DNA of 64,000 nt, taken from NCBI RefSeq assembly GCF_013407935.1, contig NZ_JACBZU010000003.1:62001-126000 (forward strand), read 5' to 3'. The position numbers and the translations under genes are program-made. This document shows, piece by piece, positions 1-64,000 of the stretch (its first letter is position 1; each line of letters starts with the position of its first letter). This stretch comes from Allomuricauda sp. ARW1Y1. Its GTDB lineage: Bacteria > Bacteroidota > Bacteroidia > Flavobacteriales > Flavobacteriaceae. The notes beneath the pieces are model-generated. The model was not told the DNA's origin and made no database searches. It saw nothing but the letters and a program-made list of their open reading frames with translations.

Positions 1-2
1 AC

Positions 3-1841
3 TTTTTAGAGGAAAAGGGGGTTCCCTATCACACAGCGGGTTTAGCCATTACACTGCAAAGAAACAGTTCCCTTGGGCCAAACGAAGAGGCCTATAATTT
101 AAGAATAGATAGTGTGGTGACGATTTCCGCACCATCGAGGAAAGGTGCTTATTATGCTATCGCAACCCTTAAACAATTGTTTCGAAAATTGGATGGTAAG
201 GGACATTTTCCCAAGGTTGATATCATGGATTGGCCCTCCTTTGGCATTAGGGGCTTTATGCACGATACAGGAAGAAATTTTCAATCTGTAGACCAATTGA
301 AAGAACAGATTGAGATACTGGCCAATTACAAGTACAACATATTTCATTGGCATTTAACCGATAATCCTGGATGGAGATTGGAGAGTCGCAAATATCCCCA
401 ATTACAATCTGATGAGGCCTTTTCCAGAGATGTTGGCCACTATTATTCGCAAGCGGATTTCAAGGAGATTTTGGTTTTTTGTAAAGCGCGGAACATTACT
501 GTAATTCCGGAATTTGATATTCCCGGTCATACGGAGGCGTTCCGCAGGGCCTTTGGTTTCCAAAAAATGAATAACCCAGAAGTGTTGGCCATTCTTTTGG
601 ATTTATTCGATGAGCTTATGTCGCTTGCTGATGCCAATGAGATGCCCTATATACACATGGGCACTGATGAGGTAAGAAATAGGGCCGAGGAGGTTCCGCA
701 AGCGTTTATAGAGACTATTGCCCTTTTTATCAAGAAAAACAATCGAAAGGTTATCACATGGAAAGAAGGAATTGAACTGGACAATGATATTGTCACCATA
801 CAGCAATTATGGGCACAGCATTCACCCACGGCAGGCAGACAGTTTATTGACTCTAGAGCCAACTATATCAACCATTTAGATCCTTTCGCTGGAATGGTGA
901 GGTTGTTTTTTCAACAGCCTGGCCGCCAAAAAGATGGTAATGCAATGGCCTTGGGCGGTATCTTGTGTGCATGGCCCGACAATGCTGTGTCCAAAGAGCG
1001 TGATATTTTACGTCAGAACCCTATCTACCCTTCCATTGTTTTTTATTCTGATGCTATTTGGAACGGAAGGCCAGACTATGACCAACTGTATTGGACCATC
1101 CTTCCAGAAGTCGGTTCGGATGGATTCAAGGCCTTTCAAAGCTTGGAGGAAAAAGTGATCAGGCACCGTGACCTGTTCTTTTCGGGCAAAGAATTTCCTT
1201 ATGTTTCCCAAACCCGTGTACCATGGCAGATCATAGGGCCTTTTGATCATAATGGTGATGTTTCTACATCTTTTCCAATCGAAACGGAAATCAAGGAAAG
1301 CTACGTGGTCGATGGTCACCCATATAGTTGGAAGGGCCCTTATATGGGAGGAACTATTCATTTGAAGCACTTTTTTGGATTTCCTTCGATAACGGATGCA
1401 GAGCGCGGAACTTTTTACGCCACGACCCAAATATATTCACCCGATGTGCGCAAACAGGATTTTTGGATCGGATTTCATGGATGGTCGCGTTCCGGAGGAC
1501 GTCGAGGAGGCCCTTTTCCCAAACAGGGGTCATGGCATCATACCCAACCAAAAATATGGGTGAACGGAAATAGTATAGCCCCTCCAAAATGGAGGCAACC
1601 AGACTTTCCGGTGAAATCGGACGAGGTTCCCTTTATTGATGAAGATTACTTTTATCGTGAACCGACCAAAATCCCGTTGCAGAAAGGATGGAACACCATA
1701 CTGCTGAAGGTGCCTTTTGATGAGCCTTCGTGGAAATGGATGTTTACCTGTGTACCTATTTTGCAAACACAGCAAGGTGTTAAAGAGGCTAAGGAATTAG
1801 AATTTAGATTAACTACCAAAGCAGAGCGAAATGACAATTAA
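3..1841 (+). CDS. GH20 beta-N-acetylhexosaminidase-like protein (5' partial)
   Basis: The frame is open from the window edge (first full codon at base 3), so the N-terminus lies outside; 612 residues are visible. The protein starts inside the small alpha/beta domain that precedes GH20 barrels, then shows family hallmarks: FHWHLTDNPGWRLE, VIPEFDIPGHTEAFRRAFG, and IHMGTDEV, whose Asp-Glu pair is the expected catalytic pair of substrate-assisted GH20 enzymes (the usual HxGGDE is HMGTDE here). About 200 C-terminal residues after the barrel look like a beta-sandwich or CBM-like domain. Family knowledge: exo-release of GlcNAc or GalNAc from glycans. Its last codons overlap the next gene by 11 bases, so the two are cotranscribed. 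The Gly-to-Thr change before the catalytic pair could alter specificity. Confident of the fold, less of the sugar. Confidence 0.85.
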   Translation, partial: FLEEKGVPYHTAGLAITLQRNSSLGPNEEAYNLRIDSVVTISAPSRKGAYYAIATLKQLFRKLDGKGHFPKVDIMDWPSFGIRGFMHDTGRNFQSVDQLKEQIEILANYKYNIFHWHLTDNPGWRLESRKYPQLQSDEAFSRDVGHYYSQADFKEILVFCKARNITVIPEFDIPGHTEAFRRAFGFQKMNNPEVLAILLDLFDELMSLADANEMPYIHMGTDEVRNRAEEVPQAFIETIALFIKKNNRKVITWKEGIELDNDIVTIQQLWAQHSPTAGRQFIDSRANYINHLDPFAGMVRLFFQQPGRQKDGNAMALGGILCAWPDNAVSKERDILRQNPIYPSIVFYSDAIWNGRPDYDQLYWTILPEVGSDGFKAFQSLEEKVIRHRDLFFSGKEFPYVSQTRVPWQIIGPFDHNGDVSTSFPIETEIKESYVVDGHPYSWKGPYMGGTIHLKHFFGFPSITDAERGTFYATTQIYSPDVRKQDFWIGFHGWSRSGGRRGGPFPKQGSWHHTQPKIWVNGNSIAPPKWRQPDFPVKSDEVPFIDEDYFYREPTKIPLQKGWNTILLKVPFDEPSWKWMFTCVPILQTQQGVKEAKELEFRLTTKAERNDN

Positions 1842-4428
1842 ACGGTTTATATTATGTATTGTCCTATGTTGTGTCACATGTATTTCTACCGGGCAAAATC
1901 AACAAAAATTGGTTTTAGATTCGCTGCCCCCCATAATAGGTTCAGATCTTGATGTCGGCAATGGCTTTGCAGGAATGATGGGTGGTGAACAGGAAGGTGT
2001 CCTGATTGCTGCCGGTGGGGCCAATTTTCCCAATGGACTTCCTTGGGAAGGAGGTTCCAAGGTATGGAGTGATGCCATTTACTATTTAGATGGTGGGCAA
2101 TGGAACAGAGCGACAACCAGATTACCTAAGCCACTAGCTTATGGTGCAAGTGTTGCTTTGCCTGAAGGTATTTTGTTAGTTGGCGGTGAGAATGCACAGG
2201 GAAGCACGGATCAAGTACTACTATTGCAGATAGATACTGAAAGTAAATCTGTAACCCTAACTGAGTATCCCGACCTGCCCGAACCATTGGCCTATTCCTC
2301 CGCAGTGCTGGAAAATGGATATGTGTATGTGGCTGGGGGGAAAAATACCAATGCCACTACAAATTCCTTTTACAGGTTGTCCCTTGATACAAAATCTTGG
2401 GAACGGTTACCGGATTTTCCGGGGGAACCAAGGGCCCTGCATACGGTAGCGATACAGGATACCCAGCACTCCAGAAAATTATTCGTCATTGGCGGCAGAA
2501 ATCAAGAAACTGGTAAAAAATCAGTTCCCCTCACCGAATTTTTGGCATATGACCTACAACACGGAAGCTGGAGCAGAGCAGGGGAAGTGAAAATAAACAA
2601 TACGCCGTTGGTCTTGATGGGCGCTTATGCAAGGGACATGGGGTCCATGCACATTTTAGTTTATGGTGGTTCCGATGAGGTACTTTTCAATCGGCTCGAA
2701 AATATGGCATTGGAGATGCAAATGGAGCAGAACGACTCCCTATTAAAAAAAATGGTGCAGGAACGGGACGATATTTTAAATAATCATCCTGGGTTTTCAA
2801 ATAAGGTCTTATCATACAACACCATTACGGGAAAGTGGTTCGTTTACGATTCCCTGCCCAGGCCCTTGCCTGTCACCGCACTTGCTTTTGAGCAAGAAGA
2901 GGATGTGGTGGTCATTTCCGGTGAAGTCTCACCAGGGATCCGAACTAATGTCGTTCAAAAAATTACGGAAGGAGAGGCCGTGAAACCCTTTGGTACTATA
3001 AATTATGTGGTGTTGTTCGGATACCTCACGCTATCATTGCTCATAGGAGTTTATTTTTCATATAAACAAAAGTCGACCAACGATTATTTTGTAGGTGGAG
3101 GGCGTATCCCATGGTGGGCCAGTGGGCTAAGTGTTTTTGGCACTTTGCTCAGCGCGATTACCTTCATGGCCATTCCAGCAAAGGCATTTGTTACCGATTG
3201 GTCCTTTTTTATGCTGAATATGGCGGCCATAGCCATTACACCATTGATTTCCTTGGTTTTCATACCTTTTTTTAATCGACTGAAAATCACAACGGCCTAC
3301 GAATTTTTGGAGGACCGTTTTAATTATGCGGCTCGGGCCTTCGGTAGTCTGTCCTTTATCTTATTTCAATTGGGGCGTATCGGTATTGTGCTTTTGTTGC
3401 CCTCTTTGGCCATATCCATAGTAACAGGTATTCCAGTGGAGATCAGTATATTGATCATGAGCTTGCTTTGTATCGCATATACGGCATTTGGTGGAATTGA
3501 GGCGGTTATCTGGACGGATGTGTTACAGGTGGTCGTACTATTGGGAGGAAGCGTGCTGGCGGTAGTATGGATCATGCTGCACACCGAAAGTTCATTTGGT
3601 GATATAATCAGTTATGCTTCTGAAAAACACAAGTTCAATGTTGCCAATATGGATTTTAATTTCACTAAATCCACCTTTTGGGTCGTGACCATTGGCGGAC
3701 TTGCCTCGGCAATGGTGACACAAGGAACGGACCAGACCATAGTCCAGAGGTACCTGACCAGTACAGATGTAAAGAACTCCCAAAAAACTTTGTATACCAA
3801 TGCTGTTTTAACGTTACCGGCCAGTATCATTTTCTTTGGCCTAGGAACATTATTGTTTGTTTTTTACTCTGAATTTCCGGAACGTTTGTCTCCAACCATT
3901 TCCAATAACGACGCTATTTTTCCCATGTATATTGTAAAGGAATTGCCGGTTGGGGTATCGGGTCTTTTGGTAGCAGGCATTTTTTCTGCGGCCATGAGTA
4001 GCATTAGCAGTAGTCTAAACTCGGTTTCCACAGCCTTTTGCAACGATTTTTACAAACGGTTCAATCAAGAGGTGGCCGATAAACGATTATTGCGGATAGC
4101 AAGAATAGTTACGGTACTTACGGGGCTTATCGGGATGTTGCTCGCACTTTGGATGGCCAACTCCAACATAAAATCGCTCTGGGATGAATTTTATAGGTAT
4201 CTCGGACTATTTACAGGAGGTTTGGGTGGCATGTTCTTGTTGGGCATGCTTACAAAAAAGGCCAATGCCAAAGGTACATTGTTGGGGTTGTTCGCCAGTG
4301 CCGTCCTTATTTGGTACATCAGCGTTTATACCGAGATAAGCTTTTTGATGTATGCCTTCTTTGGGGTTGTCTCCTGTTATGGGTTTGGGTACATTTTTAG
4401 CCTTCTGTTCAAAAAAACTAATGGATAA
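1831..4428 (+). CDS. Kelch mutarotase (NanM-like) fused to sodium:solute symporter
   Basis: An 865-residue fusion. Residues 1-22 form a signal peptide. Residues about 30-385 carry repeated kelch blades (motifs such as GGANFPNG, LLVGGENAQG, YVAGGKNTNA, FVIGGRNQ) typical of N-acetylneuraminate epimerase/cyclically permuted mutarotases. From about residue 390 the protein becomes a multi-helix SSS-family symporter with the NDYFVGGGRIPWW signature and about 13 hydrophobic segments. Inference: the propeller sits in the periplasm and equilibrates anomers of a released acidic or amino sugar before sodium-driven uptake by the fused transporter. Context supports this: GH20 overlaps upstream and a sialate O-acetylesterase lies downstream. 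The substrate is not provable from sequence. No sialate lyase or epimerase gene is visible in the window. Confidence 0.88.
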   Translation: MTIKRFILCIVLCCVTCISTGQNQQKLVLDSLPPIIGSDLDVGNGFAGMMGGEQEGVLIAAGGANFPNGLPWEGGSKVWSDAIYYLDGGQWNRATTRLPKPLAYGASVALPEGILLVGGENAQGSTDQVLLLQIDTESKSVTLTEYPDLPEPLAYSSAVLENGYVYVAGGKNTNATTNSFYRLSLDTKSWERLPDFPGEPRALHTVAIQDTQHSRKLFVIGGRNQETGKKSVPLTEFLAYDLQHGSWSRAGEVKINNTPLVLMGAYARDMGSMHILVYGGSDEVLFNRLENMALEMQMEQNDSLLKKMVQERDDILNNHPGFSNKVLSYNTITGKWFVYDSLPRPLPVTALAFEQEEDVVVISGEVSPGIRTNVVQKITEGEAVKPFGTINYVVLFGYLTLSLLIGVYFSYKQKSTNDYFVGGGRIPWWASGLSVFGTLLSAITFMAIPAKAFVTDWSFFMLNMAAIAITPLISLVFIPFFNRLKITTAYEFLEDRFNYAARAFGSLSFILFQLGRIGIVLLLPSLAISIVTGIPVEISILIMSLLCIAYTAFGGIEAVIWTDVLQVVVLLGGSVLAVVWIMLHTESSFGDIISYASEKHKFNVANMDFNFTKSTFWVVTIGGLASAMVTQGTDQTIVQRYLTSTDVKNSQKTLYTNAVLTLPASIIFFGLGTLLFVFYSEFPERLSPTISNNDAIFPMYIVKELPVGVSGLLVAGIFSAAMSSISSSLNSVSTAFCNDFYKRFNQEVADKRLLRIARIVTVLTGLIGMLLALWMANSNIKSLWDEFYRYLGLFTGGLGGMFLLGMLTKKANAKGTLLGLFASAVLIWYISVYTEISFLMYAFFGVVSCYGFGYIFSLLFKKTNG

Positions 4429-4568
4429 ATTGGCATATCTCTGCTATGAAGCTTTGCCATGTGTTGAACCTGATGTAATGAGAATAAGGTCGGTATCCTA
4501 CGATGGGTTTTGTGCTATTGTTACAATGATGTGTATGCTTTTGAAATGCTTGATTTTTCTAAATAAGA

Positions 4569-6104
4569 ATGAAAGTAAAAACTAAATTAAAAATTGCCTT
4601 ATTTGTTATTGGACTTTTCATTCAATGCGGAATCCCGGTTGCAAGCGCACAATTAAAACTTCCTTCCATATTTACGGATAACATGGTTTTACAGCGCAAC
4701 AAACCCATTCATATCTGGGGTTGGGGAAAGCCGAAGGAGACCGTTGAGGTTACATTTAATGGAGAAACCAAATCCGATGTGGTCAAATATGATACATCGT
4801 GGCGTATAACCTTTGACCCTCGGGAAGCGGATACTACAGGGCGGTCGTTAACGATACGTCATGGAGACGAGCAATATTCATTGAAAAATATACTGATCGG
4901 GGATATTTGGCTTTGTCTCGGTCAATCCAATATGGAATGGCCACTACAAAAGGAAATGCACTACGCTGAGGAAGTTGATAAAACGGACCAAAGATTGTTT
5001 CGTTTTTACAATCCCACCTATGCTGGAAAGAATGTGTTCAACGAAACTTTTGGAGATTCAATCGTAAGAAGGTTGAGCACCCAAAGTTTTTATAAGGGTC
5101 ACTGGAAAGCGAGCAATCCAAAAACGGCAAAGGATATGAGTGCCGTCGGCTACTATTTCGGTCAAGCAATCCTGCAGACCACAAGGGTGCCCATTGGTTT
5201 GATTAATCTAGCTATAGGAGGGGCACCATTGGAAACTTTTATCAGTACGGTTTCCTTGTCGGAATCCCAAAAATATAAGGCCAAGGTAACCGACAATTGG
5301 CTTTACAATAATCATTTGCCAATATGGGTCCGTGAAAGGGGCAAGCAGAACCTCGAAGAGGCGAAATCTGTACCTGAGGATACGTTAGGCCCTAATCATG
5401 CCTATAAACCAGGGTTTGCTTATGAAGCTGGGGTGAAGCCCTTGTTCCAACTACCCATAAAAGGCATTATATGTTATCAAGGGGAAAGCAACGCGCAAGA
5501 AGAAGAAAGGGTAATGGAATATGCTGATCTTCAAGCATTGATGGTTAATGATTACAGGATTGGATGGAAGGATGCACAATTGCCATTTTACTGGGCACAA
5601 TTGTCCTCCATAGATACGGTGAATTATGATGCGCATCTATGGCCCCAATTCCGCAACGAGCAAAGAAAACTCTTATCCATGATCACCAATGGGGGAATGG
5701 CCGTTACATCGGATATTGGGGCAAAAAATGATGTACATCCCAGAAATAAAAAAGCGGTGGGCGAACGCTTGGCTCGATGGGCCTTGTTCAAAACGTACAA
5801 GCGGGACATTGTGCCATCGGGGCCATTGGTCCAAAAAGTGGAGTTCAATAAGGGTCGATTAATGGTAACGTTTGCATATGGTGAAGGACTTGCCAGCAAG
5901 GATGGATTGGAAGTACATGGATTCTCCGTGGATGGCCTAAATCCTGTTCATGCAGAAATACAACATGGAAAGGTGGTGATTCCGGTCCAAGACAGTCCCA
6001 AATATTTATACTATGGGTGGCAGGCATGGAGCCGTGGCAATTTGGTGAATGCTGCACAATTACCAGCATCTACCTTTCGCATGCCCGTAACCATAAAGCA
6101 ATGA
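4569..6104 (+). CDS. Sialate O-acetylesterase (SGNH-type)
   Basis: 511 residues with an N-terminal signal peptide ending near VASAQ. The start of the mature protein (PSIFTDNMVLQRNKPIHIWG) is characteristic of the family. The nucleophile block LCLGQSNMEWPL, the GIICYQGESNA block, and a late DVHPRNKKAVGERLA block with the catalytic His are all present. Family knowledge: removes O-acetyl groups from sialic acids or other acetylated glycans. The gene lies 140 bp after the mutarotase-symporter and before a TIM-barrel isomerase, fitting deacetylation of a released sugar ahead of uptake. Many environmental homologues act on acetylated hemicellulose or other glycans, so the sialate specificity is inferred from the neighbours only. 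Confidence 0.88.
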   Translation: MKVKTKLKIALFVIGLFIQCGIPVASAQLKLPSIFTDNMVLQRNKPIHIWGWGKPKETVEVTFNGETKSDVVKYDTSWRITFDPREADTTGRSLTIRHGDEQYSLKNILIGDIWLCLGQSNMEWPLQKEMHYAEEVDKTDQRLFRFYNPTYAGKNVFNETFGDSIVRRLSTQSFYKGHWKASNPKTAKDMSAVGYYFGQAILQTTRVPIGLINLAIGGAPLETFISTVSLSESQKYKAKVTDNWLYNNHLPIWVRERGKQNLEEAKSVPEDTLGPNHAYKPGFAYEAGVKPLFQLPIKGIICYQGESNAQEEERVMEYADLQALMVNDYRIGWKDAQLPFYWAQLSSIDTVNYDAHLWPQFRNEQRKLLSMITNGGMAVTSDIGAKNDVHPRNKKAVGERLARWALFKTYKRDIVPSGPLVQKVEFNKGRLMVTFAYGEGLASKDGLEVHGFSVDGLNPVHAEIQHGKVVIPVQDSPKYLYYGWQAWSRGNLVNAAQLPASTFRMPVTIKQ

Positions 6105-6126
6105 GCCAAATGAGGGATTATTTGGC
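6105..6126 (+). other. Hairpin directly after the esterase stop codon
   Basis: GCCAAAT (6105-6111) and ATTTGGC (6120-6126) form a 7-bp stem with an 8-nt loop immediately after the TGA stop at 6102-6104. There is no T tract, so it is not a standard terminator; it may protect or mark a 3' end. Confidence 0.35.
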
Positions 6127-6171
6127 AAAATCAAAAACAATTGTACCAAAAAAAACATAAATCAATATTGA

Positions 6172-7107
6172 ATGATGAACCGTAGAAATTTTGTAAAGGA
6201 CAATGTGATGCTTTCGGGAGCATTAGGACTCGGGATACCAGGACTTTTTGCCCAGCGCAATGCGACAGATATCAAATTTTCCAACACACCTGCCCAATTT
6301 AAGCTGAATTACGCACCGCATTTGGGAATGTTCGAAGCCTCAGCAGGAAAAGACCCTATCGATCAATTGCATTTTATGGCCGATATGGGCTTTACGGCAT
6401 TCGAGGATAACGGGATGAAGGGTCGCTCCGTGACATTACAGGAGAAAATGGCAAGTACCATGGAAAAGCGTGGTTTGAAAATGGGGGTATTCGTGGCCCA
6501 TGAAATTTCCTGGAACAAACCTAACCTTACCAATGGAGATTTGGCGCTTCGGGAAAAGTTCTTGGAAGAAATCAAGGAATCCATTGAAATTGCCAAACGG
6601 GTCAATGCCGAATGGATGACGGTAGTACCCGGACATGTGGACCTACGCTTGAGCAAAGGATATCAAACGGCCCATGTGGTGGAATCCCTCAAACAGGCCA
6701 GTGCATTGTTGGAGCCCCATGGTCTGACCATGGTCTTGGAGCCACTGAATTTTAGGGACCATCCCGGACTGTTTCTCACCGAAAGCCACCAAGCCTATGA
6801 AATATGCAAGGCTGTGGACAGTCTGTCCTGTAAGATCCTTTTTGATATTTACCACCAACAAATACAGGAAGGGAACTTGATTCCAAATATAGATGCATCA
6901 TGGGATGAGATTGCCTATTTTCAGGTTGGTGACAATCCAGGTAGGAAGGAGCCTACCACCGGGGAAATCAATTATCTAAATGTGTTCAAGCATATACATG
7001 GCAAAGGATTCAAGGGCATCGTCGGAATGGAGCACGGGAATTCCAGACCAGGGGTCGAAGGCGAGCAAGCCGTAATCGAAGCGTATCTAAAAAGTGACTC
7101 TTTTTAA
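6172..7107 (+). CDS. Tat-exported TIM-barrel sugar isomerase/epimerase (hydroxypyruvate-isomerase-like)
   Basis: 311 residues. The start MMNRRNFVKDN followed by a Gly/Ala/Leu-rich stretch ending at FAQ is a Tat-type signal of the kind common on Bacteroidota sugar oxidoreductases and isomerases. The body is an AP-endonuclease-2-like TIM barrel; acidic and His positions in VLEPLNFRDHPG, ILFDIYHQQ and GMEHGNSRPG match the metal-binding pattern of hydroxypyruvate isomerase/xylose-isomerase-like proteins. The stop shares one base with the next start (TAATG), so translation is probably coupled. Role inferred: isomerisation of an oxidised or keto sugar made by the oxidoreductases of this cluster. 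The true substrate is unknown. Confidence 0.8.
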   Translation: MMNRRNFVKDNVMLSGALGLGIPGLFAQRNATDIKFSNTPAQFKLNYAPHLGMFEASAGKDPIDQLHFMADMGFTAFEDNGMKGRSVTLQEKMASTMEKRGLKMGVFVAHEISWNKPNLTNGDLALREKFLEEIKESIEIAKRVNAEWMTVVPGHVDLRLSKGYQTAHVVESLKQASALLEPHGLTMVLEPLNFRDHPGLFLTESHQAYEICKAVDSLSCKILFDIYHQQIQEGNLIPNIDASWDEIAYFQVGDNPGRKEPTTGEINYLNVFKHIHGKGFKGIVGMEHGNSRPGVEGEQAVIEAYLKSDSF

Positions 7108-8075
7108 TGGAAAAAATAAAAAAAATCATTGGAACTGTCGGTTGTATATGGCTAGGTATGCTCATAACACATGGACAAGAATCTTACACGGAAACTCTCC
7201 TCGGATCTACGGCGACCCTAGAAATGGTATCGATCCCACCGGGAAGCTTTCTAATGGGGAGCAAAGCTGATGAAATCGGCCGAGACCTTGATGAAGGCCC
7301 AGTACGCGAAATACAGGTGGATGGCTTCTGGATGTCAAAATTTGAAGTTACCTGGGAGCTATACAATCTCTTTGTGGAAAGGGGGATTGACCATCTTAAC
7401 CACAAAACCAAAGGGGAAGAGGTTCAACTGGACATTGATGGTATATCCGGAGCAACTACCCCATATGTCGACATGAGCTTGGGCATGGGCAGGGAAAAGG
7501 ATTATCCAGCGGTGAATGTTACACAAAGGGCTGCTTCTGCATTTTGTCAATGGCTATCAGCAATTACCGGACGGTACTATCGATTGCCCACTGAAGCTGA
7601 ATGGGAGTATGCGGCAAGAGCGGGAAGCGTTGATCCCTATCATTTTGGGACGGATATCTCACAGTTGGGGGGCTTTGCATGGTTCCAAAACAACAGCAAT
7701 GACACATATCACCCGGTAGGCGAAAAGAAGCCCAATCCCTGGGGGCTTTATGATATGTATGGTAATGTGGCCGAATGGACCTTGGATCAATACAAAGCGG
7801 ATGGCTATCAAAATACAATACTGCCTTTTGAACCAGTGGTCACTGAATATCCCATTGTGCTCAGGGGAGGTTCGTTCAAAGATGGTCCAGAGCAATTGCG
7901 AAGTGCCTCTCGATTGGATTCAAAACCTATATGGAAAGAAAGAGATCCACAGTTTCCACGCAGTAAATGGTGGTTTACGGATGCAGCGTTTGTTGGTTTT
8001 AGGGTAGTTCGTCCAAAAGAGGTTCCACCTAAGGAGGAGATGAACGAATATTGGAGCGACAACGGATTGGAGTAA
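7107..8075 (+). CDS. Exported FGE/SUMF1-fold protein without active-site cysteines
   Basis: 322 residues with a signal peptide ending near THGQ. It carries the sulfatase-modifying-factor fold: VSIPPGSFLMGS at the start, RLPTEAEWEYAARAG, LYDMYGNVAEWT, and LRGGSFKDG near the C-terminus. In genuine formylglycine-generating enzymes the GGS motif is followed by two catalytic cysteines five residues apart; here the segment is GGSFKDGPEQLRSASR, with none. It is therefore unlikely to make formylglycine, and no sulfatase is nearby. The fold is also used by proteins that bind or modify other substrates. It is coupled to the upstream isomerase by a one-base overlap, suggesting a role in the same sugar pathway; function unknown. 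Confidence 0.82.
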   Translation: MEKIKKIIGTVGCIWLGMLITHGQESYTETLLGSTATLEMVSIPPGSFLMGSKADEIGRDLDEGPVREIQVDGFWMSKFEVTWELYNLFVERGIDHLNHKTKGEEVQLDIDGISGATTPYVDMSLGMGREKDYPAVNVTQRAASAFCQWLSAITGRYYRLPTEAEWEYAARAGSVDPYHFGTDISQLGGFAWFQNNSNDTYHPVGEKKPNPWGLYDMYGNVAEWTLDQYKADGYQNTILPFEPVVTEYPIVLRGGSFKDGPEQLRSASRLDSKPIWKERDPQFPRSKWWFTDAAFVGFRVVRPKEVPPKEEMNEYWSDNGLE

Positions 8076-8104
8076 AAATTAGAACATACCAAAAGAATAT
8101 ACAT

Positions 8105-9427
8105 ATGGACAGAACAAACAACAAATCTAGAAGAACATTCATTAAGAACGCATCCATGGCCTCGGGCGCAATATTATTGCCATCGATACACGGACACGGG
8201 ATGGTCAATGTGTTTAACGAGAAAAAGTTAAAAATAGCTCTTGTGGGTTGTGGCGGACGTGGGACAGGTGCTGCAAATCAGGCTTTGGAGGCCGATGACC
8301 ATGTACAATTGGTGGCTATGGCCGATCTCTTTGAAGATCAGTTGAATTCAAGCTATGGCCATTTATATGAAAAATATAAGGATACTGGAAAAATAAAGGT
8401 CAAGGACAAACATAAATTTGTTGGCTTTGATGGGTATAAAAAGGCTATTGAGCTAGCCGATGTAGTGATCTTGGCCACCCCTCCTGGATTTAGGCCCTAT
8501 CATTTCGCCTATGCCATTGAAAACGACAAACATGTGTTCATGGAAAAACCTGTTGCCACAGATGCACCAGGTATCCGTAAGGTATTGGAAATGGCCAAAT
8601 TGGCAGAATCCAAGAGACTGAATGTCGTTGTGGGCCTACAACGTCACTATCAGGAAAATTACATCAAAGTGAACTCATTGATTAAAAGTGGTGAATTGGG
8701 AAAAATTATGTCTGGGCAGGTCTATTGGAACAGTTCAGGCGTTTGGGTACGGCCTAGACAACCTGAGCAGTCGGAGATGGAATACCAAATGAGAAATTGG
8801 TATTACTTCAACTGGGTCTGTGGCGACCATATTCTGGAACAACATATTCATAATATTGACATTGCCAATTGGTTTATCGGGGAATATCCTGTTTCAGCGC
8901 AAGGAATGGGTGGTCGAATGGTCAGAAAAGGACCGGACCATGGTGAGATTTACGACCACCACTTCGTGGAGTTCACCTATCCAAGCGGAGCGGTGATTTC
9001 AAGTCAATGTAGGCACCAGCCCAACACCATGTATCGTGTGGGTGAAATATTCCAACTGACCAATGGGAAGGTCGATACACGAGACGCCGGTGCGGCCAAA
9101 ATTTACGATATGAACGGCAAAGAAGTACGATCCATAGAAAACTCAAAAGGTCATAATCCATATCAGGAGGAACATAATAAACTATTTGCCTCCATCCGGA
9201 GCAAGGGTGTAATAAATGATGCCTTCAATGGGGCCAAAAGCACGATGACGGCTATTATGGGGCGAATGGCCACTTATAGTGGTAAGGTCATTGGCTGGGA
9301 AGAGGCTTTGGCTTCGGAACTTCAGCTTATGCCTGAGCAGTTGAGTTGGGATTCACCAACCCCAACGAAACCTGATGCAAATGGCAATTATCCTGTTCCA
9401 GTACCTGGCCAGGCCAAAGTTCTTTAA
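8105..9427 (+). CDS. Tat-exported Gfo/Idh/MocA-family oxidoreductase
   Basis: 440 residues from the ATG at 8105, chosen because MDRTNNKSRRTFIKNAS gives a clean twin-arginine signal; an upstream in-frame ATG at 8051 would bury it and overlap the previous gene. The Rossmann motif ALVGCGGRGTGAANQAL, the family EKP motif in VFMEKPVATD, and HILEQHIHNIDIANWF identify an NAD(P)-dependent sugar oxidoreductase. Family members oxidise sugar carbons or act as redox-driven glycosidases with tightly bound NAD. It lies between the FGE-fold protein and a GH109-like relative in an amino-sugar cluster. The substrate cannot be read from the sequence. Confidence 0.85.
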   Translation: MDRTNNKSRRTFIKNASMASGAILLPSIHGHGMVNVFNEKKLKIALVGCGGRGTGAANQALEADDHVQLVAMADLFEDQLNSSYGHLYEKYKDTGKIKVKDKHKFVGFDGYKKAIELADVVILATPPGFRPYHFAYAIENDKHVFMEKPVATDAPGIRKVLEMAKLAESKRLNVVVGLQRHYQENYIKVNSLIKSGELGKIMSGQVYWNSSGVWVRPRQPEQSEMEYQMRNWYYFNWVCGDHILEQHIHNIDIANWFIGEYPVSAQGMGGRMVRKGPDHGEIYDHHFVEFTYPSGAVISSQCRHQPNTMYRVGEIFQLTNGKVDTRDAGAAKIYDMNGKEVRSIENSKGHNPYQEEHNKLFASIRSKGVINDAFNGAKSTMTAIMGRMATYSGKVIGWEEALASELQLMPEQLSWDSPTPTKPDANGNYPVPVPGQAKVL

Positions 9428-9468
9428 TGCCAGAATACTGATAATAAGTTACAACAAGATTTACTGAT

Positions 9469-10826
9469 ATGAATTCAAGAAGAAGATTTGTCCAAAATAC
9501 CTCCATACTGGGCGCTGCCTTGGCATTGGCGCCCAGCTTCACCCATGGCGCGATAAATAAAATACCTAAAAGCACGATTAATATTGGATTGATTGGTGTG
9601 GGGCTTAGAGGAACGACCCACCTCTCCAATCTGTTGAAGCGCGATGATGTCCATATTTCCGCTATTTGTGACATTGATGCAAGCCGAATTGCCATTGCTG
9701 AGGATTTGATAGCCAAGGCGAGTAAAAAAAGCCCAAATCCTTTGGAAGCAACCCCTATGATTATAGAAATCTACTGGACATAAAAGAATTGGATGCCGTT
9801 GTCATATCAACACCTTGGCTATGGCATACCCGCATGACAGTCGATGCAATGGAGGCTGGCAAATATGCGGGAGTAGAAGTCTCAGCGGCGAATACACTCG
9901 AAGAGTGCTGGGATCTAGTAAATACCCATGAACGAACTGGCACGCATATGATGATTCTTGAAAATGTGAACTATCGGCGTGATGTAATGGCAGTGCTTCA
10001 TATGGTAAAACAGCAGATTTTTGGTGAACTGGTTCATTTTCGTTGTGGATACCAGCATGATTTAAGACATGTGAAGTTCAACGACGGTAAAACTGCTTAT
10101 GGAAAGGGAGCTGAGTTTGGTGAAAAAGGAGTTTCAGAGTCCAAATGGCGTACCATACATTCGGTCAAAAGAAATGCAGATGTTTATCCTACCCATGGGC
10201 TTGGTCCAATAGCTGTAATGGCTGACGTTAATCGGGGAAACAGATTGGTTTCCATGACCTCTCATGCCACCAAAGGGATAGGGTTGCACAATTATGTTGT
10301 TGAGGTCGGTGGGGAGGAGCATCCCAATGCCAAGGTAAAGTTTAAACAGGGCGATGTTATCACATCCACTCTGGAAACTGCCAATGGCGAGACGATAATC
10401 ATTACCCATGATTGTAATCTACCAAGACCATATTCTTTGGGCTTTAGGGTCCAGGGTGCCAAGGGCCTTTGGGAAGTGGATGGCAATAGAATCTATGTGG
10501 AGGGTCAATCGGACCCACACCAATGGGACCAGGCGGATTCATGGTTAAAGGATTATGATCATCCCTTGTGGAAAACATTTGGGGATATGGCCCAGGATGC
10601 CGGACATGGAGGGATGGATTTTTTTGTGATGAATGCCTTTATAGAAAGTGTTAAGGCGAACATTGCACCTCCCTTGGATGTTTATGATGCAGCAGCTTGG
10701 AGTGCCGTCACCCCCCTCTCTGAGGCATCCATTGCCAATAATGGTGAATCACAAGACTTTCCTGATTTTACTCGGGGCCAATGGATTAAAAGAAAATCAT
10801 TTGATTGGATGAATGGGAAGTATTGA
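9469..10826 (+). pseudogene. GH109-like alpha-N-acetylgalactosaminidase, split by a 1-base frameshift
   Basis: Two adjacent frames encode one protein. The first (9469-9783) has a twin-arginine start (MNSRRRFVQNTS) and Rossmann motif GLIGVGLRGTTH; the second continues with DAVVISTPWLWHTRM through THGLGPIAVMAD, GHGGMDFFV and the C-terminal domain of GH109 enzymes, NAD-dependent alpha-N-acetylgalactosaminidases of the Gfo/Idh/MocA superfamily. The break maps to the seven-A run at 9724-9730. One extra A restores SKKKPKSFGSNPYDYRN and an uninterrupted 452-residue reading frame, the normal size. After the shift the sequence looks fully conserved, so the lesion is recent, a sequencing error, or read through by slippage. 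Fits the GH20/sialoglycan context. Confidence 0.85.
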
Positions 10827-10910
10827 AATGGGCGGTCTTAAGATTTGGTACAGATTCATTTGGCAGTCACTTGACATCATTCCTATCGCTATGGAACATA
10901 AGAAGCAGTA

Positions 10911-12017
10911 ATGGAGGGAACTATTAGTACAAAGGATAAAGAGACGATTATCGTAAAGGCTCCTGGACGGACTTGTCTATTTGGTGACCATCAGGATTAT
11001 TTGGAACTACCTGTGATAGCCTGTGCCATAAGCAGACATATCACATTAAAGGCCAAAAAAAATGCAAACTGTCTTTTAAACATTGATCAACCCGACATTG
11101 GAGAGAAAAGAAGCATAGATTTGAATAAGGGCATCATTCCCGTGGGAAAAGATGATTTTTTTATGGCTGCCATAGACTTGCTAGCAGATTATGGTTGTTA
11201 TCCTGACCAAGGATATGATATTGTTATTACGGGTAACATTCCTATCAATGCCGGAACTTCAAGCTCAAGTGCACTCGTGGTAGCATGGGTGGAATTTTTG
11301 ATCACTTCCTTTGGTTGTGATGTGCCCGTTACGCCCAAATTTGTAGCTGAGATGGCCTATCAGGCAGAAGTGGTTTATCATGGCATGCCAGGCGGTAAAA
11401 TGGACCAATACAGTATTGGTCTGGGACATGTGATTTATCTGGAAACCGGCACCCCCTTGTATTACGAGACTTTTGAGAAGTTTATTCCGGGCCTTATTGT
11501 CGGAGTATCGGGCATTCCAAAAGATACTTCAGGAGTTCTTCGTGAATTGAGGGATAAGGCACAATTGTCTGTTTTGACCATTAAAAAATACCTTAAGGAA
11601 TTTGACTTGAGTAAGGTGAGTATTGAAAATATTGGGAGTTACCTTGCTTATGTGCCCGAAGACTTACAGGTCTTCTTTGTGGCCGCAGTCCGCAATCATA
11701 GCATTACAAGGGAGGCATTGTTGGAATTCAGGAGACCTACACTTGATTTGAAAAAAATAGGTGCTCTGATGTTGGAGCATCATGGGATACTACGGGATTA
11801 TTTGAACATAACTGTTCCCTTAATAGATAATATGGTGGATGCTGCCCTTGAAGCAGGCGCTTATGGGGCGAAAATCGTTGGCTCAGGTAGGGGAGGGTGT
11901 ATTGTGGTTCTTTCTCCTAAGGACAAAGTAGATACTGTTATTGCATCCATAAGGGCGGTAGGTGCCAAGGACGCCTTTACGGTTCAAGTGGATCCAGGTG
12001 CTAGAGTAAAAAAATAA
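10911..12017 (+). CDS. GHMP-family sugar kinase
   Basis: 368 residues, cytoplasmic. GHMP motif 1 is APGRTCLFGDHQDYL, motif 2 the ATP-binding NAGTSSSSAL, motif 3 GSGRGGCIVVL. Motif 1 departs from canonical galactokinase (PGRxNLIGEHTDY), so a non-galactose anomeric kinase is likelier: relatives act on GalNAc, fucose, uronic acids or mannoheptose. A canonical galactokinase is encoded elsewhere in the window (53697-54809), supporting a different substrate. The next gene, 18 bases on, is a nucleotidyltransferase. Inference: kinase and nucleotidyltransferase convert a salvaged sugar (perhaps an N-acetylhexosamine released by the GH20 and GH109 enzymes) to its 1-phosphate and then to an NDP-sugar. 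Confidence 0.85.
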   Translation: MEGTISTKDKETIIVKAPGRTCLFGDHQDYLELPVIACAISRHITLKAKKNANCLLNIDQPDIGEKRSIDLNKGIIPVGKDDFFMAAIDLLADYGCYPDQGYDIVITGNIPINAGTSSSSALVVAWVEFLITSFGCDVPVTPKFVAEMAYQAEVVYHGMPGGKMDQYSIGLGHVIYLETGTPLYYETFEKFIPGLIVGVSGIPKDTSGVLRELRDKAQLSVLTIKKYLKEFDLSKVSIENIGSYLAYVPEDLQVFFVAAVRNHSITREALLEFRRPTLDLKKIGALMLEHHGILRDYLNITVPLIDNMVDAALEAGAYGAKIVGSGRGGCIVVLSPKDKVDTVIASIRAVGAKDAFTVQVDPGARVKK

Positions 12018-12035
12018 ACAATTAAACAGAGTAAC

Positions 12036-12908
12036 ATGAAATCGCTAAATAGTCTGGTTATACTGGCCGGAGGGGCTTCTTCAAGGATGAAGAAAAATGC
12101 ACAGAGCCAATCCATATTGAGCCCAGAAGAACTACAACAGGCTAACGAACGGAGTAAAGGCTTGATTGGTTTAGGTGCAGATGGACGTCCTATGTTGGAT
12201 TATGTGCTGTATAATGCCAAAAAAGCTGGATATCAAAAAGTGTATATCGTCATTGGCGAAAAAGGGGAGTTGTTCCAAGAGTTTTATGGGGGAAAAGATG
12301 GGTTTCACGGACTCGAAGTAGTCTTCGCTATCCAAGCTATCCCATCTGTCAGAGAAAAGCCATTCGGGACCGCTGATGCCCTTTACCAAGCTATGGAGCA
12401 GTACCCTGAATTGAAGAAGTTGCGTTTTAGCGTATGCAATAGCGATAATCTATATTCCATAAAAGCGTTTGATAGGGTACGCCATACGAAATCCTCACAA
12501 GCCTTAATTGCATATGATCGTGATGCGCTTGAATTTGATTCGGAACGTATTTCACGCTTTGCGCTGGTCAAAATGGATGATGATTCTAATTTGATCGATA
12601 TTATCGAAAAACCAAAAAGTGATGAGGTAGATAAATACAAAGACAACCTTGGTAAACTTAGGGTAAGTATGAACATTTTTACATTTGACGGTGAAAAGCT
12701 TTTTCCTTTTCTGAAGCACTGTCCTGTCCATCCGATACGCAACGAAAAGGAATTGCCAACAGCATTGCTGAACATGCTTGTGAAATTTCCAGGGGAAATG
12801 AAAGCTATTCCCTTGTCCGAGCATGTTCCCGACTTAACTGCCAAAAGTGACATAGTGGAGGTGAAAAAATACCTAAAGAAACATTATTCAAAAATGGATT
12901 GGTATTAA
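12036..12908 (+). CDS. Sugar-1-phosphate nucleotidyltransferase
   Basis: 290 residues, cytoplasmic. The N-terminus has the glycine-rich nucleotide loop LVILAGGASSRMKK of NTP-transferase enzymes. An insertion (about residues 24-48) separates it from the following GRPMLDYVLYNAKKAGY. KPFGTADALYQAM and VCNSDNLY supply the base/ribose-binding and metal-binding segments (the Asp in NSDN), and LIDIIEKPKSDEVDKY matches the later conserved EKP segment. It lies just after the GHMP kinase and ends the cluster. The nucleotide used (UTP, GTP or other) cannot be told. The GHMP kinase partner suggests a salvage rather than a de novo pathway. Confidence 0.82.
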   Translation: MKSLNSLVILAGGASSRMKKNAQSQSILSPEELQQANERSKGLIGLGADGRPMLDYVLYNAKKAGYQKVYIVIGEKGELFQEFYGGKDGFHGLEVVFAIQAIPSVREKPFGTADALYQAMEQYPELKKLRFSVCNSDNLYSIKAFDRVRHTKSSQALIAYDRDALEFDSERISRFALVKMDDDSNLIDIIEKPKSDEVDKYKDNLGKLRVSMNIFTFDGEKLFPFLKHCPVHPIRNEKELPTALLNMLVKFPGEMKAIPLSEHVPDLTAKSDIVEVKKYLKKHYSKMDWY

Positions 12909-13144
12909 GGCCCATTAAAGCGCTAACATTAATAAATAAATCATGGTTTCATTTATTGGAGCATGGTCACGATATCCGGGAATACTCATGCATCTAGATT
13001 TACTTGGGTTAACTTCGAAATTAACCAAATAGATACGTGGCATCATCGGGTTTATGAAAAGCCACGGAATTTAGTAAGTCCATTCTATCATGGTAATGCT
13101 TAATAACATGTGTAGTCTAAATACAAAAACAAATTTATGGTCAA

Positions 13145-13840
13145 ATGGTAAGAGTAAGAGATAATTTTAAACCCAACATCATATGTATGATTTGTTTTGT
13201 TGGCTTCATCTTTGGTATCCAGGCACAGCAAAATACCAAAGTGGATAGTCTCCGTAGACCAAGTAATTTCGAAGACAAGGTCGCCCAATTCAGAATGTTC
13301 CCGAATGACACCCTTGATGTTATTTTTTTAGGTAACAGCATAACGGCAGGAACGCAATGGAACGAATTGCTGGATATGGACAATGCTGTGAATCGTGGGA
13401 TATCGGGTGACACGACTTATGGTGTGCTAGAACGCTTGGATGAAATTACCGAGGGCAGACCGGCAAAAATATTCATCTTGTTAGGGATTAATGATTTGGC
13501 CAGAAACATTTCCAATGATATTATCCTAAGAAACTACAGTATCATAATCGATCGGATTCAAAAGGAATCCCCGTCTACCCAAATTTATGTTCAGACCCTG
13601 CTACCAGTGAATAGCACTTTTAAAAGATTTGTAAACCATTATAGTAAGGCTCCCCTTATTTTAAAGATCAATAGGCGTCTGCGAAAAATGACTGAACAAA
13701 AAAAAGTAAACCTTATCGATTTGCACTCACATTTTTTGGACAAAAATGGAAAATTGGATATTCAGTATACCAATGACGGTTTGCATTTAACGGCGATGGG
13801 TTATCGTTTATGGGCATTATTATTAAAGCCGTATCTATAA
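13145..13840 (+). CDS. Exported SGNH/GDSL hydrolase
   Basis: 231 residues with a signal peptide ending near GIQAQQ. The four SGNH blocks are in order: IFLGNSITAG (nucleophile Ser), NRGISGDTT (Gly), LLGINDLARN (Asn), and TNDGLHLTAMGY (Asp and His). This pattern matches the platelet-activating-factor acetylhydrolase/sialate-esterase-like branch of GDSL esterases. Family knowledge: deacetylation of carbohydrates or lipids. The gene stands alone, 236 bp after the nucleotidyltransferase and 256 bp before the LytTR gene. It may be a second deacetylase for the upstream glycan cluster. The substrate is unknown. Confidence 0.85.
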   Translation: MVRVRDNFKPNIICMICFVGFIFGIQAQQNTKVDSLRRPSNFEDKVAQFRMFPNDTLDVIFLGNSITAGTQWNELLDMDNAVNRGISGDTTYGVLERLDEITEGRPAKIFILLGINDLARNISNDIILRNYSIIIDRIQKESPSTQIYVQTLLPVNSTFKRFVNHYSKAPLILKINRRLRKMTEQKKVNLIDLHSHFLDKNGKLDIQYTNDGLHLTAMGYRLWALLLKPYL

Positions 13841-14096
13841 GAAAACTATTTTTTAAACAGTATGTAGGCCATTTCATGGAAAAGTATCATACCTAAATTG
13901 GTTACAAAGAAATAGCTGCCAGAAGTACCTAGGTAGGTAATAGTTTCCTATACAAGATAAAAAAGGGTCAACCTTCTACTTTTTGGGAAAAGCAAGTTAT
14001 GGATGCTTTGGGGATTGGAAGTAACATTTAGAAATTAAGAAGTTGAGAAGGTATCTAGTAAAAGGATCAAAATTATATTGATAATTTTGAATCATT

Positions 14097-14984
14097 ATGA
14101 TACTTGAGTTTTTAAAAAAGCCATACCCTTTTATATTTAATCGCTATAGTGTTTGGGTTCCATCCAGTATCACATTCGTATTGATTATTTTTTTGGCCCC
14201 TTTGGGATTCTCATCGATCGACCTTTTTGAAAGAGTTGTCATTGCTCTGGTGATAGCATTGATCATAGCGGGTACAATCCATTTTGGCGTCATCGGTTTA
14301 AAAAGACTATTGCCAAGCTATATGGGTGAGGACAGCTGGACCATAGGCAAAGAGTTTGTATTGTATGTTTTTATATTATCAGTGATTATTTTGACCATAT
14401 CTTGTGTGTTTATTGCCGTGGTCCTGTATCAATATGATAGTATAAACCCAGCTGAAATCTTCCTAAATGTGTTTTTAAGAACAGCGAAAATAACCTTTGG
14501 TATTTGCATTATTCCCATAGTTATTTCTATTCTTATCGAGCAAAAAAATTACCAAAAAAGACAATTCCTAAAAGCACATCAACTGTCCGAAAATTTAAAA
14601 AAGGAAATCTTTTCCATTAAAAATGAGAAATCAAAAAGGGAAGAAAAAGTCTTGTTCAGATCGGATAATAATGATATTGAACTGCAACTAAATTTCGAGG
14701 ATATCATATTTATCAAATCGGATGGGAATTATATCGAAGTACACTATCAAAATAAACATAATATTGCTAAAAAGGTAATTCGGCAACGGATAAAAAATAT
14801 TGAAGCTTCTTTGCCCAAGGATATTTTTTTTAGGTGTCATAATAGATTTATCGTTAATAAAAGTTTCATCATCAACATAAACGGCAATGCGAGAGGTTTA
14901 AGTTTAGAGCTTGCAAACAGTGATGAAACGATTAATGTATCCCGAACAAAAATTAAAGCGCTTGAATCATTTTTAGTTCAGTAG
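14097..14984 (+). CDS. Membrane-anchored LytTR-domain transcriptional regulator
   Basis: 295 residues. Four hydrophobic segments (about residues 20-160) form a membrane domain, followed by a charged linker with coiled-coil character (residues 160-190) and a C-terminal LytTR DNA-binding domain: IIFIKSDGNYIEVHY, FFRCHNRFIVNKSFI and ETINVSRTKIKALESFL. There is no receiver domain, so it is not a standard response regulator; the membrane part may sense directly. The gene is followed by a DUF2306-like protein and the exported-hydrolase operon, which are its most likely targets (inference from position only). Its own 256-bp upstream region shows no clear operator. Confidence 0.87.
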   Translation: MILEFLKKPYPFIFNRYSVWVPSSITFVLIIFLAPLGFSSIDLFERVVIALVIALIIAGTIHFGVIGLKRLLPSYMGEDSWTIGKEFVLYVFILSVIILTISCVFIAVVLYQYDSINPAEIFLNVFLRTAKITFGICIIPIVISILIEQKNYQKRQFLKAHQLSENLKKEIFSIKNEKSKREEKVLFRSDNNDIELQLNFEDIIFIKSDGNYIEVHYQNKHNIAKKVIRQRIKNIEASLPKDIFFRCHNRFIVNKSFIININGNARGLSLELANSDETINVSRTKIKALESFLVQ

Positions 14985-15093
14985 GAAAATTGCCTTCCCA
15001 TTCTTAACATATACTTCCCGCCCTTACCATCGCCCTAAAAACATGGTGTATTTTTTAAAGATGACTATCATATTTGCCTAAAATCTGCAAATT

Positions 15094-15774
15094 ATGATGG
15101 AGCCCCTGATGGATTTTGTATTGTATTTACACATTACTGTAGGTGCTATTGCCCTGGTCACCGGAGGTGTTGCCATAGCAAGTGAAAAAGGTAAGTCCAT
15201 TCACCTTAAATTTGGAAGGATTTATGTTCTAGCGATGACAATGGTTTTTCTGACCGGTATCGTGGTTGCGGGTTATGCCTTCAATAGATTTCTATTTTTA
15301 ATCGCATTTTTAAGCTACTACAGTGTTTTTTGTGGGGTACGTATCCTACGGTTAAAAAAGCTCCACAAAGGTCAAAGACCAAAATGGTTCGATTGGTTTG
15401 CAGGGATTGTAAATACGATGGCAAACCTTGTTTTTATAGGCTTAGGTATTTATTATGTCAAAGGAAATGGTCTGTTTTCGGGTGGCGCACTGCTATCCTT
15501 GGGTTTTGGAATTGGTGGTTTGTTGATTTCCTATGTCAACCTGCACCCATTCATTAAAAAGCCAAAGAAGGCCTACCATTGGTATTTATCCCATATAGGA
15601 AACATGATGGGGGGCTATATTGCTACTCTCACCGCCTTTTTATCCACGGTTGTTACCCGGTACGATGCCATGAATCCTTTCCTGGCCTTCGCATTACCAT
15701 CCCTAATAGGTGTTCCCATGTTGATTTTTTGGCAAAGGAAAATAGAACGAAAATATTTTAATACAATAAAGTAA
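15094..15774 (+). CDS. DUF2306-like integral membrane protein
   Basis: 226 residues with about seven hydrophobic helices, starting LYLHITVGAIALVTGGVAIASEKG followed by HLKFGRIYV, typical of the DUF2306 family of uncharacterised inner-membrane proteins. Conserved His residues in helix 1 (LHITVG), in HLKFGR and in YHWYLSHIGNMMGGYIA could bind haem or metal (inference). The start may instead be the ATG at 15109. It lies between the LytTR regulator and the exported-protease gene, 11 bases before the latter, so it may lead that operon. Confidence 0.7.
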   Translation: MMEPLMDFVLYLHITVGAIALVTGGVAIASEKGKSIHLKFGRIYVLAMTMVFLTGIVVAGYAFNRFLFLIAFLSYYSVFCGVRILRLKKLHKGQRPKWFDWFAGIVNTMANLVFIGLGIYYVKGNGLFSGGALLSLGFGIGGLLISYVNLHPFIKKPKKAYHWYLSHIGNMMGGYIATLTAFLSTVVTRYDAMNPFLAFALPSLIGVPMLIFWQRKIERKYFNTIK

Positions 15775-15785
15775 GCCGATCAAGA

Positions 15786-16949
15786 ATGAAATATCAAATC
15801 AGAATACTCTTCGCAGTACTTGTTGCTTTTTGTCATAGCTGCAACACGGTAACCCAAATAAACATGAACGCCAAATCAGCGGTAATAGGCGAACATGTGG
15901 ATAGTTTACGTTTTACGTACAAGAAAAAAATCATTGTGGTGGATGCTTCTTTGGAAGATGGCCAGGGGACGCATCAATTCATTTTTGATACAGGAGCGTT
16001 TTATACGAAAATTGAAAAGACATTGGCCGATTCCTTGCAGCTGCCAACGGTTTTTACCAAAAGCAATGGCACTGCACAGGGGGTTACCAGGGAGGTGGAA
16101 ATGACTTCCTCCCGTACGATCAGATTGGGACAAACGGCCTACCAAGACATAGCTGCCGGAAAATTGGTGTATGCCCAAGACTCATATAGCCCTTGTTTGG
16201 CTGAGGATGGTATTATGGGTGCCAACCTGATTAAACTCCGGAACTGGAAAGTCGATTTTCAAAGACAGCAGCTTTATTCCTCGAATGAAACTTTTGAAGC
16301 GGAAAAGGCAGGAATGGAAGATGTCATAGACTTTAGTACCGGTTTTCTATCGGGCATACCAGAAATTGAAATCCAGGTAGCAGGTAAGACAATTAAAAAT
16401 GTGCTGTTCGATCTAGGGTATAACGGTGGGTTGGTTTTACCAAAAAAGTATGCCGGATACTTTACGGATACCAAGTCTGAAATCTTCTTGGACCAATCTA
16501 CTTCGGGCATATTTGGCAGTAATCTTGATACCTTGGAGGTAAAAGTTCTAGACCTCACTTTGGGAAACCATAAAGGTAAGATTCCAATTGAGTTTTCTTC
16601 CTTGAACAAAGCCCTTTTAGGCAATGATGTTCTGGAGCATTTCACGGTGTACCTCAATTACGACCACAATAAAATCACCTTGATTCCAATGTCATCCATT
16701 GTCGTGGACGAACCCAAAAAGTTCATACCAGGAATACTCAATGATTCCCTTTGGACGGTCAATCGTACACATCAGGACATACCCTTAAAAATAGGGGATA
16801 CCCTCAAATCCATTAATGGACTCAGGCCTAAGGAGGTCTTCAAATCCCATTGTGACTATTTTATGAATGCTTCCAAATTTATGGACCAAGATAGTATCAC
16901 CATTGGATTATTGAACGGCAACATCATAAAAACAGTCTTTAACCCATGA
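15786..16949 (+). CDS. Exported retropepsin-like aspartic protease
   Basis: 387 residues with an N-terminal signal and a possible lipoprotein Cys (CHSCN near residue 19). The first domain has HQFIFDTGAFYTKIE, whose DTGA is the catalytic motif of retropepsin-like aspartyl proteases, followed by EDGIMGANLIK. A second similar half has VLFDLGYNGGLVL, where the expected D-T-G is DLG, and LLGNDVLEHFTVYLNYDHNKITL. The last ~80 residues (PLKIGDTLKSINGLRPKEVF) look PDZ-like. It overlaps the next gene by 4 bases (ATGA), so expression is coupled. Probably periplasmic or envelope peptide processing; the target is unknown. Confidence 0.78.
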   Translation: MKYQIRILFAVLVAFCHSCNTVTQINMNAKSAVIGEHVDSLRFTYKKKIIVVDASLEDGQGTHQFIFDTGAFYTKIEKTLADSLQLPTVFTKSNGTAQGVTREVEMTSSRTIRLGQTAYQDIAAGKLVYAQDSYSPCLAEDGIMGANLIKLRNWKVDFQRQQLYSSNETFEAEKAGMEDVIDFSTGFLSGIPEIEIQVAGKTIKNVLFDLGYNGGLVLPKKYAGYFTDTKSEIFLDQSTSGIFGSNLDTLEVKVLDLTLGNHKGKIPIEFSSLNKALLGNDVLEHFTVYLNYDHNKITLIPMSSIVVDEPKKFIPGILNDSLWTVNRTHQDIPLKIGDTLKSINGLRPKEVFKSHCDYFMNASKFMDQDSITIGLLNGNIIKTVFNP

Positions 16950-18391
16950 AAACGACCTTAACGACCATTGGCCTATTACTGTTGGGTATACATGTTACCA
17001 TGGCCCAAGACTATACAGAAGCAATAGATAAAGCCCGTTTTTTAATAGAAGCCCATCGACAGCAAACCAACATACCTGGTTGCCAAGTGGCGGTGATGGT
17101 GAAGGGTCAATTGGTATGGTCCGAAGGTTTTGGGGTTAGGGATTTGGAAAACGGTCTAAAGGTGACCACGGACACAAAATTCAGGGTGGCCAGTGTCTCA
17201 AAGCCCATCACAGCAATGGCTTTGGGCAAACTGATGGAATCACACCAATTGGATATGGATAAGGATATTAGAACGTATTTGCCCACTTTCCCTGATAAGG
17301 GATATACCATAACCGCCAGGCACTTAGCGTCATCCACCTCAGGTATCAGGCACTATAATGCGAGTGACCCTGAGTTCAATACCAAGCATTATGGTTCCAT
17401 ACTGGCATCATTGGAAAGATTTGAAAACGATGATATATTGTTTGAGCCGGGCACTCAATATGCATATTCCAGTTACGGATGGGTGCTTTTGAGTGCTGTG
17501 ATGGAGAAGGCATCGAATACCTCATTCTTTGCGCTAATGGAAAATACCTGGGATGAATTGGGAATGGACAATACCACTTTCGATTATCCCGACAAAAGGG
17601 TTGATGATACCTCCATGTTCTATGTGTACGATAAGAAAAGAAAGCCCGCCCCAACCGAGAATAGAAGCTTTATGTATGCCGGCGGGGGCTATCTGTCCAC
17701 CGCTAATGATTTGGTGCATATGGGTGATGTCCTGATCAGTGATACCTATCTTAAACCCGAAACACGAGAACTGTTGACCAGTACCTACCAACTTAGCAAT
17801 GGAACGGACACCTATTACGGTTTGGGCTGGGAGACCGGTACGAACAGATTGGGCAGTCAAGTGTTCTTTCATAGTGGATCGTTGCCTACAAGCGTGGCCC
17901 ATCTTATGATCTATCCTGAAGAAGAATTGGTTTTTGCCTATTTGGCCAATACCGGGGACCATGTCTTTTTTAATGCCAGGGAGGCTCAAAGCATTGCCGA
18001 ATTGTTTTTGGAAGAAAAGGCGCTCACCAATACTCAAATACAGCAACTGTTGGGTTCATGGCACATAACAACAACTTCACTTCGAAATAAGGACTCGGAA
18101 GGCCTGCTACGACTGTCGTTGGATGAAGATGCCATGATTTCTGGCTCCATGACATTCAAAAGAAGCAAAAAAAAGATTACATGTCCGATCATGGTTTCAA
18201 CGATTAATGGAGGTGAAGTACACTTGATAGCCGTTTCCCCCATGTTCATTGACATGTATGTTACACTTGCCGACAATGCCAAGGCCTTTACGGGTCATTG
18301 GCTGCATGATTTCAATATCAAAGGGATACCTGAAAAAGACCCCTATTGGGCACCAAGAAAAATAGATGGAATCAAAATTGATCATCAATAA
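16946..18391 (+). CDS. Exported class-C beta-lactamase-like serine hydrolase
   Basis: 481 residues with a signal peptide ending at TMAQ. The SxxK motif SVSKPITAMALGKLM carries the predicted nucleophile; the second motif is YSSYGW (Tyr-Ser-Ser in place of the usual Tyr-x-Asn), and a late FFHSGSLPTS segment matches the third HxG-type motif. A C-terminal ~110-residue beta domain follows (from about LLGSWHITTT). The family includes DD-peptidases, D-aminopeptidases and esterases; most such Bacteroidota proteins are not resistance enzymes. It is coupled by 4-base overlap to the aspartic protease and lies 15 bases before an alpha/beta hydrolase. Role unknown; peptide or ester hydrolysis in the periplasm is inferred. 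Confidence 0.86.
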   Translation: MKTTLTTIGLLLLGIHVTMAQDYTEAIDKARFLIEAHRQQTNIPGCQVAVMVKGQLVWSEGFGVRDLENGLKVTTDTKFRVASVSKPITAMALGKLMESHQLDMDKDIRTYLPTFPDKGYTITARHLASSTSGIRHYNASDPEFNTKHYGSILASLERFENDDILFEPGTQYAYSSYGWVLLSAVMEKASNTSFFALMENTWDELGMDNTTFDYPDKRVDDTSMFYVYDKKRKPAPTENRSFMYAGGGYLSTANDLVHMGDVLISDTYLKPETRELLTSTYQLSNGTDTYYGLGWETGTNRLGSQVFFHSGSLPTSVAHLMIYPEEELVFAYLANTGDHVFFNAREAQSIAELFLEEKALTNTQIQQLLGSWHITTTSLRNKDSEGLLRLSLDEDAMISGSMTFKRSKKKITCPIMVSTINGGEVHLIAVSPMFIDMYVTLADNAKAFTGHWLHDFNIKGIPEKDPYWAPRKIDGIKIDHQ

Positions 18392-18406
18392 TCCTAATTC
18401 AATACC

Positions 18407-19453
18407 ATGAAACCTATAGTCACATTTTTAATACTCCTGCTTTGTAAAGTGGGTCTAGCACAACACATCAAAACCTTTTACTATGTAGAACCTGTCTCTA
18501 AAAATTTACCTGTTTTCGTCCGGGGTAATTTAGATGATAAGACCATTCTACTATATGTTCAGGGAGGTGATGCAGCCAACGGTATCGATTTTGGACGTTC
18601 GGACTATCCGAGATGGAAAAAAACATTGGAAGAGCATGTTGCCATCGCTTATTTCGATCAAAGAGGTCTTAATAAACCGGTAAAGAAAATAGATACGTCT
18701 AACATTAACCAAATTCAAAACTTGAAGGATATCCTAAAAATTGCACAATCCTTAAAAGAGAAATTCAATGCAAGAATATATCTATTTGGTCATAGCAATG
18801 GGGGCAGACATGTGTTGGAAACACTGGGTAGATTTCCCGAAGAAAGTGGGTTTATCACTGGAGGTATAGCTTTTAATACGCCCATTACCACGGATTTCTC
18901 TTCAAAACGGTACAATTACTATCGTCCACTATATCTTAAAAACTTGGCCCAGGAAAAAATGGCCGATACTGGTAATACGGGGTATTGGGAAGAGGCATTT
19001 GAATGGATGGCGAATCGGGATTCTATCCATACCGCAGAAGACTCCAAAAGATGGAATGCCTATATTGACCGTGCTTTTGACCCGGCCAAGCGTAGCATTG
19101 GATTGGGCATGGTTTTCAAAACTGTTTTCGCTCGGCCCTATAATCCCATCAAATACTTGAACAATAAGGACAATAAATTCGTTGGTGATCACCTCTGGTA
19201 TGCTCAAAAAAAGTTGTGGGATGAAAACAGACAAACGCCACTATGGGCTTTTTTGCCCAAAATCCAGAAGCCTATTCTATTGATTACCGGCAGATATGAT
19301 GCGATTTCAGTACCGGAAGAAATGGAAGATGCCCATCAATTGCTAACCGATTCAAAACTTAAAATCATTCAAAATGCCGCACATGAGTCCTTTTTGGATC
19401 AACCGGAAGAATTCCATGCGATTATTTTAAACCATATAAAACCCCAATCATGA
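18407..19453 (+). CDS. Exported alpha/beta hydrolase
   Basis: 348 residues with a signal peptide ending near GLAQ. The nucleophile elbow is LFGHSNGGRHVLETLG (GHSNG, a GxSxG variant). The acid is probably Asp in ITGRYDAISVPEEM, the base His in NAAHESFLDQPEEF. The first strand region IAYFDQRGLNKP resembles the DQRGxG motif of prolyl-aminopeptidase-like hydrolases. The gene overlaps the next by 4 bases and belongs to the exported-hydrolase operon. A peptidase or esterase; the substrate is not evident. Confidence 0.84.
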   Translation: MKPIVTFLILLLCKVGLAQHIKTFYYVEPVSKNLPVFVRGNLDDKTILLYVQGGDAANGIDFGRSDYPRWKKTLEEHVAIAYFDQRGLNKPVKKIDTSNINQIQNLKDILKIAQSLKEKFNARIYLFGHSNGGRHVLETLGRFPEESGFITGGIAFNTPITTDFSSKRYNYYRPLYLKNLAQEKMADTGNTGYWEEAFEWMANRDSIHTAEDSKRWNAYIDRAFDPAKRSIGLGMVFKTVFARPYNPIKYLNNKDNKFVGDHLWYAQKKLWDENRQTPLWAFLPKIQKPILLITGRYDAISVPEEMEDAHQLLTDSKLKIIQNAAHESFLDQPEEFHAIILNHIKPQS

Positions 19454-20190
19454 AAAGATTCATTGCAGTTTTTTGTGTACTACTTTCCTACGGTGCCAGT
19501 TGTCAAACGATTCAAATTAATACCAAAAACAACAACCTCAATCTATATCGACTACGATTGGAGCGCAGTACTTACCTTGTGTATTTCCAGAATGGGCCGG
19601 ATACCCCCAAATACAATATAGAGGTTTGGGACAGGGATATACGGCAGACTGTTGAAAATACCTATACTATTAGCTGGGTTCGGCAGAACTACAAAGAAGT
19701 CCATAGGTATACGATTAGGACGGGTCAAGGATTTCAGCCTCTTTCAGAAGAAATCGTTGTAAATGGTTTGGGTGAAAGCCGAAAAGATGAGCTGCGCAAG
19801 TATTACCACTTTAAAGATGATAAGGTCTTTACGGACAACGATACCATCAAGCATAACCAAGTTCGCTTTACCATGGAAAATACGGCTTTGGCTTTTAATT
19901 GGGAATTGGACTTGGAAATACTTGGTATGCTTCCATTTGAGGACTACAAGCAGTTTGACATCAATTTTTATCATCCGGGTTCCAAATCAAAACCTGAATA
20001 CCATACCTATCAAAAGGTAAGGGAAGAAAAGCTGTCCATTAATGACCAAGAATTCAGCTGTTGGGTACTGAAAATAGACCACAATGAGAATCAATGGAGC
20101 GAATTTTGGGTAGATAAGCAAACGCACAAAGTCTTGCAGATGCGTGATTTTTTCTACGGAAGGTTTCGTTATAAAAAGTTGGTGATTTAA
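19450..20190 (+). CDS. Exported protein of unknown function, end of hydrolase operon
   Basis: 246 residues with a signal peptide ending near GASCQ. I do not recognise the family with confidence. The second half (EEKLSINDQEFSCWVLKID followed by EFWVDKQTHKVLQM) resembles the end of DUF3108-type beta-barrel proteins, where a modified substrate-exposed hairpin precedes a final strand. It is coupled by a 4-base overlap to the alpha/beta hydrolase, so it probably acts with the operon's three exported hydrolases. Confidence 0.7.
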   Translation: MKRFIAVFCVLLSYGASCQTIQINTKNNNLNLYRLRLERSTYLVYFQNGPDTPKYNIEVWDRDIRQTVENTYTISWVRQNYKEVHRYTIRTGQGFQPLSEEIVVNGLGESRKDELRKYYHFKDDKVFTDNDTIKHNQVRFTMENTALAFNWELDLEILGMLPFEDYKQFDINFYHPGSKSKPEYHTYQKVREEKLSINDQEFSCWVLKIDHNENQWSEFWVDKQTHKVLQMRDFFYGRFRYKKLVI

Positions 20191-20755
20191 TACATCTTTT
20201 ACTGGTTGTGGATTGAGAGAGTTTTTTATGTTTTGATTTAAAACTGCTACCAAAAAATATAAGGGTTTGGTATTGGTCCAGGCTTGGTGTTAGTGATCAG
20301 AATTTAATAAAAATAGTTTCCCAAATAAGCAAAGTATCTATCGGTTAATTAAAGTACCCGTTTTGATTTGTGAAAATGGTGGATCGTCCATCCTTGTTGA
20401 TTTAATTTCGATTTTGTTGAAAGAACCTAGAAAGCCAGTCATTACCTAAATTTCTTTTTATATCATATAAAGTCATACATGTTAGATTTATGAAAATCAA
20501 CTTCACACCCATCTACAACTATGTGCATACTTAACAAATAGTACAGGTCAGCCTGTTTTGTTGCATTCAGTCTTCTTTGATGCAGGATATGGATTCATAA
20601 ATCTTAGCCTTTTAGTCTATAAAAAGAGCGTTTATAGCCTATGCTTTGCAGTTTTTGAGCTATAAGTTTGATTCTCTCAGCCCATGAAGGCGTTTAAAAC
20701 ACTTAGTCCTGAGAAGACTATAATAAATAGAATGGACGAATAAAATTGCAAAGGA
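20191..20755. other. 565-bp intergenic region between convergent operons
   Basis: No convincing gene. It separates the plus-strand hydrolase operon from the 3' end of the minus-strand rhamnose operon. It contains a 7+7 bp inverted repeat CTATAAA/TTTATAG at 20617-20637 with a 7-nt loop but no T tract on either strand. The stretch ATAGTACAGG at 20538-20547 copies the right half of the rha/PUL motif described elsewhere, without its left half; probably chance. No clear terminator was found for either operon. Confidence 0.6.
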
Positions 20756-22165
20756 TCAATGCGACATACGCCTCTTCTTGGACATCAACAAAAAAAGTGC
20801 ACCACAAAGTAACCAAGCGGGCAAGGTCATAAAGGATAAAAAGACATCAAAGTAAACAGAAATACCATAGCAAATCCCGAAGCTGATGGCCCATGCCCAA
20901 AACACCGCACGATTGAATTTCATATTCATTTTTTCCGCATAATCCAGTATGATATTCGATTTCTTCCCATAAAAGTGTTCGAACACGATAATAGCTCCCA
21001 TAGGTGCCAAAATAAAGCCATAGAGTGCCACGAAGTCCAATAACTTCATCGCAAATGCAGGAAAGAGTCCAGCTAAGGTCGCTACGCTGCCCGCGATGAT
21101 GGTAACCCAAAAAGTAGAGGTTTTAGGGATGATCGCTTGAAATGCCAAACCTGCCCTATAAATGGTAGGGTTGGCCGTTGTCCACCCTGCCAGCACCACG
21201 GCGATGGCGCCAAAGATTCCCAGTGCATTGTAGGCTAGGGGACCGGGAGCTACATTGGGAGCGTTTCCACCGGCCAATGTAGCTTGTGCTTCTGGTGATT
21301 CCAAGTAAACGGCATAAAGTAGTGCCGCAGCGATCCATGCCATATAATGGCCTACATACATCCCTGCCGCAGTGGTCCATCCAGAACTTGCCTTTTTGGC
21401 AAACCGGAACACGGAGAGGTCGGACATGCCCACGTGCATGGCCGCATTCGCGAACCAAGACCAAATGGCAACATGCCAGAAGGTATATTTGATTTGCCCT
21501 GGAAAAGGTTCACTGCCTTCTCCCCAAATATTCCAGAAATCAGAGAAACTGTTCACATCAAGATCGCGCAAAGCCACAATGCCGCTCGCCAAAAACGCCA
21601 GCACTATGATGGGGGACATATAGTTGGCCGCCTTGGAAACGGTTTCATAACCCTTGGCCGCAATAATGGAGATTACGGCCCCAATGGCCAAAACGATGAT
21701 GATCCAGGTAATTCCGTTCGGCATGGTATCGGTCAACTTGGGCATTTCCATATCAAAAGGAATACCAACGGCCGTGGCCGAGACCGTAATCATGGCTCCC
21801 GCCAGAAAACAGAAAAGGATGCCATTGGCCAGATTGTAAACCGTCACTAAATTTTTGCCCACGATCTTTTCCAATTGATAGTAGAGCGTGAGCCGATATT
21901 TAACGGCTATTTCGGCGGTAAGGAAACGCCAACTGAGCACGGCCAGCAGGTTCCCCAAAAGAAGTCCGATAATTAAATCAAAGGCGCTGACCCCTGTGGT
22001 CAAAAAGAGTGGCCCGATTACAAACTCGGTGCCTGCTGCATGCTCACCGGCATACATTCCCAAAAAGCTTTTCCAGCTTTTAAGTTTTGATTGGGGCACT
22101 GGTTCCCTTTCGAATTCGCCACCTGCGATTTCCTCGATTTCTTCATCAATATTGTATTGGCTCAT
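20756..22165 (-). CDS. NCS1-family (purine-cytosine permease-like) transporter
   Basis: 469 residues, about 12 membrane helices after a charged cytoplasmic N-terminus. KSWKSFLGMYAGEHAAGTEFVIGPLFLTTG and the later HVGMSDLSVFRFAKKASSGWTTAAGMYVGHYMAWIAA segments fit the NCS1 nucleobase:cation symporter family. It is the last gene of the rhamnose operon, 40 bases after the lactate dehydrogenase. Known NCS1 substrates are purines, cytosine, allantoin, hydantoins and vitamins, so a sugar-operon position is unexpected. It may carry a pathway intermediate or another compound (inference). A separate, canonical RhaT is encoded at 43628-44656. Confidence 0.8.
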   Translation of the reverse strand: MSQYNIDEEIEEIAGGEFEREPVPQSKLKSWKSFLGMYAGEHAAGTEFVIGPLFLTTGVSAFDLIIGLLLGNLLAVLSWRFLTAEIAVKYRLTLYYQLEKIVGKNLVTVYNLANGILFCFLAGAMITVSATAVGIPFDMEMPKLTDTMPNGITWIIIVLAIGAVISIIAAKGYETVSKAANYMSPIIVLAFLASGIVALRDLDVNSFSDFWNIWGEGSEPFPGQIKYTFWHVAIWSWFANAAMHVGMSDLSVFRFAKKASSGWTTAAGMYVGHYMAWIAAALLYAVYLESPEAQATLAGGNAPNVAPGPLAYNALGIFGAIAVVLAGWTTANPTIYRAGLAFQAIIPKTSTFWVTIIAGSVATLAGLFPAFAMKLLDFVALYGFILAPMGAIIVFEHFYGKKSNIILDYAEKMNMKFNRAVFWAWAISFGICYGISVYFDVFLSFMTLPAWLLCGALFLLMSKKRRMSH

Positions 22166-22205
22166 GCGGTTTGGTTTGTATCGTTATTTCTTAGGTGAAT
22201 GCTGG

Positions 22206-23351
22206 TTAGATCAGGTGCTTATGTAGGTCACCAATATCCTCACAACACAATTGATCCATGATTTGCTGTAATTGCACTTTTAATATGGTCATGGTATGGT
22301 CGCCCCCCTTCTTGCCCAAGGCTGCAGCTCCGTACATAAAGGAGCGTCCCATGAATGTAAATTCGGCCCCTCTGGCCAGTGCTCGTGCCATATCCGGACC
22401 GGAGCGCATGCCACTGTCCATCATTATGGTAATCTGGTCCTTGTATTTCGCGGCAATACGTGTCAGTGGGGCAATGGTAGATTCCCCCGCATCCAATTGT
22501 CGTCCGCCATGGTTGGAAACAATAATACCGTCAAATCCCAACCGAATGGCCTGTTCGGTATCTTCCTCTGAGGCCACCCCTTTCAACACCAACTTTCCTT
22601 TCCATTTATCTCTTATGGGTTTGATGCGTTCCTCGTTTAACCTTCCGGAGAAGGTTTTGTCCATAAACTTGCCCAATTGCTTTAGATTGAGTCCTTCAGG
22701 GGTGTAGGGCCGCAAGGTCTCAAATGTGGGTATGCCATATTTAAGTGTTTGCATGGCCCAAGTTGGCTTGCCCAATACTTGAAGCATATTGGCCATTGTC
22801 ATCTTCGGGGGCAGGGCCAATCCGTTTTTAAAATCGCGGGGTCGGTAACCAAAGGTGGGTACGTCGCAAAGCAGCACCAAAACAGGGCATCCCGCAGCTG
22901 CTGCCCTATCCAAAATATCATTTCTGACCGCGTCCTCCGCTGGATTGTACAATTGGAACCAAGCCTTACCTTCGGTAAGTTCGCTGGCCCGCTCAATATC
23001 CATGGTCGTCACGGTGCTTAGGATAAAGGGCACATTGTGTTTGTTGGCCGCTTTGGCCAGTATTTCAGGTGAATTGGGCCACATCAAGCCTTGTAGACCC
23101 ACGGGGGCGACACCAAAGGGGGCATCGTATTCTTCCCCGAAAAGTGTGGTCTTTATAGAGGCACCTTTAAATTCCTTGATGTAGGTGGGCTTTAGGGTAA
23201 TGTCCCGTATTTCCGAGGTATTTCTACGGATGTTCACATCCTCGTTGCAGCCACCGTCCAAGTATTCGAAGGCAAAGCGTGGGATTCTTTTTTGGGCTTT
23301 TTCCCTCAGATCGTCAACGGAAGGATATCGGGTATCGAAACTTTGGGCCAT
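22206..23351 (-). CDS. lldD: FMN-dependent L-lactate dehydrogenase (alpha-hydroxy-acid oxidase family)
   Basis: 381 residues, cytoplasmic. The family signatures are clear: FDGIIVSNHGGRQLDAG (catalytic His, substrate Arg), PFGVAPVGLQGLMWP, ILSTVTTMDIE, FQLYNPAEDAVRNDI, and GRSFMYGAAALGKKG for the FMN phosphate site. Family reaction: L-lactate or another L-2-hydroxy acid to the 2-oxo acid via FMN. It sits one base after rhaB and follows the bifunctional aldolase/dehydrogenase that yields L-lactate, so it most likely feeds rhamnose-derived lactate into pyruvate. The gene symbol rests on operon logic; other hydroxy acids are possible. Confidence 0.9.
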   Translation of the reverse strand: MAQSFDTRYPSVDDLREKAQKRIPRFAFEYLDGGCNEDVNIRRNTSEIRDITLKPTYIKEFKGASIKTTLFGEEYDAPFGVAPVGLQGLMWPNSPEILAKAANKHNVPFILSTVTTMDIERASELTEGKAWFQLYNPAEDAVRNDILDRAAAAGCPVLVLLCDVPTFGYRPRDFKNGLALPPKMTMANMLQVLGKPTWAMQTLKYGIPTFETLRPYTPEGLNLKQLGKFMDKTFSGRLNEERIKPIRDKWKGKLVLKGVASEEDTEQAIRLGFDGIIVSNHGGRQLDAGESTIAPLTRIAAKYKDQITIMMDSGMRSGPDMARALARGAEFTFMGRSFMYGAAALGKKGGDHTMTILKVQLQQIMDQLCCEDIGDLHKHLI

Positions 23352-23352
23352 A

Positions 23353-24726
23353 TCAATTGGTAATTAAGGGGCTGTGTTTTTTTAAAGCATAGTTTTTTTC
23401 GAGGAACTTTTGGTCCAATTCCACATTGGAAATGGCAATGGCGGCTCCTAGGGCGGACCCAAGAGATGCGTCGGTAGTCTTGATTTCCATATGGTTAAGG
23501 CCTTTGGCCAATAATTCCACAAAAATTTGATTATTGGCAAAGCCCCCGTCAACGTACAACTGTTTGATATGCTCCTTTCCAATGGCACGTTTTATACTAT
23601 CTATCTGTAATTCCATCAACTCTATCATTAATTGGTGATAAGCCTCTTCATAAGAGTTAAAGTCCATGGCGGCAACGGACTTAGGTTTTGTAACCTCAAG
23701 GCTACTCCAGTCAAACCTATGTAAAAAATTATCTTTTAGTTTCTGATAAATGTTTGGATCAAACATGACAGACTGGTGATAATTGTCACCCACGTTAAAG
23801 TGCTTTTCAAGTTCCTTGATTTTAAGATTGTATTCATGGCCTAAAAACAAGCGTGCCGCTTTTACGGGAGCTCCATTGATACGCATGTAGTTGATACAAT
23901 TGGAATCCGTATCCTCGTCCGTCAGGAGTTGTTTTGAAAATGGATTGAGGGCAATGCTCCAGGTTCCTGTAGAAAGCAGCAGGAATTTTTTGTCAATACT
24001 GCGGATATAGGGCAAAAGGGCAGCTGAACTGTCGTGGATGCCCACACCTATCTTGATTTGGTGACCAAAGAGTTTGGAGTTGATACTGGTACCCGTATCC
24101 ACTATCGATGGCAATATCTTATGGATTTCCTCTTGATAGACCCAGTCGTGATAATCCTGCTTTTCATAGTTCCAAAGCGCAGTATGGCAACCGATACTGG
24201 TATATTCACTGACCGGAATTCCCGTAAACAAATAGCTTAGATATTGTGTTAAATGAAGTGAATGTTTGATTTTTGAAAATACGTCCGGTTTTTCGTGTTT
24301 TAACCAATACAATTGGATGCCCGAGTTGAGCATACCCTCCCGGGTGGTGCCTGTTTCCCTACAAAACTGTATCTCGGGTCCATACTGCGCATAGAACTTG
24401 TCAATGATGGCTGCATTGATAGGCTTTGTATAATTGTAGAGAGGTGTAACCACCTTTCCCATATCATCCAAATGGACAAAGCTTGCGCCATAGGATGAAA
24501 AATTGACCGCCTTTATTTTGTAATCCTTTGCTTTGAGTATGTCTTGAAAAGTACGTTGTACCCAACTCTCAAGTGCTTTCAGGTTCTCGGTGGGGTGTCC
24601 ATCCTCATCTTCAATGGTTTCCAAATAGGTGTAATCGCGATGGACTTCCCTAAAGTCCATATCAAAAAGGAAAAATTTTTTATTGGTCTTACCAATGTCA
24701 AAAACCGCAATTACTTCTTGTGCCAT
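23353..24726 (-). CDS. rhaB: L-rhamnulokinase (FGGY carbohydrate kinase)
   Basis: 457 residues, cytoplasmic. The N-terminal phosphate-binding loop AVFDIGKTNKKFFLFD, the GVGIHDSSAALLPYI segment with the catalytic Asp, LLSTGTWSIALNPF and QLYVDGGFANNQIFVELLA (adenosine motif) identify an FGGY-family kinase. Its place between rhaI and lldD assigns L-rhamnulose as substrate: rhamnulose + ATP gives rhamnulose-1-phosphate. It is 10 bases from rhaI and 1 base from lldD. It is more divergent than enteric RhaB, as is usual for Bacteroidota, so the symbol depends on context. Confidence 0.88.
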   Translation of the reverse strand: MAQEVIAVFDIGKTNKKFFLFDMDFREVHRDYTYLETIEDEDGHPTENLKALESWVQRTFQDILKAKDYKIKAVNFSSYGASFVHLDDMGKVVTPLYNYTKPINAAIIDKFYAQYGPEIQFCRETGTTREGMLNSGIQLYWLKHEKPDVFSKIKHSLHLTQYLSYLFTGIPVSEYTSIGCHTALWNYEKQDYHDWVYQEEIHKILPSIVDTGTSINSKLFGHQIKIGVGIHDSSAALLPYIRSIDKKFLLLSTGTWSIALNPFSKQLLTDEDTDSNCINYMRINGAPVKAARLFLGHEYNLKIKELEKHFNVGDNYHQSVMFDPNIYQKLKDNFLHRFDWSSLEVTKPKSVAAMDFNSYEEAYHQLMIELMELQIDSIKRAIGKEHIKQLYVDGGFANNQIFVELLAKGLNHMEIKTTDASLGSALGAAIAISNVELDQKFLEKNYALKKHSPLITN

Positions 24727-24736
24727 TTGCTTTGGA

Positions 24737-26017
24737 TTATAGGCCTGTTGCCATGGTATGTTTGCCTCTTTCGTCCACCAATTTTTTGCGAACTTTCAAA
24801 TTTCTGTAAGTGTCCAATGGGTTTAGCGCTCCTCCGTTGGATATCCTGGCCCGCTCCAATAGTGGGCGTATATCCGTAAGATAGGCTTCCTGTAAAATTT
24901 CCTGGCACAAGGTCACATCATGGTTCTGTTGTGCATCACGAAGGGCCTTTTGGTCTACCAATAATGCTTTTGCGTAGGACGAGCGTATGGCCTCCAATGA
25001 CTGCATCAAATCTTCCAAAGGGTCTTTTAGATTGTGACTGGCATCGATCATCCAAGCAGGGTAGGGATTCTGTGGATTGTTTTCCATGCCGTACACCAAT
25101 TCGTTGAAAATCAAAAATAGGGAATACGGTTTGATGCTCCCTACGGTAAGGTCGTCGTCCCCATATTTGCTATCGTTAAAATGAAATCCTCCCAACTTGC
25201 CCTTCATCATTAAAGTGGCGACTATCTGTTCAATATTGGTATTGGGCAAATGGTGGCCCAGATCGACCAAGGTATAGGCTTTTGGACCACATTCATTGGC
25301 CAACATAAAGGAAGTGCCCCAATCTTGGATTACCGTGCTATAGAAATTAGGCTCGTACGGTTTGTATTCAATAAAGAGCTTCCAATCCTCGGGTAAGGTA
25401 CTGTAGATTTGCTGCAAACTGTCCTGCGTATTTTTGAGTACGGTCTGGAAGTTGTTCTGTCCGGGAAAACTGGAACCATCGGCCAGCCATACGGTCAAAC
25501 TTTTGGACCCTAATTTTTCGCCCAGTCGAATGACATCGATATTGTGTTGTATGGCCTGTAGCCTCGCATTATCGTCCGTACTGCAGAGGGACCCGAACTT
25601 ATAGGAATGCCTTTGGTCGGGTTGGTCTTGAAAGGTATTGGAGTTCATGGCATCAAAAGTGAGCCCCAACGATTTGGTCAATGTCTTTATCTTTTCGGCA
25701 TCTTCCGGCACGTCCCAAGGGATGTGCAGGGAAATGGCGCCTGCTGATCTGGTAAGCGCATGAATGAGTCCAACGTCCTCAATTTTTTGCTCCAAAGTGC
25801 CCGGTTCACCATGGTATGAGAAACGACCAAAGCGTGTTCCTCCTGCACCCAAGGCCCAACTGGGAATGGCTACTTGAAAATCGCTTATTTTCTTTAGGAT
25901 ATGTTCAACATCAAAACCTTTTTTGGATAGGGTATTGGCCAAAAAATCAAAACTTTGATGGTGTTGGTCCAAGCTATTTTGATGTTGGTGGGCAATCCGT
26001 TCTTTATCGAGAATCAT
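24737..26017 (-). CDS. rhaI: L-rhamnose isomerase, RhaI type
   Basis: 426 residues from the ATG at 26017. A longer frame reaches an ATG at 26092 but would translate through a strong terminator hairpin, and its extra residues look unlike the family; MILDKERIAHQHQNSLD is the natural start. It is a TIM-barrel metal isomerase: SLHIPWDVPED, LFIEYKPYEPNFYSTVIQDWG, TLVDLGHHLPNTNIEQIVA and LGGFHFNDSKYGDDDLTVG carry the Glu, Asp and His metal ligands of the Pseudomonas-stutzeri-type rhamnose isomerase, which differs from the E. coli RhaA family in sequence. Converts L-rhamnose to L-rhamnulose. Second gene of the operon. Confidence 0.9.
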   Translation of the reverse strand: MILDKERIAHQHQNSLDQHHQSFDFLANTLSKKGFDVEHILKKISDFQVAIPSWALGAGGTRFGRFSYHGEPGTLEQKIEDVGLIHALTRSAGAISLHIPWDVPEDAEKIKTLTKSLGLTFDAMNSNTFQDQPDQRHSYKFGSLCSTDDNARLQAIQHNIDVIRLGEKLGSKSLTVWLADGSSFPGQNNFQTVLKNTQDSLQQIYSTLPEDWKLFIEYKPYEPNFYSTVIQDWGTSFMLANECGPKAYTLVDLGHHLPNTNIEQIVATLMMKGKLGGFHFNDSKYGDDDLTVGSIKPYSLFLIFNELVYGMENNPQNPYPAWMIDASHNLKDPLEDLMQSLEAIRSSYAKALLVDQKALRDAQQNHDVTLCQEILQEAYLTDIRPLLERARISNGGALNPLDTYRNLKVRKKLVDERGKHTMATGL

Positions 26018-26033
26018 ACATACTATTTTTTTG

Positions 26034-26071
26034 AAAAAATCCGCCGGTATGCATAAAGCCAACCAGCGGAT
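26034..26071 (-). terminator. Intrinsic terminator/attenuator between the aldolase-dehydrogenase gene and rhaI
   Basis: On the minus strand, ATCCGCTGGT and ACCGGCGGAT pair as a 10-bp stem (one G-U) around a 13-nt loop, followed directly by six T. This is a textbook rho-independent terminator. It ends 16 bases before the rhaI start, too close for a separate promoter, so rhaI-rhaB-lldD-permease must depend on read-through or attenuation. Confidence 0.82.
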
Positions 26072-26181
26072 CAACGTAACTAAACTAACCAACTAGTAAG
26101 TAATCTGACAAAGGTGTTGGTCAGCCCCTGTCATTTTCGTAATTCCATATTTTTATTTGGTCATGGAATAAGAGTCATTGA

Positions 26182-28281
26182 CTATCGTGTAAATGCGTTG
26201 GCCATGCCACCATCTACATTGATAATGTTTCCAGTACTTTTATCCAATAGCCCTACAAAAGCGAATACACCGTTGGCTATATCTTCTGGATATATAATTT
26301 CATTGAGCAGGTTTCGTTTGGCATAGTGGGCTGGCAGGTCTTCCACTTCAATGCCATAGGCCTTGGCACGGCCTTCGGCCCATTCACCTTCCCAGATTTT
26401 GCTTCCTACGATAACGCCATCGGGATTTACCGTATTCACACGTATTCCTTTACCGCCCAATTCTGCTGCCAATAAACGGACCATGTGTTGCTGTGCCGCT
26501 TTGGCGGTTCCGTAGCCCACGTTGTTGGGTCCGGACACCAAACCATTTTTGCTGGCGATGCTGATGATATCTCCGCCCAAATCTTGCTTGTTCATAATGT
26601 CCACTCCTTGTTTAAAGAGCTCGAACTGTCCTTTTACCAGTACGTTTTGAAGTAAGTCCCAGTCTTGCTCGGTGGTCTCTGCCAAGGGTTTTGAAATGGC
26701 CAAACCTGCACTGTGTACGATCAGGTCCACGCCCCCAAATTCCAAACAAGCGGACTTATAAGCATCTTCTATGGATACTGAGTTGGTCACATCACACACG
26801 GCATAGCTTGCTGTATCCCTTGGGTAGGTTTCCATGGCCTCTTTTAATCGGTCTTCGGCGATATCCGTCAAAACCACATTGGCCCCTTGTTCGGTAAGTT
26901 TATCGGCAATGGCCTTACCGATTCCGCCTCCAGCACCAGTGACCAAGGCCACTTTTCTGGACAAAGGCTTCTCTTTGGGCATCCGTTGCAATTTCGCCTC
27001 TTCCAATAGCCAATATTCGATATTAAATGCCTCTTGCCATGGCAAGGAGGTGTATGCCGAAATGGCTTCTGCGCCGCGCATTACGTTGATGGCATTGATA
27101 TAGAATTCACTCGCCACACGGGTGGTCTGCTTGTTTTTGGCAAAGCTGAACATCCCAATTCCCGGATAGATAATGATGACCGGGTTGGGGTCTCGCATCG
27201 GAGGACTGTTATCGTGCTTGCACGTATCATAGTATTTGCGATACTGGCTTCGGTATTGTTCAAATGCTGGTTCCAGTTTTTTGAGAATGTCACCGCTATT
27301 GGATAGGTTCTCTTCGGTATCCAACGGAAGTACCAAGGGTTGTATTTTAGTGCGCAAAAAATGATCGGGACATGAGGTTCCCATCGGCGCCAGTCTTTCC
27401 AGGTCATGGCTATTAATGAACTCCATAACCACATCGGCATCGGTAAAATGCCCGATCATTCGGTTCTCGGAGGAACATAATCCACGTAGCAAAGGCATCA
27501 ATTGTGCCGCTTTTTGTTTTCTGGCCTCTGAGGGGAGTGATTTAATCTTTTCACCACCAAAAATTTGATACTTCGATTTTGTTTTGTTTGCAATATATTC
27601 AGAAGCCATTTCGATGACTTCCAGACTGTTGATGTAGCATTCATATGAAGTGTCACCCCATGTGAACAGACCATGGCTTTCCAGCACTATACCGCGTATA
27701 CCAGGGTTCTCGTTCAAGCACTTTTCCAATTGAAGCCCAAGGTCGAAGCCTGGTCGCTGCCATGGCACCCAGCCCATGGTGTCTCCCCAAATTTCCTTGG
27801 TCACTTTTTCACTGTCTTCGGCAGCTGCAACGGCAATCAAAGCATCGGGGTGTAAGTGATCAATGTGCTTAAAGGGCAACAGGCCATGCAAAGGGGTGTC
27901 GATGGAAGGCGCACGGCTGTCCAAGTCATAGATACAATGGTTAAATAGGCCCACCATCCTATCCTCATCGTGAAGTCCGGTATAAACTTTCTTTAAGTTT
28001 CTTAAACGTTGGGTATACAAGCCGGCGATTCCCGATCGGGTCAGGGTACCAATATCACCTCCAGATCCTTTAATCCACATCACTTCGACCTCTTCATTGG
28101 TCAACGGATCCTTTTCCATGGTCTTACAACTGGTATTACCACCTCCATAGTTGGTAATCCTAAGATCGGCACCAAGAATATTTGAGCGGTACAAAAACAG
28201 GCCTACCTGATCATCGCCTAGCGCTGCCGCTTTTTGGTCATCCCACAAATAATCTACATGCTTAAAAACTTTAGTCTGCAT
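26182..28281 (-). CDS. rhaEW: Bifunctional rhamnulose-1-phosphate aldolase / L-lactaldehyde dehydrogenase
   Basis: 699 residues with two domains. Residues 1 to about 420 are a class II aldolase: TPLHGLLPFKHIDHLHPDALIAVAA holds zinc-binding His residues, and ESHGLFTWGDTSYECY another conserved block. From about 430 an SDR dehydrogenase follows: KVALVTGAGGGIGKAIADKL (NAD site), NNVGYGTAKAAQQHMVR (catalytic Tyr and Lys), RVNTVNPDGVIVG. Known from rhamnose-pathway studies (RhaEW type, as Bacillus YuxG): cleaves rhamnulose-1-phosphate to DHAP and L-lactaldehyde and oxidises the latter to L-lactate. First gene of the rhamnose operon, with the shared 17-bp motif upstream. Confidence 0.92.
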   Translation of the reverse strand: MQTKVFKHVDYLWDDQKAAALGDDQVGLFLYRSNILGADLRITNYGGGNTSCKTMEKDPLTNEEVEVMWIKGSGGDIGTLTRSGIAGLYTQRLRNLKKVYTGLHDEDRMVGLFNHCIYDLDSRAPSIDTPLHGLLPFKHIDHLHPDALIAVAAAEDSEKVTKEIWGDTMGWVPWQRPGFDLGLQLEKCLNENPGIRGIVLESHGLFTWGDTSYECYINSLEVIEMASEYIANKTKSKYQIFGGEKIKSLPSEARKQKAAQLMPLLRGLCSSENRMIGHFTDADVVMEFINSHDLERLAPMGTSCPDHFLRTKIQPLVLPLDTEENLSNSGDILKKLEPAFEQYRSQYRKYYDTCKHDNSPPMRDPNPVIIIYPGIGMFSFAKNKQTTRVASEFYINAINVMRGAEAISAYTSLPWQEAFNIEYWLLEEAKLQRMPKEKPLSRKVALVTGAGGGIGKAIADKLTEQGANVVLTDIAEDRLKEAMETYPRDTASYAVCDVTNSVSIEDAYKSACLEFGGVDLIVHSAGLAISKPLAETTEQDWDLLQNVLVKGQFELFKQGVDIMNKQDLGGDIISIASKNGLVSGPNNVGYGTAKAAQQHMVRLLAAELGGKGIRVNTVNPDGVIVGSKIWEGEWAEGRAKAYGIEVEDLPAHYAKRNLLNEIIYPEDIANGVFAFVGLLDKSTGNIINVDGGMANAFTR

Positions 28282-28328
28282 TATTTACTATTTTGATTTC
28301 GAATGTACAGCAATGCCATAGGATAAGC

Positions 28329-28345
28329 ATCCTGTACTATACTGT
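28329..28345 (-). promoter_or_regulatory. Predicted operator, site 1 (rhamnose operon)
   Basis: Minus-strand sequence ACAGTATAGTACAGGAT, 47 bases before the aldolase-dehydrogenase start and in the interval shared with the divergent GntR-type gene. It matches sites at 29554-29570 and 36582-36598 with one mismatch each. It contains GTA-N3-TAC, compatible with the GT...AC symmetry of GntR-family operators. Confidence 0.7.
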
Positions 28346-28456
28346 TCGATAACATTTGGGTGATAATGGGTTGTGTAGGTGTCCTTATTTTTTGGGACAG
28401 GCTGCAAATAAATTACATTATCTTCATACCCTAAAATCAGGAACAATTGTTTACAC

Positions 28457-29509
28457 ATGAACATAAATTCAGTTGGGCACATAAAGGTTGATGTTGATTC
28501 ACGTATTCCAAAATACAAACAAATTGTGGATTCCTTGGTAACAAGTATTGCGAATGGGGATCTTGCGTATGGGGATAAAATACCATCGATCAATGAAGTG
28601 AGTGAAGAATGTCTGTTGTCCAGGGACACCGTGGAAAAAGCGTATACTATTTTAAAGGAGCAACGGATTATAGTTTCAGTGCGGGGAAAGGGCTTTTATG
28701 TGGCAGAGACGGATATTAAATCAAAAAGGAGCGTACTCTTTTTGATCAATAAACTGAGCAATTATAAAATGCGGATATATAATTCTTTCGTACAGGCCAT
28801 TGGTAGCGATACAAAAGTAGATTTGGATATTTATCACTGTGAGCCATCTGTATTTTCCGATATCCTGGAACGCAAGCTAAAGGAATATGACCATTTTGTT
28901 ATCATGGCCCATTTCAAGGATGCCCATCGGCATCACACTGGCTGCTCCGAGGAGATTTTACAGCTGATCAGGAGTATTCCCCCTGAAAAATTAATTATAC
29001 TTGACAGGGACATAGAGACCCTGTCCTTAAAAACAGGCCGTATATTCCAGGATTTCAAGGATGATATATACAATGCCTTAAATACGGGTCTTTCCAAAAT
29101 AGACAAGTACAAGAAAATGGTTCTCGTTTACCCCAGCAAAGCTTTATACCCCTATCCCAAGGATATCGTGGTGGGATTCAAAAAATTCTGTATTCATCAT
29201 GATTTCGACTTTGAGGTTTTGGACGAAATTTATGAAGGGATGGAGCTTCAAAACAAGGACCTTTATATTACCATTGCTGAAACCGATTTGGTCAATTTGG
29301 TAAAACAAGTCAGGGATGCCCATTTGGAATTGGGAAAAGACATTGGCGTCATCTCTTATAACGACACCCCTTTGAAAGAACTTTTAGGTATAACCGTGAT
29401 CAGTACAGACTTTACAAAAATGGGAGAAAAGGCGGCGCGAATGATACTTGAAAATAAGCGGGAGACCGTTTTGAACGACTTTAACTTTATCCATCGAAAG
29501 TCCTTGTAG
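28457..29509 (+). CDS. GntR-type regulator with periplasmic-binding-like effector domain
   Basis: 350 residues. Residues 10-80 are a GntR winged helix (IPKYKQIVDSLVTSIANGDL, KIPSINEVSEECLLSRDTVEKAYTIL, VRGKGFYV). From about 90 the protein resembles the LacI/periplasmic-binding sugar-sensing fold rather than the FCD or UTRA domains (KSKRSVLFLINKLSNYKMRI, VISYNDTPLKELLGITVIS, MGEKAARMIL), a combination common in Bacteroidota. It is divergent from the rhamnose operon and is flanked by sites 1 and 2 of the shared motif. The strongest inference is that it senses rhamnose or a derivative and controls both the rhamnose operon and the SusCD locus. Sign of control unknown. Confidence 0.88.
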   Translation: MNINSVGHIKVDVDSRIPKYKQIVDSLVTSIANGDLAYGDKIPSINEVSEECLLSRDTVEKAYTILKEQRIIVSVRGKGFYVAETDIKSKRSVLFLINKLSNYKMRIYNSFVQAIGSDTKVDLDIYHCEPSVFSDILERKLKEYDHFVIMAHFKDAHRHHTGCSEEILQLIRSIPPEKLIILDRDIETLSLKTGRIFQDFKDDIYNALNTGLSKIDKYKKMVLVYPSKALYPYPKDIVVGFKKFCIHHDFDFEVLDEIYEGMELQNKDLYITIAETDLVNLVKQVRDAHLELGKDIGVISYNDTPLKELLGITVISTDFTKMGEKAARMILENKRETVLNDFNFIHRKSL

Positions 29510-29553
29510 ACCGATATCCAAAAGGCTTTTTTTCGCAAACACTTATTGACCCT

Positions 29554-29570
29554 ACAGTACAGTACAGGAT
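29554..29570 (+). promoter_or_regulatory. Predicted operator, site 2 (susC)
   Basis: ACAGTACAGTACAGGAT, one mismatch to site 1. Here it is part of three direct TACAG units. It lies 33 bases upstream of the -7 box, near -54 relative to the expected start, a position that would suit an activator. Confidence 0.68.
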
Positions 29571-29603
29571 AGATTTCTTTTTTTATCATGTTACTATTGG
29601 AGG

Positions 29604-29611
29604 TAGGTTTG
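29604..29611 (+). promoter_or_regulatory. Bacteroidota-type -7 promoter element for susC
   Basis: TAGGTTTG matches the Bacteroidota sigma consensus TAnnTTTG exactly. The -33 position falls in a T-rich tract near 29578-29584. The predicted start near 29616 leaves a leader of about 75 bases before the susC ATG. Confidence 0.6.
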
Positions 29612-29690
29612 GTAGTGTATACCGTACACATTACGTTCAATTCACCCATACCAAGAAACAATTACGCATAAATTAACTAAACTCAACATT

Positions 29691-32600
29691 ATGAAAGAAA
29701 TGTCAATGGAAAGGTGCTATCTTGACATTCGGAAAGCATCTTTTTTTCTTTTTCTTTTCACGGTTTTAGGCATATTCTCCGCCTTTGCCCAAGAAAGAAC
29801 AATCAATGGTAATGTAACGGGTCCCGATGGGATGCCGTTGCCAGGAGCCAGTGTGGTGGTCAAGGGGCTGCCCATTGGTGTATCCACGGATTTTGATGGC
29901 AACTACACCATTTCAGTACCACAAGCACAGAATGTCCTTGTGTTCTCGTATGTCGGTATGATTCAGCAGGAGGTAGCTATTGATGGAAGAAGTTCCATAA
30001 ATGTCGCTTTGAAGGAGGATACGGCCCAACTGGATGAAGTAGTGGTTATTGGCTATGGTACTCGTAACCGGGAGGATTTGACCGGAGCGGTATCCACCAT
30101 TCAAGCCAAAGGTATTGAAGAACAGCCCATCACTACGTTTGAGCAGGCACTTTCGGGTCAAGTTTCAGGGGTGCAATTACGGCAAAACGGTGCGCCCGGT
30201 GGGGGGCCTGAAATCCTGATTCGAGGTGTTGCTTCTACAGGCGGCAATAATGCTCCATTATATGTGGTGGATGGAATACCCTTGGGAAATGTGGATAGCC
30301 AAAGGGATAATTTTGTGCTCAGTTCCATCGACCCAAACAGTATTGAATCCATAAGTGTACTTAAGGACGCATCTGCCAAGGCCATCTATGGATCTCGGGC
30401 ATCCAATGGTGTTGTGGTCATTACGACCAAACGTGGAAAAAGAGGCAAACCGACCATTACTTTCGGCACGTCCACGGGCTTTCAGTCCATTCCTGAATTT
30501 GAACAGCCGGATGTATTGAATGCGGAAGAATTGAGACGCTATCGAATAGAATTTTTTGAAGATAAACTTTTTGCCACGGGAGCTTTGGGACCGAACGAAA
30601 TAGCGGATTTGGACCGCTTGATTCGGTTGGGAGAATTAGGTGAAGGGACCAATTGGTTTGATGAAATAACTCGAAGTGCTCCCATTTCAGAGTACAATAT
30701 TGGGGTTAACGGAGGTACGGAAAATGTACGGTACAATATTTCAACAAACTATACCAATCAGGATGGTACTTTGATCAATACCAATTTTAAACGCTATAGT
30801 ATTAGGGCAAATCTGGATGTCAACGTAACTGACAACATTCGATTTGGTCTGAATTTGGCACCTACACAAATTCTCGCCACTGGTGGCAGGACAGATGCCG
30901 GTGCCAATAACTTTAATATCTTTGCCGCCGTACCTTTGTCCCGGTGGACCGATCCTTCTGCACCTGTTTTCGATGAAAATGGCGAATTGACCAATGTGGC
31001 ATTAGGGCAGTTAATACCTTTTTATAATGTAAACCCGGTGTACTTAATGACCGGCAGGGAAGATAACAGACGAACCAATCAATTATTGGCTGGTTCCTTT
31101 GTGGAAGTGGATTTGATGGAAGGACTGACGGCTAAAACCTTTGGGTCCATTCAGTACACCGATCGAAGAAGTACGGCATTTCAACCTTCTGATTTCCCTG
31201 GTGAAGGCGCTTTGACACCAAATCTATTGGGGACTAGGCAAGCTAGTGCCAGTATAGGTGAGTCCACCAACTTTAATTGGATTTGGGAAAATACCCTGAC
31301 GTACTCCACAACAATAGCTGATGCACATCGGATTGATGTACTAGCTGGTTTTACCATGGAAAACAGAAGATTTGATAACACCAGCATCAATGCGGTGAAT
31401 ATCATCGATGAATCCATTACCATTCCAAGTTCAGGGAATACAGACCCTGAAAACGTCAATAACTTTACAGGGGGCGGGGATTCCGGCGAGAACAGTTTGG
31501 TATCACTTATTGGTAGATTGGATTACGCCTATAAAAATAGATATTATGTAACTGGAACCATCCGTAGGGACGGCTCTTCACGCTTTGGTGCCAATACCAG
31601 ATATGGAAATTTCCCATCCGTGGCAGCGGCATGGCGTATATCCAACGAGCCCTTTTGGGAAAAACTTAAAAATACAGTTTCCGAGTTTAAACTTGAAGGG
31701 GGATATGGTATCAGTGGTAGTAATGCCAATATTGGGAACTTTCAGGCACAGGGGACGATTTCTGGTGGCCCAGACTATATCTTGGGTGGTGAGCTTGCGC
31801 CGGGTAGCGCGGTTTCTGAATTGCCAAATTCGTTGTTAACTTGGGAGGAGGCAAAAGAACTCAATTTAGGTCTTGATCTGGGCTTTTTAAACGATAAAAT
31901 TTTCTTGGGAATCGATTATTATGATATTGAGACAGAGGGATTTCTTTCTGGATTGCCCTTGCCGACAACTTCAGGTTTTAGCAATATTCTGACCAATCTG
32001 GGAAGTATTGAAAATAAAGGTGTGGAAGTGGAGCTCCGTTTAAGTAATGTGTTAAATGGCAATGATTTTCAATGGGATGCCAATTTTAATTTTACCCGTA
32101 ACCGCAGTAAAGTTCTTGAACTTGCCGCTGAATCCGGTTTTATTAGAAGAGGCGCTATCGCACGAACCTTTACGGAAACAGCGGTCGGTGAAGAAGTCGG
32201 ACTTTATCGTGGCTTCAATGTTACTGGGTTGTTTACGCAGGCCGAAATCGATGATCCCAATGTTCCCAAATACCCTGGGGCAGTTGAGGGTTCATTGAAA
32301 TATGAGGATGGCAACGGAGACGGTGTTTTGGGGGATGAGGAAGATTTTATAATCATAGGAAATCCCAATCCCGATTTCATCTATGGTATGGTGCATAACT
32401 TCCGTTATAAGGATTTGGATTTGAGCATCATATTTTCGGGAGCCGTAGGTCAACAGATATTTAATGGTACCAACCAATATAATGGTAATCAGGATGGCGT
32501 TTTCAACGTCGACAGAAGACAATTGGAACGCTGGCGTCCAGGCGACAATCCGGCCACTAGCACCATACCTGGTACTGCCAGTGACATCAGCAGACAAAGA

Positions 32601-32876
32601 TTCCGTCTGCCCAACTCTCTTTCAGTTGACGATGCGGATTACCTCTGGGTCAGAAATATCACCCTAGGCTATAATCTTAAAGGTGAGCTCATTGGAAACG
32701 TTTTCAAGAATGCACGGATCTATACCAGTATCCAAAACCCATTCTTGTTTACCGAGTATGATATGGGCAACCCTGAAATCAACCGTTCCGGTGATACGGC
32801 CCTGGTAAGGAATGTGAACTACGGGGCGTATCCTATTTCAAGAATCTACACGCTTGGTGTAAATGTTACATTTTAA
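29691..32876 (+). CDS. susC: SusC-like TonB-dependent outer-membrane receptor
   Basis: 1061 residues. A signal peptide ends near AFAQ; residues about 36-115 are a carboxypeptidase-like regulatory beta-sandwich (INGNVTGPDGMPLPGASVVV), followed by the SusC-type TonB box region DEVVVIGYGTRNREDLTG, the plug (LSGQVSGVQLRQNGAPGG, ILIRGVAS, PLYVVDGIPLGNV, SVLKDASAKAIYGSRASNGV) and a 22-strand-type barrel ending with the terminal aromatic VNVTF. Imports oligosaccharides with its SusD partner, whose start overlaps it when counted from the first ATG. Other possible starts are at 29700 and 29706. First gene of the polysaccharide locus; operator and promoter directly upstream. Confidence 0.95.
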   Translation: MKEMSMERCYLDIRKASFFLFLFTVLGIFSAFAQERTINGNVTGPDGMPLPGASVVVKGLPIGVSTDFDGNYTISVPQAQNVLVFSYVGMIQQEVAIDGRSSINVALKEDTAQLDEVVVIGYGTRNREDLTGAVSTIQAKGIEEQPITTFEQALSGQVSGVQLRQNGAPGGGPEILIRGVASTGGNNAPLYVVDGIPLGNVDSQRDNFVLSSIDPNSIESISVLKDASAKAIYGSRASNGVVVITTKRGKRGKPTITFGTSTGFQSIPEFEQPDVLNAEELRRYRIEFFEDKLFATGALGPNEIADLDRLIRLGELGEGTNWFDEITRSAPISEYNIGVNGGTENVRYNISTNYTNQDGTLINTNFKRYSIRANLDVNVTDNIRFGLNLAPTQILATGGRTDAGANNFNIFAAVPLSRWTDPSAPVFDENGELTNVALGQLIPFYNVNPVYLMTGREDNRRTNQLLAGSFVEVDLMEGLTAKTFGSIQYTDRRSTAFQPSDFPGEGALTPNLLGTRQASASIGESTNFNWIWENTLTYSTTIADAHRIDVLAGFTMENRRFDNTSINAVNIIDESITIPSSGNTDPENVNNFTGGGDSGENSLVSLIGRLDYAYKNRYYVTGTIRRDGSSRFGANTRYGNFPSVAAAWRISNEPFWEKLKNTVSEFKLEGGYGISGSNANIGNFQAQGTISGGPDYILGGELAPGSAVSELPNSLLTWEEAKELNLGLDLGFLNDKIFLGIDYYDIETEGFLSGLPLPTTSGFSNILTNLGSIENKGVEVELRLSNVLNGNDFQWDANFNFTRNRSKVLELAAESGFIRRGAIARTFTETAVGEEVGLYRGFNVTGLFTQAEIDDPNVPKYPGAVEGSLKYEDGNGDGVLGDEEDFIIIGNPNPDFIYGMVHNFRYKDLDLSIIFSGAVGQQIFNGTNQYNGNQDGVFNVDRRQLERWRPGDNPATSTIPGTASDISRQRFRLPNSLSVDDADYLWVRNITLGYNLKGELIGNVFKNARIYTSIQNPFLFTEYDMGNPEINRSGDTALVRNVNYGAYPISRIYTLGVNVTF

Positions 32877-32886
32877 AAATACTGTG

Positions 32887-34350
32887 ATGAAAAACAATAT
32901 CATAACATCAATCTTACTAGTGACCACGGTATTCCTTTTTATGGGCTGTGATGACTTTTTGGACGAAACTCCCGAAACGTTTCGGACTCCCCAAAACTTC
33001 TTTGAGACCGAAGCACAAATAAATGAGGCCGTAGCGGGAATCTACAATACCAATCGTGGTCTCATGAACGGCGCCCATTGGCGTTTTGGTGAAAACCGAT
33101 CCGATAATACCAGTTTTCAATTCAATCCTGCCGATAGGGGTGGAATCAACGATGAAGAAGTCGATTTGTTTTTGATGCTATCGGCCAATCCAAACCTTGC
33201 TGGATATTGGAACACCAGTTACTCGGGTATTTCTAGGGCAAACTTTGCTTTGGAGAACATTGATCGTGTTGATTTCAACAATGAAGCTTTGAGGGACGTT
33301 CGTCGTGGTGAGATTTTGTTCCTGCGAAGCTGGTTCTATTTTAATTTGGTACAACTCTTTGGCGATGTGCCCTACGTGACCTCGGCGGGTGATACTCCAG
33401 ATGAGATATTATCCGATGAATTCTTGGAGCGGGTACCTGTGGCACAGGTCTATGAAAATATTATGGCAGATGCACAATTGGCCATTGATTTTTTACCGAA
33501 CCCCGGAAATACGGAAAGCGGTCGAGCTACAAGGGGTGCGGCCTTGATGCTCAAGGCTAAAATGCACATGGCGCTTCAAGAATTTCAAGCGGCTGAGGAA
33601 TTGTTGGAAGAAATGCAAGGTTTGGGCTATTCCTTACAGGCTGACTATGCCAGTGTATTTGCTCCCGACAACAAGAATAACAGTGAGCTGGTATTTGAGA
33701 TCCAATATTCCTTTGCACTGGGACAGGCGTCCAACTTTGTGTCGCGCTTTGTTCCATTTAATAGTGGAAACGATATTCTTGGGGACAGCGGACCAGCGGG
33801 CTCAAGGGCGGGACAAAACCAGCCCACCCAGAGTTTGATCGACTTATACGATGCCGATGACACTCGTTTTACGCATAATATTTCTTTTTATGATGATGGG
33901 ACTACAGTGGAGCCTTGGATGAGCAAATTCAATTATGGGTTTGAAGATCAAGGCTTGCAGGATGTTAACTTCCCGATGTTCCGTTATGCCGATGCCCTTT
34001 TGATGTTGGCCGAGTGTTATGCAGAAACAGGTGGAGGTGACCCGATTCCTTTATTATTGGAGGTAAGGGGCAGATCTATGCCAGACCCCAGTTTGAGTAT
34101 GGAGGAAACATCGGATCTTGAGCAGACCATTGCCGATGAACGTAGAAGGGAACTGGCTTTTGAAAATCACAGATGGTTTGATCTATTGCGCACAGGTAAG
34201 GCAGTGGAAGTCATGACTGCTCATGGTATTCAACAGAAAGCTGAAAAAGCTACAGTCCCTGTGGAGGCATATACCAATATTAGAACCTTGTTGGGGCTCC
34301 CCCTAGGCCAAGTGGAGGAATTTAGTTTTACACAAAATGAAGGATGGTAG
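32887..34350 (+). CDS. susD: SusD/RagB-like surface glycan-binding lipoprotein
   Basis: 487 residues from the ATG at 32887, which gives MKNNIITSILLVTTVFLFMGC with the lipoprotein Cys; the in-frame ATG at 32863 lies inside susC and adds charged residues. SusD features: CDDFLDETPETFRTPQNFF, AVAGIYNTNRG, LRSWFYFNLVQLFGDVPY (TPR-like helix), and a C-terminal NFPMFRYADALLMLAECYAETG followed by DERRRELAFENHRWFDLLRTG. It forms the extracellular lid over SusC and determines glycan capture. Gap to susC is 10 bases. Confidence 0.95.
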   Translation: MKNNIITSILLVTTVFLFMGCDDFLDETPETFRTPQNFFETEAQINEAVAGIYNTNRGLMNGAHWRFGENRSDNTSFQFNPADRGGINDEEVDLFLMLSANPNLAGYWNTSYSGISRANFALENIDRVDFNNEALRDVRRGEILFLRSWFYFNLVQLFGDVPYVTSAGDTPDEILSDEFLERVPVAQVYENIMADAQLAIDFLPNPGNTESGRATRGAALMLKAKMHMALQEFQAAEELLEEMQGLGYSLQADYASVFAPDNKNNSELVFEIQYSFALGQASNFVSRFVPFNSGNDILGDSGPAGSRAGQNQPTQSLIDLYDADDTRFTHNISFYDDGTTVEPWMSKFNYGFEDQGLQDVNFPMFRYADALLMLAECYAETGGGDPIPLLLEVRGRSMPDPSLSMEETSDLEQTIADERRRELAFENHRWFDLLRTGKAVEVMTAHGIQQKAEKATVPVEAYTNIRTLLGLPLGQVEEFSFTQNEGW

Positions 34351-34394
34351 TTCGTAGGATCTGGCCAATATTAATTAGTAAAAAACTTGACAAT

Positions 34395-36185
34395 ATGAAG
34401 ACTTTGTTCAACACTGCGTTAAAGCTCCTTTCGGTCCTGACCCTTATTCTATGGGTCGGATGCAAAGAGGATGACCCAGTCCTGGGTGCACCATACACTC
34501 TATTTACGTTTGAGGTTACCGATCTAACCGTTACTTTTAGCAATGGGTCGGTAGATAATCCAAATAGTTACAATTGGGATTTTGGCGATGGGCAATCGTC
34601 CACAGAAGAAAATCCGACCCATACCTACGAGGAAGGTGGTACCTATATGGTGGTTCTTACCACCAGCAATGGTGCTGGAGAAGATCAATTTCAAAGAGAG
34701 GTTACCGTCACTGAACCTGAAGTACCCCTACCTCCTGTAGTTTTCGAAACATTTGATGGTTATCCTGTCAATGCTAGTGTCGAAGGGCAAGGTGCTGCTT
34801 CCGATGGATGGGCAGGTGCATGGACGAAATTGACTGGAGATGACGTTACTGTTGTCACAGGTGGAGTTGTCAATAATGACATTGCCGTGGCCACTACCGG
34901 AAATTCCCTTTTATTGGATGCAAGCGGGGCAAATACGCGTTACAAACGTATTTTTGAGACTCCCTATCTGGATAACGGTAATACATATTGGTTTGCTTTT
35001 CAAGCAGAATTTGCCAATACTGATCTGGATGGTGGTGAAGTGCAGGTAATGCTTGTCGATAACGATGCCGAGGATTTTGGAGCCGGTGGCGGTGATGGCC
35101 AATTCTTGGGTATCGGTAAAACCATAACTCCTGGAGCACTCGGCGTCATGACTTTTGGGCCGTTTAACAATGTGGAAGCAACAACCGAAACTGCAGAAGG
35201 TCCGCTGTGGCTTGTGGCCAAGATAGAAACCAACGGTACAGCAGATCCAGATGTGGTCAAATTGTTTGTCAATCCTACTCCGGGAACCGAACCAGTGGAT
35301 GGCACAGAAGCAGTGACCTTCAATGCTCCTGAACTGAGTGGTGGCTGGCAGGGCGTTGGCTTCAAATATACAGGCGGCAATGCCTCTAGCGTAAAGATCG
35401 ATGATATTTACGTTGGCAACACCTATCAAGAAGTTACCCCACTCAATTATGTGGAGCTCCCACCAGCGGTATTTGATTCCTTTGATGACTATACCGTTGA
35501 TGCCTCTGTGAATGGCCAGGGTACGGCAGCAAATGGATGGGCAGGTCCTTGGACGTTGTTATCTGGTGGTGATGTGAATGTGGTGTCGGGAGGTATCGTC
35601 AACAGCACACTTTCCGTGGAAACAACAGGGAATTCCATGTTGTTGGATGCCAGTGTCGGTGCTTCACGTTACAAACGAGGGTTGACCGAACCCATATTGG
35701 ATGATGGACGGACCTATTGGTTTGCCTTCCAAGCAGAATTTAGTGGTGCGCTTGATGATACGGGTGAATTGGTTGTCATGCTCGTAGATAATGATGCAGA
35801 GGATTTTGGCGGAGGTGGACCCAATGGACAATTTTTGGGTATAGGTAAAACCATTAGTGCAGGAGCACCTCTTGGTATTATGACCTTCGGACCTTTTAAC
35901 AATGTAGACGCTACTGATGTATCCGTGGAAGATGGTCCACTATGGGTGGTGGCCAAAATTGAAACCAATGGAACAGCAGACCCCGATTTGGTAAGGGTTT
36001 TTGTCAATCCATCTCCTGGAACTTCACCAGCCAATGGAACAGAGGCAGTGTCGTTCGCGGCCCCTGAACTGAACGGTGGTTGGCAGGGCATAGGGTTTAA
36101 GTTTAGTGGCGGTACCACCACTGCGAAAATCGATGACATTTATTTGGGATATCGTTTTGCAGATGTTACCCCTGAAAACTATTAA
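34395..36185 (+). CDS. PKD-domain surface glycan-binding lipoprotein with tandem repeat domain
   Basis: 596 residues from the ATG at 34395, which gives a lipoprotein signal ending LWVGCKEDD; an upstream ATG at 34344 would overlap susD. Residues about 25-108 form a PKD domain (SYNWDFGDGQSSTEENPTHTYEEGG). Two homologous ~235-residue domains follow (about 115-352 and 358-596), each opening VFxxFDxYxVxASVxGQG and sharing TYWFAFQAEF, VMLVDNDAEDFG, QFLGIGKTI, MTFGPFNNV, VAKIETNGTADPD, and GGWQGxGFK. They look like jelly-roll lectin-type domains. The position right after susD suggests a SusE/F-like surface glycan-binding protein. No catalytic motif seen. Confidence 0.85.
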   Translation: MKTLFNTALKLLSVLTLILWVGCKEDDPVLGAPYTLFTFEVTDLTVTFSNGSVDNPNSYNWDFGDGQSSTEENPTHTYEEGGTYMVVLTTSNGAGEDQFQREVTVTEPEVPLPPVVFETFDGYPVNASVEGQGAASDGWAGAWTKLTGDDVTVVTGGVVNNDIAVATTGNSLLLDASGANTRYKRIFETPYLDNGNTYWFAFQAEFANTDLDGGEVQVMLVDNDAEDFGAGGGDGQFLGIGKTITPGALGVMTFGPFNNVEATTETAEGPLWLVAKIETNGTADPDVVKLFVNPTPGTEPVDGTEAVTFNAPELSGGWQGVGFKYTGGNASSVKIDDIYVGNTYQEVTPLNYVELPPAVFDSFDDYTVDASVNGQGTAANGWAGPWTLLSGGDVNVVSGGIVNSTLSVETTGNSMLLDASVGASRYKRGLTEPILDDGRTYWFAFQAEFSGALDDTGELVVMLVDNDAEDFGGGGPNGQFLGIGKTISAGAPLGIMTFGPFNNVDATDVSVEDGPLWVVAKIETNGTADPDLVRVFVNPSPGTSPANGTEAVSFAAPELNGGWQGIGFKFSGGTTTAKIDDIYLGYRFADVTPENY

Positions 36186-36293
36186 GAGTGGTGGAAGTAT
36201 GATACTACCTTGTTGATAAGGTTAATCTTTGTGTCAACTGGCCGTAGTCGTTTATCATTTATTGCAAAATCAACTAAGATGGGCGCAACGGAA

Positions 36294-36312
36294 ATACAAA
36301 ATTATTTTGTAT
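36294..36312. repeat. Perfect 19-bp palindrome after the glycan-binding-protein gene
   Basis: ATACAAAAT-T-ATTTTGTAT: two 9-bp arms around a single base, 109 bases after the stop. It could be a regulator site or an mRNA hairpin; the terminator at 36339 lies just after it. Confidence 0.5.
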
Positions 36313-36338
36313 CGTATTTTAGATTTGAGTTAGTAATT

Positions 36339-36372
36339 GGCGGTATATCCTTTTTGTGATGTACCGCCTTTT
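36339..36372 (+). terminator. Intrinsic terminator of the SusCD transcript
   Basis: GGCGGTATAT and ATGTACCGCC pair as a 10-bp stem (one G-U) around a 10-nt loop and are followed by four T. It separates the SusC-SusD-binding-protein transcript from the enzyme operon that starts at 36647. Confidence 0.75.
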
Positions 36373-36581
36373 CCATTTAAACAATAGGGGTCATCTTTCC
36401 TTTTCAATCGATTGGGAATTACCAACCATAGGTGAATTAGGCACATCTAAAGAGAATCCCTGAAACAGTCATAATCACGTTTTGTGGATATAAATCAATA
36501 GTTGGTATTGTGGTACGGTAGCCCCTCGGTACTTGGCTTTCTGTAACTTATGATCAAAGGCAATCGCCAGTATTGTTTGCA

Positions 36582-36598
36582 ACAGTATAGTGCAGGAT
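36582..36598 (+). promoter_or_regulatory. Predicted operator, site 3 (enzyme operon)
   Basis: ACAGTATAGTGCAGGAT, one mismatch to site 1, 48 bases before the GH2 start, nearly the same spacing as site 1 (47). The preceding A is also shared with site 1. An in-frame ATG at 36590 lies inside this motif and is not the true start. Confidence 0.7.
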
Positions 36599-36646
36599 AC
36601 TTTTTTTGAATCAATTTCTTTTCTTGTCCCCAACAATTGGCCCTGT

Positions 36647-39600
36647 ATGCATAAAATCACTTTCTTGTTTTTTTTTCTGTTGATACCCTTGGTTGTTTTG
36701 GCACAGGGCAATATGCCGTGGCAAACACCTGATATTGTTAAAATAAACAAGCTTCCTGCAAGGGCTACCTCTATTTCCTATCCTGATCTAAAGCTTGCAA
36801 GACAGGCCGATAGGGATGCATCGCCCTTTAAAAGATCCTTGAACGGGGCATGGCGGTTTTTCTGGACAGCATCTCCAGATTTGGCGCCCGATGGATTTTA
36901 CAAAAAGGATTATAATGATGAGACATGGGATAACATTCCTGTTCCCTCCAATTGGGAATTGCAGGGTTATGGAAAGCCTTGGCAACGATTGACCCCAGAA
37001 ATTTGGAAGGATATACAAATTTCTTTTCCACATATTCCAGAGGACTACAACCCCACCGGTTCCTATCGAAAAGTGGTAAGTTTGCCAGAGACTTGGGAGA
37101 ACAAACAAATCACATTGCACATCGGTGCGGCCTCATCTGCTTTTCGTGTCTGGGTCAATTCACAATTCGTTGGATATAGTGAGGACAACAGGCTTCCAGC
37201 TGAATTTGACATTACTTCTTATCTCCGACAAGGCGACAATCTTATAGCGCTACAGGTACTCCAATGGAGTGATGGAAGCTATATAGAGGATCAGGATCAT
37301 TGGAGGATGAGCGGCATCACTAGGGAGGTGTATCTTGAGGCATCGCCTCAAGTACAGATTTATGATTTTGCGGTCAGGACCGAATTGGATGATACCTTTA
37401 CGGATGCACAATTACAAATCCGTCCAGAAATCAAAAATTATGCTTCCAAGGACATTTCCAACTATGTGATCGAAGCTTACCTGTACGATGCCGATAACAC
37501 TGCTGTTCTGGATTCCCCCTTTACGCTCCCTGTCGCCAAACTGCTGAACGAATATCATCCGCAAATAGGAAACCGTCCTTTTGAAAACCTAATGGATCGT
37601 ACCATTAGGAATCCAAAAAAATGGTCGGCAGAAGACCCCAACCTTTATACCTTGGTGCTGGCGTTAAGGGATGAAGAGGGGAAACTGGTGGAAGCACGAA
37701 GTACACGTATCGGTTTCAGGGAAATTGATACACAAGACGGTCAGTTTAGGGTTAATGGTATCCCAGTCCTCCTGTATGGCGTCAACAGACATGATTGGGA
37801 TGCCACTATGGGCAAAGCGGTTACCAAGGAAGCTATGCGACGTGATGTGGAACTAATGAAAAAGCTCAATGTGAACGCTTCAAGATCTTCACATTATCCC
37901 AATCCCCCTTATTGGTACGAATTGTGCGACGAATATGGTATCTATGTGATGGATGAAGCAAATATAGAAAGCCATGGACTTGGTTCTTTACCGAGTAATT
38001 CCCCAGATTGGCATACCGCATTTATGGAACGAGGAATACGTATGGTCGAAAGGGACAAAAATTATCCGAGTATCGTCAGTTGGTCGCTAGGAAATGAGGC
38101 CGGTTTTGGTCCGAATCATGCCGCCATTTCAGCATGGATAAAGGAATTTGATCCCACAAGGCCCGTTCACTATGAAGGTGCCCAAAACATTTATGGCTAT
38201 CGCTGGCCTTCACCAGAGCCTAAGGACAGGGTCTATACGGATATTATTTCTAGAATGTACCGTCTTACGGAAGATATGGTTGCCCTAGCGACCCAGACCG
38301 GAGACAATCGACCCATTATTTGGTGCGAATATGCCCATTCACAAGGAAATTCTACCGGTGATTTGGCTGGTTATTGGGAGGCCATCAGAAAATATCACCG
38401 ATTGGTTGGGGGATTCGTGTGGGACTGGAGAGATCAACTGATTACCAAACCTTCCGGAGATGGGAAAACCTTGTGGAAATTTGGAACCGATTACAATCAG
38501 GCACACGATGACCTGTTACCGATTCAAAAAGGATTGATCTCTGCCGATGGGAAAATCAAATCAGGGGGTTGGCAGGCAAAATATGTTTGGCAGCGAGCGG
38601 AGTTTATCCCCGACAACCTTGAGGAAGGAGAGATTACTCTTAAGAATTGGTTTTCTAGAACCAACCTCGATCGGTTTAATTTGAAATGGGAGATTACCGA
38701 AGATGGTAAAATCATAGCGGAAGCGCTTACAATTGCTCCTTCCATTCAGCCCGGTGGCAGTGGCGCTGTCAAATTGAAGTTACCAAGTGTGGAGCGAAAA
38801 GCAGGAAAACACTATTATCTTAACTTGAGCCTGTTGCTCAAACAAGATGAATTATGGGCCGAAAAAGGGTACTCCATAGCGCATCAGCAATTTAGTTTGG
38901 GCCATATTCCCGCTAAGGATATGGAAGCAAGGGAAGCTACGTTAAGCATGGTAAAGGATGCCACTAAATGGGTGGTAAAAAGCGGCGATACCGAATTCAG
39001 TATCAATAGTAAAACAGGATATTTGAATCGTATGACTTATGAGGGAATCCCACTGATTTCGGGTCCCTTAAAACCTAATTTTTGGAGAGCCCTAACGGAT
39101 AATGATCTTGCCTCTGGGTTGCTTGAACGACAGGGTTTTTGGAAGCAAATAACAGATGGTTTGGAACTGGAACACATGGAAAGTTACCCGTACTGGAATG
39201 GCATAGTGGTAAAAACCCAATATTCCACTGCAGATGCTACTTTGCGGCTGGAACAGACCTGTACATTTGTAGAAAACAATACCTTGCAAATCCACTTTAG
39301 GATGATTCCTTCGGAAGATTTGCCCGATATTCCTAGAATTGGAATGGAAACCAGTATTCCAAACAGCTACAATCGGATGGAATGGTTGGGTAGGGGACCG
39401 TGGGAAACCTATGCCGATAAGAGGTCGGGAGCTTTGATTGCCCGTTATTCAGCCAATGTTGAAGATGATTTTACTTATTATGTACGACCCCAAGAAAGCA
39501 GCAACAAAACGGATGTCCACTGGGTTACGCTGACCAATCAAGATCATTTGGGTCTAAAAATTGAAAGTATGGACCAACCCATCAATTTTAGTGCGAAACC

Positions 39601-39799
39601 TTTTTCACAAAAACAATTGGAACTGGCAACCCGCATTGAAGAGCTGGGTTTTTCAGACAAGATATTCCTTCACATAGACCATAAGCAAATGGGGGTCGGA
39701 GGAGATAATACCTGGAGCATGGACGCCGCGCCGCACAAGGAATTTAGAATACCCGCAAAGGTTTATGATTACAGTTTTAAGATTCAAGTAGCAAAATGA
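36647..39799 (+). CDS. GH2 beta-galactosidase (LacZ-type), first copy
   Basis: 1050 residues from the ATG at 36647, which gives a signal peptide MHKITFLFFFLLIPLVVLAQ; the longer frame from 36590 starts inside the operator. Domain order is the LacZ type: jelly roll ([13 protein letters not shown]), immunoglobulin-like, TIM barrel with [32 protein letters not shown], acid/base Glu in WSLGNEAGFGPNH and nucleophile Glu in [15 protein letters not shown], then the C-terminal Bgal small-chain domain ending GVGGDNTWSMDAAPHKEFR. Exported, probably periplasmic. Overlaps the GH78 gene by 4 bases. Probably removes terminal beta-galactose; GH2 also includes other specificities. Confidence 0.92.
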   Translation: MHKITFLFFFLLIPLVVLAQGNMPWQTPDIVKINKLPARATSISYPDLKLARQADRDASPFKRSLNGAWRFFWTASPDLAPDGFYKKDYNDETWDNIPVPSNWELQGYGKPWQRLTPEIWKDIQISFPHIPEDYNPTGSYRKVVSLPETWENKQITLHIGAASSAFRVWVNSQFVGYSEDNRLPAEFDITSYLRQGDNLIALQVLQWSDGSYIEDQDHWRMSGITREVYLEASPQVQIYDFAVRTELDDTFTDAQLQIRPEIKNYASKDISNYVIEAYLYDADNTAVLDSPFTLPVAKLLNEYHPQIGNRPFENLMDRTIRNPKKWSAEDPNLYTLVLALRDEEGKLVEARSTRIGFREIDTQDGQFRVNGIPVLLYGVNRHDWDATMGKAVTKEAMRRDVELMKKLNVNASRSSHYPNPPYWYELCDEYGIYVMDEANIESHGLGSLPSNSPDWHTAFMERGIRMVERDKNYPSIVSWSLGNEAGFGPNHAAISAWIKEFDPTRPVHYEGAQNIYGYRWPSPEPKDRVYTDIISRMYRLTEDMVALATQTGDNRPIIWCEYAHSQGNSTGDLAGYWEAIRKYHRLVGGFVWDWRDQLITKPSGDGKTLWKFGTDYNQAHDDLLPIQKGLISADGKIKSGGWQAKYVWQRAEFIPDNLEEGEITLKNWFSRTNLDRFNLKWEITEDGKIIAEALTIAPSIQPGGSGAVKLKLPSVERKAGKHYYLNLSLLLKQDELWAEKGYSIAHQQFSLGHIPAKDMEAREATLSMVKDATKWVVKSGDTEFSINSKTGYLNRMTYEGIPLISGPLKPNFWRALTDNDLASGLLERQGFWKQITDGLELEHMESYPYWNGIVVKTQYSTADATLRLEQTCTFVENNTLQIHFRMIPSEDLPDIPRIGMETSIPNSYNRMEWLGRGPWETYADKRSGALIARYSANVEDDFTYYVRPQESSNKTDVHWVTLTNQDHLGLKIESMDQPINFSAKPFSQKQLELATRIEELGFSDKIFLHIDHKQMGVGGDNTWSMDAAPHKEFRIPAKVYDYSFKIQVAK

Positions 39800-42162
39800 G
39801 AACATTCCGCATTAACATCATTGGCATTTCCCTAGTCTTTCTATTAGGATCGATATCCTGTAGGGAAGATATGAATTCATCCAAGAATGAAGATGGTTCT
39901 TCAAGCTTAACTTCCCTGAATGGGGAAAGACCGTGGAGAGCAGAATGGATAACCGCTAAAAACCAGACGGATTCCGTCAATGCATGGACGGTATTTAGAA
40001 AGGAATTTGAGCTAAAGGATTTGCCTTCGGATAGCTTAATGGCAAGAATTGCGGTTGACTCCAAGTATTGGCTTTGGATAAACGGTAATATGGTGGTTCG
40101 GGAAGGTGGACTGAAAAGGGGCCCCAGCCCTGAGGACACCTATTACGATGAGGTAGCGATTGGTGCCCATCTGAAGGTTGGGGATAATTCGATTGCTGTC
40201 CTCTTACAATATTTTGGCAAGCATGGGTTCAGTCATAATAGCAGCGGAACGGCAGGTTTTTTATTCGATTTGCAGTCAGAGGATGTGACCATTTTATCCG
40301 ATGGTTCATGGAAAGCATGGCCACACGCATCCTTTGGTGAAACCCAGGGACCTCATCCCAATTACCGACTCCCTGAATCCAATATTCTCTTTGATGCGAA
40401 CAAAGGCGATTTTGAATTCGCGACCCCCAATTTTGACACTTACGGTTTTCCTTCTGCCGTTGAAAACGGAGTTCCTCCGGTGGCACCATGGAACAAACTT
40501 ACCAAAAGAATCATACCGCAGTGGAAGGATTTCGGATTGCGGGCATATGAAAATGAACGGGTCTATCCATTTATTTCCGATGGAAAGACCATTTCCATGG
40601 AGCTTCCCTACAATGCCCAAGTAAACCCTTATTTGAAGATCGAATCGGCCACTGGAAATGATACCATTGACATCAGGACCGATCATTACAATGGTGGCGG
40701 GGCTCCGAACATTAGGGGAATCTATGTATCCAAACCTGGGGTGCAGGAGTTTGAACTTCCTGGTTGGATCAATGGTCACAACGTATTGTACAGTATTCCC
40801 AAAGGGGTAAAGGTTTTGGGGCTCCAATTCAGGGAAACGGGCTATGATACGGAATTCGCAGGTAGCTTCGTCTGTGATGATCTCTTCTATAACCAATTGT
40901 GGCAGAAGTCGCTGCGAACGCTTTATGTGACCATGAGGGATACCTATATGGACTGTCCCGATAGGGAAAGGGCACAATGGTGGGGCGATGAGGTATTGGA
41001 AAGCGGAGAGGCTTTCTATGCCCTAGACCGAAAATCCGATGCCCTGGTAAAAAAGGGAATTATGGAACTTATGAACTGGCAGCGAAGGGACAGTACTATT
41101 TTTTCACCTATTCCAGCTGGAAACTGGGATAAGGAATTGCCAGGTCAAATGTTGGCCAGTGTTGGCTACTATGGATTTTACAACTATTATCTCCATACCG
41201 GGGACATTCAAACGATAAAGGAAGTGTACGAACCCGTAAAAAAGTACCTCTCCGTATGGAAATTAAGATCCGACGGAACACTCGAACTGCGTCAAGGGGG
41301 TTGGACCTGGGGTGATTGGGGCGAGAACAAGGATATTCCCGTACTGTTGAACACCCAATACCATTTAGCCCAGAAGGGACTATTGAAAATGGCAGAAGCA
41401 CTGGGAAAAACAGAAGAGGCTGAGAATATCAGGTACCGGATGGATACGTTCAAAAAAGCCTTCAACACTAATTTTTGGAACGGAAACCATTATAGATCCC
41501 CGGAATATGGCGGAAAGGTGGATGATAGGTCACAGGCCCTTGCGGTAGTTTCGGGTCTTACTGATCCCGATAAGTTCCCTGCACTTCTAGACGTGTTCAA
41601 AAAAGAAATGCATGCGAGCCCTTATATGGAAAAATATGTTGTGGAGGCCCTATTCCAGATGGGATATCCTGAATTCGCCATGGAAAGGTTGAAACAAAGG
41701 TTCTCAACAATGGTAAACCATCCCAGCATCACCACGCTATGGGAAGGATGGGGCATTGGAAAAGAAGGTTTCGGTGGAGGAACCATTAACCATGCTTGGA
41801 GTGGTGGAGGGCTGACCCTCTTATCCCAATACGTGGCAGGTATTGCTCCTGCAACACCCGGTTATCGGACCTTTGAGGTTCGACCGCAATTGGGCCCCTT
41901 AAAAAATGTTCAAGCCCTTGTACCAAGCATAAAGGGGGATATTTTGGTGAGCATTGAAAAATCAGATAAGTATCAAATGGATATAACAGTTCCATCAAAT
42001 ACGGAGGCATCAGTTTATATTCAGACGGCTTATGGAACTGTGGATATGAATCAAGAAGGAATTATTAAAAATAAAGAAGTTATAGCGGATAATGTGGAGG
42101 TCAAACAAGGCTATTACATTTTAAAAATAGGGCAAGGGAATCATTCCATAACAGCTTTTTAG
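39796..42162 (+). CDS. GH78-type alpha-L-rhamnosidase
   Basis: 788 residues with an N-terminal lipoprotein-like signal (LLGSISCRED). Beta-sandwich domains come first, including WRAEWITAKNQTD and KYWLWINGNMVVREGG; then an (alpha/alpha)6 barrel with MDCPDRERAQWWGDEVLESGEAFYAL, the usual acidic DCPxRERxxWxGD block. Later blocks are LRQGGWTWGDWGENKDI and TTLWEGWG followed by NHAWSGGG; the C-terminal FEVRPQLGPLKNVQALVPSIKG is typical of bacterial rhamnosidases. Releases L-rhamnose. Coupled by a 4-base overlap to GH2; rhamnose transporter RhaT lies two genes downstream and the catabolic operon is nearby. Confidence 0.9.
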   Translation: MRTFRINIIGISLVFLLGSISCREDMNSSKNEDGSSSLTSLNGERPWRAEWITAKNQTDSVNAWTVFRKEFELKDLPSDSLMARIAVDSKYWLWINGNMVVREGGLKRGPSPEDTYYDEVAIGAHLKVGDNSIAVLLQYFGKHGFSHNSSGTAGFLFDLQSEDVTILSDGSWKAWPHASFGETQGPHPNYRLPESNILFDANKGDFEFATPNFDTYGFPSAVENGVPPVAPWNKLTKRIIPQWKDFGLRAYENERVYPFISDGKTISMELPYNAQVNPYLKIESATGNDTIDIRTDHYNGGGAPNIRGIYVSKPGVQEFELPGWINGHNVLYSIPKGVKVLGLQFRETGYDTEFAGSFVCDDLFYNQLWQKSLRTLYVTMRDTYMDCPDRERAQWWGDEVLESGEAFYALDRKSDALVKKGIMELMNWQRRDSTIFSPIPAGNWDKELPGQMLASVGYYGFYNYYLHTGDIQTIKEVYEPVKKYLSVWKLRSDGTLELRQGGWTWGDWGENKDIPVLLNTQYHLAQKGLLKMAEALGKTEEAENIRYRMDTFKKAFNTNFWNGNHYRSPEYGGKVDDRSQALAVVSGLTDPDKFPALLDVFKKEMHASPYMEKYVVEALFQMGYPEFAMERLKQRFSTMVNHPSITTLWEGWGIGKEGFGGGTINHAWSGGGLTLLSQYVAGIAPATPGYRTFEVRPQLGPLKNVQALVPSIKGDILVSIEKSDKYQMDITVPSNTEASVYIQTAYGTVDMNQEGIIKNKEVIADNVEVKQGYYILKIGQGNHSITAF

Positions 42163-42204
42163 ACGATTATGGACATACCTTCAACCGGTAAATGCAATTG
42201 ATAT

Positions 42205-43620
42205 ATGCTTAAAGTTGGATTATTTGGAATTGGGTTGGACACCTATTGGGATCAATTTGAAGGCCTATTGGACCGTCTCATGGGATATCAGTCGGAAGTA
42301 AAATCCTTGTTGGAGACCCATGACGTTGAGGTAGTCGATACCGGTATGGTAGACAATCCGTTCAAGGCAAAACAAAGCGCGATGATCTTTAGCGCTGAAG
42401 ATGTGGATTGTATCTTTCTGTTCATTTCCACCTACGCATTGTCCCAAAATGTATTACCGATTGCGCAAAAGGTAAAGGTTCCTGTAATTGTGCTGAACCT
42501 TCAGCCCGTAAAGGCCATTGATTATAAAAAGTTCAATGGTATGGGGGACCGGGGTAAGATGACAGGTGAATGGCTCGCCCATTGTCAAAGTTGTGTCGCC
42601 CCCGAATTATCGAGCGTTTTCAATCGGGCGGGGATAGATTTTTACTTGATTTCAGGGTATTTACAGGAAGATTATGTTGCAAGCGAGATTTCGGACTATC
42701 TGGTGGCTTTGAAGGTGGTAAAGGGGATGCGTGAAAACCGAGTAGGGGTAATGGGACATTATTACAATGGAATGTTGGATGTCTACAGTGATCTTACCCA
42801 ACAATCCTCCACTTTTGGAAATCATTTTGAAATCATTGAATTTGGAATGCTTAAAAAACTCAGGGATGAGGTGGGCAAGGAGGATATTGAAAATAAAATA
42901 GAAGACTTCCGTATTGAATTCAAAGTAAGTACGGATTGTGATTCCAATGAACTCATAAGGGCTGCAAAAACTGCAGTAGCACTGGACAAACTGGTAGAGC
43001 ATTATCAACTTGGTTCCCTGGCGTATTATTATGAAGGAAACGGGGATACAGGATGTCAGGATATTGTTACTTCACTGATTCCCGGATTGACCCTACTAAC
43101 CGGGAAAAATGTTCCCGTGGCTGGTGAATATGAGATTAAGAACGTGCAAGCCATGAAGATGCTTGATTTGATGGGAGTCGGGGGTTCTTTTTCGGAGTTC
43201 TATGCCATGGATTTTGAAGAGGATATCATGTTATTGGGTCATGATGGCCCCGCTCATTTCAGTATTGCTGAGGGAAAGGTTGGATTGGTCCCATTACCGG
43301 TTTATCATGGTAAACCGGGAAAAGGGCTTTCCATTCAGATGGAGGTTAAAAACGGTCCCGTAACACTTTTATCCGTAGCACACAACCGTGATGGGGAGAT
43401 TTTCCTTATCTGCGCCGAGGGAGCATCTGTTTCAGGGGATACATTACAAATTGGCAATACCAATTCCCGTTATAAATTTCCAATACCTATACGTGATTTT
43501 ATCGATAAATGGTCTTTGGCGGGCCCTTCCCACCATTGTGCCATCGGAATGGGGCACAAGGCGGCTCAGCTTAAAAAATTGGCGCAATTACTAAAGATAA
43601 AGCTTTTACAAATTTGTTAA
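42205..43620 (+). CDS. L-fucose/L-arabinose isomerase-family protein
   Basis: 471 residues, cytoplasmic. It opens KVGLFGIGLDTYWDQFEGL, as in arabinose/fucose isomerase-like proteins, with the later LAYYYEGNGDTGCQDIVTSLIPGLTLLTGK block, GGSFSEFYAMDFEEDIMLLGHDGPAHFSI (Glu and His metal ligands) and HHCAIGMGHKAAQLKKLAQLL at the C-terminus (His ligand). It is likely a metal-dependent aldose-ketose isomerase. It lies between the rhamnosidase and RhaT, so its substrate may be a deoxy-sugar from the same glycan; a separate RhaI already exists. Exact substrate unknown. Confidence 0.82.
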   Translation: MLKVGLFGIGLDTYWDQFEGLLDRLMGYQSEVKSLLETHDVEVVDTGMVDNPFKAKQSAMIFSAEDVDCIFLFISTYALSQNVLPIAQKVKVPVIVLNLQPVKAIDYKKFNGMGDRGKMTGEWLAHCQSCVAPELSSVFNRAGIDFYLISGYLQEDYVASEISDYLVALKVVKGMRENRVGVMGHYYNGMLDVYSDLTQQSSTFGNHFEIIEFGMLKKLRDEVGKEDIENKIEDFRIEFKVSTDCDSNELIRAAKTAVALDKLVEHYQLGSLAYYYEGNGDTGCQDIVTSLIPGLTLLTGKNVPVAGEYEIKNVQAMKMLDLMGVGGSFSEFYAMDFEEDIMLLGHDGPAHFSIAEGKVGLVPLPVYHGKPGKGLSIQMEVKNGPVTLLSVAHNRDGEIFLICAEGASVSGDTLQIGNTNSRYKFPIPIRDFIDKWSLAGPSHHCAIGMGHKAAQLKKLAQLLKIKLLQIC

Positions 43621-43627
43621 AATTTAC

Positions 43628-44656
43628 ATGATGTCCAATCCAATTTTAGGAGTTTTTTTTCATGCCACGGGCGGCTTTGCTGCGGGGTCTTTTTATTTGC
43701 CCATCAAAAAAATTCGTCACTGGGCTTGGGAAACGGGATGGCTTTTGAATGGCCTGTTCGCTTGGCTAATCGCTCCAATACTGGTTTCTTCTATAACTGT
43801 TCCTGAGACTTGGCCGATTATCCGGAATGCTTCCTTCGATACCTTATTTTGGACCTATACTTTTGGTGTACTATGGGGCATTGGTGGCTTAAGTTTTGGT
43901 TTGGCGATGCGTTATTTGGGTATTTCCCTTGGTATGGCACTTGCGCTAGGTTTGACCGCTGCCTTTGGCACTCTATTACCACCATTGTATCAAGGCAACT
44001 TTAATACATTGGTTGGCAACCCTTCCGGTCAACTGGTCTTGTTCGGAATTTTAGTTTCACTCGTTGGAATTGCCATATGTGGTAGAGCAGGCGTTCTGCG
44101 TGAACGGGAGAAGAAGGGGGCTAATGGTCGATCATTTGATTTGGTCAAAGGTGTGATCGTTGCCTTTTTTGCTGGAGTGATGAGTGCCTGTTTCGCATTT
44201 GGTATAGTTTCTGGTGCTCCCATGGCAGAGCTGGCTCTGGATTCCGGGGCCAATCCACTTTGGCAAAATGGCCCCGTGTTTATCATAATTTTATTGGGCG
44301 GGTTGACTAGCAATTTTGTCTGGTGTTTCGTATTGCTATTCAGGAATAAATCATTTAGGGACTTTACAAACAGAAGTGTACCGTTAAAGAAGAATTATTT
44401 GTTCGCAGCGATTGCTGGAATAACATGGTATTTTCAGTTTATGTTTTACGGAATGGGGAGTTCCCTGATGGGAGAACTTGATTTTGCAAGTTGGACATTA
44501 CATACCATCTTCATAATTATGTTCAGCACATTCTGGGGAATCGTGACCAAAGAATGGTCCTATACCACCACAAAAACTAAATTGAATTTAACAACAGGCT
44601 TGGCCATTTTAATCATGTCAACCATAATCATTGGCCTAAGTAATCAAATCACATAA
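43628..44656 (+). CDS. rhaT: L-rhamnose-proton symporter
   Basis: 342 residues with about ten membrane helices. The N-terminus GVFFHATGGFAAGSFYLPIKKIRHWAWETGWLL matches RhaT closely, followed by GVLWGIGGLSFGLAMRYLGISLGMALALGL, GMSACFAFG-type and GLTSNFVWC segments and YFQFMFYGMGSSLMG. Proton-coupled L-rhamnose uptake through the inner membrane. It starts 7 bases after the isomerase gene and sits in the polysaccharide locus rather than in the rhamnose operon, which supports one regulon spanning both. Confidence 0.93.
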   Translation: MMSNPILGVFFHATGGFAAGSFYLPIKKIRHWAWETGWLLNGLFAWLIAPILVSSITVPETWPIIRNASFDTLFWTYTFGVLWGIGGLSFGLAMRYLGISLGMALALGLTAAFGTLLPPLYQGNFNTLVGNPSGQLVLFGILVSLVGIAICGRAGVLREREKKGANGRSFDLVKGVIVAFFAGVMSACFAFGIVSGAPMAELALDSGANPLWQNGPVFIIILLGGLTSNFVWCFVLLFRNKSFRDFTNRSVPLKKNYLFAAIAGITWYFQFMFYGMGSSLMGELDFASWTLHTIFIIMFSTFWGIVTKEWSYTTTKTKLNLTTGLAILIMSTIIIGLSNQIT

Positions 44657-44671
44657 TATCTTAAGTAACAC

Positions 44672-46111
44672 TTGAAAATGAGCAAGACCAACTTATTTTT
44701 TTCAATCGTTTCAATTCTACTGATTTCGGGATGTAAGACGGAATCGAGTAAAGAAAGTACAGAACAAAAATCAAAACCTAACATCATTATGATTGTCGCA
44801 GATGATATGGGATGGCATGATCTTTCTTCTTACGGAAATGACTTTATCGAAACCCCAAATCTGGATGAATTGGCAAACAGTGGTATCCGTTTTACGGATG
44901 CCTACGCAGCTGCCCCTCTGTGCAGCCCCTCCAGGGCAAGTCTGATGACCGGTTTGCACCCTATTAGTGTGAATATCACGGAGCATATTCATGGAAATAC
45001 CCCAGCAGGACCAAATCAAAAGTTAAAAACACCCCCGGTCAGCCAACAACTTGATCTGGAATTCACCACACTGGCTGAGGTATTGAAGCAAAAGGGGTAT
45101 CGAACCGGTTTTATTGGTAAATGGCATCTTGGTGGAGGAAAGTTTGAGCCGCAGCATCAAGGATTTGACATAAACATTGGAGGTAGTTATAACGGCTTAC
45201 CCAGCACGTTTTTTTATCCATTCTTCCCTGAGGGACAAAAACCTGAACTACAGGGTGGCAGTAAAGAAGGGGATTACCTTACGGATGTGCTCACGGAAAA
45301 GGCGGTGGATTACATTAATCAAGTAAAGGATAGTGCTTTTTTCCTATCACTGAATTACTACTCACCACATGTGCCCATAGAAGGCAAGGATTCCTTGGTG
45401 GACAAGTATGTGTCCAAACGAGCCCAAAACAGTTTGGAAAAATTTCCCAATGCACATTATGCAGCTATGGTAGAGTCCATAGATATCAACGTAGGAAGTA
45501 TTGTAAAAACATTGGAAAGTCTTGGACTTCGGGATAATACGATCATTCTCTTCACATCCGACAATGGTGGTCTATCCGTTGAAGAGGTCCCTGCATTTGC
45601 CAAGCATACCCCACCTACCGATAATGGTCCCTTAAGAGCAGGGAAGGGTTATTTATATGAAGGGGGTATTCGGGAACCATTGATTATCAGCTGGCCTTCA
45701 AGAATTCAAGGGTCACAGGTGAATGAAACCCCAGTAATAGCACAAGACTTTTTTAATACGTTCACTGAAATAGTGGGATCGGATACCAAAGCGGAAGGCA
45801 GTGAAAGCCTTGTTCCTATTTTCAATGATCAAGTACTTGTGGAAAGAGGGCTTCTATGGCACCTACCCCATTACAGTCCCCAGCATGGGAAACCTTCCTC
45901 GGCTTATAGGGAGGGAGATTGGAAGATTATTAGATTTTATGAGGATGAGGTCTACGAGCTGTATAACTTAAAGGACGACCCTTCGGAAGCAAAGAATCTA
46001 TCCAAGGATAATCCGGAAAAATTGGAGGAGTTGAAATTAAAGATGGACAACCAATTGAAAAGTTTGGGTGCGAAGTTTCCCGAAAATAACCCAGATTACA
46101 AAAAACAATAG
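44672..46111 (+). CDS. Cys-type sulfatase, lipoprotein (first)
   Basis: 479 residues. The start (ATG at 44672, or 44678) gives a lipoprotein signal with ILLISGC. NIIMIVADDMGWHDLSSYG supplies the paired Asp metal ligands, and the activation site LCSPSRASLMTG (Cys about 84) is the C-x-P-S-R motif that is oxidised to formylglycine. GKWHLGGG and SDNGG complete the family pattern. Removes sulfate ester from a saccharide, in the periplasm or at the surface. It starts 15 bases after rhaT and precedes the second GH2. Requires the formylglycine-generating enzyme encoded at 55905. Sugar position cannot be assigned. Confidence 0.92.
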   Translation: MKMSKTNLFFSIVSILLISGCKTESSKESTEQKSKPNIIMIVADDMGWHDLSSYGNDFIETPNLDELANSGIRFTDAYAAAPLCSPSRASLMTGLHPISVNITEHIHGNTPAGPNQKLKTPPVSQQLDLEFTTLAEVLKQKGYRTGFIGKWHLGGGKFEPQHQGFDINIGGSYNGLPSTFFYPFFPEGQKPELQGGSKEGDYLTDVLTEKAVDYINQVKDSAFFLSLNYYSPHVPIEGKDSLVDKYVSKRAQNSLEKFPNAHYAAMVESIDINVGSIVKTLESLGLRDNTIILFTSDNGGLSVEEVPAFAKHTPPTDNGPLRAGKGYLYEGGIREPLIISWPSRIQGSQVNETPVIAQDFFNTFTEIVGSDTKAEGSESLVPIFNDQVLVERGLLWHLPHYSPQHGKPSSAYREGDWKIIRFYEDEVYELYNLKDDPSEAKNLSKDNPEKLEELKLKMDNQLKSLGAKFPENNPDYKKQ

Positions 46112-46118
46112 GTAATAG

Positions 46119-49337
<3,219 letters not shown>

Positions 49338-49413
49338 AAAATGAGCGATTAAAACTACATTTTAACCAACAAAGGGTTCCTTGCTCAAAGGTCCCTTATA
49401 AAAATTAAATGTC

Positions 49414-50841
49414 ATGAAACATATAGTGCTGTTTGTTTTTTTTATAGGCTGTGTATCTACCCATGGTCAAAGCATACAAGTAAGCAACAACGATAATAGC
49501 TATGATTCGAAGGGTCACATAGTCGATGTGCACGACGGCCGTGTGATTGAATTCAATGATACATTCTATTGGTATGGAACGACTTATGGTACCACCAATG
49601 GGTTCACTTCCAAGAACCACTATTCGGTATATAGCTCCAACGATTTAAAGACATGGAAACATGAGGGACGCTTGTTGCCCAATCAACCTACCGGTGTGTA
49701 CTATCGCCCCCATGTCATCTACAATAAAAAGAACGACAATTATGTACTGTGGTACAATTGGTACCCTAAGTTGTGGGAAGGACGTTTCGGGGTTGCGGTT
49801 AGCAAGAGTCCCACAGGACCGTTCGATATTATCAATGATGATGTTAAGATGGTCAATTCTGATATTGGCCTTGGTGATTTTGGATTGTTCGTCGACGATG
49901 ACCTGCAGGCTTATATCAGTTACAATACCATCAAGGACCATCAAGTGTCCATAGAAATGCTGAATGATGATTATACGGGGTCCACAATGCTTAATGGAGG
50001 AGTGATTGCAAAGCATATGGAAGCAGGGTCGCAATTCAAACGCAATGGAAAGTATTACCTGTTGACGGATTATACCTGTTGTTTCTGTAACGAGGGTTCA
50101 GGAGCGAGGGTTTATGTTTCTGGGGACCCACTATCGGGTTATCAATTTACTGGAAATATTAATCGATACCCAGGTAAGTTTAGTAGTGTTTTGAACGATG
50201 GCGTAAAAACAGGGACCGTTTATCAAACGGTTCAAAAACAAGATTCTGTTTTTCAGGCCATTGAATTGAATTTCACTGATGAATCAAGGCCTACAAGTAT
50301 GGAAATAGCCCTATTTACAGGGAATCGTCCCGCCAACTGTGGCGACGTGGACAATCCTAGGGTACATCCGGAATTTATCCTGCCCGAGTTTGAATTCAGC
50401 TTTTGGGACTATGATCATTGGGAAAACATAACGGTTCAGAAATCTAAGGTCGAAAAATCTGCAATTTCAGTAAGACTGACCTATGTGTTTCCCGATATCC
50501 AAGCGACCAGGATAAGGATCAAACCCAATTTGAATTACCCTTTTGATGCTGTTTACATGAATGAAATCGAGATAGCCAATATATCGTTCCGGGCTTACCT
50601 CACCGGTCCTGGTATACCACAACGACCGATAATCCCTGCACAACAGACCTATGTCATGGCCCTAGAGAGCCAAAATGGCACTGATTACATTTGGATGGGA
50701 GATTTATGGGGGTCGGCGTCCGATGGTGTCAAAGGCCATGATTATCAATATTGGAGTGCTCCATTGGAATTTAATAGTGACGGAACTATCCAACCACTGC
50801 AATGGACTGATGCATGGGAGGTTGAACTGAAGGATGAATGA
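49414..50841 (+). CDS. GH43-like five-bladed propeller glycosidase with inserted domain
   Basis: 475 residues with a signal peptide ending near THGQ. The propeller starts VDVHDGRVIEFNDTFYWYGT, then YSVYSSNDLKTWKHEG, YRPHVIYNKKNDNYVLWYNW, FGVAVSKSPTGPF and DFGLFVDDDLQAYISYN, a pattern close to exo-beta-1,3-galactanase-type GH43 enzymes. The final blade (IPAQQTYVMALESQNG then DYIWMGDLW) is separated by about 130 residues (roughly 265-395) that look like an inserted discoidin-like beta-sandwich (EFEFSFWDYDHW, RIRIKPNLNYPFDAVYMNEI). The galactose genes downstream fit galactan cleavage. Catalytic residues not firmly placed. Confidence 0.75.
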   Translation: MKHIVLFVFFIGCVSTHGQSIQVSNNDNSYDSKGHIVDVHDGRVIEFNDTFYWYGTTYGTTNGFTSKNHYSVYSSNDLKTWKHEGRLLPNQPTGVYYRPHVIYNKKNDNYVLWYNWYPKLWEGRFGVAVSKSPTGPFDIINDDVKMVNSDIGLGDFGLFVDDDLQAYISYNTIKDHQVSIEMLNDDYTGSTMLNGGVIAKHMEAGSQFKRNGKYYLLTDYTCCFCNEGSGARVYVSGDPLSGYQFTGNINRYPGKFSSVLNDGVKTGTVYQTVQKQDSVFQAIELNFTDESRPTSMEIALFTGNRPANCGDVDNPRVHPEFILPEFEFSFWDYDHWENITVQKSKVEKSAISVRLTYVFPDIQATRIRIKPNLNYPFDAVYMNEIEIANISFRAYLTGPGIPQRPIIPAQQTYVMALESQNGTDYIWMGDLWGSASDGVKGHDYQYWSAPLEFNSDGTIQPLQWTDAWEVELKDE

Positions 50842-51006
50842 ACACCTTCATGATGTGATAAAGTGGAGAGTCAAATGTCAATCATGAAAAATGGCCAGCC
50901 CTGTATTGTATAATAATATCGGGATGTATTTGTTCGCTATCCAGATAATCTAGGCATGCACCAAAGAGAGCAGTATGCATTTTATGAGTTGTAGTTACAT
51001 TATTCC

Positions 51007-52125
51007 ATGAATATTGGGTCAGATAGACATAAGCTGAAAACCACTATAAGGCGTGAACGTTTTGAGTATAGTATCAATGGTCAAGACGCGCAACTTTATG
51101 TGCTGAACAATGGGAACGGACTCGAAGCTACCTTTTCCAATTACGGTCAAAGACTTATATCCTTAATGGTACCTGACCGTGAAGGGAGGTATGAGGATAT
51201 CGTTTTGGGCTTTGATAGCTTGGAGGGATACTTAATGGGAAAGGAAAGTTATTTTGGGGCTTTAGTGGGAAGATACGCCAACAGAATAGCGGATGGCCAG
51301 TTTACCCTCCATGGGCAATCGTACCATTTGGATATCAATAATGGGGGCAACCACCTACACGGTGGCAACGTCGGTTTCAGTCAGGTTTTTTGGGAAGGTA
51401 GGCAACTCGCATACAACGAACTTGAATTTAGGGGTACCTCACCTCATATGGACCAAGGGTATCCGGGAAATTTAAAGGTGAGGGTAAACTATCTGTTGAC
51501 CGAAAACGATGAATTGGTAATCACTTATCATGCGGCGACGGACAGGCCAACCATCGTTAATATGACGCACCACTCTTTCTTCAACCTGTTCGGTGAGGGG
51601 AGCGGAAGTGTCGATGGGCATTTGCTGCAGATCAATGCGGACAGGTATACCCCGATTGATTCCAATATGATTCCTACAGGTGAATTGGCAAGGGTACAGG
51701 GGAGCCCTTTTGATTTCCGGACAGCAAAACCAATGGGCAGGGACTGGCATGAAAAGCACCAGCAACTGGCGTATGGCCAAGGCTATGATCACAATTTTGT
51801 TCTAAAGGGTTGGAATGAAGTGGAAAGTGCCATTGTATTTGCGGCCCGGGTATCGGAGCCTAAAAGTGGCAGGGTCATGGAGGTGCTCACCACTGAACCG
51901 GGGATGCAGTTTTACAGCGGGAACTTTCTCGATGGGAGCGTCATTGGAAAGTCCGGTAAGACCTATGGATACAGGGAGGCGTTTTGTCTGGAAACACAGC
52001 ACTTTCCGGATTCCCCAAACCAAGATACTTTTCCATACACGGTCCTGGAACCTGGAGAGGTGTACCAATCGACTTGTATTTATCGGTTCATGACCGATCG
52101 AGAAACCATTCGTAACACTCATTGA
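51007..52125 (+). CDS. galM: Aldose 1-epimerase (galactose mutarotase)
   Basis: 372 residues with no evident signal peptide, so probably cytoplasmic. Family motifs: VLGFDSLEGYL, GRYANRIADGQF, NNGGNHLHGGNVGF (His), VNMTHHSFFNLFGEGSG (catalytic His), YDHNFVLKGW, and LTTEPGMQFYSGNFLDG (catalytic Glu). Interconverts alpha- and beta-galactose, giving the alpha form used by GalK. The 165-bp gap before it contains a degenerate relative of the shared motif near 50900. It is followed 9 bases later by a sulfatase. Confidence 0.92.
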   Translation: MNIGSDRHKLKTTIRRERFEYSINGQDAQLYVLNNGNGLEATFSNYGQRLISLMVPDREGRYEDIVLGFDSLEGYLMGKESYFGALVGRYANRIADGQFTLHGQSYHLDINNGGNHLHGGNVGFSQVFWEGRQLAYNELEFRGTSPHMDQGYPGNLKVRVNYLLTENDELVITYHAATDRPTIVNMTHHSFFNLFGEGSGSVDGHLLQINADRYTPIDSNMIPTGELARVQGSPFDFRTAKPMGRDWHEKHQQLAYGQGYDHNFVLKGWNEVESAIVFAARVSEPKSGRVMEVLTTEPGMQFYSGNFLDGSVIGKSGKTYGYREAFCLETQHFPDSPNQDTFPYTVLEPGEVYQSTCIYRFMTDRETIRNTH

Positions 52126-52134
52126 AACAACACT

Positions 52135-53700
52135 ATGAAAAACATTTTTCTTGTCTTGGCCATTTTCGTTTTATCCGCATGCAAGGAGGGTAATGTAACG
52201 GACCGGTCTGAAGATGAAATCCAAAATGGCAGACTGCCGAATATTGTGGTGATTTATCTTGATGACCTTGGGTATGGCGATGTAGGCGCCTATGGAGCCA
52301 AAGAGATATCAACGCCCCACATGGATCAATTGGCCAATGGCGGTATTAAGTTTACGAACGGCTATGCTACTTCAGCCACCTGTACGCCCAGTCGCTATGG
52401 ACTGCTGACAGGTATCTATCCATGGAAAAACAAGCAGGCCAAAATTTTACCGGGCACGGCGCCCTTGATTATCGATACCGCTCAGATTACCATTCCCAAA
52501 ATGTTGAAAAGAAAAGGGTATAAAACGGGTATTGTTGGTAAATGGCATTTGGGATTGGGTAATGGAAAACTGGACTGGAACAAAAGCATCACGCCTGGTC
52601 CCAATGAAGTGGGTTTTGATTATTCCTTTATCATGGCGGCGACACAAGACAGGGTGCCCACAGTATATATCGAGAATGGAAACGTGGTCAATTTGGAAAT
52701 GGACGACCCTATTCAAGTAGACTACTCCAAGAATTTCGAAGGGGAACCAACGGGAAAGAACAACCCCGAATTACTTAAAATGGATTGGCACCATGGTCAC
52801 AACAACAGTATTGTCAATGGGATTCCCCGGATAGGGTTTATGAAGGGAGGGGAATCCGCTAAATGGGTGGATGAGACCATGGCAGCCACTTTTTTGGAAC
52901 GTGCCCAAGCCTTTGTCACGGAACGTAAGGACCATCCTTTCTTTCTGTACTATGCCATGCAACAGCCCCATGTGCCACGAACCCCTGCCCCAAGGTTTAT
53001 AGGGTCCTCTGGGTTGGGCCCTAGAGGGGATGTTATCGTTGAAGCGGATTGGGCCATTGGGGAATTCATAGGGACCTTGAAGGAAAAAGGACTTTTGGAA
53101 AACACTCTTGTCATCCTTTCCAGCGATAATGGCCCCGTACTTAATGATGGCTATGAGGACGATGCCGTTGAAAAGTTGGGAGGGCATGATCCCAATGGCG
53201 GTCTTCGTGGTGGCAAGTACAGTCTCTACGAGGCAGGTACCAGAGTACCGTTCGTTACCTATTGGAAAGGTAGGATACGTCCCAAGGTATCTGACGCTCT
53301 TGTCTCACAGTTGGATATCCTTCAATCCTTGGCCAGTTTGACCGCAGCGGACGTCGAAGGGACGGATAGTAAAGACCTGTTGAACACTTTCTTGGGAAAG
53401 ACAGACCAAGGCAGGGAACATCTGGTAATGGAAGCCACGACAAGGACGGCATACAGGGAAGGTAACTGGGTATTGATACCCCCTTATAAGGGACCACCCA
53501 TTGCTGAAAACGTGGACATTGAACTGGGAAATTCCGATGGGTACATGCTTTTTAATGTGAAAGAAGATCCTGGTCAGCAAAGGAACATGGCTTCCAAACA
53601 CCCCAAAAAGGTACGGCAGATGATTGAAAATTTCGAAAGTATCACAGGAGAACAGTTTACCGAATTTCAAAAGAAAGAATTAAAACAAAGAACACTATGA
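52135..53700 (+). CDS. Cys-type arylsulfatase-like sulfatase, lipoprotein (second)
   Basis: 521 residues. The lipoprotein signal is textbook (FVLSAC). PNIVVIYLDDLGYGDVGAYG gives the metal Asp residues; TCTPSRYGLLTG (Cys about 83) is the formylglycine site; GKWHLGLGNGKLDWN and LSSDNGPVLNDGYEDDA are typical of subfamilies that act on sulfated galactose-type sugars, but position specificity is uncertain. It overlaps galK by 4 bases, tying desulfation to galactose use. The active form depends on the formylglycine-generating enzyme downstream. Confidence 0.92.
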   Translation: MKNIFLVLAIFVLSACKEGNVTDRSEDEIQNGRLPNIVVIYLDDLGYGDVGAYGAKEISTPHMDQLANGGIKFTNGYATSATCTPSRYGLLTGIYPWKNKQAKILPGTAPLIIDTAQITIPKMLKRKGYKTGIVGKWHLGLGNGKLDWNKSITPGPNEVGFDYSFIMAATQDRVPTVYIENGNVVNLEMDDPIQVDYSKNFEGEPTGKNNPELLKMDWHHGHNNSIVNGIPRIGFMKGGESAKWVDETMAATFLERAQAFVTERKDHPFFLYYAMQQPHVPRTPAPRFIGSSGLGPRGDVIVEADWAIGEFIGTLKEKGLLENTLVILSSDNGPVLNDGYEDDAVEKLGGHDPNGGLRGGKYSLYEAGTRVPFVTYWKGRIRPKVSDALVSQLDILQSLASLTAADVEGTDSKDLLNTFLGKTDQGREHLVMEATTRTAYREGNWVLIPPYKGPPIAENVDIELGNSDGYMLFNVKEDPGQQRNMASKHPKKVRQMIENFESITGEQFTEFQKKELKQRTL

Positions 53701-54809
53701 CATGGGATATATCAATTGCCTCTCCGGGCAGGATTAACTTAATAGGGGAACATACCGATTATAATGATGGTTTTGTGCTGCCAGCAGCTATCGATAAACA
53801 TATTTTTTTAAATCTGCGAAAGAATGGGACAAAGAACAGGTGCACCATCAAAAGTGAGGGTTTTGATACTACTTTTGTGGCAGACCTCTATAATCTGAAC
53901 CATGGGACCGAAGGTTGGCATGACTATGTATTGGGAGTGCTCAAAGAGCTTCAACTTCTCAGCAAGGGATTAAAGGGGTTTGACTGCGCCATACATACCA
54001 ATGTGCCGGTTGGTTCCGGGATGAGTTCTTCGGCGGCCTTGGAATGTGGCCTTGCCTATGGGTTGAATGCATTATTTGATCTGGGATTGGATAAGTGGCA
54101 GCTTATTCACCTGTGCCAAAGGGCAGAGCACAATTTTGTGGGTACGAAATGTGGGATCATGGACCAATTCGCTTCTATGATGGGAAAGGATGGTCATTCC
54201 ATGTTGTTGGATTGCAAAAACCTGGATTATGAGTATATCCCAACGAAGTTGGACCCCTATGTCATTTTAATGCTGAACACCAATGTGTCCCACAATCTGG
54301 CCACAAGTGCATACAATATGAGGAGGGAAGAAAGTGCCTCAGGTCTTCGTATCATCTCCGAACATTTCGGGGTAGTGAACTCATTTAGGTCCATTACCCG
54401 GGATATGGTGGAGGAATGTGCTGGTCAACTTGGTGATGTACGATATAGAAGATGTTCTTATGTTTTGGAAGAGAACCAAAGGGTACTGAACGCTGCTAGT
54501 GCCATCAATGAAGGGGATATGGTCTCTTTGGGCCAGCTACTCTATGAGTCGCACCATGGGCAGCGGGAAAAATATGAGGTTAGTTGTCCAGAACTGGACT
54601 TTTTGGTCGATATGTCCAAAACGGAACAGAATATTTTAGGTGCCCGTATGGTAGGGGGTGGATTTGGCGGCTGTACCCTCAATATCATCCATAAAAGTGG
54701 TGTCAAGAAGTTTGTGGATGAAGCTTCTTGGGCTTATAAGCATAAATTCGGGATAGAGCTTTCCCATTTCTTAACAGTTCCCAGTCAAGGAACCTCACGC
54801 ATTAATTAA
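53697..54809 (+). CDS. galK: Galactokinase
   Basis: 370 residues, cytoplasmic. The galactokinase signature SPGRINLIGEHTDYNDGFVLPAAI is canonical; PVGSGMSSSAALECGLAYGL is the ATP loop, GTKCGIMDQFASMMG carries the catalytic Asp, and GARMVGGGFGGCTLNII motif 3. Phosphorylates alpha-D-galactose at C1. Starts inside the sulfatase stop (ATGA overlap) and is followed 4 bases later by galT. galE is not in the window. Confidence 0.96.
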   Translation: MTWDISIASPGRINLIGEHTDYNDGFVLPAAIDKHIFLNLRKNGTKNRCTIKSEGFDTTFVADLYNLNHGTEGWHDYVLGVLKELQLLSKGLKGFDCAIHTNVPVGSGMSSSAALECGLAYGLNALFDLGLDKWQLIHLCQRAEHNFVGTKCGIMDQFASMMGKDGHSMLLDCKNLDYEYIPTKLDPYVILMLNTNVSHNLATSAYNMRREESASGLRIISEHFGVVNSFRSITRDMVEECAGQLGDVRYRRCSYVLEENQRVLNAASAINEGDMVSLGQLLYESHHGQREKYEVSCPELDFLVDMSKTEQNILGARMVGGGFGGCTLNIIHKSGVKKFVDEASWAYKHKFGIELSHFLTVPSQGTSRIN

Positions 54810-54813
54810 CAAA

Positions 54814-55866
54814 ATGAGAATCAATTTAAACAAGCAAGCGCATCAAAGGTATAATATATTGACAGGTGAATGGATATTGGTCTCGCCGCACCGGACCCAA
54901 CGCCCTTGGCAGGGAAAGCAGGAAAAAATTGTGGCTGAAACAAGAAAGTCCTACGAGACCGACTGTTATCTGTGTCCAGGGAATACGAGGGCCAGTGGAA
55001 TAGTCAATCCGAATTACGATTCGGTGTACTCCTTTACCAACGATTATTCCGCATTATTGGAAGACACGCCGACTATAGATATGGTAGAAGGTCTTTTTAG
55101 GTCCAGGGGGGAAAGTGGAATCTGTAAAGTAGTGTGCTTTTCTCCTGACCATTCCCTGACCCTGCCCTTGATGGAGACCAAGGATATTACGAAAGTTGTG
55201 GAGATATGGCAAATGGAATATCAAGGTTTGGGGTCAAGAACGGATGTCAATCACGTTCAGATATTTGAAAACAAAGGCGAGCTAATGGGGTGTAGTAACC
55301 CCCATCCTCATGGACAGATATGGGCCCAAAATTCGATACCCTTGGAAGTTGAAAAAAAATCAGCACAGCAACTTGCGTATTGGGATAGCAACGGGAGAAG
55401 CTTATTGAAGGATTACCTTGATCAGGAAATCAAGGCCAATGAACGAATCATAGTGCAGAACGATGATTTTATCGCTTTCGTCCCTTATTGGGCGGTATGG
55501 CCTTTTGAGGTCATGATCGCACCCAGAAAACATTACCAGAACATTACGCAACTTTCCGAAAGCGAAAGGACAAGCTTTGCAAGGATGATTAAAGAAGTTA
55601 CCATTAAATACGATAATTTGTTCGAGACCTCGTTTCCCTATTCCTCGGGTATCCATCAAGCGCCAACAGATGGAAAGAAGCATGATGAATGGCATTTCCA
55701 TATGTCCTTTTACCCTCCGTTATTACGATCTGCAACCATTAAGAAGTTCATGGTCGGGTATGAAATGTTCGCCAACCCACAACGGGATATTACCGCAGAA
55801 CAGGCCGCTGAACGGTTGAAGCTGCTTTCCGGAATACATTATACGAAACAAAACCAAGGCTCCTGA
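54814..55866 (+). CDS. galT: Galactose-1-phosphate uridylyltransferase
   Basis: 350 residues, cytoplasmic. Zinc ligands in CYLCPGNTRASG, active site SNPHPHGQIWA (His-Pro-His nucleophile), FVPYWAVWPFEVMIAPRKH, and the second-half HQAPTDGKKHDEWHFHMSFYPPLLRS block are standard. Transfers UMP from UDP-glucose to galactose-1-phosphate. Together with galM and galK it completes three of the four Leloir steps here. Confidence 0.96.
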   Translation: MRINLNKQAHQRYNILTGEWILVSPHRTQRPWQGKQEKIVAETRKSYETDCYLCPGNTRASGIVNPNYDSVYSFTNDYSALLEDTPTIDMVEGLFRSRGESGICKVVCFSPDHSLTLPLMETKDITKVVEIWQMEYQGLGSRTDVNHVQIFENKGELMGCSNPHPHGQIWAQNSIPLEVEKKSAQQLAYWDSNGRSLLKDYLDQEIKANERIIVQNDDFIAFVPYWAVWPFEVMIAPRKHYQNITQLSESERTSFARMIKEVTIKYDNLFETSFPYSSGIHQAPTDGKKHDEWHFHMSFYPPLLRSATIKKFMVGYEMFANPQRDITAEQAAERLKLLSGIHYTKQNQGS

Positions 55867-55904
55867 ATTGAAGCATTTGATTACCTTCGTCTAAATCACC
55901 CAAA

Positions 55905-57071
55905 TTGATGGATAAAAACCTAATTAAATTGCTAGCAGTAGTACCTAATGGACTTTTAAGTTTGTTTTATAGTACTTTGGTCTGTATCCTACTTCTATTG
56001 TCGGGATGCGATGGTAGGAAGAGTAATTCCCATACGGATAAAATTGAACCTTCCAAGTACGAGTTGGAAATCATCATCGCTCAGCCTAAGGGCCTAGAGA
56101 CACCCCATGGAATGGTCTGGGTACCTGGAGGTGAGTTTTTTCAGGGCGCAGTTCCTTCAGATAGGATGGCAATGGCCCATGAAAAGCCACGGCATTCAGT
56201 GGCAATCGATGGATTTTTCATGGATATCCATGAGGTGACCAATGCACAGTTTGCACAATTTGTGGACGAAACGGGGTACGTCACGGTTGCCGAACGGGAA
56301 ATCGATTGGGAGGAGATGAAACAACAGTTGCCCCAAGGTACACCCAAGCCGCCTGATTCCATATTACAGCCTGGTTCCCTGGTGTTCAAAAAGACAAAGT
56401 CCAGCGTGCCAAACCTATACGATTATTCACAATGGTGGGAATGGAAGATCGGCGCCAACTGGAAACGACCCTCTGGTCCAGAAAGCAATATTGAAGGGAA
56501 GGATGAACATCCGGTAGTGCATATCACCTATGAGGATGCCTTGGCCTATTGTGATTGGGTAGGCCGTGGGCTGCCCACAGAAGCAGAGTGGGAATATGCC
56601 GCCCGTGCTGGAAAAGATGACAGTATATACTTTTGGGGCAATGAAATCTCAAAACTAAGCTCCCATGCCAATACTTGGGAAGGCGAATTTCCCGTAAAAA
56701 ACACCCAAGAAGATGGGTTTGAACGAACGGCCCCGGTCATGAACTATCCTCAAAATAATTTTGGCCTTTACGATATGGCAGGAAACGTTTGGGAATGGAC
56801 CAGTGATTGGTACAATACCACGTATTATCAAAATATCTCCTCAAATAATACGGTGCAGAAAAATCCAAAGGGAGCCGAGTTCCCTTTCAATAGTAACAAT
56901 CCCTATGCTAGGGAAAGGGTCATCAAGGGCGGTTCATTTCTTTGCAGTGATTCCTACTGCGCTAGTTATAGAATTTCGGCACGAATGGCCACTAGTCCCG
57001 ATTCTGGTATGGAACATTTGGGTTTTAGAACAGTGCTTAGGGTAAGAGAATTTGAGTCGACCTTTAAATAA
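55905..57071 (+). CDS. Formylglycine-generating enzyme, lipoprotein
   Basis: 388 residues. The N-terminal signal ends LLLLSGCDG (lipobox). The FGE fold follows: MVWVPGGEFFQGA, PVVHITYEDALAYCDWVGRGLPTEAEWEYAARAG, LYDMAGNVWEWTSDWY, and GGSFLCSDSYCASYR, whose Cys347 and Cys352 match the two copper-binding active-site cysteines of known FGEs in spacing and context. It can therefore be assigned as a real FGE that oxidises the Cys of C-x-P-S-R sulfatases to formylglycine with O2. It closes the locus, which carries two such sulfatases. The predicted lipoprotein export means modification would occur outside the cytoplasm. Contrast the cysteine-less relative at 7107. Confidence 0.93.
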   Translation: MMDKNLIKLLAVVPNGLLSLFYSTLVCILLLLSGCDGRKSNSHTDKIEPSKYELEIIIAQPKGLETPHGMVWVPGGEFFQGAVPSDRMAMAHEKPRHSVAIDGFFMDIHEVTNAQFAQFVDETGYVTVAEREIDWEEMKQQLPQGTPKPPDSILQPGSLVFKKTKSSVPNLYDYSQWWEWKIGANWKRPSGPESNIEGKDEHPVVHITYEDALAYCDWVGRGLPTEAEWEYAARAGKDDSIYFWGNEISKLSSHANTWEGEFPVKNTQEDGFERTAPVMNYPQNNFGLYDMAGNVWEWTSDWYNTTYYQNISSNNTVQKNPKGAEFPFNSNNPYARERVIKGGSFLCSDSYCASYRISARMATSPDSGMEHLGFRTVLRVREFESTFK

Positions 57072-57815
57072 AATTGATTTGACAGATATTAAAGTTGGAT
57101 TTGGGATCTGTTAGACTGCGTAGGGTAGGAGAACAATATTTGATACACCATAAATCGATAATTATGAACAATTTCTAATCTGCTCAATTTTAATTGTTCG
57201 TAAATTAATAAGTAGCCTTTACTGCTAGAAATGGTCTTAATGAGGTTTCAATTGTTTAGCATAGTCCTTCAAAGGTAGGTATTGAACTTCTTGGTATATA
57301 CTCTTCTCAATCTACTCTTTAAGCTTAAGCAGGTACTTTTGTTAGGCATCTTAAAAGTCTCCAAACGACATCTTTCTTATCTTGTGTCTTTATTCCTTTA
57401 CAGTGTACTATTTTGCAATTAAATTTATAGTAAAAAATGCTTTTCAAGCATAAAAACATAAGATTAACAGAACTTAAAATATAATCTTTGATTAGAAGGT
57501 TAAATATGGAAAAATGGCAACCCCTCAAGAGAAATTAGCCCTATCCGTCGTGGAGTTTATAATGGTGCGGTTAGTCAAGGAATAAAAAGGAGCTTAGTTG
57601 CCAAAATTTCATCAATAGATGGGTAGATTTAATTAAAAACCAATTAAACATTTTTTTTGTAATTTTATCCAATCAAAGGAGGTCAAATTCTATCTCAAAA
57701 TGCTCTTTTTTGGTTTTGTTGTGCTATCAGGTGCATGGAACTTAAAAAATACATGTAAACAATTGATCGACAGATACATAGGTAAGTAGTTATAAGACTG
57801 CCACCCCGACATAAA
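57072..57815. other. Gene-poor AT-rich spacer after the polysaccharide locus
   Basis: About 745 bases without a convincing gene. It is AT-rich with many short open frames. One very short frame (57514-57585, 23 codons, MATPQEKLA start) resembles the N-terminus of a Fic-type protein seen in Flavobacteria, but the similarity is recalled, not computed. A small RNA ending at the next terminator is possible, but no promoter was identified. Confidence 0.5.
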
Positions 57816-57847
57816 ACCTGACAATCTTTAGATTGCCAGGTTTTTTT
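57816..57847 (+). terminator. Intrinsic terminator
   Basis: CCTGACAATCT and AGATTGCCAGG pair as an 11-bp stem (one A-C mismatch) around a TT loop, followed by seven T. It is 745 bases after the last plus-strand gene, so it ends either a long 3' leader-like transcript or an unrecognised RNA. Confidence 0.82.
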
Positions 57848-57929
57848 GTTTTAATATCTCTTGAATGATTGTTGACCCAAGTTGTTAAAAAAGTGCCTCC
57901 TACGCGGACCTGCGCAGTAGCAGTGTTGA

Positions 57930-57960
57930 AGCGATAATTGTAAAACCCTATCGCTTTTTT
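57930..57960 (+). terminator. Second plus-strand terminator at the nitrilase gene end
   Basis: AGCGATA and TATCGCT pair as a 7-bp stem around a 12-nt loop, followed by six T on the plus strand. It overlaps the minus-strand gene's last codons and would stop antisense transcription into it. Confidence 0.55.
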
Positions 57961-59474
57961 AAATCAAACAAATCCGTTCTTCTATCCTTAAGATTCCGAA
58001 CGCTACCGAATTGATGAAGCTCCCTCAATAAATCAATGTCAAGGTCCGCAATCAAGATCATTTCCGTATTCGGCGTAGCTTCTGCCTTGATCCCATTGGT
58101 AGGAAAAGCAAAATCACAAGGTGTAAAAACCATGGATTGGGCATATTGGATGTCCATATTGTGCACATTGGGTAGGTTGCCCACACTTCCTGCAATGGCT
58201 ACGTAACATTCGTTTTCTATGGCCCTTGCCTGTGAACAGTTTCTTACCCTTGAGTACCCATTTTGTGTATCGGTTAGGAAAGGTACAAACAATATATCCA
58301 TGCCCTGGTCTGCCAATAACCTGCTCAATTCTGGAAATTCGGAGTCATAGCAAATGAGTATGCCTATTTTTCCACAATCCGTATCAAAAACTTTGAGTTG
58401 TTCCCCACCTTGCATGCCCCACACTTTGGCTTCATCGGGGGTCACATGCAATTTTTCATACCGCTCCGTGGTCCCGTCCCTTTTGCAGAGATAGCCCACA
58501 TTGTACAGTTTGTCATTTCTAATCTCGGGCATGCTTCCCGCCACAATGTTGATGTTGTATGAAATGGCAAAATTCGAAAACCGTTGGACTATCTCGGAGG
58601 TGTGCATGGCCAACTTTCTAATGGCCTCGGATTCGCTCAAGTGATTATCCTTGGCCATCAATGGCGCATTGAAAAACTCTGGGAACAAGGCAAAATCCGA
58701 CCGATATCCGGCTACAGCATCAATAAAGTATTCTGCTTGTTGCAGCAAAGCTTCAATATCCCGATAAGGTCTCATTTGCCATTGGATAAGTCCTAATCGA
58801 ACCACCTTTTTCTTGATGGCCGCCTTTTTTGCAGGCTTTTCATAATAAATATTGTCCCATTCCAACAAGACGGCAAACTCTTTGGACAATACATCCCCTT
58901 CCAAATAGCCTTTTAAGATACGTGCCGGGTGAAAATCATTCGACATCTGAAAGTTCAGAACGGGGTCATGAATCTCCTTGCGCCTCACTTTTTCAATATA
59001 CTCCTTCGGCGACATCGTATCGGAATATTTGTGATAGTTAGGTATCCTACCGCCAAAGAGGATGCCCTTTAGGTTCAATTTTTCGCAGAGTTCCTTTCTG
59101 TAATCGTACAGACGCCTTCCAAGCCTCAATCCCCTGAACTCAGGTTTAATGAATACGTCGATGCCATAAAGCATATCGCCATCGTTATCATGGGAGTCGA
59201 AAGTATAGTTGGCCGTTATCTCCTTATAGGAATGGTTGTCGTCAAACTTGTCATAGTCCACAATAATGGACAAGGCGCAACCCGCTATCTGGCCATTGAC
59301 CTTGATTACCACCTGTCCTTCGGGGAACTTGGTCAAAAGGCTGCCGATATGGGCCTCCCTCCAATAAGCATCCGGCATTGAGGTATACGCTGTTTGCATA
59401 ACATCTTTTATCTCCAAATAATCCTCGATTTGGAGATACACTAGTTCAACCTTGTCTATGTCGCTTAATTTCAT
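57948..59474 (-). CDS. GNAT acetyltransferase fused to carbon-nitrogen hydrolase
   Basis: 508 residues from the ATG at 59474 (MKLSDIDKVELVYLQIEDY); the longer frame to 59522 adds an unlikely 16 residues. Residues about 10-190 are a GNAT domain (GYALxx-type strands, DVFIKPEFRGLRLGRRLYDYRKE for acetyl-CoA). Residues about 230-500 are a nitrilase-superfamily domain with the Glu-Lys-Cys triad: FALFPEFFNAPLM, YEKLHVTPDE, and GILICYDSEFPELSRLLADQG. The combined architecture is known in Bacteroidota and elsewhere; the substrate is not established. It may acetylate an amine and hydrolyse an amide of the same pathway (inference). Single-gene unit. Confidence 0.9.
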   Translation of the reverse strand: MKLSDIDKVELVYLQIEDYLEIKDVMQTAYTSMPDAYWREAHIGSLLTKFPEGQVVIKVNGQIAGCALSIIVDYDKFDDNHSYKEITANYTFDSHDNDGDMLYGIDVFIKPEFRGLRLGRRLYDYRKELCEKLNLKGILFGGRIPNYHKYSDTMSPKEYIEKVRRKEIHDPVLNFQMSNDFHPARILKGYLEGDVLSKEFAVLLEWDNIYYEKPAKKAAIKKKVVRLGLIQWQMRPYRDIEALLQQAEYFIDAVAGYRSDFALFPEFFNAPLMAKDNHLSESEAIRKLAMHTSEIVQRFSNFAISYNINIVAGSMPEIRNDKLYNVGYLCKRDGTTERYEKLHVTPDEAKVWGMQGGEQLKVFDTDCGKIGILICYDSEFPELSRLLADQGMDILFVPFLTDTQNGYSRVRNCSQARAIENECYVAIAGSVGNLPNVHNMDIQYAQSMVFTPCDFAFPTNGIKAEATPNTEMILIADLDIDLLRELHQFGSVRNLKDRRTDLFDLKKR

Positions 59475-59613
59475 GTTATATGGGATGAAAAAATACAGCC
59501 CCTGCCCCAATGCCGAAGGCATTTTCTAAGGATTGTTCGTGGGTGCTGTATGTTTTATGAAAAATTTCAGGGTTCTTGATCAACAATTGCTCTTGTTCAC
59601 ATCAGGCTTTGGT

Positions 59614-59943
59614 TCACGGATGATTGATTTTGTATGTGTTTAAAAATATATCCATCGCTGTTTCCAAGTCGTCTTTGTTTTCCATAAAAGGAATATGTCC
59701 CGATGAACTTTTCAACAATACCATATTGGGGAATAAAACTCCTTTATAATGTTCAGGCCCTATGGTCCAATCATTCTCACCATAAAAAAACAACACCGGG
59801 ATTTTAATAGCTGGAGTGAACGTTTTAAAATTAATCAAATAATCGTTGTGAACCATCCCAATAGCGCTGAAATCGTGGTTCCAATTGGGAATTTCCTGAT
59901 AGGTGGCGTTCATTTTCGTTTGGTTCTCTTTGTGAATATTCAC
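59614..59943 (-). pseudogene. Truncated alpha/beta hydrolase (C-terminal fragment)
   Basis: 109 residues from a GTG at 59943. Only the C-terminal third of an alpha/beta hydrolase is present: FFYGENDWTIGPEHY holds the catalytic acid, SSSGHIPFMENKDDL the catalytic His, but the nucleophile elbow (GxSxG) and the core sheet are absent. An in-frame TGA lies just upstream of the GTG, and no matching N-terminal half is readable in 59944-60097. Probably the remnant of a deleted prolyl-aminopeptidase-like gene. Confidence 0.7.
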
Positions 59944-60097
59944 AGGTTTTCAAAGCTTTAAGTGTCCAACTTTGAGGGATACGTTACTGTCATTTGGAGA
60001 TCGGTCAAAAATCGGTATGCCCATAAAGAATCCATCGTATAGGTCTCACTATGGTCCCTTAAATCACCTAAATCAGTCTTATTTTGGTGAAAATCCT

Positions 60098-61627
60098 CTA
60101 CAGGGAATGAACGGGACTATTTGATGTCTTTGTCTGTGATGTGGTGTTGTCGCTGTTTGCGGGAAACCGTAAAATAAAATTTGTACCCTTGCCCATTTCG
60201 CTCTCGCAAATGAGCTGGCCTCCGTTCATTTCCACAAAATCCTTGGCGATTACCAGACCAAAGCCAGTCCCTTTTTCGCCCTTAGTACCTTTCCTGATTT
60301 CGGGCCGCTTATCGTTTTGAAGCCGTTGGTACCAATCTTTTTCCATGCCCATACCAAAATCTTCAACCCCCAGCTCAATATGTTCGCCTTGCTTTTGCGA
60401 CCATAAAACGACCTTTTGCCCGTTATCACTGAACTTGATGGCGTTTGAGGTAAGATTTCGCAAAACGACCTGCAACATGGTAGGGTCGATGACAAGAGTG
60501 GGTTGCGAGACCTCCATTTCAATAGTGATGTTTTTATCCTGGGCCATTCTGGAAAATTCATCTTTGATGGATTCCAATACCTTGTTCAAATCGCATTCCT
60601 CTTTATCCATTCCGACCCCATCCAACTGCTGGTAGGACCATTTCAACAAATCGTTGACCATGGAGACCTTATCGGAAATTTCGTTTTTAAGGTTTTCTGT
60701 TATCGGTTTGAGTTCGCTGTCTTCAATATCTTGTTGGATCAATTCGATAATGGTGACCACATTGTTCAAAGGGGCCCTTACGTCGTGTGAGAGCAATGAG
60801 AAAAGTTTGTTCTTGAGCTGATTGATTTTTTCGAGCTCTTCATTTTGGTCTTCCAATGCTTTTTTTGCCATCTGCAGGTCCGCTGTCTGCTTAGCCACTT
60901 CCGCTTCCAACCTTTTATTGGCGTTTACCTGCATTTGCATGTGTTGCTCCTCAATGGCCTTGTACTTAAATCCTATGATCAGCGAAAAAAGAATGAGCTG
61001 AAAGGTGACTAAAATGGAGGTGGTAAGGAGGATGGGATTGACATCGAAATCATAATACCGTTTTGCGAACCATGTTCCGATGTACAATAGGGCGGCCATC
61101 AGAATGGGAGTATAGGAATACAAATAATAACGGTTCAGTTCATGGGAACGAAACAATCGGATACCGGAAAAAATGTTCAGAAGTATTGCATACATAGCCA
61201 TAAAAGCTGCCATCAACACCAAAAAATCGTTCAACCAACCTATTTGGACTGTCAGGTGGTTGGCAATATGCAGTACAGGTAGACCAACCACAATTTGTAG
61301 GGTTACTTTGTAAATTTTTGATAAAAGCGGATGATTGTCAGCCGTTATGTTGAGGTAACTTTTGGTAAACAGCAAAAGGCCCGAGGTGGTGATCATGGCA
61401 GTGGTCAAGGATGCCTTGTCGGCAAGTACCGCAAACTCCCCTCCAAAAGCACCGTTCAAAAAGAAGTAAAGGCTCCAATGCAGAGTAAGCCCTAAAATCA
61501 AAATAAAATAGTACAGCAAGAGCCTGTGCTTCAATACAACGAATGAGAGCAGGTGGTATATCCCAAAAACGCTAAAAATCGATGTGAATACAACAGTGGT
61601 CAAGTACCTAAAATCAAATTGGTCCAT
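60098..61627 (-). CDS. Orphan membrane sensor histidine kinase
   Basis: 509 residues. Seven hydrophobic helices (about residues 10-225) without a periplasmic domain resemble a 7TM sensor region; a coiled coil follows (about 230-275, ANKRLEAEVAKQTADLQMAKKAL region). The HisKA domain has the phosphorylatable His in LLSHDVRAPLNN, and the ATPase domain shows NLTSNAIKF (N box), DFGMGMEKD (G1), GEKGTGFGLVI (G2). No receiver domain is fused and no response regulator gene lies beside it. Signal and partner unknown. Confidence 0.88.
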   Translation of the reverse strand: MDQFDFRYLTTVVFTSIFSVFGIYHLLSFVVLKHRLLLYYFILILGLTLHWSLYFFLNGAFGGEFAVLADKASLTTAMITTSGLLLFTKSYLNITADNHPLLSKIYKVTLQIVVGLPVLHIANHLTVQIGWLNDFLVLMAAFMAMYAILLNIFSGIRLFRSHELNRYYLYSYTPILMAALLYIGTWFAKRYYDFDVNPILLTTSILVTFQLILFSLIIGFKYKAIEEQHMQMQVNANKRLEAEVAKQTADLQMAKKALEDQNEELEKINQLKNKLFSLLSHDVRAPLNNVVTIIELIQQDIEDSELKPITENLKNEISDKVSMVNDLLKWSYQQLDGVGMDKEECDLNKVLESIKDEFSRMAQDKNITIEMEVSQPTLVIDPTMLQVVLRNLTSNAIKFSDNGQKVVLWSQKQGEHIELGVEDFGMGMEKDWYQRLQNDKRPEIRKGTKGEKGTGFGLVIAKDFVEMNGGQLICESEMGKGTNFILRFPANSDNTTSQTKTSNSPVHSL

Positions 61628-61669
61628 CAGGTAAACGAAATTGGTTAAGTACTTATTTCATAAGGATAT

Positions 61670-61689
61670 AAAAAAGCCCTTATTGGGCT
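61670..61689 (-). terminator. Terminator after the NUDIX regulator gene
   Basis: On the minus strand AGCCC and GGGCT pair as a 5-bp stem around AATAA and are followed by six T. It lies between the regulator gene and the histidine kinase gene, so they are likely separate transcripts. Confidence 0.6.
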
Positions 61690-61741
61690 AGCCTAAAATA
61701 ACCAATTTTTTTAATTGGAAAGCTAGGCTTACGATTGCTGG

Positions 61742-62479
61742 TTATTCTATGGGCTGAACGACATTGTTGGCCTTAAAACTGTACAGATAGGGCGCCTTGT
61801 GTGCATTTCCAGAGAACCTTTTTTCATGCCGTACCAGCGTGTTTGAGCTCAACATCTTTCGCTGGAATCCGCTGCGATTAAGCGATGTACCATAAATGGC
61901 TTCGTAAACTTGCTGTAGCTCTTTCATGGTAAACTTTTCAGGAAGCAAGTTAGTTCCCAGTAATTTCTTTTCCAGATTTTCACGAAGGGTCTCCAAGGCT
62001 TTTTCAATAATGGTCTGATGGTCCATCATCAAGGGTGGAAGCTCATCTAGGGCATACCAATCGATTCCATCCGATAAAGGGTCTGGTTTGGGCACTACTT
62101 TTTCAAAGTTGATCAACGCATAATAGGCAACCGAAATAAACCTGCCCAAGAGCCACTGATGGGATGCCGGATCAAGACCGTTCATTTCCAAAATCCGTTT
62201 CATGGGTTCTGGGTCGGCACGGTTCGCTTCACCAAACGTCTGAAACTGCTCCAAATAAATATCTGTTAGGCCCGTTCGCTCCCTAACCCCATTTTTAACG
62301 GCTTCATCCAAGTTCTCATCGCGCCGGATAAAGCCTCCTGGCAGGGCAAAGAGACCGGTGTTTCTGTATTCCAATATCAGTATCTTGAGCTTTTTGCCGT
62401 TAAACCCAAAAATAACGGAGTCAAAAGCCAGATTTGGGATATAATCCTCTTGTTGTAGTGTTTGCTTTTTAAGGGTCAA
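61742..62479 (-). CDS. NUDIX-fold transcriptional regulator (NrtR/AraR-like)
   Basis: 245 residues. An N-terminal Nudix fold (VIFGFNGKKLKILILEYRNTGLFALPGGFIRRDENLDEAV is the region; only its key parts matter) is followed by a winged helix (about 165-240: LPEKFTMKELQQVYEAIYG, LNRSGFQRKMLSSNTLV). The Nudix catalytic box reads KNGVRERTGL where hydrolases have REUxEExGU, so key Arg and Glu residues are missing and hydrolysis is improbable. This architecture is the NrtR-type sensor-regulator, used in Bacteroidota for sugar control (AraR-like). It is divergent from a carboxylesterase across a 23-bp palindrome, its likely operator. Confidence 0.87.
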   Translation of the reverse strand: MTLKKQTLQQEDYIPNLAFDSVIFGFNGKKLKILILEYRNTGLFALPGGFIRRDENLDEAVKNGVRERTGLTDIYLEQFQTFGEANRADPEPMKRILEMNGLDPASHQWLLGRFISVAYYALINFEKVVPKPDPLSDGIDWYALDELPPLMMDHQTIIEKALETLRENLEKKLLGTNLLPEKFTMKELQQVYEAIYGTSLNRSGFQRKMLSSNTLVRHEKRFSGNAHKAPYLYSFKANNVVQPIE

Positions 62480-62527
62480 ATCGAAATTTTTCTAAATAAA
62501 GTACAATTTTACATAAAAACAAAGTAT

Positions 62528-62550
62528 TATTGTAACACTATGTAACAATA
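62528..62550. promoter_or_regulatory. 23-bp palindrome in the divergent regulator/esterase interval
   Basis: TATTGTAACA-CTA-TGTAACAATA: two 10-bp arms with 9 of 10 matches. It ends 15 bases before the esterase start and lies 48 bases before the regulator start. Proposed binding site of the NUDIX-fold regulator. Confidence 0.7.
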
Positions 62551-62565
62551 GAAAATCAAGGAACA

Positions 62566-64000
62566 ATGAAAAAACAACTATTTGCCATAATGGTAGTTCT
62601 TTTTGGAATATCGGAACTTACTGCACAACACGAAAATGCATTCCCCGTTCAGGTCACCCTCGAAAAAGGGATTATAGAAGGCTTGTATGATACCCACACC
62701 GGAATTCAAAAATATTTTGGGATTCCTTTTGCCAAACCACCGGTAGGGGAACTACGTTGGAAAGCTCCTCAGCCTTTGGATGCTTGGGAGGGCGTTAAGG
62801 AAACCAAGGCTTTTGGACCAAGGCCCGTCCAAGCTATGGTGTTCGGCGATATGAAATCACGGTCCAACGGCGTAAGCGAGGACTGTCTCTACCTCAATGT
62901 TTGGACGCCAGCCAAACGAACCGATAAAAATCTTCCGGTGCTGGTTTACTTTTATGGCGGAGGTAATGTGGCCGGTGATGCATCGGAGTATCGATATGAC
63001 GGTGAGAGCATGGCAAAAAAAGGTGTCGTTGTGGTCACCACCAACTATCGTCTAAATATTTTTGGAAACTTTGCCCATCCAGAGCTTTCTGCAGAAGCAC
63101 CTTATAAAGCTTCCGGAAATTATGGCCAATTGGATCAAAACATGGCCTTGAAATGGGTACAGGATAACATTGCCGCCTTTGGAGGCAATCCAAACCAAGT
63201 GACCATAGCAGGGGAGTCAGCAGGCTCCATTGGAGTAAGCGTACAGATGGCTTCCCCACTGTCCAAAGATTTGATCAACGGAGCGATAGGGGAGAGCGGT
63301 GCTGCCATCCCACCAACCATGGCTCCAGTACCATTGGCCGAGGCCGAAAAACAAGGAGTACAGTTTTTGGAAAGCGTCGGCATTCAAAGTATTGCCGAAC
63401 TCCGGAAGCTGAGTACCCGTGACATCTATGAAATCTATACCGAATCCCAGCGATTTGGATTTCCTATGGTGATCGATGGCTATTTGCTTCCCAAGCCATT
63501 GACCGATATTTTTGCCTCAAAGGAACAGGCACAGGTACCGCTGTTGGTCGGATGGAATTCCGCGGAAATCCCGGGAATGGCCTTTACCCAAGGTCCCATA
63601 ACCCAAGATGGATTTTTGGCCAAGGTAAAGGAGGCGTATCCAAAAGACTACCAAAAAGTATTGGAGCTATATCCCCATAGTACGGCAGAAGAGCTTCAAT
63701 GGGCCGCCACCAACTTGGCGTCCGACCGTTTTATCGCTTACAGCACTTGGAAATGGTTCGATTTGCACCGTGATCACAGCGACCAGCCCGTTTATCGTTA
63801 TTTGTACAGCAAAATAAGACCACCGCTTAGAGATCAAAATTTGATGTCTGGATTGGCAGGGGGAACTGTAGAGCGAAATTCCGATGCGCCACCAATGCCC
63901 AAAGCTATTGGTGCTCCCCATGCTGCAGAAATCGAGTACGCTATGGGTAATCTGCACCTTGTGGACGATTATGCATGGACCGCAGAAGATTACAAAGCTT
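62566..64000 (+). CDS. Type-B carboxylesterase (3' partial)
   Basis: 478 residues visible before the window ends. Starts MKKQLFAIMVVLFG with a signal peptide ending near LTAQ. Type-B motifs: GIPFAKPPVGELRWKAPQP, SEDCLYLNVWTP, VYFYGGGNVAGDASEY (oxyanion loop with Gly in place of the usual His-Gly-Gly), GNYGQLDQNMALKWVQDNIAAFGGNP and TIAGESAGSIGVS (nucleophile Ser). The acid and His are at or beyond the edge. Exported hydrolase of carboxylic esters; the target may be acylated glycans. Regulated by the NUDIX-fold protein, by inference from the divergent arrangement. Confidence 0.9.
   Translation, partial: MKKQLFAIMVVLFGISELTAQHENAFPVQVTLEKGIIEGLYDTHTGIQKYFGIPFAKPPVGELRWKAPQPLDAWEGVKETKAFGPRPVQAMVFGDMKSRSNGVSEDCLYLNVWTPAKRTDKNLPVLVYFYGGGNVAGDASEYRYDGESMAKKGVVVVTTNYRLNIFGNFAHPELSAEAPYKASGNYGQLDQNMALKWVQDNIAAFGGNPNQVTIAGESAGSIGVSVQMASPLSKDLINGAIGESGAAIPPTMAPVPLAEAEKQGVQFLESVGIQSIAELRKLSTRDIYEIYTESQRFGFPMVIDGYLLPKPLTDIFASKEQAQVPLLVGWNSAEIPGMAFTQGPITQDGFLAKVKEAYPKDYQKVLELYPHSTAEELQWAATNLASDRFIAYSTWKWFDLHRDHSDQPVYRYLYSKIRPPLRDQNLMSGLAGGTVERNSDAPPMPKAIGAPHAAEIEYAMGNLHLVDDYAWTAEDYKA

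Follow-up and report, generated by a model that had tools for sequence, protein, structure and literature searches.

A 17-bp motif that occurs three times in the window (the whole 64,000-nucleotide stretch of DNA analyzed here) is likely to be the operator of the adjacent GntR/LacI chimera, RhaR, bound head-to-tail at a class II position, with RhaR probably acting as a rhamnose-responsive activator. The motif had been predicted from the sequence at three places, and exact coordinates and strands were confirmed for all of them, as were the distances of 47, 120 and 48 bases to the start codons (the ATG of the GH2 gene is at 36647). Site 1 (28327..28345, minus strand), a putative tandem RhaR site ACAGTATAG-T-ACAGGATGC upstream of the rhaEW operon, is followed exactly 19 bp downstream by a -7 box, TACATTCG (28300..28307, minus strand). 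Site 2 (29554..29572, plus strand), a putative tandem site ACAGTACAG-T-ACAGGATAG upstream of susC, has a -7-like box, TACTATTG (29592..29599, plus strand), 19 bp past it; this box is a TAnnATTG variant, which was also found before susC in loci L059-L062 of the compared genomes. Site 3 (36582..36600, plus strand), a putative tandem site ACAGTATAG-T-GCAGGATAC upstream of the GH2 operon, carries in the -7 position TTTCTTGT (36620..36627, plus strand), which is a poor -7 match; a box resembling it, TTTCTTGC, lies downstream of a site in locus L131.

The rhaR gene (28457..29509, plus strand) encodes a protein of 350 aa in which a GntR winged helix is joined to a LacI/GalR-like sensor domain. Its N-terminus belongs to the GntR family (PF00392, 47.2 bits versus a cut-off of 27, residues 19-82), and its C-terminus narrowly passes as a GalR/LacI-like sensor (PF13377, 27.2 versus 26.5 bits). 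A Foldseek comparison with LacI-family structures gave a best E-value of 3.3e-11, with a TM-score by query of about 0.5.

When the regions upstream of rhaEW were searched for motifs de novo, the motif was recovered; it was present in 39 of 45 non-redundant regions, always in the same orientation, and in all 39 promoters a TAnnTT box with fixed TA and TT lay exactly 19 bp downstream. This box is the flavobacterial -7 element, described in F. psychrophilum at -12 to -5 (PMC9723704). Sites outside rhaEW and rhaT, which were independent of the training set, had the -7 box at exactly 19 bp in 57 of 63 cases and at 20 bp in 1, and no other distance between 8 and 35 bp was seen in more than 3. Taking all 123 sites together, from genomes that are related to one another, the spacing was 19 bp in 97 and 20 bp in 21, and 115 were followed, in the direction in which they read, by a gene start no more than 250 bp away. 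Six Flavobacterium clusters had no site before rhaEW and carried one before rhaT instead, with 20-bp spacing. The fixed 19-bp spacing, which bears most on mechanism, had been overlooked by the original prediction.

With regard to the motif itself, a second half-site was found 10 bp upstream in 65 of 101 sites and an inverted one in at most 2, in a set selected for a good -7 box and searched with a matrix that contained both halves. This ruled out the inverted GTA-N3-TAC symmetry previously suggested for the operator; the direct TACAG units noted at site 2 were closer to the truth. Arrays of three or four half-site units with a 10-bp step also occurred (L097, L124, L129 and L137). The predicted operator is composed of two 9-bp half-sites arranged head-to-tail with a 10-bp period, a degenerate distal ACAGTAYAG and a proximal ACAGGAYRS, and a TAnnTTTG -7 box follows it at a constant 19 bp. 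The operator would therefore span about -50 to -32 with its center at about -41, positions that are predicted relative to an inferred start and take the -7 box as -12 to -5 from F. psychrophilum. In 40 of the 101 sites the half-site also scored when offset by 5 bp, because ACAGTACAG is itself repetitive, and there may be a finer periodicity within the operator. A generic scan of 30 paralogue loci for any 10-bp direct repeat followed by N19 and TAnnTT showed no excess over other spacings, and generality was therefore assessed on named motifs only.

Class II activator sites are centered near -41.5, and the predicted site lies at a fixed distance from the -7 box, is centered close to this value and adjoins the -35/-33 region. 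Two winged-helix domains, flexibly joined to a LacI-like sensor dimer, would bind one face of the DNA, placing the downstream winged helix within reach of RNA polymerase; a downstream domain able to touch the polymerase would make RhaR a class II-type activator. Binding of L-rhamnose or an early catabolite by the sensor would then activate transcription of the rha and GH/sulfatase operons and of the SusCD importer genes. The poor -7 box of site 3 speaks against this reading. Loss of the -33 TTG is weak as proof of activation: it was absent from all 39 rhaEW promoters, but this says little because ordinary boxes of the same loci seldom carry one (12 of 63).

It is conceivable, if rather unlikely, that RhaR, like AraR or AusR, is a repressor, which on the same operator would cover the -33 region until rhamnose releases it. 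Most GntR proteins, including AraR, are repressors, and tight spacing could also result from repression by a protein that covers the -33 region. A sequence match links the DNA-binding domain of RhaR to that of AraR (4egy, E-value 5.7e-6), and repression is described both for AraR, the best-known GntR/LacI chimera (PMC4218819), and for AusR, a flavobacterial GntR protein that represses alginate genes (PMC8286568). However, the spacing fixed nearly to the base pair, the one prevailing orientation and the predicted center near -41 all argue against repression.

That the GntR-type gene encodes the regulator, as originally proposed, was supported by the distribution of the composite site and by joint changes of regulator and half-site. 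The site was found in 77 of 79 genomes with a close GntR/LacI-type regulator (E-value limit 1e-90, chosen with the list already in view) versus 9 of 318 others. These 79 genomes contained 395 of the 405 composite-site matches, and their two exceptions had the site with more mismatches. When only genomes with rhaEW were considered, the site was present in 76 of 78 with the close GntR versus 4 of 16 without it, and all 6 rhaEW-containing genomes in which a GntR homologue was absent at 1e-30 were devoid of the site. Where rhaEW lies beside a diverged regulator, the half-site ACAGAAC replaces ACAGGAT with the spacing retained: the recognition helix EKAY pairs with ACAGGAY, and VRAY or VKAY with ACAGAAC. 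This swap was also observed within the genus, in a genome with 91% identity in RhaEW, and all 9 exact matches to the CAGAAC composite fell within 5 genomes carrying the diverged GntR. It is very improbable that the GntR gene is a mere neighbor and that a sigma factor or some other transcription factor binds the motif; the motif does sit in the promoter core region and binding by RhaR is deduced from sequence, but the co-occurrence, the absence of the site where GntR is absent, the half-site changing along with the recognition helix and the ordinary sigma-A type of the -7 box all argue against this alternative. In a third GntR clade, the half-site ACTRGTAGG was found near gntR in all 15 loci (weakly in L160). 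A fixed 19-bp spacing did not extend to this clade: TAnnTT was at 19 bp in 3 of the 15 loci (L157, L159 and L175), at 20 bp in 4 (L156, L164, L166 and L174) and at neither in 8. More distant paralogues had a tandem repeat with no fixed -7 spacing.

Zero-mismatch copies of the 17-mer in the 3.5-Mb genome were these three only, and weaker copies included 1 with 2 mismatches and 24 with 3 mismatches, giving 28 in total versus 7 for the reversed pattern; none of the 25 weaker copies had TAnnTT at +19. In shuffles of the window, a fixed degenerate pattern, picked after the sequence had been looked at, was expected 0.00 times with zero mismatches and 0.31 times with up to three. The earlier chance estimate of below 0.001 holds for one word named in advance, but it is not valid for any recurring word, because 17-mer pairs also arise in random windows (30 pairs within one mismatch in the real window versus 10-22 in 12 random windows of equal dinucleotide make-up). 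A chance repeat of a word within one window has a negligible likelihood in spite of such pairs, being refuted by relatives that keep the position, orientation and spacing of the motif and by the composite pattern being present in 63 of the 237 genera that were sampled. At the level of sequence, the reality of the motif is settled by this conservation across other genera.

The best reading of the regulon in this genome is three promoters, those of the rha and GH2/GH78/RhaT/sulfatase operons and that of susCD. The earlier idea that a single regulon links SusCD and the GH operon to rhamnose catabolism was supported, the motif being confined to the locus and tied to the neighboring GntR. On the minus strand lie rhaEW, a rhamnulose-1-phosphate aldolase/lactaldehyde dehydrogenase (26182..28281; TIGR02632 and NF006191 above cut-off), an L-rhamnose isomerase-type protein (24737..26092; TIGR02629, E-value 8.8e-153, under the curated cut-off), an FGGY kinase that is probably a rhamnulokinase (23353..24726; rhamnulokinase models under their cut-offs), an FMN-dependent L-lactate dehydrogenase-like protein (22206..23351) and P0004 (20756..22165), a conserved hydrophobic protein of 469 aa and candidate rhamnose permease that had no Pfam match and no informative match among PDB sequences. 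On the plus strand are a SusC-like TonB-dependent receptor (29691..32876), assigned by its own sequence and its position ahead of susD, a SusD-like lipoprotein (32863..34350) and a PKD-domain surface protein with two similar halves (34344..36185). A terminator-like hairpin (36339..36368, plus strand) separates this unit from the GH operon, in a scan that gave 11 such sites overall versus 9.1 expected. The GH operon, also on the plus strand, begins with a GH2 family enzyme (36647..39799), followed by an alpha-L-rhamnosidase-like enzyme of GH78 type, an isomerase, RhaT and a sulfatase (39796..46111), and probably continues through GH2, GH43-like, aldose epimerase, sulfatase, galactokinase, GalT and FGE-like genes (46119..57071). 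Pfam scans of 39 window ORFs agreed with the claim that hybrid two-component, AraC and ECF regulators are missing; other regulators do occur in the window, namely a LytTR regulator (14097-14984), a membrane histidine kinase (60098-61627) and an NrtR-type regulator (61742-62479).

Several known systems share features with RhaR. AraR of Bacillus subtilis also combines a GntR-type winged helix with a GalR/LacI-like sensor and controls both sugar catabolism and polymer degradation (PMC4494728, PMC4218819), but it binds palindromes, At(T/A)tGTaCGTAcaa(A/T)T, as a repressor, whereas the RhaR motif is a 10-bp direct repeat fixed before the -7 box, which differs from the palindromic operator of the AraR subfamily. 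RhaR proteins of Bacteroides and other bacteria control rhaEW-type rhamnose pathways, and direct-repeat motifs are reported for their AraC and DeoR types (PMC3870299). However, these AraC-, DeoR- and LacI-type proteins are of other families (the word "GntR" occurs 0 times in PMC3870299), and the present RhaR is GntR by its DNA-binding domain and LacI-like in its sensor alone. MocR-type GntR proteins (GabR, PdxR and TauR) are similar in GntR domain, one-face direct repeats, activation and a divergent target gene, but have an aminotransferase-like rather than a LacI-like sensor and direct repeats spaced by two or three helical turns instead of one (PMC5320631). Direct-repeat binding is also reported for the GntR proteins NanR, NagQ and FarR (PMC4494728). 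AusR of Zobellia galactanivorans, compared by description only, is likewise a GntR-family regulator of a flavobacterial polysaccharide system, differing in that it represses alginate genes (PMC8286568).

Among the matches listed in the open-licence literature (titles and abstract starts), we found no GntR-type rhamnose regulator in Bacteroidota. Most of what is known about PUL control in this phylum concerns SusR, ECF and hybrid two-component systems. In the present locus, a single sugar-sensing protein appears to govern monosaccharide catabolism, an outer-membrane importer and polymer-degrading enzymes via one promoter grammar. Whether the GntR/LacI chimeras of a large clade in Bacteroidota are true class II activators, with tandem 10-bp half-sites in strict -7 register and a residue 60-61 code, seems to us evenly balanced; in such a code, recognition-helix residues 60-61 would set half-site bases 5-7 (E-K: G-A-T/C; V-R or V-K: A-A-C). 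If true, regulons of uncharacterized PULs would be readable straight from sequence. The joint exchange of regulator and half-site in nature makes DNA recognition readily testable. The grammar (two half-sites, 19 bp, TAnnTTTG), which allows regulon prediction, was found in 86 of 397 sampled genomes of the family.

We found the three copies of the 17-mer of the original prediction exactly at 28329-28345 (minus strand), 29554-29570 (plus) and 36582-36598 (plus), and a whole-genome scan (3,525,743 bases) gave no further zero-mismatch copy. Weaker copies in this genome numbered one with 2 mismatches and 24 with 3, and TAnnTT at +19 accompanied none of these 25. The accompanying chance estimate, below 0.001, holds for a single word named in advance and not for the recurrence of just any word: random windows matched for dinucleotide content (n = 12) each contained 10-22 17-mer pairs within one mismatch, vs 30 in the real one.

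The first site precedes a minus-strand operon for RhaEW, a rhamnose isomerase-type protein, an FGGY kinase and an LldD-like enzyme, and then P0004 (20756-22165), a conserved hydrophobic protein for which Pfam gave no match and PDB sequences none of use. Because the P0004 gene has a RhaR site of its own in four relatives (L071, L085, L105 and L110), its product is a candidate L-rhamnose permease. The second site precedes plus-strand genes for a SusC-like protein, SusD and a PKD protein (34344-36185); beyond its PKD domain the latter seemingly has two similar halves of ~230 residues, as read by eye. A terminator-like hairpin (36339-36368) separates the PKD protein gene from GH2, which is followed by a GH78-type rhamnosidase, an isomerase, RhaT and sulfatases and, onward, a second GH2, a GH43-like protein, an epimerase, galactokinase and GalT. 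The probable regulator, RhaR (P0001, 28457-29509), joins a GntR winged helix to a Peripla_BP_3 sensor; its predicted model (pLDDT 87.5, pTM 0.65) resembles LacI-family structures, and its genome held no other homologue at E 1e-3.

The best 80 of 588 confirmed related loci, from an alignment-based scan of genome contigs, span Flavobacteriaceae, Chryseobacterium, Cyclobacterium, Cytophagaceae and Saprospiraceae, and rhaEW commonly adjoins gntR among them. With the window they provided 57 usable rhaEW upstream regions (45 after redundancy removal). Motif 9-mers topped the enriched words in the 57; the remaining words stem, on our reading, from near-identical Flavobacterium promoters. An EM search of the 45 regions (40 random starts) returned the motif in 8 of the 8 best runs listed. 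It was present in 39 of the 45, oriented towards rhaEW in every one, and the other six were Flavobacterium clusters with rhaT in between, where the motif precedes rhaT. Matrix scanning of 1,622,499 bases gave 153 matches of at least 16 bits, whereas 10 column-shuffled matrices averaged 5.6 and never exceeded 13.

Regulator and site also occurred together. In 397 sampled family genomes, the composite pattern of both tandem half-sites had 405 matches in 86 genomes (reversed control, 6), rhaEW was present in 94, and a close GntR protein (E below 1e-90, a limit chosen after the list was viewed) in 79. The composite site was found in 77 of these 79 genomes vs 9 of the 318 others, and the two misses (G173 and G348) carried it with more mismatches; as the genomes are related, the P-value of this contrast is given no weight. 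Among rhaEW genomes the figures were 76/78 with close GntR vs 4/16 without, and no site was seen in six with rhaEW but no GntR match at 1e-30 (L149-L154). Much larger composite-site sets occurred in some genomes, namely G396 (16), G265 (12), and G011, G129, G212 and G227 (11 each).

The site kept a strict distance to a -7 box that had no part in the motif search. All 39 rhaEW promoters had TA at +20/+21 and TT at +24/+25 past the motif, and 33 had the G of TAnnTTTG. For 123 intergenic sites of at least 18 bits (arrays collapsed; box defined as TAnnTT or TAnnnTTG), the box lay at 19 bp in 97 and at 20 bp in 21; the third commonest spacing, 10 bp (16 sites), came almost entirely from related Flavobacterium rhaT promoters. 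When rhaEW sites and 21 rhaT sites were removed, 57 of 63 had the box at 19 bp and one at 20 bp, and no other spacing occurred in more than 3. A study of F. psychrophilum (PMC9723704) places the sigma-A box at -12 to -5, which would put the motif at -50 to -32. Reading in their own direction, 115 of the 123 sites meet a gene start within 250 bp; 4 have one solely in the opposite direction and 4 in neither. Flavobacterium rhaT promoters (e.g. L077, L092 and L127) have the box at 20 bp, not 19, and the distal half AAAGGA. At the third window site the -7 box is a poor match, and transcription of the GH operon may therefore be weak or depend on something else. TTTCTTG at the -7 position is common to the window GH2 promoter (36620-36627) and the L131 site near 5134, and is perhaps a real weak -7 variant.

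The proximal half-site, ACAGGAYRS, was almost invariant. Among 101 sites, picked for a good -7 box and located with a matrix containing both halves, a weaker copy (>5 bits) lay 10 bp upstream in 65 and inverted copies occurred in at most 2; half-sites at a 5-bp offset (40/101) arise because ACAGTACAG is itself repetitive. Independently of this set, half-site units repeated three or four times at 10-bp steps precede susC in L097 (18761-18799), L124 (13425-13453), L129 (12133-12171) and L137 (13104-13142).

Tight spacing, one shared orientation and centring near -41 are what a class II activator would be expected to show, and on this promoter architecture RhaR is probably an activator. Two winged helices on one DNA face, one helical turn apart, would explain the direct repeat, and the effector, to judge by the target genes alone, would be rhamnose or a catabolite. 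PMC5320631 describes direct-repeat binding and activation by MocR-subfamily GntR proteins, and PMC4494728 reports direct-repeat sites for GntR proteins elsewhere. That RhaR is instead a repressor seems rather unlikely; its closest domain relative, AraR, binds palindromes and represses, according to PMC4218819, which also cites work on core-motif spacing and relative orientation. The -33 region offers weak evidence on mechanism.

Seven genomes with rhaEW have a diverged GntR protein (~40-43% identity; helix DTVVRAY, DTVVKAY or DTIVRAY), including G384 of the window's own genus, whose RhaEW is 91% identical. In four of them (L139, L140, L142 and L143) the rhaEW promoter carries CAGAAC, then N19 and TAnnTT; in L141 the site is degenerate, and in L144 and L148 rhaEW lies apart from the regulator gene. 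All nine exact CAGAAC composite matches in the 397 genomes fell within five of these seven; a further 22 listed matches, with one mismatch, were near background (reversed control, 18) and included some type I (EKAY/ACAGGAY) sites. Two regulators of comparable divergence in which the EKAY helix is retained (L145 and L146) go with ACAGGA-type half-sites: the L145 site scores 16.9 bits, and L146 has, by eye, a proximal half only, 19 bp before TAAATTTG, with a matrix score <14 bits. Helix residues 60-61 thus vary together with half-site bases 5-7 (V-R/V-K with CAGAAC, EKAY with ACAGGA), although the number of switches behind this correlation is small.

The 19-bp rule was not kept in distant paralogues. 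A third GntR/LacI clade (helix SRDTV[LI]-A[FY]N; L156-L164, L166-L169, L174 and L175) carries ACTRGTAGG repeated in tandem close to its own gene, at no fixed distance from a -7 box. Elsewhere in the window, near its edge, 60098-62479 encodes a membrane histidine kinase and an NrtR-type (AraR/XylR-like) regulator. The genes at 114-13840, for GH20, a Kelch/sodium-symporter fusion, a SASA esterase, a GH109-like protein, a GHMP kinase and a nucleotidyl transferase, are another glycan-use cluster.
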